Below, in pieces: positions 1 to 45,111 of a stretch of DNA of 45,111 bases. The position numbers and the translations under genes are program-made. The notes under the pieces were generated by a model that did no database searches, was not told the origin of the DNA, and was given only the letters and a program-made list of their open reading frames with translations. Position 1 is the stretch's first letter. Every line of letters begins with the position of its first letter. Source of the stretch: Candidatus Aquitaenariimonas noxiae. GTDB taxonomy: Bacteria > Omnitrophota > Gorgyraeia > Aquitaenariimonadales > Aquitaenariimonadaceae. The stretch spans positions 1-45,111 of the forward strand of contig PEWV01000020.1 in the NCBI GenBank assembly GCA_002780005.1, written 5' to 3'.

Positions 1-2
1 CC

Positions 3-245
3 AATATATTCGGAAGATTCCACGAGGTGACATGGGTCAGATTAAAAAGGGTTTGTTATAAGATCTGGGAGTTATACCACGGTTCCAAACGGGACTATTA
101 CGAGTCCGGCTTCCACAGGTATCTTATTATGCCGCTTGGGGATATGATGTTACGCATCGATGACCTTTTCGCTTCACCAAGATGCATCTTAGGAGACAAA
201 GGATATCTTGTTGCCGTTTTGGAAAAGGAAAAATATGCAAAATAG
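3..245 (+). CDS. 3' end of a truncated gene, possibly a SAM-dependent methyltransferase
   Basis: The frame is open from the left edge and stops at 243-245, so only about the last 80 residues are seen. The final segment (RCILGDKGYLVAVLEK) resembles the last beta strands of class I SAM methyltransferases that modify polysaccharides, and many neighbours are of that class. No SAM-binding motif lies inside the window, so the family is inferred from context. The next gene starts inside it (ATG at 235), which implies one transcript. An internal ATG at 27 is unlikely to be the true start, because coding sense continues upstream to the edge. Confidence 0.55.
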   Translation, partial: NIFGRFHEVTWVRLKRVCYKIWELYHGSKRDYYESGFHRYLIMPLGDMMLRIDDLFASPRCILGDKGYLVAVLEKEKYAK

Positions 246-1473
246 TAAAGTTAAGGTATCGGTAGTGATCCCGGCATATAATTATGCTAAATATTTGCAT
301 AAGGCTATCGATTCAGCTTTAAACCAGGATTATACGGGAGAGTTCGAAGTTATAGTGGTTAATGACGCCTCTACGGATAAGACTGATGAGATCTGTAATA
401 ATTACGGCAAGCGGATAATTTATTTAAAAAATAACCGCAACCTGGGCTTGGCAAGCACGCTGAACAAGGGTATCAGAGCGGCCAAAGGTGAATACATCCT
501 AACGCTTGAGTCAGATGATGAGCTTTTAAGTTGGGCCATGAGATGGTATGCGAAGGCGCTTGATGCCTTTCCTTTTATTGCTATGGTCTACGGGGACTTT
601 ATAAGAGCGTACATAGAAATGAATGTGGAGCATACGCATAAATGTATGGACTTTGACAGGAAACTTCTGGAATCAAGGAATATCATATACTGCTCCACTC
701 AGATGTATAGAAAAAAGGCTTTTCAAGAAGCCGGAAATTACCAAGTAGATTATCCCGCGGATTGGGATCTGTGGCTGAGGATGACGGAAAGATTTTGCGC
801 CCTTCATGTTCCTGTGATCCTGCAAAAGAGGACCAGCAAAAAAACCAGTTTTAGCGTCAATATATATAACGAGGGGTCTTACGGGAGGCGTGTCGGTAAG
901 GTAATGGCAAGCCTGAGAAGGCGAAAGCTTATAAACAGCATAAATCCTGTTTTTTATTATCATCTCAAACAAACAGGTGAAAGATTAAGGTGTGAAAAAA
1001 TGACGCAGGCTTCAAATCAATGCGATTTTATAGAGAAAGAATTTCAGTCAAAAAAAGTTTTAGTCATTGAGAATTCCGAAGGCTACCTGACAGCGGCATT
1101 TAATAAAAAAGGTATAAAAGGCGTTCGCGTTGACAAAGAAAATTTGGTAAAAGGCGGCTGCCTGGAAACAGGTTTCGATCTCGTAGTGCTTTGGGATGTT
1201 ATGAACTTTTTTCAAGATGAAGATTTGACAAGAGCGATCGATAAAGTTATAAAAAGTATGCCAAAGGCAATAGCATTGTTTATGGAGACTCAGGAAGCGT
1301 ATGGCAGCGCTTATGACAGGTTCACCAAACCTTATGCATGGTGGATAGAACAATTTAGCCGGTATTATAAAACGGTTGAGCCTATGCAAGTCCGGCCAAA
1401 ACTCGATGAAAACAATTGGTTTTATAATTACGGTTTAGATAAAATAATGTTTTTTAAAAAGACGGAAGTGTAA
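235..1473 (+). CDS. GT2 family glycosyltransferase with a degenerate methyltransferase-like tail
   Basis: This 412-residue protein starts with a GT-A fold (VSVVIPAYNYAKYLHKAID, then VVNDAST and the acidic SDDE motif), typical of family 2 transferases that add sugars from nucleotide donors at the inner face of the membrane. The GT2 part ends near residue 230. From about residue 263 a second Rossmann-like unit begins: a strand (KVLVIEN), a DLVVLWDVMNFF strand placed like motif IV of SAM methyltransferases, and a C-terminal strand. The glycine-rich SAM loop is missing (IENSEGYL instead of DxGxGxG), so this tail is probably a non-catalytic relic or a partner-binding domain. The ATG at 235 follows a GGAAAAGGAA stretch and overlaps the previous stop. 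A TTG at 208 is in frame but less likely. Confidence 0.88.
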   Translation: MQNSKVKVSVVIPAYNYAKYLHKAIDSALNQDYTGEFEVIVVNDASTDKTDEICNNYGKRIIYLKNNRNLGLASTLNKGIRAAKGEYILTLESDDELLSWAMRWYAKALDAFPFIAMVYGDFIRAYIEMNVEHTHKCMDFDRKLLESRNIIYCSTQMYRKKAFQEAGNYQVDYPADWDLWLRMTERFCALHVPVILQKRTSKKTSFSVNIYNEGSYGRRVGKVMASLRRRKLINSINPVFYYHLKQTGERLRCEKMTQASNQCDFIEKEFQSKKVLVIENSEGYLTAAFNKKGIKGVRVDKENLVKGGCLETGFDLVVLWDVMNFFQDEDLTRAIDKVIKSMPKAIALFMETQEAYGSAYDRFTKPYAWWIEQFSRYYKTVEPMQVRPKLDENNWFYNYGLDKIMFFKKTEV

Positions 1474-1477
1474 CTAA

Positions 1478-2242
1478 ATGTCCGATATGATTAAGAGATT
1501 TATATATCATTTGCGAGGCCTGGATGCATTTTTCGAGACCAAGGGTACAACCGGTAATGTCCGTGGCTTTATGGAACAATCCGAATGCAAAGCCTTATTT
1601 TTCGCAGCCAAATCAGCTCCAGGGGATGGTGTAGTGGTGGAGATAGGAAGCTATGTAGGAAAATCTACGATATGGATGGCCAAGGCTCTAAAAGCGAGGC
1701 AAAGAGGAAAAATGTATGCCATAGACCCGCATACGGGCGATCCTTATAGCGATGTCTTGCAAAACGAAAGAAAACAATTTGCCCTCGGCCAGGAAGGCGA
1801 GTTCAGAAAAAATATAAGCGATGCAGCTGTGCAGGATGTCGTTATCCCTATTGTTAAAACTTCGGAAGAAGCGTCCGTAGATTTTGATAAACCAATAAGG
1901 CTGATATTTATAGACGGTATACATGAGTATGATTTTGTTAAAACCGATTTTTTGCTATGGTCACCTAAAGTGATAGAAAACGGCATCATTGCGTTTCATG
2001 ATAGCTTAAGGCCCGGAGTTAAACGGGTATTTGAGGAGTTACTATATAACTCGAAAAGCTACGAATTGATCGGGAGAGTTTATTATACGTCATTTTTCAG
2101 GAAAAAGGGCAAGCGTAGATTTACGGATATGATGTTCGATCTTAGATTCGATATGATTTTTCCGCAATATCAAGGTAATAAGAAGATAATTGCTGCTGCC
2201 CTAAACTTTTTAGCAGGCATTATTTCGCTTTTTATTTTTTAA
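1478..2242 (+). CDS. class I SAM-dependent methyltransferase (Methyltransf_24 type)
   Basis: This 254-residue protein has the SAM-binding loop VVVEIGSYVGKSTIWMA near residues 50-66, then AIDPHTGD, and the signature IFIDGIHEYDFVKTDF followed by GIIAFHDS, with the His and Asp residues typical of Methyltransf_24 and related sugar methyltransferases. The C-terminal 20 residues are hydrophobic (LNFLAGIISLFIF) and may touch the membrane. The gene starts 4 bp after the preceding GT2 gene, and 8 bp separate it from the next glycosyltransferase. It probably methylates a sugar hydroxyl, perhaps as a chain-end cap, but the acceptor cannot be told from sequence. Confidence 0.87.
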   Translation: MSDMIKRFIYHLRGLDAFFETKGTTGNVRGFMEQSECKALFFAAKSAPGDGVVVEIGSYVGKSTIWMAKALKARQRGKMYAIDPHTGDPYSDVLQNERKQFALGQEGEFRKNISDAAVQDVVIPIVKTSEEASVDFDKPIRLIFIDGIHEYDFVKTDFLLWSPKVIENGIIAFHDSLRPGVKRVFEELLYNSKSYELIGRVYYTSFFRKKGKRRFTDMMFDLRFDMIFPQYQGNKKIIAAALNFLAGIISLFIF

Positions 2243-2250
2243 GAGGTGGA

Positions 2251-4614
2251 ATGGAAAAAATAAAAATAGCGTATATATTACATCAATTTCCCGTACTTTC
2301 TGAGACTTTCGTTGCAGACGAAATCCTAGCACTAAAAAAGATCGGGGCAGAAGTGTCGGTTTTTTCATTTGCAAAACCACCACACGATGTAATGCATAAG
2401 GAGTCGCTCGACCTGGCTAAAGGTGTTTTTTATGCCTTAGACCCCAAAAGCTCCACAGGCGTTTTAACCGCAGTCTTATTATCCAATTTACAATTTTTCC
2501 TGAGTTCTCCCTTTAGGTACTGTATTACTTTTTTTAAATATTTTTTCAAGATCGGAAAAAAGGAATTTTTGCAGATTTTCTATATATGTCGTTTAATAAA
2601 AAAAGAAAAACCAGAGCATCTGCACGCCCACTTCGCCGGCTTAGGGGCGACCGCTGCTATGATCGTGTCCGGATTTTTGAAGGTTCCTTTTAGTTTTACA
2701 GCGCACGCGCATGATATTTTTGTTGAGGATGATTTCCTGGAGGATAAGCTTAGAAAGGCAAAGTATGTTGTGGCAATTTCAGAATACAATAAAGAGTATT
2801 TATTTAAAAAGTATCCCCGCATCCCGGCCAGTAAAATCAAAGTTATCCATTGCGGTGTAGATGTGGACTTATTTAGGCCGGAAACGGCCGCGTCAAGCGA
2901 AACCACAGTACTTTTAAGCGGCGGCAGATTTGTGGAAAAGAAGGGATTCACGTACCTTATAAAGTCATGCAAACTTTTGATTGAAAAAGGAATTCGATTT
3001 AGATGCGACATTTTTGGCGATGGGCCTTTGAAGGAAGAATTATTGGGCGAGGCCAGAGAGTTAGGGTTAGAGGATATGATTCGCTTTGTAGGTCCAGTCG
3101 ATAGGAATACCGTGCTTAAATTGTTGTCAGGTAGCGACATATTTATTTCCCCCTGTATTGTTGCCCATGACGGAGACAGGGACGGCATTCCTGTGACTAT
3201 TATGGAGGCCATGTCTGCAGGCAAGGCAGTGGTATCAACAGACATTTCCGGCATGCCAGAATTGATCAATACAGGCGAGAACGGCATTTTAGTTCCGCAA
3301 AAAGATACAAATAAATTAAGCCAGGCGATATCAAAGCTTATAGAGGACCGGTCCCTGCGGAGGCAGATCGGCATTAGGGCAAGAGATAAAATAGAAAAGG
3401 AGTTTAACCTGACAAAGAATGCCGGCGCCCTTTTTGACTTATTTAGTGAAGCGGACGGACGCGGGGGGCAGTTTAATATTTTATACATAAACGGAACTGC
3501 GCAGATCGGTGGAGCAGAGGTAAGTTTGATTAATCTTATCAAGAGGGTTGATCGAAAACATTTTTTACCTATAGTTCTGGTGCCAGGCGACGGGCCTCTC
3601 GTAAAAAAAGTTAAAGATATAAAAATAGATGTTCTGTTTTCAAAAACACCGGAGTTCTCTAAAAGAAAACCGTTTTCGTTCGTAAAAGCTGTTTTGGTGT
3701 TAACAGGTATCATTAGAAAGAATAAAATAAGCCTTGTCCACTCTAATTCGATTTATGTATCAGAATTGAGTTACTATGCCGCTGCGCTAGCCGGCGTTCC
3801 GTGCGTTTGCCATATAAGGGATTTGGTTCCCATTTTAGGAGGGAGCAAAACTAGAATGCGGGCCTTTCGTAGAATGGCTAAGTTAATAGCGATTTCCGAG
3901 GCTGTGAAAAAAGATCTCACTGAAAAGCTGAACATTCCCGAAGATGGCATAGTTCGAATATATAACGGGGTTGATATTGATGAGTTCAGCCCTGGAGTTT
4001 CAGGAGAAGATTTCAAAAAAGAGTTTAAACTACATTCCGAAAAATTGATCGGTATTATAGGAAGGATTTCGATGGAAAAGGGCCACGAATTCTTTTTGCG
4101 AACGGCCTCCGAAGTCGTGAAAGATCATAAAAACGTTGCTTTCGTTGTTGTGGGCAGCGAGGTTTTAGGCTCGGGCGAGTTTAAAGACGCAACTGTTAAA
4201 TTATCTGAAGAACTTGGCTTGCAAAATAAGATTATTTTCACCGGCTTTAGGGACGACATCCCGCAGATAATAGCCGCGCTTGATATTGTAGTGGTTCCGT
4301 CCGTTGCTGAACCATTTGGCCGTGTTATTATTGAAGCCATGGCTATGGAAAAGCCTGTCATTGCAACTAGTTCAGGGGCTTCTACAGAGATTGTCTCGGG
4401 GGACTGCGGCATATTGGTAGAACCGGGTAATGTTGAACAGTTGAAGGAAGCCATTATTGCACTTTTAAAAGATCAAGTCTTGGCCAATAAAATAGGCAAA
4501 CGCGGCAGAGAGATCGTGTCAAAGAGATTTACAATCGATAGGCATGTAGCCGCTATGGAAAATTTATATGAGGGGTTTTTGGAAAAATTGAATCGCGCCG
4601 AAGGAAAAAAATGA
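2251..4614 (+). CDS. tandem GT4-GT4 bifunctional glycosyltransferase
   Basis: This 787-residue protein is two complete GT-B family 4 transferases end to end. The first spans residues 1 to about 400: LHQFPVLSETFVADEI at the N-terminus, then HAHFAG, HCGVDVDLF and DGIPVTIMEAMSAGKAVVST with its EX7E-type acidic site. The second starts near 407 with LYINGTAQIGGAEVSLINL and has YNGVDIDEF, GRISMEKGHE and EPFGRVIIEAMAMEKPVIAT. Both halves keep the nucleotide-sugar binding features, so two sequential sugar additions by one polypeptide are plausible. It starts at ATG 2251 after AGAGGTGGA and overlaps the next gene by ATGA. GT4 enzymes are usually about 350-420 residues, so the length itself shows the fusion. 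Confidence 0.92.
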   Translation: MEKIKIAYILHQFPVLSETFVADEILALKKIGAEVSVFSFAKPPHDVMHKESLDLAKGVFYALDPKSSTGVLTAVLLSNLQFFLSSPFRYCITFFKYFFKIGKKEFLQIFYICRLIKKEKPEHLHAHFAGLGATAAMIVSGFLKVPFSFTAHAHDIFVEDDFLEDKLRKAKYVVAISEYNKEYLFKKYPRIPASKIKVIHCGVDVDLFRPETAASSETTVLLSGGRFVEKKGFTYLIKSCKLLIEKGIRFRCDIFGDGPLKEELLGEARELGLEDMIRFVGPVDRNTVLKLLSGSDIFISPCIVAHDGDRDGIPVTIMEAMSAGKAVVSTDISGMPELINTGENGILVPQKDTNKLSQAISKLIEDRSLRRQIGIRARDKIEKEFNLTKNAGALFDLFSEADGRGGQFNILYINGTAQIGGAEVSLINLIKRVDRKHFLPIVLVPGDGPLVKKVKDIKIDVLFSKTPEFSKRKPFSFVKAVLVLTGIIRKNKISLVHSNSIYVSELSYYAAALAGVPCVCHIRDLVPILGGSKTRMRAFRRMAKLIAISEAVKKDLTEKLNIPEDGIVRIYNGVDIDEFSPGVSGEDFKKEFKLHSEKLIGIIGRISMEKGHEFFLRTASEVVKDHKNVAFVVVGSEVLGSGEFKDATVKLSEELGLQNKIIFTGFRDDIPQIIAALDIVVVPSVAEPFGRVIIEAMAMEKPVIATSSGASTEIVSGDCGILVEPGNVEQLKEAIIALLKDQVLANKIGKRGREIVSKRFTIDRHVAAMENLYEGFLEKLNRAEGKK

Positions 4615-5681
4615 AGAAAATAGCTTTGATGGGGTCCGAAGATTTTATAGAACCTTTTAAACGTGAAGGTTTCGAGGTTTTATGGGTATATCCTTTAGCA
4701 TATTCGATGCTATATGAAAAAGGTAACAAGGTTTTCTTAAATGAGGGAGGTTTTAAGGAAAAGCTGGATTTTTTAAAATCCGAAATATTTAAATTTAACC
4801 CTGATTATTTTTTAGCTAACCAATGGTTTTTTATCAAGCAGCTTTTAAATCTTGCAGATGCGAAGGCGGGCGCAATAGCCGGTCTATATATAGATTTTCT
4901 TAGTGAATTGCACAAAAAGGGTATAGTGACTATTATTACTTGTGAGGATGACACAGCGGTATTTGGCGTGAAACCTATACGGAGCGTGACAACCAATTTT
5001 AATATCGTAGCGACATATACTTTGCAAAATAAAAAGAAGTACGAGCGATGCGGTCAGGCGGTTATATACTTTCCATATTATGTTACTATTGACTTGCCAA
5101 CTAAGCATGTATCTGAACTGCCGTCCGATTTTTTTATACCCAAGCTGGACGTCTTTTTTATAGGTACTATGGGATTTGATAGAAGAATGTTTTTGAAGCG
5201 TCTTTCAAGAAAAATAAGCGATTTAAATTATTTTTTTGGGAGCAAAACAATTTTTTATACTTCACTAAAAGAAACAAGTTTTGACTGGGATGACCGAAAC
5301 CTAGTCAAAGAGTTTTATAAAAAAACATCCGTTAATGTTATATATGGACTAGGCGGGGATAAATTTTTTAATAAGTGCTGGGGTGTGTCAAATCGCGTTT
5401 TTAACGTGGCCTATTGCCGCAGTTTTTTTATAATAGACTACAGGAAACATTTGGAAGATATTTTCGACATTGATTTAAAATTATATTGTTTTAGAAACCT
5501 GAATGAATGCTGCAAATTGATAAGATTTTATTTAAAAAACCCTAGTTTTCGTGACGAATTATCTGATAAATTTTATAATATCGTAAAAGAGAGATTCACA
5601 ATCACTCCTTCAATAAAACAATTAATATATAATATCGAAGCGGCAACAATGAAGAATAGTTGGAGATCGGTCGGCAATTAA
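4611..5681 (+). CDS. CgeB-like glycosyltransferase family protein, copy 1
   Basis: This 356-residue protein has a variable N-terminal half (ALMGSEDFIEPFKREGFEVL) and a conserved C-terminal half (VNVIYGLGG, then WGVSNRVFNVAYCRSFFIID, then YRKHLEDIFDID). That half matches the CgeB/Glyco_trans_1_2 group, which resembles GT-B enzymes and is linked to surface polysaccharide maturation. The start ATG at 4611 overlaps the GT4-GT4 stop by ATGA and has GAAGGA just upstream. A diverged paralogue lies at 8300-9400; both share the N-terminal pattern, the FGSK segment and the C-terminal motifs. The exact sugar donor is unknown, and catalysis is inferred from family resemblance only. Confidence 0.78.
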   Translation: MKKIALMGSEDFIEPFKREGFEVLWVYPLAYSMLYEKGNKVFLNEGGFKEKLDFLKSEIFKFNPDYFLANQWFFIKQLLNLADAKAGAIAGLYIDFLSELHKKGIVTIITCEDDTAVFGVKPIRSVTTNFNIVATYTLQNKKKYERCGQAVIYFPYYVTIDLPTKHVSELPSDFFIPKLDVFFIGTMGFDRRMFLKRLSRKISDLNYFFGSKTIFYTSLKETSFDWDDRNLVKEFYKKTSVNVIYGLGGDKFFNKCWGVSNRVFNVAYCRSFFIIDYRKHLEDIFDIDLKLYCFRNLNECCKLIRFYLKNPSFRDELSDKFYNIVKERFTITPSIKQLIYNIEAATMKNSWRSVGN

Positions 5682-5724
5682 AAACGAACAAAATGAGCTT
5701 ACATAAAAAGCTTAAGGGAGATAC

Positions 5725-6843
5725 ATGATACCACTTTTTAAGCCATATTATAACGAAGAGGAAACGAACGCCGTAGGAGAGGTAATTCGTTCCGGTTGGG
5801 TCGGATTAGGCCCAATAACCGCTAAATTCGAAGAGGAATTCGCCAGATTTTGTGAGGTTAAATATTGTGTTGGTTTAAATTCAGGGACTGCAGCGCTAGA
5901 TATGGCCCTGAAGTTATTAGAAATAAAAAATGGAGACGAAGTTATTGTTCCAACGATGACTTTTGTTTCAACCGCTCACGCCGTTGTTTATAATCTGGCT
6001 ACGCCTATTTTTGCAGATGTCGACGAAAATACACTTAATATCGACATTGATGATGTAAGATCGAAGATTACCGCAAGAACAAAGGCCATAATCCCAGTCC
6101 ATTATGGCGGCAGGCCTGTTGATCTAGACAAACTAAGGAAAGCCGTAGGCAACATTTATATTATCGAAGATTGTGCGCATGCCTGCGGGGCAAAATATAA
6201 GGGTAAGCCCATAGGAAGCTTTGGGGCAATAGGGTGCTTCAGCTTTCATGCTGTAAAAAATCTAGCCATGGGTGAAGGCGGGGCAATAATTTTAAACAAC
6301 GAAAATTTTGCGAAAAGGGCAAAAAAACTGAGATGGCTCGGTATTGATAAGGGGACTTGGGATAGAACAAAATTAGACAAAAGTTATTGGTGGGAATATA
6401 ACGTTGAGGAGATCGGGCTAAAATCCCATTTGAATGACATGGCCGCAGCTATAGGTTTAGTACAATTAAAAAAGCTAGCGAATGCAAATATGAGACGCAG
6501 GGAAATAGTAAGTTTATACAGAGAAGGTTTTAAAAATGTAGAAGAAGTGAGTATGCCACCCGAAGATGGGGGCAATTTTATTTCATCATGGCATCTATGC
6601 GAAATTAAAGCTAAGTATCGGGATGAACTCAGCGTATATTTACAAAGCAAAGATATTAATACGGGCGTACATTACAAACCAATACATCTTTATCGTTGCT
6701 ATGGAAACCGACCCATTCTCCCGGTGGCGGAAAAAGTTTTCCCAAAAATCCTTACTCTTCCATTATATCCTAGCCTATCCGATGATGAGGTGAATTATAT
6801 AGTAGGTTCGATTAAAGCTTTCTATGGATCAAAAAAAATATGA
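5725..6843 (+). CDS. DegT/DnrJ/EryC1/StrS PLP-dependent sugar aminotransferase
   Basis: This 372-residue protein is the normal length for the family. It carries GLNSGTAALDMAL (cofactor phosphate region, near residue 50), VPTMTFVSTAHAV, IIEDCAHACGAKYKG (Asp149 contacts the pyridine nitrogen) and SFHAVKNLAMGEGG with the Schiff-base Lys178. Enzymes of this type convert a nucleotide-linked keto sugar into an amino sugar. The gene follows a 43-bp gap, has AAGGGAGAT before ATG 5725, and overlaps the next gene (an acetyltransferase) by ATGA. That pairing suggests an N-acetylated amino sugar as product. The dehydratase that would make the keto sugar is not in the window. Confidence 0.93.
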   Translation: MIPLFKPYYNEEETNAVGEVIRSGWVGLGPITAKFEEEFARFCEVKYCVGLNSGTAALDMALKLLEIKNGDEVIVPTMTFVSTAHAVVYNLATPIFADVDENTLNIDIDDVRSKITARTKAIIPVHYGGRPVDLDKLRKAVGNIYIIEDCAHACGAKYKGKPIGSFGAIGCFSFHAVKNLAMGEGGAIILNNENFAKRAKKLRWLGIDKGTWDRTKLDKSYWWEYNVEEIGLKSHLNDMAAAIGLVQLKKLANANMRRREIVSLYREGFKNVEEVSMPPEDGGNFISSWHLCEIKAKYRDELSVYLQSKDINTGVHYKPIHLYRCYGNRPILPVAEKVFPKILTLPLYPSLSDDEVNYIVGSIKAFYGSKKI

Positions 6844-7472
6844 AGGGACCGACGTTAGTAAGATTGATAAAGGAAGGCAAGTTTTTATTAAAAATATATA
6901 TAAAGCGGCATGCAGGTGCCTATTTACGGCCTGTTCGAATAAATAAAAAAGATGCATCAAGAATGGCCCGCTGGCGCAGAAAATATTATAAGAATTTTTT
7001 TACCTGGGTAAAACCGGATTCTAGCGAGCTATTGCAGTGGTTAAATAATTACAAAGACAAGAACAACGATATAATATTTATGATAGTGATTAGAAATAAT
7101 ACACCCATAGGACAGTTTTCGCTATATAATATCGATTTCAATAAGCAGATGGCAGAGTTTGGCCGGTTAATTCATGGCAGAAGAGGCGATCCGAAAAGCA
7201 TTATATTAAAATCTATCCAGACTTTGCTGGAGTGGGCATTCGAGTCTCTACATCTAAAGAGGATCTCATTGGAGGTTTTCGCGGATAATGAAAAAGCAAT
7301 ATCTTTATATCGTAAGGCAGGGTTTAAAATCTTGGCTATAAAATTTTTTAGTAAAACAAAAAAAGATAAGGATACGGTTACATGGATACCGGTTACAGGC
7401 AAAAATATTGCGCCTTATTACAGGCCAAGCCGCTCATGCCGTAAAGTTTATAGAATGATTATTGAAAGATGA
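6840..7472 (+). CDS. GNAT family N-acetyltransferase
   Basis: This 210-residue protein has a GNAT core: an N-terminal segment (LRPVRINKKDASRMARWR), a central IPIGQFSLYNID-like strand region, and the acetyl-CoA part KRISLEVFADNEKAISLYRK followed by AGFK. The layout matches RimJ/PseH-like enzymes that acetylate amino sugars. The start ATG overlaps the aminotransferase stop by 4 bp, so the two are probably translated together, and the likely substrate is the amino sugar made by that enzyme. A basic, hydrophobic N-terminal tail of about 35 residues precedes the domain. Protein acetylation is a less likely alternative. Confidence 0.86.
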   Translation: MKGPTLVRLIKEGKFLLKIYIKRHAGAYLRPVRINKKDASRMARWRRKYYKNFFTWVKPDSSELLQWLNNYKDKNNDIIFMIVIRNNTPIGQFSLYNIDFNKQMAEFGRLIHGRRGDPKSIILKSIQTLLEWAFESLHLKRISLEVFADNEKAISLYRKAGFKILAIKFFSKTKKDKDTVTWIPVTGKNIAPYYRPSRSCRKVYRMIIER

Positions 7473-8298
7473 AGGAGCATCTATAAAAAATAATTCACAT
7501 TTACAATACGACAGATCTTACTTTGAAGGTTTGCATACGACGTCCCTTACATACGAAAAGGTATATGCCAACTATGCGAAAATAGCCTTCTTTGCGTTAG
7601 AGGGTTTAGCTAAAGACGCCAGGATCCTTGATTTAGGTTGCGGCTTTGGAGGATTAACAAAGGAATTGGTTAAAAATTCGGGCGGAGTTTTCAGCGTTGA
7701 TATTTCGCTTGATGGTGTCTTAAAGACAAAATCTTTGAATAAAGACAGGGCGCGTTTTGTAGTGGGTAACGGCGAGTTTATACCTTTAAAGTCAGAGATG
7801 TTTGATTGCGTTATTGTCAGCCATGTATTTGAACATTTAACTGATTCTGAGGCAGAGAGGATGCAGAAAGAAATATATAGGATTTTAAAGCCCGGCGGGA
7901 ACCTGGTTATAGACCAACCGTTTTTTGGGCACCATGGCATTGTCGATTTGGCGCTTGTATTTTTACTTTCTTCCCCAAGGGAGCGGAGGTGGTTTTATAA
8001 CGGATTCAAAGATTTAATACGGGCCAGGAAAAAGAACCCCAAGGCCGATTTTCATCACCTTGAAGAGGTATTGGCGCCAAGCCATAGAAGAGTGTATAAT
8101 GTTTTTCTATTGATCAAAGAACTATCAAGGATCGGGTTTAGTGAGTTTAAATTTTTACAAAAAAAACTATTTCGTATCTTGTTCTTTAAAAGCAAAACTT
8201 TATTTAATTCCTATGTCAAATTTTATTTAAAGTCGCCGGAATTCATGAGGCGCTTGTTCCTTATAGACATAGGCGGCATCGTGAAAGCAAAAAAATAA
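7462..8298 (+). CDS. SAM-dependent methyltransferase (Methyltransf_11 type), 'FHHL' family copy 1
   Basis: This 278-residue protein has motif I ILDLGCGFGGLT at residues 55-66, FSVDIS, then FDCVIVSHVFEHLTDSE and RILKPGGNLVID, all standard for class I methyltransferases. A distinctive block ADFHHLEEVLAPSHRR and the tail MRRLFLIDIGGIVKA recur in the paralogue at 10635-11453. The only ordinary in-frame start is TTG 7462, overlapping the acetyltransferase by 11 bp. An AAGGAG lies at 7472-7477, five bases before an in-frame ATA at 7483, so the true start is uncertain. The substrate is unknown; context suggests a sugar or lipid-linked glycan. Confidence 0.86.
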   Translation: MKDEGASIKNNSHLQYDRSYFEGLHTTSLTYEKVYANYAKIAFFALEGLAKDARILDLGCGFGGLTKELVKNSGGVFSVDISLDGVLKTKSLNKDRARFVVGNGEFIPLKSEMFDCVIVSHVFEHLTDSEAERMQKEIYRILKPGGNLVIDQPFFGHHGIVDLALVFLLSSPRERRWFYNGFKDLIRARKKNPKADFHHLEEVLAPSHRRVYNVFLLIKELSRIGFSEFKFLQKKLFRILFFKSKTLFNSYVKFYLKSPEFMRRLFLIDIGGIVKAKK

Positions 8299-8299
8299 T

Positions 8300-9400
8300 A
8301 TGAATAAAAAACGCATCGTATTGATGGTTGAAAACTTTTTCATAGGGCCTTTCGAAAAACAGGGATTTGAGGTATTGTATGCGTTAGAGTTTGCCCACAG
8401 TATGTTTTATGGGACCAATAAATCAATCCCAGCAAACCTAAAGGAATTTAAGGAGTGTTTAGATTCATTTCGAGACCAGATATTACAGTTTAATCCTGAT
8501 TATTTTTTGGCGGACGCTGGATTTTTTAACGACATGCTAATGCGAGCCGGAAATATCGTAAGGCGCCGAGTGGCTATAATGCTCGAGAATTTTATAAAAG
8601 AATTGAACGTAAAAGGTATCAGAACGATCGTAATTTGCGTAGATGATCCGCGCCAGCATATCGTAGGCAGGTACTATTTAGGCCTTAGCGGTATTAGAAA
8701 TGCCTTTCAGGCCGTAGCCACGCATACAATGCAGTCCGAATTGGAACAAAGAAATCATGGGCAAAAGGTGATATTTTTTCCGAATTATGTCAGAATGCCT
8801 TTTGAGAAACCAGTTCGGGGTATAAAAGATTCATTGCTTGAGGACAAGATCCGGAATTCAGTGTTTAATTTTGACCTATTTTTTGTAGGTGCTATGCCAT
8901 ATCGAAGAAAAGCGTTTTTTTGGCGCCTTTCCAAAAAATTTCGATCTTTAGATTATTTCTTCGGAAGTAAAGATTTTTTCTTTACATCGCGGAAGAAAAT
9001 AGATTTTGATATACTCAACAAGTTCCATTTAAATGAGATCTATAAAAGGGCGCGTATCAATATTGTATACGGCAGCCAGAATGACTTTCATTTTAATAAA
9101 ACGTGGGGGGTAACAGACAGGGTTTTCAACATAGCCTATTGCCACGGATTTTTTCTGTGTGACTATAGAAAACATTTTATAGATTTATTCGATGTTGATC
9201 CTGATTTGTATACCTTTAAGACATTCAACGAATGCTGTCAAAAGATACGATTATATTTGAAGGACGATGCGTTAAGAGAAAAGCTGTTAGAAAAGTTCTA
9301 TAAACAAGTCTTAGAGCGTCATACGATAGATAAAAGAGTTGAGGGATTCGTTGCTGATCTCAAAAAATATGGGGGTAATTGCCAGAATGGACAGGTTTAA
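8300..9400 (+). CDS. CgeB-like glycosyltransferase family protein, copy 2
   Basis: This 366-residue protein is a paralogue of the product of 4611-5681: MVENFFIGPFEKQGFEVLYA at the start, FNPDYFLADAGFF, FGSKDFFFTS, then INIVYGSQ, WGVTDRVFNIAYCHGFF and YRKHFIDLFDVDPDLY near the end. These are CgeB/Glyco_trans_1_2 features. The start is one base after the previous stop, without a clear ribosome binding site, so translation is probably coupled. As for the other copy, its role in polysaccharide assembly is inferred from family and context. Confidence 0.78.
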   Translation: MNKKRIVLMVENFFIGPFEKQGFEVLYALEFAHSMFYGTNKSIPANLKEFKECLDSFRDQILQFNPDYFLADAGFFNDMLMRAGNIVRRRVAIMLENFIKELNVKGIRTIVICVDDPRQHIVGRYYLGLSGIRNAFQAVATHTMQSELEQRNHGQKVIFFPNYVRMPFEKPVRGIKDSLLEDKIRNSVFNFDLFFVGAMPYRRKAFFWRLSKKFRSLDYFFGSKDFFFTSRKKIDFDILNKFHLNEIYKRARINIVYGSQNDFHFNKTWGVTDRVFNIAYCHGFFLCDYRKHFIDLFDVDPDLYTFKTFNECCQKIRLYLKDDALREKLLEKFYKQVLERHTIDKRVEGFVADLKKYGGNCQNGQV

Positions 9401-10610
9401 TGCTTTTGACCAAGATACGGTGGATGAATTAGTTAAGCGCAGGAAGGTCACTGCGAAGGACGCGGAATATATAGTTCCTAGAGAAAATAGGGCATTGCAA
9501 GTATCTATTTTTTTACTATTCATTCTTTCGCTAGCGTTTATCTTTCTTCCCATAACGGGCAACTATCCCGAGATCGTATCTATCAGTTCCTTAACTTTAA
9601 TTATAGCCTCCATATTCTTTGTTTACGATTTTTTTAATGATCGGTTTATACGAAAACGCACTTATAAGCGGGACCTATGGTTGCTTAAGGTCCAGCTCGA
9701 GTGTAATGATATCCAGCGCTTTTATAGCTCGATCCATACCGCGCATTCTCAGGAAATTTTTGCGAAACAAAATCTAAGAAACTGGGTAAGGCGGATGGAT
9801 CTAGTCTCCCCGTCGCGGCAAGTAATTATATCTTATTTCTTGGATAAGCTTAATGTCAAAGGAAAATGTCTTGTCGACTTAGGATATGGGCATAAAAGGG
9901 AGCTTAAAGTATTGGCCCGTTGCAATAATAAGGTGTATGGTTTAGATCTAAACATGACAACCCTGACGGATTCGATAGCTTCGTATCCATGCGTTTCCCA
10001 AGGCAATGTAGAGCGCGTCCCTTTTAAATCTAATTCATTCGATTGGGCGTTTTTTCTTGAAGTTATGGAACATCTTACCTATCCTAAAAACGCCAGAGCT
10101 GAAATACGCAGAATTCTAAAGCCCGGCGGTTTTTTATTCCTTACTACGCCTAGCCAGAACAGGATACAGATGTATCAATTTCTCAATCCCATAAAGTTTT
10201 TTACAAAGTGTTTAAGTTTTTGGTTTGAAGGCTTGCTAGATCCTAAGTTATTGGTAAACCTTATGCGCGGCCACTATTATTTTCATACCGATTTTACAAT
10301 CAATGAACTGCGGAAATTTCTTGAAAGTGAAAAGTTTAAAATTCAAATTTGGACAACTTATGGAATTGGCGGATGGATTATAAGCGTGTTAGCTAAGATC
10401 GATCCGCATGTAAGAAAAATTCTCCGAGAAGTCAGCCTTATGGACCGCGAAGGAATTAAGGGGGAGGCCTATAGCAGCACGAGATCCGCCTTATCCGAAA
10501 TAGAGATTAAGTACGGAAAAAAACTGGCTGGCATTAACATATTTTTACAGAAAATACCTTTTGTTAGATTGATCGGCACGAACCATCTAATAATAGCTGA
10601 AAAGACATAA
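9387..10610 (+). CDS. membrane-anchored SAM-dependent methyltransferase
   Basis: With the ATG at 9387 the protein has 407 residues. An N-terminal part of about 160 residues contains two hydrophobic helices (about 38-56, VSIFLLFILSLAFIFLP, and about 63-82, IVSISSLTLIIASIFFVYDF) separated by a short loop. This is followed by a class I methyltransferase: LVDLGYGHKRELKV near 162, VYGLDLNM, WAFFLEVMEHLTYPKNA and RRILKPGGFLFLTTPS. The helical hairpin should hold the catalytic domain at the inner membrane, which suits a lipid-linked glycan acceptor. In-frame starts also exist at 9339 (TTG) and 9369 (ATG). I chose 9387 because a GGGGG lies 11 bases before it; it overlaps the previous gene by 14 bp. 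Confidence 0.82.
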   Translation: MDRFNAFDQDTVDELVKRRKVTAKDAEYIVPRENRALQVSIFLLFILSLAFIFLPITGNYPEIVSISSLTLIIASIFFVYDFFNDRFIRKRTYKRDLWLLKVQLECNDIQRFYSSIHTAHSQEIFAKQNLRNWVRRMDLVSPSRQVIISYFLDKLNVKGKCLVDLGYGHKRELKVLARCNNKVYGLDLNMTTLTDSIASYPCVSQGNVERVPFKSNSFDWAFFLEVMEHLTYPKNARAEIRRILKPGGFLFLTTPSQNRIQMYQFLNPIKFFTKCLSFWFEGLLDPKLLVNLMRGHYYFHTDFTINELRKFLESEKFKIQIWTTYGIGGWIISVLAKIDPHVRKILREVSLMDREGIKGEAYSSTRSALSEIEIKYGKKLAGINIFLQKIPFVRLIGTNHLIIAEKT

Positions 10611-10634
10611 AATACTTAAATAGCACAAAAAATT

Positions 10635-11453
10635 ATGACGCAAAATATAGAATACGATGAAAAATGGTTTAAGAATCAATATGGGCGCGTATTAGCTGAT
10701 AAAGAGACCGACTGGCTGGAGTATAAGAAAATATCGAAATTTTCAAGCAAAGGGTTAAGCAGAAAATCAGTAGTGCTTGAAGTGGGATGCGGCATGGGTA
10801 CGTTAAGCTACAGATTGTCTGAATGTTTTGATTACGTTATCGGATTGGACTTGTCAGAGTTTGGCTGCTCTAAAGCCAAAACCCTGTATCGCGAAAGAAA
10901 TATAAAGTTTATTGTCGCAAATGCCCAAAATATGCCTTTTAAATCATCTGTATTTGACTCTGTAGTGATAAGCAACGTATTAGAACACCTAACTGATTCC
11001 GAAACCGAAATTGTGCAGAGAGAAAGTTGCAGGGTTATGAAAGCCGGTGGCCAACTAACAGTTGTGCAGCCAGTATATGTGAATAGGAGCGTTGCGGACA
11101 AAATTTTATTACTTTTATTTGCGTCAAAAAGAGATAGGCAAATATTCTATTATATGCGTAAATCATTAAAAGCGGCCAGAAAAAATAATCCCCAAGTCGA
11201 TTTTCATCATCTCGCTAAAATAGGGGACCCTACTCATAAAAGAATGTATGATGAAAAATTGTTGACGGATGAATTAAAAAAGGCCGGGTTCGGAAGGTTT
11301 GAGTTCGCTAAGCGAAAAATATTCTCAATTTTATTTTTTAATAATGAGAACTTATTCCGGGTGTATGTCAATTTTTATTTAAAAGCGCCAGAGATGATAC
11401 GAAGAATGTTTTTAATGGAGATAGGCGGCTGGGTCAGGGCTACAAAATTATAG
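10635..11453 (+). CDS. SAM-dependent methyltransferase, 'FHHL' family copy 2
   Basis: This 272-residue protein has motif I VVLEVGCGMGTLSYRL from about residue 46, VIGLDLSEFG, VFDSVVISNVLEHLTDSE and VMKAGGQLTVVQP. It shares VDFHHLAKIGDPTHKRMYDE and the C-terminal RRMFLMEIGGWVRA with the methyltransferase at 7462-8298, so the two are paralogues over their whole length. The Shine-Dalgarno region is weak. The two copies may modify different positions of the same glycan; this is an inference from duplication plus divergence. Confidence 0.87.
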   Translation: MTQNIEYDEKWFKNQYGRVLADKETDWLEYKKISKFSSKGLSRKSVVLEVGCGMGTLSYRLSECFDYVIGLDLSEFGCSKAKTLYRERNIKFIVANAQNMPFKSSVFDSVVISNVLEHLTDSETEIVQRESCRVMKAGGQLTVVQPVYVNRSVADKILLLLFASKRDRQIFYYMRKSLKAARKNNPQVDFHHLAKIGDPTHKRMYDEKLLTDELKKAGFGRFEFAKRKIFSILFFNNENLFRVYVNFYLKAPEMIRRMFLMEIGGWVRATKL

Positions 11454-11467
11454 GGAAATAATAATAA

Positions 11468-12337
11468 ATGCTGAAGGTATCAGTTATTATACCGACATGT
11501 AAGAGAGATGAAAGTCTGATCGGGACTCTAAAGTCGATTCTCAATCAAACATATTTCGATTATGAAATTATTATTATAGATCAAAACGATGTGGTAAGTT
11601 CGAATCTCGCGAATCTGATTAATAATAATAAGGAAAAAATAAAACATTTTAATGTTGATTTTCAAAGCGGCGCTCGCGGGCGTAATGAAGGCATGAAGTT
11701 GGCCCGGGGCAAAATACTTATTTTTTGTGACGACGATATAGAAGCGGCTAAAAATTTTATAGAAAGCCACTATAATAATTATTCTGACCCACGAATAGGC
11801 GGCGTTGCCGGGAGGGTGACGACAGATAGCGATATTCCTGTTTCAGGCGGGCAGAAAATAGGCATTATCCGCAAATGGGATGCAAAAGTCATATCAAATT
11901 TTAACTCCACCGTTAGAGCAGAAGTCGAACATGCATGGGGATGCAACATGTCATTCCGTAAAAATTTGTTGATAAAAGCTGGCGGATTTGACGAGCGACT
12001 TAGAGGCACCCAGTCTTTTGATGATGCTTCGGCATGTTTTGCAGTAAGACGACTGGGGTACAAGATAGTTTTTGATCCGCTTGCCGAAGTTAAACATCTT
12101 TTTGCCCCAAGCGGCGGGTGCCGTGACATGTCTTTTGCAAAAAAAATGTACTGGTTTTATCATAATTACATGATATTTCATCTTCGATTTATGCCGAGGT
12201 TGCTACTTCCGATATTTCTTGCGAAAAAAATATTAGGTATTACAAGTTTAAGTATTAGAAAAAAAGACTTTAAAGTTATTTCGCTCTGCATCAAAGGATT
12301 GATCGATGGATTACGGGATTACAGGCAAAAAACTTAA
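11468..12337 (+). CDS. GT2 family glycosyltransferase
   Basis: This 289-residue protein has the GT-A start VSVIIPTCKRDESLIGTLKS, the nucleotide-binding ILIFCDDDIEAAKNF with its acidic triad, and HAWGCNMSFRKNLLIKAGGF followed by DERL, the usual acceptor-side block. The C-terminal 70 residues are hydrophobic and basic (FHLRFMPRLLLPIFLAKKIL), so the enzyme probably sits on the membrane. It overlaps the next GT4 gene by 32 bp. Rhamnosyl- or glycosyl-transfer to a growing chain is likely; the sugar is unknown. Confidence 0.9.
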   Translation: MLKVSVIIPTCKRDESLIGTLKSILNQTYFDYEIIIIDQNDVVSSNLANLINNNKEKIKHFNVDFQSGARGRNEGMKLARGKILIFCDDDIEAAKNFIESHYNNYSDPRIGGVAGRVTTDSDIPVSGGQKIGIIRKWDAKVISNFNSTVRAEVEHAWGCNMSFRKNLLIKAGGFDERLRGTQSFDDASACFAVRRLGYKIVFDPLAEVKHLFAPSGGCRDMSFAKKMYWFYHNYMIFHLRFMPRLLLPIFLAKKILGITSLSIRKKDFKVISLCIKGLIDGLRDYRQKT

Positions 12338-13562
12338 AATATTATTCGCCGTCAACGAAATATTCCCTGATTTACGCGGCGGAGTGCACACATACGTATA
12401 TGAAGTCGCTAAAAGATTAGCGATAAACGGGCATACCATATTTATTTTGGCAAAGAAAATACGCAGCGATTTGAAAGATAAGGAAGTCATAGACGGGATT
12501 AACATATACAGGTATAATTTTAAGCAATATAAACTCGGTTTTTTAACGCATATATCCTCTATAATAAATATGCATAAGAAATTCGAGGAACTGATGAAAG
12601 ATAATTCTTTTGATCTTATAAGTGTGCATTCGCCGCATGCAGCGTTCGGGATAAACCTGTCAGCCAAGGGAAAAGCCTTACCCAGGATATACACTTTCCA
12701 TGCCCTGCTTCATCGGGAAGAATTTTTGACAGTTTATGGAAGAAAATATCTTTGGTACCAGTGGAGGAGATATATAAAGCCGCTGTGGCTGCCGATTTAT
12801 TTCTTTCTAATGAAGCGTTTGGAAAATTTCGGATTGAAAAGATGCGAAAAAATAGTATTATTGTCTAGTTTCACATCCGAGTGTCTTGTAGAGACCCATC
12901 ACATAGCAAAAAATAAGATCGTAGAAATACCGAGCGGCGTTGATGTGAATCGGTTCAAGCCCGCGACCGATAAAAACGCCGTTCGCAGAAAATTGGAGCT
13001 GCCTTTGGAAAAATCGATTCTAATAACTGTTCGACGGCTTGTGCCGAGAATGGGCCTGGATAACCTTATTAAAGCGATGCCAGCGGTTTTTGAGAGCTAC
13101 CCAAACGCTATTCTATTAATCGGCGGAGAAGGGCCGTTAAAATTAGAACTTCAAACTTTGATATTTAAACTGAAGTTAAAGGATCGCGTAACTCTGGTTG
13201 GGCCTATAACCGACGAAGAATTACCTTTGTATTATCAGGCATCCGATTTGTTTATTTTGCCTACAAGGGCGCTGGAAGGTTTTGGCATAGTGACGTTGGA
13301 GGCTTTGTCGTGCGGTACACCTGTCTTGGGGACGCCGGTGGGCGCGACAGTAGAAATTTTGAGTAAATTCGATAAAAACTTGCTTTTCAAAGATATTTCG
13401 TCCGATTCAATGTCAAATAAGATTGTAGAATATTTGATCAACTCGAGCAAGAGAATAGGCGTTCAGGGCAGGTGTCGTCAGTTTATAGTCGATAATTATT
13501 CATGGGAAAAAATAATATTAATGATAGAAAAATTATTTTTGGAGGTCTGTGGGAATGGATGA
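12306..13562 (+). CDS. GT4 family glycosyltransferase
   Basis: This 418-residue protein has the GT-B fold. Its N-terminal domain starts with ILFAVNEIFPDLRGGVHTYV, whose glycine loop is typical. The C-terminal donor-binding domain has PSGVDVNRFKPAT, TVRRLVPRMGLDNLIKAMPA, GGEGPL and EGFGIVTLEALSCGTPVLGT with the EX7E motif. ATG 12306 lies inside the preceding gene (32-bp overlap); no good later start exists before the domain begins. The role is sugar transfer during polysaccharide assembly; the donor is unknown. Confidence 0.92.
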   Translation: MDYGITGKKLKILFAVNEIFPDLRGGVHTYVYEVAKRLAINGHTIFILAKKIRSDLKDKEVIDGINIYRYNFKQYKLGFLTHISSIINMHKKFEELMKDNSFDLISVHSPHAAFGINLSAKGKALPRIYTFHALLHREEFLTVYGRKYLWYQWRRYIKPLWLPIYFFLMKRLENFGLKRCEKIVLLSSFTSECLVETHHIAKNKIVEIPSGVDVNRFKPATDKNAVRRKLELPLEKSILITVRRLVPRMGLDNLIKAMPAVFESYPNAILLIGGEGPLKLELQTLIFKLKLKDRVTLVGPITDEELPLYYQASDLFILPTRALEGFGIVTLEALSCGTPVLGTPVGATVEILSKFDKNLLFKDISSDSMSNKIVEYLINSSKRIGVQGRCRQFIVDNYSWEKIILMIEKLFLEVCGNG

Positions 13563-14469
13563 AAAAAAAATAACTTTAGATATGGAAAAAAGGAAATGCC
13601 CACTTTGCAATACCGAAAGCGGGCGCATCATTTATGCGGAATGCGGTTTTTCTCTTCGCGCATGTGTGGATTGCAGCTTTATCTATATGGACCCTATTCC
13701 TACATTTTTGGCCCTTCAAAAAATATATGACGACAAATGCGATTTTTCTGATGAGGTGATGAAAAGGGCAATTAAAGGGCTTGAGGATTGGGGGCGGGAG
13801 TTGTTTTATGATAGGGTACAGGCGCTGAAGAAATATAAGGATAAAGGCAAGGTTTTGGATGTAGGGTGCAATTTTGGGTTTTTCCTTAAAATGCTTGAGA
13901 ACGCCGGTTACGAAGTTTATGGTACCGATATATCAGAACCTGTGGTGAGGTATGCTCAAAAAAATATGGGTTTGAAAGTAATTAATTCTACTATCTGCGA
14001 AGCAAAATTTCCGGCAGAATATTTTGATATCGTTACGATGTTTGATGTCCTGGAGCATTTGTCTGACCCATTTTCAGATATCGCGGAAGTATATCGAATC
14101 CTAAAAAAAGGTGGGTTATTTTTATTAACCGTACCTAATTCAGGGGTGCATCTTTTAAAATCTAAGATTGTAAGTTTATTGCCATTTTTAAAATATTATA
14201 AGGGTAATTTCACGGGAACGCCTTTCAAGGCAAATGAGATGGGTCTGCCGTATCATATAAATCATTTTACGCCGAAGACCATCAGAAAAATGCTTATGAA
14301 GGCCGGCTTCAAGAAAATAGACTTTGATATCGCGAAAGACAGAAAATATGACGGCAGGATTATTCGCGGTTGCCTGCGTAAGCTATACGGTTTTATAACG
14401 AGGGTAGCGTTTAAATTTTTTGGTTTATACATAGCTTCGGAATTATCGGTTTGCGCTACAAAGGAATGA
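13555..14469 (+). CDS. zinc-ribbon SAM methyltransferase (Methyltransf_23 type)
   Basis: This 304-residue protein begins with a small zinc-binding unit, Cys15-x2-Cys18 and Cys37-x2-Cys40 (CPLCN and CVDC). A class I methyltransferase follows: KVLDVGCNFGFFLKMLENAG, VYGTDIS, FDIVTMFDVLEHLSDP and RILKKGGLFLLTVPN. This arrangement is common among methyltransferases in O-antigen and nucleotide-sugar clusters. ATG 13555 is preferred over GTG 13549 because GGAGG at 13541-13545 sits nine bases before the ATG and only three before the GTG. It overlaps the preceding GT4 gene by 8 bp and shares ATGA with the following one. Confidence 0.88.
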   Translation: MDEKKITLDMEKRKCPLCNTESGRIIYAECGFSLRACVDCSFIYMDPIPTFLALQKIYDDKCDFSDEVMKRAIKGLEDWGRELFYDRVQALKKYKDKGKVLDVGCNFGFFLKMLENAGYEVYGTDISEPVVRYAQKNMGLKVINSTICEAKFPAEYFDIVTMFDVLEHLSDPFSDIAEVYRILKKGGLFLLTVPNSGVHLLKSKIVSLLPFLKYYKGNFTGTPFKANEMGLPYHINHFTPKTIRKMLMKAGFKKIDFDIAKDRKYDGRIIRGCLRKLYGFITRVAFKFFGLYIASELSVCATKE

Positions 14470-15671
14470 TCAAGAGTGCAAAAATGAATCAATTTGAGAG
14501 TAGGAAAGATCGAAAACAAGCATATAGAATATGCATGATAAGCGGTGCCTATCCTCCGCTTAGAGACGGGATAGGTGATTATACATTTAAACTGCTTGAA
14601 AATTTAAAAAAATCAGACTTGGACATAACGTTGCTTACATCACGCATAGAAGGCTTAGAACAAAATGAAGAGAACTTTAGAATCATTCCGGCTGTTAAAA
14701 GGTGGAATATTTTCGCTGTATATATGATTCTAAAATTAATAAAACAAGAACAGTTCGATATTATTCATATGCAATACCCGTCGAGTCGATACCAAAGGAC
14801 TTTAAGCTTTGCTTTCCTGCCTTTATTGGTTAGGATATTTGAAAGGAAAACCAGAATTGTAATCACTATTCATGAATTTTCTATAGCTTATCCTATCAAT
14901 CGGCTTAGGCAGCTTTTACTCGCATATTTCAGCGATCAAGTTATTGTTAGCGATAAAGGGGATTTTGATAAGATAACAAAAGTATTAGCCAATGGCTTAG
15001 GCAAAACTAAAATTATTCCGATAGGCAGTAATATAGATGCGCGTGCGCCCAGCGAAAACAATAAGGGCCTATTCTTACAAGAAAATGGCTTTCGGCCCGA
15101 CAGGATAATTGTATCATTTTTTGGATTCATACACCCTAATAAAGGCGTGGAGACATTGTTAAAAGCAATTGCCGAGTTAAAGAAAACCGGCTCACCGATC
15201 ATATTATTAATGATAGCCGAACTCAACGCTCACAAAAATAGCTACCATAAAGATATAGAAGGGCTCATTGGATCGTTAGGAATAAAAGAATTAATATTTT
15301 GGACAGGTTACGGCAATGCCGCAGAAATTTCAAAGTTTTTATCCGTATCCGACATTTGCATACTACCTTTTATGGACGGTGTCACTTTTCGTCGTGGCAC
15401 GCTAATGGCGGCGCTCGTTCATGGATTGCCGGTTCTCTCGACAAAGGGCATAGATGTTCCTCCAAAACTGAAGCATAAAGAAAATATTTATCTGACCGAA
15501 ACCGGGAATTTTAATGATATGGCTAGCGGCGTGAAGGAGTTGATAGCGGATAGGGAAACGAGAAATCGGATAGCGAATAACGCTAAGAAATTGGCCGATG
15601 AATTTTCTTGGGATAAGATAGCCGCAGCACACAAAGAACTTTACCTGGATTTAATGAAGGGATGCCGATGA
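14466..15671 (+). CDS. GT4 family glycosyltransferase, 'RRG' subfamily copy 1
   Basis: This protein has about 401 residues. The N-terminal domain carries RICMISGAYPPLRDGIGDYT and FDIIHMQYPSSRYQ; the C-terminal domain has FFGFIHPNKGVETLLKAI and MDGVTFRRGTLMAALVHGLP. The usual EX7E pattern is replaced by the FRRG...A arrangement of a GT4 subfamily, also seen in the paralogue at 19274-20434, so the catalytic layout differs from the neighbouring GT4 enzymes. ATG 14466 overlaps the previous stop (ATGA). ATG 14484, with AAGAG seven bases upstream, is a credible alternative that would remove six residues. Confidence 0.88.
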   Translation: MIKSAKMNQFESRKDRKQAYRICMISGAYPPLRDGIGDYTFKLLENLKKSDLDITLLTSRIEGLEQNEENFRIIPAVKRWNIFAVYMILKLIKQEQFDIIHMQYPSSRYQRTLSFAFLPLLVRIFERKTRIVITIHEFSIAYPINRLRQLLLAYFSDQVIVSDKGDFDKITKVLANGLGKTKIIPIGSNIDARAPSENNKGLFLQENGFRPDRIIVSFFGFIHPNKGVETLLKAIAELKKTGSPIILLMIAELNAHKNSYHKDIEGLIGSLGIKELIFWTGYGNAAEISKFLSVSDICILPFMDGVTFRRGTLMAALVHGLPVLSTKGIDVPPKLKHKENIYLTETGNFNDMASGVKELIADRETRNRIANNAKKLADEFSWDKIAAAHKELYLDLMKGCR

Positions 15672-16708
15672 AAGAAGAGCTGCTTGATATTATTAAATGT
15701 CCGTCATGCAGCAGTTGCAGCAAAGAAAATTTCAATCTATTAAAAGACGAAACAGATAGTTCGGAGATAAGAAAAGGAAGGCTGGAGTGCGGTGCTTGTC
15801 GGCAAACGTTTTTTATAAAAAACGGTATATTGGATTTATTGTTTAAACCCAGCAAAGAGGTTCTCGACGAAACCGAAGGGATAGAGAAGGCTGCGAAAGA
15901 TTATAATCCAAATCACAACGATAGCATGCTTTTAGGTCTTCCCGAATCCGCAGAGACCCCCAACCCTTTAGACGCCGTTTATGGTTATTCCCTGAATTTC
16001 TATAAAGCGCTCGAATGTTTAAATATAGCCGGCAATGAATTCGTGTTAGATTTAGGGAGCGGCAACACCTGGAGCGCTAATAAGTTGGCCCAAAAAGGAT
16101 GTAAATGCGTAGCTTTAGATATTTCAGTGCCTAAGTTTAAAGGCCTGGAATCAGCGGATGTATATATGAAGAACAACGGCGTTTATTACGAGAGAATTGT
16201 TTCCGATATGAAAAATCTCCCGTTTATCGATGGAACCTTCGATATCGTTATGAGCAATTCATCAATACATCATTCCGCAGACCTTAAAGCAGTTCTCAAA
16301 GAGATAAAGAGGATACTTAGGGAAAAAAGCAGATTGATATTGATAAATGAACCGGTATGCGGTATATTTTCTCTTAGGAGAGGCAGTTCGCGCAAGCGAC
16401 TCCCGGGCTTTGTAGCCGAACTTCATTGGACCGAAAACATCTACTCTATATTTCAATATATGCGGTATATAAAAAAAGAAGGTTTTTCGATAAAGATATT
16501 GCACCCTCCTTCTATTGATAAAAAATTAGCGGATTTAAGTAAAATTAGCCCTAATTTTAAAAATAAGGGCCTAAAACACCGCTTAGGGTACCTTGTGTCA
16601 TTTTTTTGGGGAAGTGATATCTTTTCCGCCATTTTTAGGAAAATCATGTTTTGGCCGGCAATGGTATTTTTTGGTTTACCTCTTCTGTTAATAGCAGAAA
16701 AAAAGTAA
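15668..16708 (+). CDS. SAM methyltransferase with Trm112-like zinc ribbon
   Basis: This 346-residue protein opens with a Trm112-like metal-binding region: LLDIIKCPSCSSCSKE with Cys11 and Cys14, then Cys41 and Cys44 (CGACRQTFFIKNGILDLLF). The methyltransferase domain follows: FVLDLGSGNTWSANKLA, CVALDIS and FDIVMSNSSIHHSADLKAVL. The C-terminus is hydrophobic (WPAMVFFGLPLLLIAEKK), which may place it on the membrane. ATG 15668 forms an ATGA overlap with the previous stop and has AAGGG six bases upstream; ATG 15662 has no space for a binding site. It is the last methyltransferase before the polymerase gene. Confidence 0.87.
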   Translation: MKEELLDIIKCPSCSSCSKENFNLLKDETDSSEIRKGRLECGACRQTFFIKNGILDLLFKPSKEVLDETEGIEKAAKDYNPNHNDSMLLGLPESAETPNPLDAVYGYSLNFYKALECLNIAGNEFVLDLGSGNTWSANKLAQKGCKCVALDISVPKFKGLESADVYMKNNGVYYERIVSDMKNLPFIDGTFDIVMSNSSIHHSADLKAVLKEIKRILREKSRLILINEPVCGIFSLRRGSSRKRLPGFVAELHWTENIYSIFQYMRYIKKEGFSIKILHPPSIDKKLADLSKISPNFKNKGLKHRLGYLVSFFWGSDIFSAIFRKIMFWPAMVFFGLPLLLIAEKK

Positions 16709-16728
16709 CTTATGGATAATTAAACAAT

Positions 16729-18093
16729 ATGGAATTCAGTTACCTCTATGCCTTATTAGTTCCGATAGTTTTTTTCATTGCAGCCAGGCGGCTCCTGAAC
16801 GGTGTCTATATATTGCTTATACTTTTGCCCGTAGAACGCTTTTTTGTTACGAAGGCATTAGGCTTAAACATGAAGCTTCCGGAATGGATGGGCTTGGTTT
16901 GCGTAATTGTTTTTATGTGGAATTTTCTATTCCGGCATAAGAATAGGATGTTTCCCGCGAAGATCATGCTTCCATTGCTCACTTTTATTTTGGTAAATAT
17001 ATTTCTCTTATTGATTAACCTTCCGGACCTAATTACAATTGGAAAAATAACAGATTTAAATTCTGCGGGCTTTAGAAGCATTAAGGTTGTTATCTGGTGC
17101 ATATATTCCGTATTGGTTGCGATGGCGGTTTCCTATTCAGTGAAGGACAAACGCGATCTGAAGAACATCATAGGAGTGTATATAGCCGTAGCTTTAATTT
17201 TATGTTCCCTTTCCCTGTTTTCTCTTATCGCATATTTTCTAGGCGCGCGCATCATGACATGGGCGCTGATAGAAAGGCATGGGTTTTTAGGCATAAAAGG
17301 CTGTTTCAGTGAGCCGCAATATCTATCTTTATATTTGAGTCCCATAGTGCCTCTAGCGCTTACAGTTTTCGTACTCAGGGTGTATAAATTGGGAATAATG
17401 CTCACTATTTTAGCCTCCTTTATACTTCTTTTGTCTAATTATTTTTCCTTTTCCACAACAGGCCTGGCCGGAGGCACGATTACCTTATTGATTTTGCCGT
17501 TTCTTATTTGGCGATATCGCATTGTAAGTCTCCAAAAAACCGTACGCTACGTTGTTATTATCTTGCTGTGCGTTTACATTATTTTTCTAATAGGCACATT
17601 TTTTGATATCAATTTTATTCAAGCTACGACAGCGAATTATTTCGATAAGATAGCGGGCTATAAAGATGAAACAAGGTATGCAGGCCGTGTAATGGCCCTC
17701 AATATGTTTAAGGATAGCCCGATATTAGGAAGAGGGCCGGGCAACTGGGCGTGGCATGCCGATCAAATGTATATCAACCAGGTCGAGAAACATATCTATC
17801 TTAGGCCTTCTTACAACTGCCTTTATTGGGAAATATTAGTTGACCTGGGCATAATAGGTTTTATTCCTTTCTTGTGGTTTCTTATAAGTTTATTCAAGGA
17901 ACTTTCTAAAAGGATTCTTAAGGCAAAAGACGTGTTTTTTAAGGCGATATTAACGGGTTTCGTTGTAGGTTTCATATCACTCTTGGCCGAATATTATGTA
18001 ACATTTAATTTTTACAGGATCTATGTTTGGGTTACATTCGGCATAGTTATCGCTGCGATCAGATTGGCAAAAGAGGAAGAAGAATCCGGATAG
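16729..18093 (+). CDS. O-antigen ligase/polymerase-like integral membrane protein (Wzy_C)
   Basis: This 454-residue protein is very hydrophobic, with about eleven likely membrane helices. A large loop after the central helices contains YAGRVMALNMFKDSPILGRG followed by PGNWAWHADQMY and RPSYNCLYWEILVDLGIIGF. This Wzy_C/O-antigen ligase signature includes the conserved Arg, Gly and His region on the outer face. Proteins of this group either polymerise repeat units or ligate the finished polysaccharide to a lipid or protein anchor; sequence alone does not separate the two. The next gene begins immediately after its stop. Confidence 0.88.
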   Translation: MEFSYLYALLVPIVFFIAARRLLNGVYILLILLPVERFFVTKALGLNMKLPEWMGLVCVIVFMWNFLFRHKNRMFPAKIMLPLLTFILVNIFLLLINLPDLITIGKITDLNSAGFRSIKVVIWCIYSVLVAMAVSYSVKDKRDLKNIIGVYIAVALILCSLSLFSLIAYFLGARIMTWALIERHGFLGIKGCFSEPQYLSLYLSPIVPLALTVFVLRVYKLGIMLTILASFILLLSNYFSFSTTGLAGGTITLLILPFLIWRYRIVSLQKTVRYVVIILLCVYIIFLIGTFFDINFIQATTANYFDKIAGYKDETRYAGRVMALNMFKDSPILGRGPGNWAWHADQMYINQVEKHIYLRPSYNCLYWEILVDLGIIGFIPFLWFLISLFKELSKRILKAKDVFFKAILTGFVVGFISLLAEYYVTFNFYRIYVWVTFGIVIAAIRLAKEEEESG

Positions 18094-19293
18094 ATGGCAA
18101 AAAAATATATCTACGTAAAAAGAAGCAACATAATTTTATTTGAAATAATAGATTTTTTAGGCGCAATAATTTTTGGCTTGATCGGATTTTTTAAAATAAA
18201 AAAGAAACCTTTTGAAATTAATAAAATTGCCGTTATAGAATTAACGCATGCAGGCGACGTATTAGCGACAACTCCGGCCTTGAGTTTGCTGAAAAAGAAA
18301 TTCCCAAACGCTTCAATAGCGATCGTCGTCAGCCCATGGAGCAAAGACGTAGTAACGGACAACCCCGATATCGATGAGGTAATTGTATATCGAGCTTCGT
18401 GGTTCGACCGTATTGGCAAACTTCCGTTTTCCCTGACCGAGACAATGGCATTTATTCGGACCATGCGAAAGAAGCATTTTGATCTTGGCATAGACATGAG
18501 GGGTGATTTTAGGAATATTTTGCTTATGTATTTATGTGGGATAAAAAAACGGATCGGGTATGGTTTTGCCGGAGGCAGCTTTCTCTTAACGGACATAAAA
18601 CCCTTTAATATCGAAAAGAGGCAAGATAAGCATCAGATAGAACACAATCTGGATATAGTCTGTTCGATCAAAGATGGGAACGAATGCTATACTAACGATA
18701 AGGCTTTTAAAATATATTTTTCAGAATCCGATTCAGATTATATAGAGCGACTTTTACGCGATAAAGGAATAACAAAAAATGATTTTTTGATCGCTATCCA
18801 TCCCGGGAGCGGACTAACTAGCAAGTGCTGGCCGATAGAAAGATTTGCCGCGCTAATGGAAAGAATCTCTAAGAAATATAAAAGCAACATTATTGTGATA
18901 GGAGGAAGCTCAGAAAAAGACTTGGTAGCGGTCCTAAAGGCTGCGTCTAAGGCAAGTTTTATCGATGCTGTCGGTAAGACTAATATAAAGCAATTAGCGG
19001 CACTCTTGAAAAGATGCCGGCTATTCGTGGGCGGGGACTCAGGCGTTATGCATATAGCGTCTGCAGTAAACACTCCAATAGTAGCTATTTGGGGAGGCCA
19101 TAATAAAATGTCTCACTGGCGGCCCTTAACAGGGGACGCGGTTGTTGTTTATAAGGATATAGAATGCCGACCATGCGGCCTTGCCAAATGTGATCATCTA
19201 AGATGCCTTAAACTTATTAGCGTCGATGATGTTTTTGAAGGTATTGCGTGCCAAATGAAAAGAATGGGTAAAAATGAAGATATGCATGATTAG
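18094..19293 (+). CDS. GT9 family (heptosyltransferase-like) glycosyltransferase
   Basis: This 399-residue protein has the GT9 layout: IAVIELTHAGDVLATTPALS near residue 45, IAIHPGSGLTSKCWPIERFA, and FVGGDSGVMHIASAVNTPIV followed by AIWGG, the ADP-sugar binding part. The cysteine cluster CRPCGLAKCDHLRC near the C-terminus is common in this family. Residues 13-33 are hydrophobic, so the enzyme may be tethered to the inner membrane. Classical members add heptose to the LPS core, which supports an outer membrane in this organism; other sugars are possible. ATG 18094 follows directly on the TAG of the polymerase gene. Confidence 0.92.
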   Translation: MAKKYIYVKRSNIILFEIIDFLGAIIFGLIGFFKIKKKPFEINKIAVIELTHAGDVLATTPALSLLKKKFPNASIAIVVSPWSKDVVTDNPDIDEVIVYRASWFDRIGKLPFSLTETMAFIRTMRKKHFDLGIDMRGDFRNILLMYLCGIKKRIGYGFAGGSFLLTDIKPFNIEKRQDKHQIEHNLDIVCSIKDGNECYTNDKAFKIYFSESDSDYIERLLRDKGITKNDFLIAIHPGSGLTSKCWPIERFAALMERISKKYKSNIIVIGGSSEKDLVAVLKAASKASFIDAVGKTNIKQLAALLKRCRLFVGGDSGVMHIASAVNTPIVAIWGGHNKMSHWRPLTGDAVVVYKDIECRPCGLAKCDHLRCLKLISVDDVFEGIACQMKRMGKNEDMHD

Positions 19294-20434
19294 CGGGACA
19301 TTGCCGGATTTACCGTGCGGCGTAGGCGATTATACCTATTTGCTTTGCTCCGAACTTAAAAGACAAAATAATCACGAATTAATTATTTTGACCACTAAAG
19401 CGCCGAATATAAAGGCCATCGAAGGGGTAGGGATCAGGCAGATTGTTAATGAATGGAAATTTTCTTCCGCAAAAGTCTTATTAGAAGAACTAAAAAAGGA
19501 AAATCCGGATTTGATTCATATTCAATACCCCACTCAGGCTTACAAGGCCGGCCTCATGATAAATTTCCTTCCCATGCTTATCAAAAGAGCGCTTAAGGGT
19601 GTTCCTATTGTCGCGACTGTCCACGACGCTAAAACAGCCCATCCGTTTAATAAATTACGGTTAATTCCATTTATATTTTTTGCGGATAAGATCATCCTTA
19701 CCGTGACAGAAGAAAAGGAATATTTAGTCAAGCGGTTCCCGTCTTTGTGGTCAAAATTCGAAGTCATACATCTCGGGTCTAATATAAAAGTTTATGAGTT
19801 AAGCAATAATGACAGAAGGAATGAAAGGCTGGGCTTAGGGGTCAGAGATGAGGAAATATTAATTTCACATTTCGGGTATATGTTGCAAAAAAAGAAAATC
19901 GAGATTATATTTCATGCGCTAAAGCGGCTGATCGGCAAAGGGCTTAAGGTTAAATTAATTTTAATAAGCAGTTTTAACCCGGAACGGGATAAATACCACG
20001 CCAAGTTAAAAGATTTGGTCAATAAGCTCAATTTAAACGACTATATAATTTGGACGGGATACAGGGCAGAGAGGGATGTCTCTAAAGATATATCTTCTTC
20101 GGATATCGGCGTTCAAATATACCCTGATGGAGTGTCTTTTCGCAGGACCAGCTTTATCGCCCCGTTAATGCACGGCCTGCCGCTTATAACTACTAAAAGC
20201 GGAAAATTGCCGGAAGGATTGAAAGATCGAGAAAATGTGTTAACATTCTACCCTGACGATATCAATGGCTTAGCAAGCGCCATGACAGAACTGATAGAGT
20301 TTCCGGACTTAAGAGAGAGGCTGAAAAAAAACACAAAAGCACTATTGAAACAATTCTCGTGGGAAAATGTAGCAAAAGAGCATCTTGCTTTATACGGGCG
20401 TTTAATCATGGGGAAAAGGGATAATGCGATTTAG
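19274..20434 (+). CDS. GT4 family glycosyltransferase, 'RRG' subfamily copy 2
   Basis: This 386-residue protein is a paralogue of the product of 14466-15671. Matching blocks are KICMISGTLPDLPCGVGDYT, LIHIQYPTQAYKAG, IIWTGYRAE and DGVSFRRTSFIAPLMHGLPL, with the same loss of the usual EX7E glutamates. It overlaps the GT9 gene by 20 bp and the radical SAM gene by 11 bp. The donor and acceptor are unknown. Two such enzymes in one locus may add two related sugars. Confidence 0.88.
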   Translation: MKICMISGTLPDLPCGVGDYTYLLCSELKRQNNHELIILTTKAPNIKAIEGVGIRQIVNEWKFSSAKVLLEELKKENPDLIHIQYPTQAYKAGLMINFLPMLIKRALKGVPIVATVHDAKTAHPFNKLRLIPFIFFADKIILTVTEEKEYLVKRFPSLWSKFEVIHLGSNIKVYELSNNDRRNERLGLGVRDEEILISHFGYMLQKKKIEIIFHALKRLIGKGLKVKLILISSFNPERDKYHAKLKDLVNKLNLNDYIIWTGYRAERDVSKDISSSDIGVQIYPDGVSFRRTSFIAPLMHGLPLITTKSGKLPEGLKDRENVLTFYPDDINGLASAMTELIEFPDLRERLKKNTKALLKQFSWENVAKEHLALYGRLIMGKRDNAI

Positions 20435-21869
20435 TAAAGTACTGTTAATCAATCCGTTTATTTACAGAAGTTATATGGGGCCTATACGCCCGTCCGCAGG
20501 TCTTGGCTATTTAGCGGAATATCTAAGTGCTAATAACATTCAATACGAAGTGCTAGATATGAACCTTGGCTATGGTCTTAGGTATTTATGGAAAAAGATC
20601 GAACAACAGAAGCCCGACCTCATAGGCCTGACGGTATGGACTTATCGATATAAGAACACATACGCATTAATCGAATTAATTAAAAAAAGATATCCTGATC
20701 TGAGCGTAGCGGCCGGAGGACCGCATATTTCAAGCTTAAGAATAGAGGCTTTCAAGGAGTGCAAAGGGATCGATTTCGGCATTACCCTCGAAGGAGAAAA
20801 GACCATTATCGAATTATGCCAAGGTAAGCCGTTTCATGAAATTAAAGGCCTTATATATCACAAAGATAATGAATTGGTTTACACCGGCGACAGGGAATTT
20901 ATTATAGATCTCGATTCAATACCATTTCCCAAATATGAAAAGTTTGAGTTAGAAAGATATTTTCTTAAAGAAATTCTGATTATTTCTTCAAGAGGTTGCC
21001 CGCATGCTTGCATATATTGCCCCGTCAATCTGGCAATAGGTAAAAGGTTAAGGATAAGAAGCGCCAAAAATGTTGTAGACGAAATTACATACTGGTATAA
21101 TAGAGATTACAGGCGGTTCAATTTCGGAGATGACAATTTTACATTTTTTAAAGAAAGGGTTTACGAGATCTGCGATGAAATAGAAAGAAGAGGATTGAAA
21201 GATTTGGATCTTCGCTGCGGCAATGGTGTAAGAGCTGATAAGGTCGACAGACAGTTATTGAAACGAATGAAAGAAGTCGGATTTAGTTACATTGGCTTGG
21301 GCGTGGAAGCCGGAAATAATAGAATGCTTAAGATATTGAAGAAAGGTGAAAGCATAGAAGAGATAGAAGGTGTTATAGGCGATGCATGCGATCTGGGGTA
21401 TGATGTAACGCTGTTTTTTTTAGCCGGTTCTCCTGGAGAAACATGGGCGGATATAAAAGATTCGGCAAGATTGGCCGAAAAATATCCCGTGATGGATGCC
21501 AGATTTTATAATATAGTTCCATATCCGTCCACAGAGTTATTTGAATGGTTAACGGAAAAGAGCCTTCTTTTATATAAGCCGGAAGAATATCTAAATAGCG
21601 CCTCGGCTTTTGACTGCATGCCCATATTTGAAACTCCCGAACTTTCGGCAGAAGAGAGGATCAAAGTATTAAAGTGGCTTAAAAAAGTAGAGAAAAGAAT
21701 TTTAAGGAAAGGGCTTGCGAGAAAGCTTCGTAAATATGGATTTATAAGCCTGCTCGTCTCGAACATCGCCAGCACGACAGCAGCCCGTTATTTAATACGG
21801 CATAGCAGATTGGTTCGTCAATTGATAGAGAAAATAAGATATAACCTGAATAGAAGTGCGGGGGCATAG
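20424..21869 (+). CDS. B12-binding domain radical SAM protein
   Basis: This 481-residue protein has an N-terminal cobalamin-binding-like domain (INPFIYRSYMGPIRPSAGLG, then PDLIGLTVWTYRY and VAAGGPHIS). A radical SAM domain follows with the cluster motif at Cys192, Cys196 and Cys199 (SSRGCPHACIYC). Later parts (DLRCGNGVRAD, YIGLGVEAGNNRMLKILKKG, LFFLAGSPGET) fit the BchE/B12-rSAM superfamily, whose members methylate or rearrange unreactive carbons. The usual DxHxxG B12 ligand motif is not visible, as in many relatives. It overlaps the GT4 gene by 11 bp and has a GGGGAAAAGGG region before ATG. A role in modifying the lipid carrier or a sugar carbon is inferred. Confidence 0.88.
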   Translation: MRFSKVLLINPFIYRSYMGPIRPSAGLGYLAEYLSANNIQYEVLDMNLGYGLRYLWKKIEQQKPDLIGLTVWTYRYKNTYALIELIKKRYPDLSVAAGGPHISSLRIEAFKECKGIDFGITLEGEKTIIELCQGKPFHEIKGLIYHKDNELVYTGDREFIIDLDSIPFPKYEKFELERYFLKEILIISSRGCPHACIYCPVNLAIGKRLRIRSAKNVVDEITYWYNRDYRRFNFGDDNFTFFKERVYEICDEIERRGLKDLDLRCGNGVRADKVDRQLLKRMKEVGFSYIGLGVEAGNNRMLKILKKGESIEEIEGVIGDACDLGYDVTLFFLAGSPGETWADIKDSARLAEKYPVMDARFYNIVPYPSTELFEWLTEKSLLLYKPEEYLNSASAFDCMPIFETPELSAEERIKVLKWLKKVEKRILRKGLARKLRKYGFISLLVSNIASTTAARYLIRHSRLVRQLIEKIRYNLNRSAGA

Positions 21870-21878
21870 GTATAAAAT

Positions 21879-23012
21879 ATGATAAAGGTTTTGATGTTCA
21901 ATAAACTTTACCATCCTTCTATGGGCGGTGTAGAAAGGTTGGTTTATGACCTCTGCGAAGAAATAAAAGGCAAGGTTGAGCTTAAAGTTTTGGCTGCAAA
22001 TACAAAATTTAAAACAGAAATCGAGCAAAGGGATAAGTATCAAGTAACTAGGGCTGCCAGTTTAGGGTGCGTTATGTCATCAGTTCATTTAGGGATAGGA
22101 ATTCCATGGTGGTGGACTAGGCTCGAAAGCGATATTATACATTTTCATTTTCCTTCGCCGGTAGCTGAGTTATATTGCCTGGCGTTAAGCCCTAAGGAAA
22201 AACCTATAGTAGTAACTTATCATTCTGATATTATAGGGCATAAGCTGGCGATGTTTTTTTACAGGCCTTTTTTGATAAATTTTATCAAAAGGGCAACTAG
22301 GATCGTTACAACATCGCCTGAAATGATCGAAAATTCACCTTTTTTAAGCAAGGTTAAAGATAAATGCAGGGTTATACCTTATGGCATCCAGATGGATAAG
22401 TTCAAATTAACCGCTGAAGTAAAGGCTAGGAGCGAAGCGATTAAGGGAAAATTTAAAAGCCCTATAATCTTATTCGTGGGACGCTTAGTTAAATATAAAG
22501 GCGTTGATTATTTAATAGAAGCCATGAGAGACATAAATGCCACGCTTCTAATAATCGGCGAAGGCCCTGAAGAAAAAAGATTAAAAGAGTTGATCGGGGA
22601 AATAGGGATTGAGGAAGGAAGGATATTTTTTATAGGCAAGGTAGAGGATAAAGAGCTGCTTGCCTATTATTACGCTAGTCATGTTTTTGTCCTGCCTTCG
22701 ATCAGCAACAATGAAGCTTTTGGTATAGTCCAGTTAGAAGCACAGGCGTGCGGGCGTCCCGTTGTAAGCACTGCCCTGCCTACGGGCGTTCCGTTTGTAA
22801 ATCTAAACGGAGAAACCGGTATCGTTGTCCCTCCGAAATCTTCGGAAAAATTAGCTGAAGCTATAAATAGGTTATTAGAGGACGGCACCCTTAGGCTGCG
22901 CCTTGGTGAACAGGCTAAAAAAAGAGTAGAGTCTCAATTTACGCGCGAAATAATGGCACAGAAAACATTGGAATTGTATAAAGAACTTATGAGTTTGAAA
23001 AAGGAGGTATAA
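21879..23012 (+). CDS. GT4 family glycosyltransferase
   Basis: This 377-residue protein is a standard GT-B family 4 transferase: LYHPSMGGVERLVYDLCEEI, HFHFPSPVAELY, VTYHSDIIGHKL, VIPYGIQMDKFKL, LFVGRLVKYKGVDYLIEAM and EAFGIVQLEAQACGRPVVST with EX7E intact. The GGV-ERL and YHSD features are those of mannosyl- or glucosyl-transferases such as WbaZ/WcaL-type enzymes, although the sugar cannot be fixed. Its stop is followed after one base by the ATG of a 35-residue membrane protein whose Shine-Dalgarno lies in the last codons of this gene. Confidence 0.92.
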   Translation: MIKVLMFNKLYHPSMGGVERLVYDLCEEIKGKVELKVLAANTKFKTEIEQRDKYQVTRAASLGCVMSSVHLGIGIPWWWTRLESDIIHFHFPSPVAELYCLALSPKEKPIVVTYHSDIIGHKLAMFFYRPFLINFIKRATRIVTTSPEMIENSPFLSKVKDKCRVIPYGIQMDKFKLTAEVKARSEAIKGKFKSPIILFVGRLVKYKGVDYLIEAMRDINATLLIIGEGPEEKRLKELIGEIGIEEGRIFFIGKVEDKELLAYYYASHVFVLPSISNNEAFGIVQLEAQACGRPVVSTALPTGVPFVNLNGETGIVVPPKSSEKLAEAINRLLEDGTLRLRLGEQAKKRVESQFTREIMAQKTLELYKELMSLKKEV

Positions 23013-23013
23013 A

Positions 23014-23121
23014 ATGTTTTTATTTCAACTGCCGCTTTCAGTGCTTTATTTTGTAAAAGTTTTTAATTTTATTACCTGCGTTTCTTTTTGGATATACGTG
23101 TTTATCCAAAAAAAGAAATAA
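23014..23121 (+). CDS. 35-residue membrane micro-protein
   Basis: A short reading frame of 35 codons begins at ATG 23014, six bases after a near-perfect Shine-Dalgarno (AAGGAGGT, 23000-23007), the best in the window. The product starts MFLFQLPLSVLYFVKVFN, has hydrophobic residues through about position 31 (FITCVSFWIYVFI) and ends in QKKK, so it should be a single helix with its C-terminus in the cytoplasm. It lies between a GT4 gene and the initiating phosphoglycosyl transferase, in the same transcript. I recognise no family. It might stabilise or regulate the next enzyme or the polymerase. The binding site and topology are seen; the function is not. Confidence 0.7.
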   Translation: MFLFQLPLSVLYFVKVFNFITCVSFWIYVFIQKKK

Positions 23122-23140
23122 GAACCTATAAGGAAATAGC

Positions 23141-23749
23141 GTGAAAGAACACCAGTATAAAAGGCCGTTCGATATAGCAATATCCACATTAGGGCTCCTA
23201 TTGCTTTCTCCCCTTTTTGTTCTATTTTCGTTTTTAATCTGGTGCGAGGACAGGGGAGATGTTTTTTATAAACAAATAAGGGTCGGTAAAAGCGGAAAAA
23301 GATTTAAGATGTTTAAGTTCAGGTCTATGACAATGGATTCTAAAGAAGTGCCGCCAAGTGTATTACAAAAGAACGATAGGCGTATCAAGGTTACCAGGAT
23401 AGGCAGGTTTTTGCGGGCGACAGCCATGGATGAATTACCGCAGCTTATCAATGTATTAAAAGGCGATATGTCATTTGTGGGGCCGAGGCCGCTTACGCCA
23501 TATGAAACAGTAGCCCTAAATCCCTCAATGTTGGCGATACGCTCGAGCGTCAGGCCGGCCCTGGCAGGATTAGCCCAGATATGCGTGAATAAATTCATAT
23601 CTAATGAGAAAAAAATAAGATACGACCTGAAGTATCTAAAAAAACAAAGCCTTTTCTATGACCTTAAAATCATCTTCCAGTCTATATTAATAACCTTAAC
23701 CGGAGAGTGGGAGTTGGAGAAACGCCGGGATTTTGAGAAAAAGGCTTAA
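23141..23749 (+). CDS. initiating phosphoglycosyl transferase (PglC/WcaJ-like bacterial sugar transferase)
   Basis: This 202-residue protein is the minimal monotopic type: a re-entrant hydrophobic helix (FDIAISTLGLLLLSPLFVLF, residues 10-29), then VFYKQIRVGKSGKRFKMFKF, RSMTMDS, the catalytic Asp97-Glu98 dyad in RATAMDELPQL, and the GDMSFVGPRPL signature. It transfers a sugar phosphate to undecaprenyl phosphate and so starts repeat-unit assembly. It lacks the extra N-terminal helices of long WbaP/WcaJ proteins. The start is GTG 23141 with AAGGAA upstream. Being last among the sugar genes but biochemically first, it marks the end of the biosynthetic operon. Confidence 0.93.
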   Translation: MKEHQYKRPFDIAISTLGLLLLSPLFVLFSFLIWCEDRGDVFYKQIRVGKSGKRFKMFKFRSMTMDSKEVPPSVLQKNDRRIKVTRIGRFLRATAMDELPQLINVLKGDMSFVGPRPLTPYETVALNPSMLAIRSSVRPALAGLAQICVNKFISNEKKIRYDLKYLKKQSLFYDLKIIFQSILITLTGEWELEKRRDFEKKA

Positions 23750-23775
23750 GTCTCGCATGCATTGCGGAAGGTAGC

Positions 23776-24633
23776 GTGGATAGCAATAATATGTATAATT
23801 TAATGATAATCCTATATATAATAACGGTAGCGACATGCGCCGCCATAGCTTTCCGTATGATGCGCTTCGCAAAGAAGGGGAGCGGGCCGCTCGCCTGGAA
23901 AGACGATGAAGAGAGTATTAGGAAAGAGTTAAATCGCATGAAAGCCAACTTTGTGGCAAATGTTACCCACGAGCTGCGCACACCTCTTGTAGCTATTCAA
24001 AAGTCGCTTGCTTTACTCTCGAGCGAGGTAACAGGCCAGACTTCGGTGACGCAAAAGCAGTTTCTTGTGCTTGCCGAGCGTAACTTGAAAAGGCTAAGCA
24101 TGCTGATCGACGATTTACTTGAACTTTCCGAGCTTGAGATGGGTAAGATAGAGCTTAAACGCGAGCCCATTTCGTTAGAAAGCCTTATTAATGAGGCCAT
24201 CGAGGGCCTAGATACGTGGGCCGAGACAAAGGCGATTACAATTGATAAAAGGATACAAAAAGGCATGCCGGGAATTAATGCTGACCACGAAAGACTGCTT
24301 CACGTCATGAATAATTTAATAGGCAATGCGGTGAAATTTACATCCGAAGAAGGAAATATAGCGATAGAGGCAAATTACAAAAAAGATAGCGGCGAAATCA
24401 GAGTTAATGTTGCAAATACCGGCATGGGGATCTCAAGGGAAGAGCTTGGAAAAGTTTTTGATAAGTTTTATCAAGAAGGAGAGAGGATGGGAGGAGACCC
24501 GAGCGGCATGGGGCTGGGATTGGCAATAGCAAAAAGAATAATAGAATTGCACGGAGGAAAATTATCCGTCAAAAGCAGAGAAGGGCGAGGAACAAATTTT
24601 ATTTTTGTACTTCCTATAAATAACGGAGGCTAG
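23776..24633 (+). CDS. sensor histidine kinase without an obvious sensor domain
   Basis: This 285-residue protein has one N-terminal membrane helix (LMIILYIITVATCAAIAF, residues 9-26), then directly a HisKA domain with His65 in FVANVTHELRTPLVAI and an ATPase domain: N box HVMNNLIGNAVKF, G1 VANTGMGIS and G2 GMGLGLAIAKRIIELHGG. No periplasmic loop or PAS domain is present, so any signal must come through the membrane helix or a partner. The start is GTG 23776, preceded by GGAAGG. It is followed three bases later by a receiver-only regulator, forming a two-gene signalling unit at the end of the polysaccharide operon. The Asn in the G1 box occurs in many active kinases. Confidence 0.92.
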   Translation: MDSNNMYNLMIILYIITVATCAAIAFRMMRFAKKGSGPLAWKDDEESIRKELNRMKANFVANVTHELRTPLVAIQKSLALLSSEVTGQTSVTQKQFLVLAERNLKRLSMLIDDLLELSELEMGKIELKREPISLESLINEAIEGLDTWAETKAITIDKRIQKGMPGINADHERLLHVMNNLIGNAVKFTSEEGNIAIEANYKKDSGEIRVNVANTGMGISREELGKVFDKFYQEGERMGGDPSGMGLGLAIAKRIIELHGGKLSVKSREGRGTNFIFVLPINNGG

Positions 24634-24636
24634 ATC

Positions 24637-25026
24637 ATGAAAAATGAGATCAAAATTCTCTTAGTTGATGACGAAGCGGACTTTAGACAGTTGATGTCGT
24701 TTTGGCTGAAATCAAAAGGATATTCGGTGGAAACTGCTGCGGACGGTAATGCTGCGATTAAGATGCTGCAAGAAAAGATACCAGATATAGTGTTCCTCGA
24801 TCTGAACATGCCTGTAGTAGACGGTTTAGGGGTGCTTAAAAAGATAAGAGAGTTAGATAAAAACCTTCCGGTAATAGTTATTAGCGCATACATAAACGAC
24901 CCGCGGGCTAAGGAAGCTATGTCCTACGGGATTTCAGGCGTATTTTATAAAAGGAAGAATTTTGAGGAAGGATTGTCCCTGCTTGAGACCGCATTAAGGA
25001 CTCACAAAAGGCTTAAAAGAGATTAA
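24637..25026 (+). CDS. single-domain response regulator (receiver only)
   Basis: This 129-residue protein is a bare receiver domain: acidic pocket VDDEAD near residue 11, phosphorylation site Asp55 in VFLDLNMP, Ser83 in VISAY and Lys105. The usual KPF after the last strand is replaced by YKRKN. It has no DNA-binding or enzymatic output domain, so it must act by protein contact or as a phosphate relay. GGAGG precedes ATG 24637. It is last in the operon, followed by an intrinsic terminator at 25062-25093. Confidence 0.93.
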   Translation: MKNEIKILLVDDEADFRQLMSFWLKSKGYSVETAADGNAAIKMLQEKIPDIVFLDLNMPVVDGLGVLKKIRELDKNLPVIVISAYINDPRAKEAMSYGISGVFYKRKNFEEGLSLLETALRTHKRLKRD

Positions 25027-25061
25027 TTTTCATATTTATAGCAATAAATTTTTTTAAAAAG

Positions 25062-25093
25062 TCCACCGGAATAAAGGTGGATTTTTTATTTTT
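25062..25093 (+). terminator. intrinsic terminator of the polysaccharide/two-component operon
   Basis: A 6-bp stem (TCCACC 25062-25067 with GGTGGA 25076-25081), loop GGAATAAA, is followed by TTTTTTATTTTT. It lies 35 bases after the response-regulator stop and before the next promoter. Confidence 0.82.
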
Positions 25094-25102
25094 CCAAATA
25101 AG

Positions 25103-25122
25103 GGTGTTTTTTCTAAAACACC
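25103..25122. promoter_or_regulatory. perfect 8-bp inverted repeat abutting a -35 box
   Basis: GGTGTTTT (25103-25110), loop TTCT, AAAACACC (25115-25122) ends on the base before the TTGACA at 25123. There is no U-run after it on the + strand, so it is more likely an operator or upstream activator site than a terminator. The mini-MerR protein encoded next could bind it; this is inference. Confidence 0.55.
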
Positions 25123-25150
25123 TTGACAAAGCCCGTTTTATCCTTATACT
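25123..25150 (+). promoter_or_regulatory. sigma70-type promoter for the MerR-secretin operon
   Basis: TTGACA (25123-25128) and TATACT (25145-25150) are separated by 16 bases. Transcription would start near 25157, leaving a leader of about 60 bases before the MerR-like gene, whose AAAGGAG lies just upstream of ATG 25217. Confidence 0.75.
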
Positions 25151-25216
25151 ATAGTATGTATCGAGCTTATGGTAAGTATGATAGCTTTCAGTAATTCCTA
25201 AAAGGAGACTATAGAT

Positions 25217-25468
25217 ATGGTGAGAGATAACGGAAATAACGGTAAAAGTAAAATGCTCTCCGCGAAAGAGATTATGGAAAGGTACGACCTTTCCTACCAA
25301 ACCATAAATCATTACACAGATTTTGGGTTATTGCCTGTATTGGTTAAAAAGGGTAATGTGCGGTTTTACGATAAAGACGTCATAGGGGAACGGATGCGCA
25401 AAATAAGGAAATTAATGGGCGAAGGGTATTCACTGCGCTTGATTCGAAAGAAACTGATCGGCATATAA
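25217..25468 (+). CDS. mini-MerR family DNA-binding protein
   Basis: This 83-residue protein is little more than a winged helix-turn-helix: LSAKEIMERYDLSYQTINHY, the wing DFGLLPVLVKKGNVRFYDKD, and RMRKIRKLMGEGYSLRLIRK. These are the MerR HTH features, but the dimerisation coiled coil and effector domain of full MerR proteins (about 120-270 residues) are missing. It is the first gene after the promoter at 25123 and may regulate its own operon through the inverted repeat at 25103-25122. An excisionase-type or architectural role is possible, but no phage genes are nearby. Confidence 0.8.
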   Translation: MVRDNGNNGKSKMLSAKEIMERYDLSYQTINHYTDFGLLPVLVKKGNVRFYDKDVIGERMRKIRKLMGEGYSLRLIRKKLIGI

Positions 25469-25474
25469 AATAAA

Positions 25475-25505
25475 CCCCGTTAGAGAACAAAGTTCTCTAA
25501 CGGGG
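25475..25505. repeat. 14-bp perfect hairpin between MerR-like and ExeA-like genes
   Basis: CCCCGTTAGAGAAC (25475-25488), loop AAA, GTTCTCTAACGGGG (25492-25505), with no mismatch. On the + strand the bases after it are TAAAAGG, the ribosome binding region of the next gene, so it lacks a U-run. On the - strand it is followed by TTTATTTTAT, so it would terminate transcripts coming from the right. On + transcripts it could block or protect translation or mRNA ends. Confidence 0.7.
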
Positions 25506-25519
25506 TAAAAGGATAATAT

Positions 25520-26389
25520 ATGAGCTATTATAAGATAATTGGTTTCGAAAAAGAGCCATTTTCGACAAGCCCGGATCCCAATTTCTTCTATTTATCCAAA
25601 GAGCACGAAAGGGCCCTGACGAACATTTTAATAGAGTTAAGGCTAAAAAGAGGCTTATCAGTGGTGCTTGGCGATGTCGGTACCGGCAAGACAAGCCTTT
25701 CCAGAAAGTTGATCCAGGATTTAAAAGTGAGAGAGGATTTCGTATTTCATATAATTCTGGATCCCTTATTTGAGAATGAAAATGTATTCCTTGCCTCATT
25801 GATAAAAAATTTCGAGATAGGGAGCGCGGATTACAGCTCGTCAACGCTTTTGGACTTGAGGGAATCGCTTGAGAAATTTCTTTTTCAGAGGGGGGTTATA
25901 GAAAATAAAACCGTTACCTTGATCATAGATGAGGCGCAAAAATTAAGCGAAAGTTCCCTGGAGATCCTCCGCGTACTTTTGAATTACGAAACAAATGAGT
26001 TTAAGCTTTTGCAAATAGTTTTGCTCGGCCAGGTGGAACTGCATTCCAAAATCATGAATATTCCAAACTTCTTCGACCGTATCAGTTTTAAATATACTTT
26101 AAACCCGCTAGATTTTGATGAGACAAAAGAAATGATCGAGTTCCGCTTGCGGCAGGCCGGTTACAGGGCTAACATGCACTTATTTTTAGACGAGGCTGTA
26201 AGGGAGATATATCAGCATAGCCAGGGTTATCCGAGGAGGATAACGATGCTCTGCCATAAGGCCTTAAAAAATTTAGTATTAAAAAACAGGTTCATAGTAG
26301 ACGCGGAATCGATTAAAGAAATAGTCGAGGAAGAGATAAGGTCGGGATGGCACAGGAAAGAGACAGCACTCCTGAAAAGCAGCTATTAA
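25520..26389 (+). CDS. ExeA/GspA-like AAA ATPase
   Basis: This 289-residue protein starts with the ExeA signature (YYKIIGFEKEPFSTSPDPNF, then YLSKEHERAL). Walker A is GDVGTGKTSLSRKL, Walker B is VTLIIDEAQKLSE, and sensor-like parts include GYPRRITMLCHKALKNL. In type II secretion GspA/ExeA is an inner-membrane ATPase that, with GspB, helps the secretin assemble through peptidoglycan. Here the C-terminal membrane helix and peptidoglycan-binding domain are absent, so only the ATPase module is present. It overlaps the next gene by 43 bp and is two genes upstream of a secretin, which supports the same role. The start is ATG 25520 with AAAGGAT upstream. Confidence 0.9.
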   Translation: MSYYKIIGFEKEPFSTSPDPNFFYLSKEHERALTNILIELRLKRGLSVVLGDVGTGKTSLSRKLIQDLKVREDFVFHIILDPLFENENVFLASLIKNFEIGSADYSSSTLLDLRESLEKFLFQRGVIENKTVTLIIDEAQKLSESSLEILRVLLNYETNEFKLLQIVLLGQVELHSKIMNIPNFFDRISFKYTLNPLDFDETKEMIEFRLRQAGYRANMHLFLDEAVREIYQHSQGYPRRITMLCHKALKNLVLKNRFIVDAESIKEIVEEEIRSGWHRKETALLKSSY

Positions 26390-27033
26390 AGCTAATAGAG
26401 AGCCCTGCCGCTGGCGGGGTGAGCCAAAAGCAGCTTAAGCGCAGCACCATTGGAAATTTTTCCATAGCGGCGCTAAAAGGGCGAATCTCTTTTTTAAGAG
26501 GAAAAATAGATTTAGAAGCGCTACTTAAAAAACCGCCCATAGACATTAAGGGCATAAATAAGGTATTAATAGTATTGGTTATTTCACTTTCGCTATACCT
26601 CGGCGGGGATTTTATAATCTCTATGGCGAACTTGAACAAGATACCAGAATTCAAGCTTGGGGAAAATATAAAGAAAACGAACGGGGGATTGCCTGAAGGT
26701 TCGGTGTTGAACAAGGGCTCCTACTACTTAGAGAAGGCTACGTCGAGAGATATCTTTAAATTCTATCAGGCGGCCCAGCCCAAACCGTCAGCTGAGGCAG
26801 CTACTAAAAAAGAAGAGCGGGCTGAACCGAAAATAAACGATCTTATAAGAGATTTCAAACTTGTAGGCATAGCGTGGTCGGATAACCCTGACGCCATGAT
26901 CGAAGACGGCAATACAAAGCAGATACATTTTCTTAAACGAGGCGATAAGATAGGGAAGGACATAAAGGTAGAAGCTATATTCAAGGACAAGGTTATCTTA
27001 TCAAGCGAAGGCGAAGAGGCGGAGCTTAGGTAA
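26347..27033 (+). CDS. GspC/PilP-like inner-membrane protein of a secretin system
   Basis: This 228-residue protein has a basic cytoplasmic tail (1-70), one membrane helix (about 72-92, KVLIVLVISLSLYLGGDFII), a linker rich in Pro, Ala, Glu and Lys (143-163), and a C-terminal region (165-228) with FKLVGIAWSDNPDAMIED, IHFLKRGDKI and KVEAIFKDKVILSS. This is the pattern of the HR domain of GspC and the related PilP domain, which binds the N0 domain of the secretin in the periplasm. It overlaps the ATPase gene by 43 bp and lies 2 bp before the secretin. GspC proteins are about 270-300 residues; this one lacks a PDZ or coiled coil at its end. Confidence 0.82.
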   Translation: MAQERDSTPEKQLLKLIESPAAGGVSQKQLKRSTIGNFSIAALKGRISFLRGKIDLEALLKKPPIDIKGINKVLIVLVISLSLYLGGDFIISMANLNKIPEFKLGENIKKTNGGLPEGSVLNKGSYYLEKATSRDIFKFYQAAQPKPSAEAATKKEERAEPKINDLIRDFKLVGIAWSDNPDAMIEDGNTKQIHFLKRGDKIGKDIKVEAIFKDKVILSSEGEEAELR

Positions 27034-27035
27034 AA

Positions 27036-28835
27036 ATGCGAAGATCAAAAGTCAAAAATTATATTATATTATTTTCATTTATCCTGCCGATCCTCTCGAG
27101 CAATCTTGTTTTAACGGCAGAGGAAGAGGTTGTCGGCGATAGCAGACAGGAAGAGGTTTTTGGCGATAACAAGCAGGAAGAAATTGCCGGCGATAGCAAA
27201 CAGCAGGTAGCCAGCCTGATCCCGGAGGCAATTACTGTCCCTGCAATCGTTGACATGTCTCAACGAATAACATTGGACCTGCGAAACATGGAAGTGGTGG
27301 ATGCGCTGAAGTATCTCGCCCTAAAAAGCGGAATGAATATAGTTACCGGCAAGACGGTTTCGGGCAGGGTCACTTTCCAGCTCAAAGACGTGCCGCTGCA
27401 AGACGTGTTTGATATGGTGCTTCTTAGTAATGAGCTTGCCTATGAAAAGCGGGGAGACATTTTTTATGTCATGACAGACAAGGAATATGAAGGCAAGTTC
27501 GGCGAAAGATTTTCCGATGCCCGTACGGTAAAAATATTCCGGTTAAGGTACGCTATACCTGAAAAGGCGTTTGATTTGCTGGATACCCTTAAAAGTAAAG
27601 TCGGGCGCATCCTGGTCGACCAGGAATCAGGCACCGTATTAATTATGGATACGGCTGAAAATATTAAAAAGATGGAAGAGGCATTGGATATCTTAGAGAA
27701 AAAACCAAGCGTAACTGTTTTTAATCTGAAGTACGCGAACGCCAAGGATGTAGAAGAACAACTAAGGGTTCAATTAGACGATAAAAAGGTAGGGTCCATC
27801 AGGGCGGATGAGCGTAGCAACCAGGTAATCGTGCAAACATTGGCCGAACGAATGGGTGATGTGGAAAAAATGATCGGGGCGTTGGACAGAAAGACAAAAG
27901 AAGTTTTAATAGACGCGAAGATCGTAAAGATCCAGGTTTCAGACAATCTTGCCGAAGGGCTCGAGTGGGAAGGGATCTTTAAAAATCTTAATAGTGCAGG
28001 CGCATTTGTCGGTAGCCATCCTTACGACGCGCTTTACCGAACAGGCCAAAGTTTTATAGATCTCTATTTGCACAGGCAGGATATCAAAGATATAAGCGGC
28101 CAGACCTTGGAATTTGCCGATCTCCCAAAAGCCGGCACTACAAGCGCATGGCCCGGAAAAGTTTATTTTGGCGTCGCGGATAAGGTTGAAGGAGTAATGC
28201 AGTATTTGCAAACACTCGGAGACACCAAACTTCTTTCCAATCCGACATTAGCGGTCGTAAATAACCAGGAGGCAAGGATACATATAGGTAGGCGCGAAGC
28301 TTATATTACTACTACAACTACTTCAGGCCAGACGACCGTTACCACTGCTGAAGAGGTGACCTTTATAGATGTCGGGATACAATTGGCGGTTACGCCTACT
28401 ATTAACGACGATGGTTTTATTACAATGAAAGTGAAGCCTGAAGTGAGCAGTGTTGTAGACATCCTTACCACCCCCAGTAAAAATCAGATCCCGATTATAG
28501 ATACTTCTACTGCCGAGACAACGGTTATGGTAAAAGACGGTACTACTATTATAATAGGCGGCCTGCGCGGAGAAGAAGATACTCAAGCCATTACCCGCGT
28601 TCCTGTGCTGGGGGCGTTGCCGCTCTTTGGCCACCTTTTTAGTTCGCAAACTAAAGGAAAAAAGAAGAGCGAATTACTTGTTATGATAACCCCGCATCTT
28701 ATTACAGGGGAAAGGCTGACAACGGGTGAGTATGAGCCGGAGCAGGAGCAGGTAAAGCCTGATAAGGAATATGACAAGTTTGAGCCCGCTGAAATGAAAC
28801 CCGGCGAATTAAAACTCAAACCTTATCTTGACTAA
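27036..28835 (+). CDS. secretin (GspD/PilQ family)
   Basis: This 599-residue protein has a signal peptide (IILFSFILPILSSNLVLTA), an acidic spacer of three 9-residue repeats, and N domains: an STN/N0-like unit (LDLRNMEVVDALKYLALKSG), then two N1-type units starting VKIFRLRYAIPEKAFDLLDT and VTVFNLKYANAKDVEEQL. The C-terminal secretin core contains LLSNPTLAVVNNQEARIHIG, TTVMVKDGTTIIIGG and the signature VPVLGALPLFGHLFSS. It forms the multimeric outer-membrane channel. No lipobox or S-domain is obvious, so a pilotin cannot be predicted. It follows the GspC-like gene by 2 bp. No GspE, GspF or pseudopilin gene is nearby. Confidence 0.95.
   Translation: MRRSKVKNYIILFSFILPILSSNLVLTAEEEVVGDSRQEEVFGDNKQEEIAGDSKQQVASLIPEAITVPAIVDMSQRITLDLRNMEVVDALKYLALKSGMNIVTGKTVSGRVTFQLKDVPLQDVFDMVLLSNELAYEKRGDIFYVMTDKEYEGKFGERFSDARTVKIFRLRYAIPEKAFDLLDTLKSKVGRILVDQESGTVLIMDTAENIKKMEEALDILEKKPSVTVFNLKYANAKDVEEQLRVQLDDKKVGSIRADERSNQVIVQTLAERMGDVEKMIGALDRKTKEVLIDAKIVKIQVSDNLAEGLEWEGIFKNLNSAGAFVGSHPYDALYRTGQSFIDLYLHRQDIKDISGQTLEFADLPKAGTTSAWPGKVYFGVADKVEGVMQYLQTLGDTKLLSNPTLAVVNNQEARIHIGRREAYITTTTTSGQTTVTTAEEVTFIDVGIQLAVTPTINDDGFITMKVKPEVSSVVDILTTPSKNQIPIIDTSTAETTVMVKDGTTIIIGGLRGEEDTQAITRVPVLGALPLFGHLFSSQTKGKKKSELLVMITPHLITGERLTTGEYEPEQEQVKPDKEYDKFEPAEMKPGELKLKPYLD
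27123..27203 (+). repeat. 27-bp tandem repeat, three units, at the secretin N-terminus
   Basis: Units at 27123-27149, 27150-27176 and 27177-27203 encode EEVVGDSRQ, EEVFGDNKQ and EEIAGDSKQ. They follow directly on the predicted signal peptide and make a short acidic spacer before the N0 domain. Confidence 0.85.
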
Positions 28836-28858
28836 TTCTCTATAGTGGATGGTATAAT
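28828..28858 (+). promoter_or_regulatory. possible promoter for the coiled-coil gene pair
   Basis: TTGACT (28828-28833) and a perfect TATAAT (28853-28858) flank a 19-base spacer. The -35 overlaps the last codons and stop of the secretin gene. The long spacer is unusual for plain sigma70 promoters but is known for MerR-activated ones. The next gene starts 22 bases after the -10 box. Confidence 0.45.
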
Positions 28859-28880
28859 ATATATGTTATGGGAGAATGCC

Positions 28881-29975
28881 ATGAATAAAAAAATAATACT
28901 TATATTATCAAGCATTACACTTACCCTGTTTTTTATAAGATCGGACCTTGCGCGCGCCCTGTCATTAGATGATATAAATCCCGTGAAAGCCAAAGAATAT
29001 AGAACGCAGCTCGAAGAAAAGAATAAAGAATATGATGAATTACTCAAGCTGAACAAAAAACTCCAAGAGCTCATAAAAGACCTGCAGGACAAAAATGCAG
29101 TGCTAGCCAGAGATTACGAGAAACTCAAAATTGACCAGGAGAACATTCTAATTCAATCGAGAAAGCTATTGGAAGAGAAGAAGACATTTACCGTGAGCAC
29201 AGATGCTTATAATAAGCTTGCCGAAGAGAGGGAGGCATTAAACAATAAGGAAGAAGCAATGGCTCAGGAGAACAAGACACTCCAACAAAATATAGATCAG
29301 TTGAAAATGCATTTTAGTGAACTTACAGCGGAAGCGGGCCGATTAGAAAAGCTTTTGGCCGAAGAGCAGTCTGACGAAGGCGCAAAAGTTAAAAAGATCG
29401 AAGAAGGACTTAAGATCAAATATTCCAGCCTGGGCAACGAAGTTGATTTGCTTAAAAAAGAAAATTCAAAGCTGAGTAAAGAGCTAGTTAACGCCAGAAA
29501 AAGCACGACGCTTTTAGAGCGTGGAAAAGTAAAATTAGAACAGGAAGGCCAGGTATTAAAAAACGATTTAGGCAGGCTGGAGGCCGAGCACAAGGAGACA
29601 GAAGAGCAGAATAGATTTTATTCTAGCGAGGTAAAGGAATTTCCTTCGAAGTTTACCGATATGGCGCGTCATAACCAAGAGCTTGTCAGAGAAACCGCGG
29701 ATATGCATTATAATTTGGGCGTTTTTTATGTAAAAAGTAAAGAATATAGGCGCGCTACAAGGGAATTCGAGAAAGTTCTTGAATTGAAGCCCGAACACCC
29801 TTACGCAAATTACAATTTAGGCTATATATATGCGGAGTACTTAGTGGATAGGCCGTTAGCTATTAAGTATTTCAAAAACTACCTCAATTATGCCCCTGAC
29901 GCTAAGGACGCGGACTGGGTAAGGAGGTATATCCTGACTTGGGAGGCGTGGCAGGGCAAGGAGATGCCGAAGTGA
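28881..29975 (+). CDS. exported coiled-coil protein with C-terminal TPR repeats
   Basis: With the ATG at 28881 (GGAG seven bases upstream) this is a 364-residue protein with a signal peptide (IILILSSITLTLFFIRSD, likely cut after ARA). A charged coiled coil runs from about residue 30 to 265 with many Glu/Lys heptads (QLEEKNKEYDELLKLNKKLQ). Near the end are TPR units: DMHYNLGVFYVKSKEYRRAT followed by FEKVLELKPEHPYANYNLGY. The TPR part suggests protein binding in the periplasm. It overlaps the next gene by GTGA, so it probably acts with the giant coiled-coil protein. An ATG-less extension to 28845 is possible but has no binding site. Confidence 0.82.
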   Translation: MNKKIILILSSITLTLFFIRSDLARALSLDDINPVKAKEYRTQLEEKNKEYDELLKLNKKLQELIKDLQDKNAVLARDYEKLKIDQENILIQSRKLLEEKKTFTVSTDAYNKLAEEREALNNKEEAMAQENKTLQQNIDQLKMHFSELTAEAGRLEKLLAEEQSDEGAKVKKIEEGLKIKYSSLGNEVDLLKKENSKLSKELVNARKSTTLLERGKVKLEQEGQVLKNDLGRLEAEHKETEEQNRFYSSEVKEFPSKFTDMARHNQELVRETADMHYNLGVFYVKSKEYRRATREFEKVLELKPEHPYANYNLGYIYAEYLVDRPLAIKYFKNYLNYAPDAKDADWVRRYILTWEAWQGKEMPK

Positions 29976-32900
29976 AAAAACAGAAAACTTTATTAATTTT
30001 GCCCGCACTTTTAATATTTATAGAGATCATATTTCTTCACAGTTACACCTTAGCGCAGGTTGGTAGCGTCGCTGCAAAAGAGATTATTCCTATAGAAAAA
30101 AATCACGTTTATATGCTTCCCCTGGGCGCGCAAGACGGAGCTAAAAGAGGGAATATCGTCGAAATACTTCGCGATGGAGTTAAGGTCGCCGAAGCTAAGC
30201 TGATATCTGTAATTAATGAGAGCTCTGTAGCAGAAGTTGTTACTATGTTTGACGTAAAGGAGATATTGGGCTCTGACACGGTTCGGATATCGCCCAAAAG
30301 CCCTGCCGAGGAAGCAGCGCAGATAGAAAAAGAAAAATTGGGAACGCCTTATGAAGAATCCTCCGCGGAAACTGTCATCCAGGAAGAAATGCCCGCGAGG
30401 GAAATACCCCTTAAACAAGTAAGCGATAAATTAGAATATCTCACTTATCAGATAACGACTTTTAAGGACCAGCTGAAGAGCAAAGAGACAGCGATAAATT
30501 CTCTCACTAAAGAAAAGGCTGAACTTAAAAGCCTTCTTGACAAAAAAGATCAGAAAGAAAATGAATTAGAAAAAGAGATCGCGCACTTAAAGGACGCTGT
30601 CAAAGCCATGCAAACCGCGGATTCGGAAAAGATCAGAACGATCAAAGAGCCTCTTCAGGCCAAGATAACATCCTTGGAGACCGAACTGCAGGGATTAAAA
30701 AATTCTACCAGCAGCCAAATGACGGGGCTGGCGAATAAAATAAAGGACAATGAATCTCTTGCCAGTGTTCTTTCCAGGGAGAAGTCCAATCTCGAAAGCG
30801 TTGTAGAGCAAAAAAATCAAAAGATCGCAACCCTGGAGGATGCAATTTCAGATATGAAAAAAGAGCTGAGCAACGCGAAGGTTTCGGTTGATGAGCAGCT
30901 CAATCAGGCTAAAGATCCCCTTAGGGAAAGGATAAATAGGCTTACGGTAGAAATGGCAGCCTTGGAAGACGACAGCAAGGACAAAGTCAACACCTTAAGA
31001 AACCAGTACAAAGAAGAGCTTGATCTAAAAGAGCAGCAATGGCAAAGCAAACTTGAGGCGCAAAGATTGGAATCCGAGCATAATCTTGTCCAACAGCAAC
31101 AAGAATTAGAGAAAAAATTTACTTTTGAACGGACTCAGATGCAGGATAAGATAAGCGCGCAAGAGAGCATCATAGCGAGCATTAAGACCGAGCTGAATGC
31201 CACGTCTACTTCAGTTCCTGAGAAGGTAAGGGCAGCCGAACAGCCGCTTCAGACGAGAATAGATAAATTGACAGCCGATCTTGCCTCGGCCCAGGAAGAT
31301 TCACAGAAGAGAATCAACCTGATAAGGAACCAAGCAAATCAAGACCTCGTTGCGAAAGACCAACAGTGGCAGGCCAAGCTGGATTCTCTAAAAAAAGACT
31401 ATGAGCAGAAATTGATTGATCAACAAGGTCTTTTGGCCAAGCAATCTGCTTTGCAGCAGGACCAGGACCAGGCAAAAATAAGTTCGTTAGAAAAAAGCCT
31501 AAAAAATTTAACGGATACAAGTACAAGCCAGTCGGCATCCTATAACGAGCAAGCAAAGAATAAGGATTTAATGATAGCTACCCTGGCCAAAGAAAAGTCC
31601 GACCTCAGAGGCATCCTTGACCAGAGGGAACAGAAGATAAAGGAATTAGACGGCCTTGTAAACGCCCTTAAAGATGAGGTCAAGTCTACCAAGGATTCGA
31701 TGGCAGAAAAAATGAAATCTGCCGAACAGCCGCTTCAGGAACGGATAGCACAGCTTAATTCCGAGATTACATCGGCGCAGGAGCAGCATCAGAAACAGCT
31801 CGTGTCGTTTAAAGACCAGTCGAGCCAGATTGTTGCCGCAAAAGACCAAGAATGGCAGGGTAAATTAAACAGTTTAAAACAGGAATATGAGCAAAAGCTG
31901 CTTCTCGAGCAGCAGGCGTCTGAAAAAGCGATCGCCCTAGTAAAGGATGAGCTCGCATCAGTGAAGGTGTCGGTTGACAACAAAGTGCAATTAGAGAAAG
32001 AGCCGCTTCAGCAGAGAGTTAATCAGTTGGCAGCTGAGTTAGTATCATTGCAAACGCAATCACAAAATCAGATAGGCATAATAAAAAATCAATCTGCAAA
32101 AGATGTTGCTTTGAAAGAGCAGGAATGGCAGGCAAAGTTAGACGCGATAAAAAAAGACTATGAGCAGAAACTCACCCAGCAGCAAGATGCCGCGAATAAA
32201 CAGATCGTTGCTCTGAACGGACAACTTAGCTCGGCAAATTCGTCCGTAGCCGATAAGGTTAGATTGGCTAAAGAGCCTATGCAAGAGCGTATAGACCAAT
32301 TGACGTCCCAGTTGACCGGTATAACAAAAGAATCCCAGGATAAGATCAGCCTTGCGGAATCGAAATACCAGGAAGCGCTCACGGCCAGGGATAAAGAATG
32401 GCAGGCAAGATTAGACACGCTCGTGAAAGATTATGAACAAAAATCAGCCCGCGAGCAGGATGTCTCGAAAAAGCAAATCGCCCTGCTGGAAGGTGAGCTT
32501 AATTCTGTGATGAGCGCCATTCCAAAAAAGGTGAAATTAGTTCAGCAGCCGCTTCAGCAAAAGATTGACCAATTAACCGCTGAGCTATCTAGCGCAACAA
32601 AGGAATCTCAGGACAGGATCGCGCTGGCTGAAAGCAATGCCCAACAAAATATTGCTGCCAAGGACAAGGAATGGCAGGCAAAAATAGAGCAGATCACAAA
32701 AGGATATGAACAGAAATTGGCCCAGCGCGAGGCAGATTCCGCAAAACAGTTTGATGCCCAGCAGAATCAGGCAAATCTTAAAATAATATCCCTGGAAAGC
32801 GCCGTTAAAGAGGCTGGAAGCAGCGCGGATGCGCAGATAACCGTATTAAAATCGCAGATCAAAGATAAAGAAGCCGCTCTTGCTTCTCTTGTGAGCGACA

Positions 32901-35900
32901 AATCCAAACTGGACAACTCGCTTAAGCAAAATCAACAAACAATCACTGAATTGCAGAATACGGTTACAAGTTTAAAAGAGCATGTGAAGTCCACAATGGA
33001 CTCCATGCCGAGCAAAATAGAATCGGCAAAGCAGCCTCTCCAGCAAAAGATCGATCAGCTGACAACAGAACTTGCCTCGGCAAAGAAAACATACGATGAA
33101 AGCATAGCCTCGGCCCAGAAAAAGGCCCAGGATGATATGTCACTGAACGCCAAAGCTTGGCAGGACAAGCTCGACGCAATAACTAAGGATTATGAACAAA
33201 AGTTAGCCCTTCAAAAAGATGATGCAACCAAACAGCTTAGCATGCAGCAAAGCCAGATGCAGGGCAATATCGCAGCGCTGCAGGAGTCTAATGCAAAATT
33301 AAACGAGGACCTCAAGGCAACGCTTGCTTCAATTCCTGAAAAAATACGGTTAGCCAAGGAGCCGCTTCAGCAAAGGATAGATCAATTAACCTCTGATGCA
33401 GCTTCGATGGACAAGGAATATCAGGGGAAGGTCAGCCTTGCCGAAAGCAAAGCCAAAGAAGAATCTGCGGCGAAGGAAAAAGAATGGCAGGCCGAACTTG
33501 ATACGTTAGTGAAAGATTATGAACAGAAGCTCGCCATGCAAAAAAATGAAAGCGCCAAACAGCTTACAGCCCAACAAAGCCAGACGCAGGGCAATATCAC
33601 AGCCTTGCAGGGCACTATTAACAAATTAAACGAAGAAGTCAATGCTGCAAGAAATTCTTTGCAAGAGCAGGTGAATTCAGCGAAGCAACCCCTTCAAGAA
33701 AGGGTGGATCAGCTGACAACAGAACTTGCCGCGGCAAAGAAAACATACGATGAAAGCATAGCCTCGGCCCAGAAAAAGGCCCAGGATGATATATCGCTGA
33801 ACGCGAAAACTTGGCAGGACAAGCTCGACGCGACAATAAAGACTTATGAACAAAAGCTAGCTATACAAAAAGACGACTCAGCAAAGCAATTCGGTTTGCA
33901 ACAGAACCAGCTGCAGGCGCGCATAACCACCCTGGAACGGGAATTGAAGGATCTGGGCAGCAGCTCGGATAATCAAGTAACCGCCATAAAAAAGCAGTTA
34001 AACGAGAAAGATACGCTCATATCATCGGTTACGAACGAAAACGCAAGCCTTAAAGGCGTTGTAAGCCAAAGAGAACAAAAACTTACATCGTTGCAGGATA
34101 GCTTGACAACCTTGAATAGCGAAATATCTGCTAACGCGCAGCAGTGGCAGAGCAGATTAGATGCCCTTGTGAAAGAGTATGAACAGAGGCTGGCGCAGCA
34201 AAGAGAGGATTCCGCAAAAGAGCTCGCGCTTGAAAGCGGAAAGGCCCAGGAGAAAATAGCTTCCCTGGAAGAGACAGTCAAAAATTTAAAAGGTACTGCT
34301 GACAGCCAGGTAGCTTCGCTAGGAAATAAATTAGCCGAAAAAGAAAATCTTGTAGCCTCACTAACAAAGGAAAAAACAGACACAGAAGCCGCTCTCAGGT
34401 TAAAAGAGGGGCAGCTTATTTCCCTGCAGGATACCATCTCTACCTTAAATAAAGACATGTCATCAGGTAACCAGCAGTGGCAGGTTAAATTCGACGCCCT
34501 AAAGCAGTCATATGAACAAAAACTGGCACAAGCCGCGCAAGACTCAGAAAAAGCGTTCGCCGCTCAAAAGGACGAGGCCCAGAGCAAGATCACATCCTCA
34601 GAAACCGAACTGGCATCTCTTAAATCTAACGCTGCAGCCCAGATAAGCTCTCTTAGCGCTAAATTGTCCGAAAAAGAAGCCCTCATTAGCTCCTTGACGA
34701 AGGAGAAAGATAATCTTAAAAGCGAGCGAGACGCGCGCGACAAGAGAGTCGCGGAATTGCAAAATACCGTAGAGGCTTTAAAAGAAGAAATGAATGCCAC
34801 AGTTGCTTCAGCCGAAAACAAAATGCAGCTTACCAAACAACCATTACAGGAAAGGATAGACAGGCTGACTTCGGAAATAGCGTCGCTAAGTAATGATTAT
34901 CAAACAAAACTGGCCGCTATCGAGAAGCAGTCACAGGACAAGATCGAGGCCATTAACAAGGATTACCAGGATAAATTTGTTAAGCAGCAGCAAGACTCCA
35001 ATGCAAATTTAGCCGTCCAGAAAAATGAGATGCAGGAAAGGATGGCATTTTTGGTATCAGACCTTGCCAGGGCCAAGGAAGTATCAGACAAATTAGCTTC
35101 TCAACTAAATGAAAAGGATTCTTTGATAACATCGCTTAACGGAGAGGTTTCGAAATTGACGGCTAATTTAAATCAGAAGGAAACAGAGGCCCTAGCCCTA
35201 AAGAATACGATTTCAAACCTTGAGGTCCAAGTAAAATCCACTACGGAATCAGTTGACGGTAAGGTGAAGTCTGCAGAAGAGCCTCTTAAGGATAGGCTAA
35301 ACCAGCTTACGTCGGACCTGTCAGCAATAGACGGTAATTATAAAAGCAAGCTAGCCTACTCAGAAAAGCAATGGCAGGATAAGTTAGACACAACTACTAA
35401 GGAATATGAGGCAAAACTGGCAAAACAAACCGAAGATGCCAACGCAGCGCTTGCGACCGAAAGAAGCCAGATGCAGGAAAGAACAACGTTTTTAGTTACG
35501 GACCTTGCTAAATCAAAGGATATGGTAGATAAATTGTCAGCGCAATTGAGGGATAAGGAAGCTACTCTCGCTTCGCTAAATACTAGCACTAGCTCAAACG
35601 AAGAAAAAGTGTCCAGCCTGCAGAAAACAGTCGATAGCCTGAATAAGGAGCTCGCATCAAGGGACCAAGAATGGCAGGAAAAGCTTGATGCACTAAAACA
35701 GGAATATGAGCAGAAGATATCCGCGAAAGAGGCGGACCTGGCCAGTCAGGGAGTTCAAGAGCAAAGCCAGATGCAGGAAAGAATAGCTCTGTTAGAAAAA
35801 GAACTTAAAGATTTAGGCGGTATAACAGACAGCCGTATAGCTTCGTTTAAGACTCAACTCAAAGACAAAGATTCGGTTATTGCCGCACTCAGTGATGAAA

Positions 35901-37951
35901 AAAATAGCGTAAGGAGCTCTGCTTCTGAAAAAGATTCAAAAATAGCAGAGTTGCAGAGTGCCGTTTCAGGCCTGCAGGCGGACTTGAATACCGCTAGCAG
36001 TACGGTTGCGGATAAGGCGAGATTGAGCGAGCAGGCGCTGCAGGAGCAAATAAAACAAATTGGCTCCGAGCGGGATGCCTTGACTACCGAATTAAACAGC
36101 CTTAAAAGAGAATTGCCGGATAAGGTCACTGCTATAGAACAAGAATGGCGCAGCAAGATGGAGGGGATGACGAGGCAGTATGAAGAAAAACTGGCAAAAC
36201 AACAAGAATCTGTCGATTCCGGAGCTATTGCCGAAAAGAACCAAATGCAGGAAAGAATGTCCTACCTTATAAAAGACCTTGCATCGGCCAAGGACGCATT
36301 AAATAAGGCGTCTACGCAATTACAGGATAGGGATTCTACCATATCTTTGCTGAGAGAAGAAAAAACGAACTTAGAGAGCGGTACCAGTCAGAAAGATAAG
36401 AAGATAACCGAACTGCAAAACGCAGTTTATGAACTGGATAAGAAAATAAAGTCTTCCGAACTTTTAACGGCAACAACGCCAGAACCCGTAGACAGAATTA
36501 TGCAGGAAAAAGTGGCTAATCTCGAGGAAGAGAAGACCAATCTCCAAAACGTAATTGAGTTTAAGAATAAAAAAATAAATGAACTTGAAAAAACCGGCGC
36601 AGCAAAGGAAGGCCCTTCGGATCAGGCCTTAAAAGAGAAGATAGCTCAACTGACAAATGAACTTGATGCGGCAAAAAGAGATGCCGAAACGAGGATTGCG
36701 GCTTCAGGCAAACAGTGGAGCGCTAAATTAGACGAGTTGACACGAGGGTACGAAGAGAAGCTTGTGAGTAAGTACCCCATGTCTGAAGGCGAAAAAAATA
36801 TAGTGAGTAAACTATCGACCCAGGTAAAAGAGAGAAACTCGAGCATAGAGGCGCTTACTAAAGAGAAAACAGACCTAGAAAACAGCGTGAATGAAAAAGA
36901 TAAAAAAATAGCCGAATTGCAGTATTCTATTTTATCCTTGAGGGAAGAACTAAGAACGCCTAAATCCTCGATAGGGCAAAAAGAAGCTCTGCCGGGGCAG
37001 GGTTTAGAGGTAAAACCCGATCAGGTTGATGCAGAATTGGCCGCAGTAAAAAAAGACGCTGACGCCAAAATTGCCTTAGTGAATAAACAATGGCAAGCTA
37101 AGCTAGAGTCTATAACAAAGGAATACGAGGCCAAGTTGGCCCAATTGAAGCAAAGAGCAGGTTCAATGACAGAAGATGATTTATTGCTGGCCAAAATAGA
37201 GATGTTCAAGAAGCCCCTTCAAGACAAGATAACCGAGTTAAATAACGAAATAGCAGCGTTAAAAACACGAGAAAGCGAATTATCAAAAAAGAGTGAGATC
37301 GGCGAAAAAGACCTTCTTGCGAAAGATAAGGAATGGCAGGATAAGCTTTCAGCCGTTCAGGAAGGCTTTATAGCTGAAGAGAATAAATGGCAGGAAAAAG
37401 CCACGTCAGAACTTAAAGGCGAACTTGACGCAGTGAAAGAGCGCGATAGGGCCATAGAGATCCTTAAAAGCGAAATCGCAAAAAGAGACCAGAAAATAAA
37501 AGATTTAGAAGAAGTCTCTTCAAGCTTAAAGAAAGAGGCAGCTCCGGCGCAAGAGATGAAAGAGGTCTCCCCAGCCGTAGAGCAGCCGGAAGTTTCCAGT
37601 TCGGTCCAAGGCCAAAAAAATGTTGCATCAGAAAAAGAAAAATGGTATGATAGCGACAAAGAACTGCAGGAATACCGTACAAGGATCAAACAGCTTGTTT
37701 TAGATAATATCATTAAATCAATAGATTTTGCGAAATATAGAGGCAAGGTAGGGTCTGTAAGGATTGAATTTGAATTATTTTCAAACGGCTTCCTGAAAGA
37801 AGAGCCGACATTCTACGGAACGGACGATGAAACTTTGATGGACAGCCTGTACGAATGTTTCAGAAAATCGTTACCGTTCCCTGAGTTCCCGAAAAGCCTC
37901 AAAGAAAGTTCACAGCGTTTTACTTTAGTAGTTTCTTTCGGAAAGAAGTAG
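29972..37951 (+). CDS. giant coiled-coil envelope protein with C-terminal TonB/TolA-like domain
   Basis: This 2659-residue protein starts at GTG 29972 (AAGGAG eight bases upstream, GTGA overlap with the previous stop). Its parts are a hydrophobic N-terminus (LLILPALLIFIEIIFLHSYT), either a signal peptide cut after TLA or an anchor; a small beta domain at about 35-110 (VYMLPLGAQDGAKRGNIVEI); a coiled coil from about 150 to 2520; and a C-terminal domain from about 2557 (YRTRIKQLVLDNIIKSIDFA, VGSVRIEFELFSNGFL, LPFPEFPKSL) with the pattern of TonB/TolA C-terminal domains. The rod is built of repeats that each contain a PLQxRIxxLT segment and a WQxKLDxxxKDYEQKL segment. E. coli TolA has the same order in about 420 residues. 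It probably links inner membrane or periplasm to an outer-membrane partner such as the secretin; the target is unknown. Confidence 0.85.
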   Translation: MKKQKTLLILPALLIFIEIIFLHSYTLAQVGSVAAKEIIPIEKNHVYMLPLGAQDGAKRGNIVEILRDGVKVAEAKLISVINESSVAEVVTMFDVKEILGSDTVRISPKSPAEEAAQIEKEKLGTPYEESSAETVIQEEMPAREIPLKQVSDKLEYLTYQITTFKDQLKSKETAINSLTKEKAELKSLLDKKDQKENELEKEIAHLKDAVKAMQTADSEKIRTIKEPLQAKITSLETELQGLKNSTSSQMTGLANKIKDNESLASVLSREKSNLESVVEQKNQKIATLEDAISDMKKELSNAKVSVDEQLNQAKDPLRERINRLTVEMAALEDDSKDKVNTLRNQYKEELDLKEQQWQSKLEAQRLESEHNLVQQQQELEKKFTFERTQMQDKISAQESIIASIKTELNATSTSVPEKVRAAEQPLQTRIDKLTADLASAQEDSQKRINLIRNQANQDLVAKDQQWQAKLDSLKKDYEQKLIDQQGLLAKQSALQQDQDQAKISSLEKSLKNLTDTSTSQSASYNEQAKNKDLMIATLAKEKSDLRGILDQREQKIKELDGLVNALKDEVKSTKDSMAEKMKSAEQPLQERIAQLNSEITSAQEQHQKQLVSFKDQSSQIVAAKDQEWQGKLNSLKQEYEQKLLLEQQASEKAIALVKDELASVKVSVDNKVQLEKEPLQQRVNQLAAELVSLQTQSQNQIGIIKNQSAKDVALKEQEWQAKLDAIKKDYEQKLTQQQDAANKQIVALNGQLSSANSSVADKVRLAKEPMQERIDQLTSQLTGITKESQDKISLAESKYQEALTARDKEWQARLDTLVKDYEQKSAREQDVSKKQIALLEGELNSVMSAIPKKVKLVQQPLQQKIDQLTAELSSATKESQDRIALAESNAQQNIAAKDKEWQAKIEQITKGYEQKLAQREADSAKQFDAQQNQANLKIISLESAVKEAGSSADAQITVLKSQIKDKEAALASLVSDKSKLDNSLKQNQQTITELQNTVTSLKEHVKSTMDSMPSKIESAKQPLQQKIDQLTTELASAKKTYDESIASAQKKAQDDMSLNAKAWQDKLDAITKDYEQKLALQKDDATKQLSMQQSQMQGNIAALQESNAKLNEDLKATLASIPEKIRLAKEPLQQRIDQLTSDAASMDKEYQGKVSLAESKAKEESAAKEKEWQAELDTLVKDYEQKLAMQKNESAKQLTAQQSQTQGNITALQGTINKLNEEVNAARNSLQEQVNSAKQPLQERVDQLTTELAAAKKTYDESIASAQKKAQDDISLNAKTWQDKLDATIKTYEQKLAIQKDDSAKQFGLQQNQLQARITTLERELKDLGSSSDNQVTAIKKQLNEKDTLISSVTNENASLKGVVSQREQKLTSLQDSLTTLNSEISANAQQWQSRLDALVKEYEQRLAQQREDSAKELALESGKAQEKIASLEETVKNLKGTADSQVASLGNKLAEKENLVASLTKEKTDTEAALRLKEGQLISLQDTISTLNKDMSSGNQQWQVKFDALKQSYEQKLAQAAQDSEKAFAAQKDEAQSKITSSETELASLKSNAAAQISSLSAKLSEKEALISSLTKEKDNLKSERDARDKRVAELQNTVEALKEEMNATVASAENKMQLTKQPLQERIDRLTSEIASLSNDYQTKLAAIEKQSQDKIEAINKDYQDKFVKQQQDSNANLAVQKNEMQERMAFLVSDLARAKEVSDKLASQLNEKDSLITSLNGEVSKLTANLNQKETEALALKNTISNLEVQVKSTTESVDGKVKSAEEPLKDRLNQLTSDLSAIDGNYKSKLAYSEKQWQDKLDTTTKEYEAKLAKQTEDANAALATERSQMQERTTFLVTDLAKSKDMVDKLSAQLRDKEATLASLNTSTSSNEEKVSSLQKTVDSLNKELASRDQEWQEKLDALKQEYEQKISAKEADLASQGVQEQSQMQERIALLEKELKDLGGITDSRIASFKTQLKDKDSVIAALSDEKNSVRSSASEKDSKIAELQSAVSGLQADLNTASSTVADKARLSEQALQEQIKQIGSERDALTTELNSLKRELPDKVTAIEQEWRSKMEGMTRQYEEKLAKQQESVDSGAIAEKNQMQERMSYLIKDLASAKDALNKASTQLQDRDSTISLLREEKTNLESGTSQKDKKITELQNAVYELDKKIKSSELLTATTPEPVDRIMQEKVANLEEEKTNLQNVIEFKNKKINELEKTGAAKEGPSDQALKEKIAQLTNELDAAKRDAETRIAASGKQWSAKLDELTRGYEEKLVSKYPMSEGEKNIVSKLSTQVKERNSSIEALTKEKTDLENSVNEKDKKIAELQYSILSLREELRTPKSSIGQKEALPGQGLEVKPDQVDAELAAVKKDADAKIALVNKQWQAKLESITKEYEAKLAQLKQRAGSMTEDDLLLAKIEMFKKPLQDKITELNNEIAALKTRESELSKKSEIGEKDLLAKDKEWQDKLSAVQEGFIAEENKWQEKATSELKGELDAVKERDRAIEILKSEIAKRDQKIKDLEEVSSSLKKEAAPAQEMKEVSPAVEQPEVSSSVQGQKNVASEKEKWYDSDKELQEYRTRIKQLVLDNIIKSIDFAKYRGKVGSVRIEFELFSNGFLKEEPTFYGTDDETLMDSLYECFRKSLPFPEFPKSLKESSQRFTLVVSFGKK
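30647..37400 (+). repeat. internal repeat array of the coiled-coil giant
   Basis: About 15 copies of a (K/E/Q)PLQxRIxxLT segment and about 18 of a WQxKLDxxxKxYEQKL segment alternate. Measured starts of the PLQ-type segment: 30647, 30914, 31241, 31727, 32000, 32273, 32546, 33032, 33359, 33686, 34838, 35279. Steps in codons are 89, 109, 162, 91, 91, 91, 162, 109, 109, 384, 147. The 91-codon step equals 13 heptads. The 162-codon steps carry an extra insert with a TSL/DKE-rich segment. Confidence 0.85.
33053..33831 (+). repeat. recent duplication inside the coiled-coil giant
   Basis: The DNA at 33053-33177 recurs at 33707-33831 with about five differences counted by eye over 125 bases, an offset of 654 bp (218 codons, twice the 109-codon unit). 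The rest of the array is much more diverged, so this pair is young. Confidence 0.85.
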
Positions 37952-37967
37952 AAACGGAGGGTAGGGC

Positions 37968-38573
37968 ATGACAAAAAAGATTTTTTACGCAGGAATCATA
38001 TTTAGCTTATTATGTTTTGGCGCTTGTATCAGCATAAGTAGTATTTTAGCGAAGGATAATAATAAAACTGCCGAACCCGAACCTATGGAACTGGATCAAA
38101 CGAGCTGGGAAATTGTCATTACCCCTATAACCAGCGCTCCGGGCAAGGAACCGCAAACCGTAAGCGATAATTTGATATTCGAGGACAAGAAGTTTAGTTC
38201 AGAAAATTTTACAAACAACGGATTTGACGCCACAAACTATTCACTGTCCCTTAAAGACGATGGCGCTACTGTTTGCGAAACAATGCAAACTAAGGATAAA
38301 GACACTATCTTCTGGCGCATGGAAGTAATGGGAGATGGCATGAAAGGTATTATAAGTAAGGTATATATTAGCGAAAACAAATCCGAAGATTTCAGGTTCA
38401 GCGGAAAGCTAACAAGCGGTACCCTAAAACCAAGGGTAAAGAGGATAGTGGTGGAAAGAATGCCGCCAGAAGATATGCGTATGCTGGGCCTTAAGGTACC
38501 TGAGCCAAAGCCCAGAAGTTTTTGGCAAAGACTGATCGGAAAGATCAAGAGGTTGTTAGGGCTGGGCAAGTAA
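37968..38573 (+). CDS. exported protein with an unrecognised domain shared with the transposase fusion
   Basis: This 201-residue protein has a signal peptide (IFYAGIIFSLLCFGAC); Cys20 follows FGA and might be lipidated, although the lipobox is imperfect. Residues 47-150 form a domain with TSWEIVIT, LIFEDKKFSSENFTNNGFDA, CETMQTKD, IFWRMEVMGDGMKGIIS and DFRFSG. The same order of motifs occurs in the C-terminal part (326-427) of the transposase fusion at 39017-40321, so the domains are homologous. The C-terminus is basic and amphipathic (FWQRLIGKIKRLLGLGK). It follows the giant gene by 16 bp with GGAGGG before ATG. I recognise no named family; a secreted beta-rich binding domain is a guess. Confidence 0.82.
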   Translation: MTKKIFYAGIIFSLLCFGACISISSILAKDNNKTAEPEPMELDQTSWEIVITPITSAPGKEPQTVSDNLIFEDKKFSSENFTNNGFDATNYSLSLKDDGATVCETMQTKDKDTIFWRMEVMGDGMKGIISKVYISENKSEDFRFSGKLTSGTLKPRVKRIVVERMPPEDMRMLGLKVPEPKPRSFWQRLIGKIKRLLGLGK

Positions 38574-38610
38574 CTTTTGTAAAAATTTAATTCTTAACAG
38601 CGCATAAAGA

Positions 38611-38644
38611 AACCCGTAAGAACGCGAATTCTTACGGGTTTTTT
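38611..38644 (+). terminator. strong intrinsic terminator after the envelope operon
   Basis: A 12-bp perfect stem (38611-38622 with 38629-38640), loop CGCGAA, runs into TTTTTT. It ends the transcript of the giant coiled-coil and 201-residue genes and separates it from the riboswitch operon. Confidence 0.93.
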
Positions 38645-38658
38645 GCTTTTTTGAATAC

Positions 38659-38677
38659 AAAAGTGCCAGGCACTTTT
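38659..38677. repeat. REP-like palindrome R1
   Basis: AAAAGTGCC-A-GGCACTTTT, 9-bp arms around one base. The same core with T at the centre recurs at 38943-38959, and its arms recur in swapped order in the terminator at 38904-38924. Such palindromes next to a REP-associated transposase gene are probably its recognition sites. Confidence 0.7.
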
Positions 38678-38727
38678 AATTATGCCTGTTAGAAGATAAA
38701 AAGGCAGCCGTTTTTTGAATTAACACC

Positions 38728-38755
38728 TTGACTTTTTCAAAAAATATGCTATACT
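38728..38755 (+). promoter_or_regulatory. sigma70-type promoter of the riboswitch operon
   Basis: TTGACT (38728-38733) and TATACT (38750-38755) with a 16-base spacer. Transcription would start near 38762, about 30 bases before the riboswitch aptamer. Confidence 0.72.
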
Positions 38756-38792
38756 TATAATTGAAAGCAAGAAGCTCATTGAAAGTTTAAAG

Positions 38793-38882
38793 AATTTGTA
38801 AAAGGCAAACCCAGAGTAATCTGGGGACGCAAAGTCGTGCGTCCGCTGACGCTTTAGTAGCGGATAGGCAGATTGCCGAATT
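38793..38882 (+). ncRNA. c-di-GMP-I (GEMM-I) riboswitch aptamer
   Basis: The hallmark GGCAAACC (38804-38811) and GGGGACGCAAAG (38823-38834) flank a P2 hairpin CCCAGA/TCTGGG closed by a GTAA (GNRA) loop at 38816-38819. P3 has CCGCT (38843-38847) pairing with AGCGG (38859-38863) plus short lower pairs. The 3' side GATTGCCGAA closes the fold, with AATTT (38793-38797) pairing to GAATT (38878-38882) as P1. In Vibrio cholerae Vc2 numbering, G20 and A47 correspond to G38804 and A38831. G at position 20 favours c-di-GMP over the cGAMP-binding variants, which carry A. It lies between the promoter at 38728 and a terminator hairpin, upstream of the transposase-fusion operon. Confidence 0.9.
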
Positions 38883-38903
38883 GTTAGCGAAAAATAATAC
38901 TCG

Positions 38904-38932
38904 ATCCAGGCACTGTGCCTGGATTTTTTTTT
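38904..38932 (+). terminator. riboswitch expression platform terminator, also a swapped-arm palindrome (R2)
   Basis: ATCCAGGCAC-T-GTGCCTGGAT (38904-38924) has 10-bp arms and is followed by a run of T, so it should terminate transcription 20 bases after the aptamer. Its arms are the GGCAC and GTGCC half-sites of the R1 and R3 palindromes in swapped order. Whether ligand turns it on or off cannot be read by eye. Confidence 0.8.
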
Positions 38933-38942
38933 GGAAATTTTG

Positions 38943-38992
38943 AAAGTGCCTGGCACTTTAAGCTTCAAGAAAGTAAAACGACAGGCACTTTA
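38943..38992. repeat. REP-like palindrome R3 and half-site R4
   Basis: AAAGTGCC-T-GGCACTTT (38943-38959) is a perfect palindrome. A half-site CAGGCACTTT follows at 38982-38992. With R1 they bracket the promoter and riboswitch just upstream of the transposase-fusion gene. Confidence 0.68.
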
Positions 38993-39016
38993 AAGAAAAG
39001 AAGGGAAAAGCAGAAG

Positions 39017-40321
39017 ATGCCAAGGTTGCCGAGAATTTACATCGAAGGGGCGCTCTACTACATAACCTCAAGAGGCGGAATTAATCAAAACATTTTCATA
39101 GATGTTTCTGATTACCATGAATATCTCTCCCTAATAGACAAATATAAAAAACAATACGGTTTTAAACTATTCTCTTACGTTCTATTACCCACTCATCTGC
39201 ACATGCTCGTAGAATTGCGGAACAACGTAGGTGTTTCCAAGATCATGCATGATGTCAATTCTCTTTATACCAAGATCTATAATAACCGCTACGCCAAAGG
39301 AGGCCATCTTTTCCAGGAACGGTTCAGCGTGACGCTTGCCGAAAAAGAAAGCCACCTTTTGCAGCTTACCAGGTACATTCATCTGAATCCTAAACGTCTC
39401 GGTACGGTAGAAAACCCCAGCGACTACCCATACTCAAGCTATGCTCAATATCTGGATGCCACAAAAAGAAATTATCCCGAAATGAGGGATGAAGTGGAAG
39501 AAGCATTTTATATCCTAAAAGGCAGGGAAGAGGCCCTCGCGGAATATACTAAAAAAGCCACGCCGAAAGAAACAAACGAGATCGAACGGCTTCTCCATAA
39601 GAAAAAGATCTTAGGCTCAAAGGCGTTTGAAGAAAATGTGAGATCAGCGATCGAAGAAAGCGCCAAACAGCAAAAGCAAAGACAAGTCATTCCAAAAAAA
39701 GCCCAAATACTGTACTTAGTTTTAGGCGGGGCCATCTTTTTTGTTTTAACCATCGGCATCGTTTATTTGTACAAACAGAATTCAGGGTTAAAAAACAGAT
39801 ATAACGAGACGATGACGCACTACAGCGATATTCTGGAGATGCTCAGGCGCGAGAGGAACAGGGCCCTTACTGAAAACAGGAATGCCGAAGAATATTTGTG
39901 GAAGATACGCCTGACCGAAAAAGCGCTTCAGGAATTAAAGAGCGAGAAAAAAAGCGTAATACAGGCCGGGAAAGATATAGACGGCTGCGCGTGGAAGATC
40001 AGGCTCGCGCAAATAGACGGGCCAAAAAAAGATTTTATAGATCTCGATACGATTATTTTCGAGGATAATTACATCAGTTCTGAACAATTGAGGCAGGAAG
40101 GGTTTAGCACCACGCGCTATTCGAAAAAAGTCTTGAAGAACGGCAACACCGGCTGGGAAACAATCCAGGCGAACGGAACGGGCGAAACAGCGTTCTGGCG
40201 CGGAGAGTGGGACGGCAGGGTCATGAGAGGCGTACTAAGCAGGCGTTCAAGTGACGGCGCAGTCAGGGATTTTTCTTTCGCGGCAGTCGGTGGAAAAATA
40301 AAACAGGAGGTTTTGCGATGA
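39017..40321 (+). CDS. REP-associated tyrosine transposase domain fused to a membrane helix and an extracytoplasmic domain
   Basis: This 434-residue protein starts with the RAYT pattern MPRLPRIYIEGALYYITSRG. The HUH motif is His60-Leu-His62 in LLPTHLHMLVEL. The catalytic Tyr120 sits in LTRYIHLNPKRLG, the place matching Tyr115 of E. coli TnpA-REP. A segment ERLLHKKKILGSKAFEENV (190-208) is usual for longer RAYTs. Then comes a membrane helix at 231-252 (ILYLVLGGAIFFVLTIGIVY), a short coiled coil, and residues 326-427 homologous to the 201-residue exported protein upstream (CAWKIRLAQID, IIFEDNYISSEQL, WETIQANG, FWRGEWDG, MRGVLS). RAYTs are normally soluble proteins of 150-320 residues. The active-site residues look intact. 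ATG 39017 is chosen by homology, with AAGGG upstream. It follows a c-di-GMP riboswitch and overlaps the next gene by ATGA. Confidence 0.9.
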   Translation: MPRLPRIYIEGALYYITSRGGINQNIFIDVSDYHEYLSLIDKYKKQYGFKLFSYVLLPTHLHMLVELRNNVGVSKIMHDVNSLYTKIYNNRYAKGGHLFQERFSVTLAEKESHLLQLTRYIHLNPKRLGTVENPSDYPYSSYAQYLDATKRNYPEMRDEVEEAFYILKGREEALAEYTKKATPKETNEIERLLHKKKILGSKAFEENVRSAIEESAKQQKQRQVIPKKAQILYLVLGGAIFFVLTIGIVYLYKQNSGLKNRYNETMTHYSDILEMLRRERNRALTENRNAEEYLWKIRLTEKALQELKSEKKSVIQAGKDIDGCAWKIRLAQIDGPKKDFIDLDTIIFEDNYISSEQLRQEGFSTTRYSKKVLKNGNTGWETIQANGTGETAFWRGEWDGRVMRGVLSRRSSDGAVRDFSFAAVGGKIKQEVLR

Positions 40322-40761
40322 AGAGATTATTCGGAATTTTATTAATTTCGATTTTTGCCTTGACGGCAACGAGCTTTAAGGCATTCGGCGCTGACGAAGT
40401 TTTTGCGACACACAAAATTCTCATAAAAGTCCAGCCAAACTATATTGTGATGACTGCCGGCGCGAAGACAATTCCTGTTGATTACGCCAGGATAAGGTCC
40501 ACGGGCTTAAGGGAAGCTAATAAAACGTACAACGCGGTAAGCATTGAACGGGTTTATACGCTTCAGGAAAAAGTAGTGGACGGTAAACCCGTTATAGTGG
40601 ACGGTGAAACCATTCATGAAGAAGTCGAGACCCCTGATACTTTCATTCTGACATTGCAGGATTATAGGGATGAGCAAGGTAACCTTGTCGAGATCGATAT
40701 AGATAAAGCAGTATTGGCCTATACGGGAGTATCGGTAGTTATTCTAGCGCAAAAGCAGTAA
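40318..40761 (+). CDS. small exported protein of unknown function
   Basis: This 147-residue protein has a signal peptide (LFGILLISIFALTATSFKAF, likely cut after FGA). The mature part is predicted beta-rich and acidic: HKILIKVQPNYIVMTAGAKT, then VYTLQEKVVDGKPVIVDGET and DTFILTLQDYRDEQ. I recognise no family. It overlaps the transposase-fusion stop by ATGA and lies 10 bp before the giant surface protein, so all three are probably translated from one riboswitch-controlled mRNA. It might help export or anchor the surface protein; this is inference. Confidence 0.85.
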   Translation: MKRLFGILLISIFALTATSFKAFGADEVFATHKILIKVQPNYIVMTAGAKTIPVDYARIRSTGLREANKTYNAVSIERVYTLQEKVVDGKPVIVDGETIHEEVETPDTFILTLQDYRDEQGNLVEIDIDKAVLAYTGVSVVILAQKQ

Positions 40762-40771
40762 GAAAGGGAAT

Positions 40772-43700
40772 ATGAATCCGGGCAGTTGGCATAGCGCGCT
40801 GGGAAGCGAAACTGAAAATCCAAAAAAAAGGATAGCGGGGAAGTTTTTTATTTTTTGCGCTGTTACTTTTCTTCTGGCAGGAAGCATGCTCATATTAAAA
40901 GCCGGAAATTCTTTTGCCGAAACGCGCGTATTTTATAACGAAATTGATGCTGCCAGCTGCACCACGATCAATGAGGCTAACGATAACCCGGACGGCAGCT
41001 GCCATCTTGCGGACGGAGGTGTAGACACCACAAAGGCGTTCATTATTTACACTAACACTGCGAATGACACAACGCCGTCCCTTCTTCGCTTCACAGCGAA
41101 GTTTGTAGATGCTCATAGCCTCGAGTTTCAGCGCAACAGTAACGATACCGACGCCAGCCAGATAATACGTTACTATGTCATAGAGTCAGACGCTTTCGAG
41201 GTGTATTGGGCCGAGCATGACATGGCCGCAGATGACTGGTCTGACACAGAAGTCCTTACCAGCCTTATTGATATAAAACCAAATAAATCTTTTATAGTCT
41301 ACGGCGTTAGGAGCGCTAGTATTTCCGCAAATAACTATGCCGGAACCGTGCTTGTCGGGGCGAATTTGGAGTATACGGAATCAGTCCCGCCAGCAGCCGC
41401 TGACCAGATACAATTTTACCGTAAAGACGTTTCTGGCAAGACCGAAGAAGCTATAACAATTTCATATTTTGTGGTTACCGTAAAAGACGATTCCTGGGTC
41501 CAGCAGGGGAAAGCTGCGGCCGCGGCAAACGATTACATGGTTAGCGATGACCTCGCTACAGCTGTTGACCGCTCAAAGGCATTTCTTATATTCAACTTCT
41601 GTAACACTGACTATAGCGTTGACCAGCGATGGCGCGGCGCCATAACTTCAGACCTCCAGGTCGGCTTTAACAAGAGAGCCAAAGGAGGAACAACTGATAT
41701 TTATTATTACTGTGTTGAGCTTGGTACTTTAGGGTTTTCGGAAGGCGGCGAGGGATTGCAGAAAGATACAGTCGACGCAGTTGCTAACTGGGATTTCCCC
41801 CTCGCGAAGGATTTCGGAAATACAGCCAGGCGTTTTTCGCTGATTTCCCAGGACTGCGTCGGAACAGGCTCTCAAAACGATAGAATAAGCAGCGCGGTAG
41901 GATTTCTCGATGTTGACGGAGCTGAAAAATTGCGCGTTACGCGAAGAGATAATACACAGGCATCTGTCACTGACTATTTTGCCGTCTATATGGAACCGAT
42001 GAAGCTATTTACGCCGAACGGCGGTGAAAACTGGAAGTGCGGAACAGAATACGATATAACTTGGTATTGTCCCTGGGATGGAAGTAAAGGTATAGCTAAG
42101 GTGGACGTACTATTATCCGAAGACGCAGGAGCTACCTGGCCAGTTACTATAGCCAGCGATGTTGATAATGACCCGGACAACGGCGTCACGACGCTTCCGT
42201 GGACTATACCGTCGAATACATTGGGGCTTATAGGCGCCAACAGAAAAGTAGGTATTGTGATAGCCGGAGGAACCATAAACGCAGACTCTGCCCTACACTA
42301 CAACTGCGATATCTCGGATAGCGGTTTCACAATTATAGGAGACCTGCAGCTCACTCAGCCTGATACCCCAGGTACAAAATGGATTTATGACCATGAATAT
42401 AACATTAAATGGAAAGCGCACGGTCATAATACCGATATGGGAAACGTGAGACTGCGATATAGTATTAACAGCGGTTCTGATTATCCTGCTGATCAAATCA
42501 TAGCTACGGTAACACCGCATTATAACGAGGTGGCCGGCGTGTCTATATATCCTTGGACCGTAAAGGAACCGGCACCAGGATATCCTACAGTCGACTGCAT
42601 CGTTGGGTCTAACCTCAGGATGCTGGTGGAACAGGTAAGCGATCCGACTAATGTCTTCGATGAAGGTGAATACGATTTTCGTGTCGATCCGGAGGTAAAA
42701 CTACTTTTCCCTAATGCCACAGGGGTTGGTGACGATAAGACTATTTGGGAAATAGGAGAGCCAATGTACATTGAATGGGAGCCTCATGGTCTTATGGGGA
42801 CGAACAAAGTTAGCGTTGAGATAACCAGAAACCAGGGAGGTAACTGGTCGGCAGTGGAAGCCGAGGCATATAATATCGCGTATAATTATAACGGAGGGTC
42901 CGGCGCATGTACTTACCCGTGGTCTGTTGAAGGACCGGCGACCAGCGGAGCAGACGCGAAGATCAGGGTAAAAAGCGAAGATTATTCAGGTATTGCAGGA
43001 GAATCTCTGAATTATTTCAAAATACAGGAGACAATCCACGTTGATATACCAAGCCTCACCGAGATAGTGTGGCGCGCAGGCGCGCAAAATACAATACAGT
43101 GGACCGTAAGGGGCCTTACCAGCGCCAATTTTGTTAAGATTTACTACTCGCTTGATGGCGGCACCAATTATACTTTTCTCATTCAGAGGCCGGCCCAGGC
43201 TGGAAACGATCCTGAAGCGTCGAGCACTTACGGGTGGACCCCGGATTCCTCTCATTTAACATCAAAGGCAAAGATCAAGGTTACGCGGGCTGATCAGGAG
43301 AATATCGCGGATGAAAGCGATAATATATTCCAGATAAAAGGAAATGTTAGTGTAACCAAACCAACCCTCAATGAAGTTATCCCTATAGGGAAACAATATA
43401 CTATCACCTGGGATGTGACAGCCGGCGTGACAGGAACCGCTAATATATACCTATATAAACCTAGCGTGGGGTATGAACCGATAGGAACGGCCCCGATCGA
43501 TCAGAAATACGCTTATTGGACTCCGACTCAAGCCCAGATGGGAGGCGGTCGCAAAATAATGGTTGCAAAACAGGGGGATGAAGATTTAGCTAAAGGAACA
43601 GCCGGCGAATCAGCCACATTTGATGTTAAAGCGGATCTTGATCTGACCTATCCTGATACCCAGTCCGGCCTTGCTTTTGATGCCGGTGGCAAACTCTATA

Positions 43701-45111
43701 TAAAATGGACCCCTAATCCTGAAAATTTTGGAGACGTAAAGGTAAATTATAATAAAGACGGCGGAAGCTTTACAGGAATAGGCCAAGTTGCGTCCAATTT
43801 TAAACCGAACGGCACTGACATAGGATTTGAATGGAATGATATACCTGAGGAAGCGGTCAGCAATGTTGTGAGGATAAGAATTGAACAAGTAGGTGAAGAT
43901 ACCAAGGTTTACGCTGTATCTCAGCAGTCGTTTAAAATCAGAGGGTCTATAACGATCACGCGGCCGGTCGGAGGCGAAAAGTGGCAGGCCGGCAAGACCG
44001 AAAATATCAGCTGGACAAAAAAAGGCAACTTAGGAAATGTAAAGATAAATTATTCGCTTAGCACGGGTAGTGCGGAATATACAGGCGACATAATAGGCGA
44101 GAGGGATAGCGCGAACTCCCCATACCCTTGGCCGATATCAACCTATATCTTTGACGATATAGAAACAGAGTTGCGAGCCACAGTAAGAATAAAAATTCAA
44201 TCCCTGCTATATCCGGATATAGCAAAGGAATCAAATGCATTTACGATCAAGAGCAGGTTCTATGGCTTAAGCTCAAATGTTGACAGCGGACAGAAATTAT
44301 ACGTAGGTGACCCGTGCAATATAACATGGATTACAGACGGATATAAGAAGTTGGTGGATGTCCTCTACAGCACTGACGGTGGCAGCCCGAATATTCCACT
44401 TGTGTCGAGTACGCCGAATATTAACGGCTTTGATCTCGAAACTGTGGGAGGCGTGCCGGACGCTCCAGGTAACCAGGTAAAATTTATGGTCCGCAGCACC
44501 CTTCAACCTAACGAGATATATGTAATGTCTTCTGGCAATAATATAATTGATAAAAAGACGTTGACAATAACGTATCCGGGCGGGGTAACTGAGCCGAATT
44601 TGGTACTTTACGCAGGCGACCCATATCTTATCAAGTGGACTTACTATGGGTCTATTTTAACAGTCAAACTTGATTATTCTATTAATAATGGGAGTGATTA
44701 CAATTATCCGATAGCAAGCGATGTTAATGTTGCAGGAGGCACAGGAGGTTATTCCTGGCCGGGTGGCGTTCCCAATCAGATAAAAGGTAAGGTTATAAAG
44801 GTAAGAGTTCAGGATATGGATAACGATACGGTAAACGGAGAGTCTGTTTACGCATTTTCAATAGCAGGGAAAATAAATCTTACGAAACCCGATGGCGGCG
44901 AGACCTGGTACGTAGGAACAAAAGGCGATATCAAGTGGACCCCTACAGGAAGCTATGACAGCGTAAAGATAGTATACACAGTTGACGGCGGCTCATGGAA
45001 GGACATAGCAATAGTTCCCGCAGGCACAAACGGCGTGCCGCAGACATATAGTGATTTCGTACCAGTACCTGTGGATATTACTACCACATTCAAAGTCAAA
45101 ATATTCGACCC
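40772..45111 (+). CDS. giant secreted surface protein with Ig-like repeats (5' part, runs off the window)
   Basis: The frame opens at ATG 40772 (AAGAAAGGGAA upstream) and has no stop up to the right edge, giving at least 1446 residues. A long signal peptide with a 20-residue basic n-region (KFFIFCAVTFLLAGSMLILK) is probably cut after NSFA at residue 49. Residues 50 to about 350 hold two related modules (TTKAFIIYTNT and RSKAFLIFNFC mark the same place). From residue 410 at least ten beta-sandwich repeats of about 100-115 residues follow, each opening like LFTPNGGENWKCGTEYDITW or LTKPDGGETWYVGTKGDIKW. These are the marks of the Kre9/KNH-like, Ser-Thr-rich GPI-anchored family repeats common in bacterial surface proteins. 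It is probably an adhesin or sheath protein under c-di-GMP control. Confidence 0.9.
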   Translation, partial: MNPGSWHSALGSETENPKKRIAGKFFIFCAVTFLLAGSMLILKAGNSFAETRVFYNEIDAASCTTINEANDNPDGSCHLADGGVDTTKAFIIYTNTANDTTPSLLRFTAKFVDAHSLEFQRNSNDTDASQIIRYYVIESDAFEVYWAEHDMAADDWSDTEVLTSLIDIKPNKSFIVYGVRSASISANNYAGTVLVGANLEYTESVPPAAADQIQFYRKDVSGKTEEAITISYFVVTVKDDSWVQQGKAAAAANDYMVSDDLATAVDRSKAFLIFNFCNTDYSVDQRWRGAITSDLQVGFNKRAKGGTTDIYYYCVELGTLGFSEGGEGLQKDTVDAVANWDFPLAKDFGNTARRFSLISQDCVGTGSQNDRISSAVGFLDVDGAEKLRVTRRDNTQASVTDYFAVYMEPMKLFTPNGGENWKCGTEYDITWYCPWDGSKGIAKVDVLLSEDAGATWPVTIASDVDNDPDNGVTTLPWTIPSNTLGLIGANRKVGIVIAGGTINADSALHYNCDISDSGFTIIGDLQLTQPDTPGTKWIYDHEYNIKWKAHGHNTDMGNVRLRYSINSGSDYPADQIIATVTPHYNEVAGVSIYPWTVKEPAPGYPTVDCIVGSNLRMLVEQVSDPTNVFDEGEYDFRVDPEVKLLFPNATGVGDDKTIWEIGEPMYIEWEPHGLMGTNKVSVEITRNQGGNWSAVEAEAYNIAYNYNGGSGACTYPWSVEGPATSGADAKIRVKSEDYSGIAGESLNYFKIQETIHVDIPSLTEIVWRAGAQNTIQWTVRGLTSANFVKIYYSLDGGTNYTFLIQRPAQAGNDPEASSTYGWTPDSSHLTSKAKIKVTRADQENIADESDNIFQIKGNVSVTKPTLNEVIPIGKQYTITWDVTAGVTGTANIYLYKPSVGYEPIGTAPIDQKYAYWTPTQAQMGGGRKIMVAKQGDEDLAKGTAGESATFDVKADLDLTYPDTQSGLAFDAGGKLYIKWTPNPENFGDVKVNYNKDGGSFTGIGQVASNFKPNGTDIGFEWNDIPEEAVSNVVRIRIEQVGEDTKVYAVSQQSFKIRGSITITRPVGGEKWQAGKTENISWTKKGNLGNVKINYSLSTGSAEYTGDIIGERDSANSPYPWPISTYIFDDIETELRATVRIKIQSLLYPDIAKESNAFTIKSRFYGLSSNVDSGQKLYVGDPCNITWITDGYKKLVDVLYSTDGGSPNIPLVSSTPNINGFDLETVGGVPDAPGNQVKFMVRSTLQPNEIYVMSSGNNIIDKKTLTITYPGGVTEPNLVLYAGDPYLIKWTYYGSILTVKLDYSINNGSDYNYPIASDVNVAGGTGGYSWPGGVPNQIKGKVIKVRVQDMDNDTVNGESVYAFSIAGKINLTKPDGGETWYVGTKGDIKWTPTGSYDSVKIVYTVDGGSWKDIAIVPAGTNGVPQTYSDFVPVPVDITTTFKVKIFD
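41999..45111 (+). repeat. array of at least ten Ig-like domain repeats
   Basis: Repeat starts, by the P-x-G-G-E/x-W-x-x-G...I-x-W pattern, lie near 41999, 42344, 42697, 43033, 43350, 43639, 43949, 44261, 44563 and 44873, a spacing of about 290-350 bp. The copies are strongly diverged in DNA, so the array is old. Confidence 0.8.

Follow-up and report, generated by a model that had tools for sequence, protein, structure and literature searches.

The window, by which we mean the whole stretch of 45,111 nucleotides analyzed here (contig PEWV01000020.1 of Candidatus Aquitaenariimonas noxiae, phylum Omnitrophota), carries on its forward strand an open reading frame (ORF) for a 434-residue protein (positions 39017–40321) in which a RAYT (TnpA-REP) domain is fused to a transmembrane (TM) helix, a coiled coil and a C-terminal barrel. 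Upstream of this gene runs a long series of ORFs, including one for a bacterial sugar transferase (23141) and then those for a histidine kinase and a response regulator. Further along the same strand lie genes for an AAA ATPase (25520–26389; AAA_22, presumably ExeA/GspA-like), a GspC-like inner-membrane protein (T2SSC; 26347–27033), a secretin of the PilQ/GspD/MshL type (27036–28835), a TPR protein conserved 3′ of the secretin (28845–29975) and a giant coiled-coil repeat protein of 2670 residues (29939–37951). The latter ends in what, by eye, looks like a TonB-C-type domain, and its homologs precede the barrel protein in four loci. Between it and the fusion gene is encoded an exported protein (37968–38573) whose residues 41–159 make up the same barrel domain as that of the fusion. 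On the 3′ side, a gene for a small exported protein of 147 residues (40318–40761) overlaps the end of the fusion gene and is followed by one for a giant exported protein of Ig-like (Kre9/KNH-like) repeats (40772–45111), which runs off the contig.

The RAYT domain occupies residues 1–215 of the fusion protein (39017–39661) and includes a long-form C-terminal extension (LGSxxF). The Pfam profile Y1_Tnp (PF01797) matches residues 32–122 (E = 2e-12), and the NCBIfam model REP_Tyr_transpos scores 79.9 bits, 0.1 under its cut-off of 80. The HUH motif H60-L-H62 (39194–39202), the nucleophile Tyr120 (39374–39376) and Asn124 are all in place. The top Foldseek match of the full-length AF2 model (pLDDT 75, 7 sequences) is 4er8, the E. 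coli TnpA-REP with a REP hairpin (E = 5.5e-7); no Pfam match to a winged-helix DNA-binding domain was found in the protein, which has the RAYT fold instead. By descent, the fusion protein is a RAYT. The TM helix follows at about residues 229–252 (39701–39772; Kyte-Doolittle 2.63), and in the model residues 228–317 are mostly helical, with a coiled coil at about residues 253–317 (39773–39967), ahead of the eight-strand barrel (residues 320–434; 39974–40318) defined by sequence match and AF2. An upstream GTG offers an alternative start, from which translation would run through the leader palindromes described below; it is unlikely to be the one used, given that orthologs start with M[PSAG]RxPR.

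The barrels of the fusion (residues 320–434) and of the exported protein (residues 41–159) share 34% identity (E = 6e-14), which rules out a chance likeness and bears out the homology proposed in the original prediction. In many orthologous loci the gene for the exported barrel protein lies directly 5′ of the fusion gene; in the window it is followed by a strong intrinsic terminator (38607–38650), so that the fusion gene probably belongs to a separate transcription unit. Modeled alone, the domain is predicted to fold into a small barrel with some eight strands (AF2 pLDDT 91). Searches of Pfam, NCBIfam and PDB sequences returned no match to it, and the structural matches given by Foldseek, calycin/lipocalin-like or of the FHbp-barrel type, were all weak (E of 0.03 and above) and none was significant, so no ligand can be named. 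The domain is also found close to the N-terminus in very large ORFs of 681 to more than 1700 residues (L113:6836–11998, L114:7044–9497, L115:3–2045 and L083:1623–4667) and thus represents a wider surface-protein module of Omnitrophota, one without a Pfam or NCBIfam name.

A profile of the junction and barrel matched 83 of the 384 genomes of the class. Four genomes from other classes in the phylum also gave matches, several of which had long open frames, and a contig search with six close sequences retrieved six loci, five from Candidatus Omnitrophota and one from an "uncultured bacterium". The order RAYT-TM-coil-barrel is kept in 42 genes across the 384 genomes, which rules out an assembly or frameshift artefact. 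Together with 11 RAYT-TM proteins lacking the barrel, these constitute the 53 membrane RAYTs that we gathered with their neighborhoods and that are spread over many Omnitrophota families. All 53 possess a hydrophobic, TM-like segment which, along with the Y1_Tnp match and the TnpA-REP fold, supports the membrane-tethered RAYT originally proposed. The two outcomes that would have undone that proposal, namely dissimilar barrels or a fusion confined to one assembly and broken by a sequencing error, were both looked for and neither was found. In a quick tree, built without bootstrap, of the 53 membrane RAYTs and 41 soluble ones from that class, a single branch splits the two groups (SH-aLRT 97), and the membrane/soluble label changes once, compared with 30.7 times in shuffles. 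The gene neighborhood recurs as well: the small exported protein is encoded 3′ of the fusion in most loci (cluster 2, in 30 loci), homologs of the giant Ig-like protein are encoded just 3′ of the fusion in 31 loci, and AAA ATPase, TPR protein and secretin genes are found near membrane RAYTs in 23, 21 and 19 loci, respectively. Other loci have polysaccharide-type genes, named by eye, in place of the secretin block, and PPIase/SurA-like chaperone or secretin genes lie near some.

The claim of a catalytically intact HUH enzyme stands for the residues of the window copy (H60/H62/Y120) but not for the family. The HxH motif and the tyrosine are complete in 21 of the 53 membrane RAYTs versus all 41 of their soluble counterparts in the class (Fisher p = 4e-11, in a test that ignores relatedness), and Asn124, at a position which, by comparison with IS200-type enzymes, we take to be a further metal ligand, is present in 45% of the former versus 100% of the latter. 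Thirty-two membrane RAYTs are thus catalytically broken, and at least eight changes of catalytic state are required on the RAYT tree. DNA cleavage therefore cannot be the conserved function of the family, and we rejected conserved catalysis as a family property; from the distribution of these residues, catalysis is dispensable in the membrane clade. The region corresponding to the DNA-contacting helix and strand of TnpA-REP (PMC8266576), residues 74–103 (39236–39325), to which we assign that role by homology, is highly conserved in the membrane clade, with a mean identity of 0.72 versus 0.52 in soluble RAYTs. S74, K86, E109 and H122 are among the positions that are near-invariant in the membrane clade and variable in soluble RAYTs. 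Of the options raised at the outset, that of a domesticated transposase is supported.

The leader of the fusion gene consists, in order, of a REP-like palindrome, a promoter candidate, a riboswitch, a terminator, a second palindrome, a degenerate copy of it and the start codon. Palindrome 1, AAAAGTGCCAGGCACTTTT (38659–38677), precedes the promoter-like site by about 50 bp; the latter is a sigma-70-like candidate TTGACT-16-TATACT (38728–38755) found by consensus scan alone. The aptamer of a c-di-GMP-I-GGC riboswitch (RF03167; 38795–38881) scores 61.4 bits against a gathering threshold of 59 (E = 3.2e-12), is located upstream of a gene and has behind it an intrinsic terminator, GATCCAGGCACTGTGCCTGGATT followed by a T run (38903–38932), which is the probable expression platform. 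Palindrome 2, AAAGTGCCTGGCACTTT (38943–38959), sits between this terminator and the start codon and is followed by the degenerate third copy, TAAAACGACAGGCACTTTAAA (38974–38994), which pairs to 81% with it. A c-di-GMP-I riboswitch above the Rfam cut-off precedes 41 of the 53 membrane RAYT genes on the same strand, mostly 90–400 nt from the start codon; eight of the remaining leaders have sub-threshold matches in the same place, and in one locus (L071) the riboswitch is one gene downstream. None was detected in 20 soluble-RAYT loci, which rules out the riboswitch as a general RAYT feature. One locus carries tandem barrel-less membrane RAYTs (L104:6035–6976 and 8324–9256), each with its own c-di-GMP riboswitch. 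The genome of the window contains five more c-di-GMP-I riboswitches (C69:4101, C69:4936, C73:18379, C56:35415 and C27:9551; loci L123–L125, L127 and L128), of which two are in tandem before exported proteins, one precedes a large exported protein and one a 254-residue protein that is GspC/PilP-like by eye. Such placements suggest a surface regulon under c-di-GMP control in this genome.

As single-stranded DNA, palindrome 2 folds into a hairpin of 7 bp with a 3-nt loop. Its 11-bp core, GTGCCWGGCAC, has two copies in the 1.93-Mb genome of the window, both in the leader of the fusion gene, which rules out a genome-wide REP there. The core occurs once per genome, again in the leader, in G095, G070, G036, G126, G078, G015, G072, G114, G352, G312 and G244, and is multi-copy in G068, G135, G259 and some others. 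In 42 of the 53 leaders, a AAAAGTGCCAGG-like site with at most two mismatches falls no more than 170 nt from the start codon (1.8 in shuffles), and 23 leaders have two such copies (0.02 in shuffles). Of the 24 barrel fusions with a broken catalytic site, 19 retain a perfect palindrome, and in loci L107, L108 and L110 the stem is altered on both sides, from GTGC/GCAC to GTAC/GTAC, and still folds. Where the hairpin is paired, the spacings between copies cluster near 21 and 31 bp, fitting two and three helical turns; the phasing has a resultant of 0.82 over 17 family-spacing pairs (p = 7e-4 for distinct spacings) in a test made after seeing the data and on few, partly related loci, and hints at double-stranded DNA bound on one face. 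The same palindrome accompanies soluble RAYTs of the sister branch, namely L141, where it occurs on both sides at about 40 bp, and L147. Its genome-wide copies number 25 in the genome with L141 (G029) and 138 in that with L161 and L147 (G018), as expected of a REP, and L161/L147 and L141 are apparently working REP/RAYT systems in Omnitrophota. In the window, palindrome 2 is located 3′ of the terminator and therefore should be transcribed; for the same reason, it cannot easily steer termination during its own transcription. The terminator stems and the palindrome have CCAGGC/GCCTGG in common.

The reading that we favor, with somewhat better than even confidence, is that a domesticated RAYT, tethered to the membrane, binds the hairpin and regulates an adhesion operon under c-di-GMP control, the binding and signaling being what we infer from the features above. 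An ancestral soluble, REP-using RAYT would have been domesticated once in Omnitrophota and become a single-pass membrane protein. Its RAYT domain would lie in the cytoplasm and mainly bind, as DNA or nascent RNA, the REP-like hairpin in its own leader, with cutting being dispensable. The C-terminal barrel would be periplasmic, alongside the exported barrel protein of the neighboring gene, and would most likely sense or bind some part of the secretion or cell-surface machinery. For such a location of the barrel, the charge distribution offers a weak positive-inside signal (K/R more numerous before the TM segment than after it in 34 of the 53 membrane RAYTs), and the exported barrel homolog argues more strongly. 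Through the leader riboswitch and terminator, c-di-GMP would switch on or off the transcription of an operon presumably composed of the genes for the membrane RAYT, the small exported protein and the giant Ig-repeat surface protein. The membrane RAYT bound just past the terminator would exert a periplasm-dependent feedback on this operon, control presumably running in that direction, in what would amount to ToxR/CadC-like logic on a transposase fold. Counting against a regulator are the retention of HxH and tyrosine in the window copy and 20 others, some of which may still cut DNA, and the presence of GspC-secretin genes near only part of the loci.

The strongest rival, although one that we regard as unlikely, is a structural tether, with the membrane RAYT holding the operon DNA, or the nascent mRNA of the giant protein by its leader hairpin, at the inner membrane. 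Synthesis of the giant protein would thereby be coupled to its export (transertion), and the barrel would dock on the secretion machinery. Such a role would suit the site that many genomes have as a single copy, in the leader of this very locus, the giant exported product encoded downstream, the PPIase/SurA-like chaperone or secretin genes near some loci and a palindrome placed where it should be transcribed. However, this anatomy fits a regulator equally, and a tether would have no need of a site so near the riboswitch terminator. Clearly less probable than a tether is that the RAYT domain binds no nucleic acid, being a recruited fold through which an envelope complex makes protein contacts on its cytoplasmic side, and that the palindrome is a fossil or a piece of the riboswitch expression platform. 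The lost catalysis, the adjoining envelope genes and the CCAGGC/GCCTGG shared by terminator stems and palindrome are in line with this possibility, yet it sits poorly with a DNA-contact segment more conserved than in active RAYTs, with a palindrome that catalytically broken copies retain, often doubled, with the paired stem changes in the L107/L108/L110 group and with the position of the palindrome after the terminator. Least probable of all, in our assessment, is a membrane-anchored active HUH nuclease that processes single-stranded DNA, or a still-mobile RAYT/REP pair fused by chance, which would account for the intact HxH, Tyr and Asn of the window copy, the HxH and Tyr of 20 others and the REP-like hairpins adjoining the gene but not for the repeated changes of catalytic state with 32 broken copies, the undispersed hairpin in most fusion genomes or the single clade with its recurrent neighborhood and riboswitch.

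RAYTs have long been suspected of domestication. The membrane RAYT lineage constitutes a natural experiment on what domestic job they could do, with the fold and the hairpin kept as the cutting chemistry decays, and it places an ex-transposase gene under a c-di-GMP riboswitch beside the gene for a giant surface protein. Because of the riboswitch, the leader palindromes and the GspC-secretin and giant-protein genes, we view this as a regulated locus and not a mere odd fusion. Collectively, the catalytic loss, the riboswitch, the giant-gene neighbor and a hairpin found mainly in the control region of its own gene suggest that the protein no longer works as a transposase and has taken on the role of a regulator or tether in cell attachment. 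We give about even chances to the broader proposition that these proteins are a new class of transmembrane, signal-responsive nucleic-acid-binding proteins, derived from a domesticated RAYT, that recognize a one-time REP hairpin in the riboswitch leader of their own genes and couple envelope state and c-di-GMP to the production of giant adhesins. If the regulator reading is true, the lineage would document how an enzyme of mobile elements can turn into a transmembrane regulator and would provide a candidate control circuit for the giant surface proteins of Omnitrophota.

With RAYT/TnpA-REP proteins the membrane RAYTs share the fold (4er8), the MPRxPR start, the YTKxxNxxYxxxGHLFxxRF region, the serine motif after the tyrosine and a REP-like hairpin beside the gene. 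Unlike them, they possess a membrane anchor, a coiled coil, a barrel and a c-di-GMP riboswitch, have repeatedly lost catalytic residues and, in many genomes, have a single-copy hairpin in the leader rather than dispersed REPs; the clade thus departs from RAYTs in conserved catalysis, in solubility and, in many genomes, in dispersed REPs. The long form of the RAYT domain resembles subclass 2.1 of Quentin et al. 2018 (PMC6006769), a resemblance and not a placement; the RAYTs described there carry C-terminal HTH/DnaA-like and subclass-specific domains, and the word "transmembrane" is absent from that paper. In the open-access literature searched, we came across no previous description of either a membrane RAYT or a riboswitch-RAYT pairing. 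Giant ORFs and type IV pilus loci have been described in Omnitrophota, the phylum to which the membrane RAYT loci also belong, and the giant extracellular proteins were proposed to be adhesins (Seymour et al. 2023, PMC10066038), in a text that uses neither the word "transposase" nor the word "riboswitch". The cap adhesin gene of B. thuringiensis (PMC4933901) is under a c-di-GMP riboswitch and thus resembles our loci, which are likewise led by such a riboswitch and contain a gene for a surface adhesion protein. What differs is that in our loci a domesticated transposase gene, with a candidate binding site of its own, is located between the riboswitch and the surface-protein gene. In the proposed model, the arrangement of a cytoplasmic DNA-binding domain, one TM helix and a periplasmic domain is that of ToxR/CadC. 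Having the RAYT fold and no winged helix, and showing no sequence relation to these proteins, the fusion protein is not a ToxR/CadC member, and it is proposed to target a REP-like hairpin or palindrome that its own gene carries in the leader.
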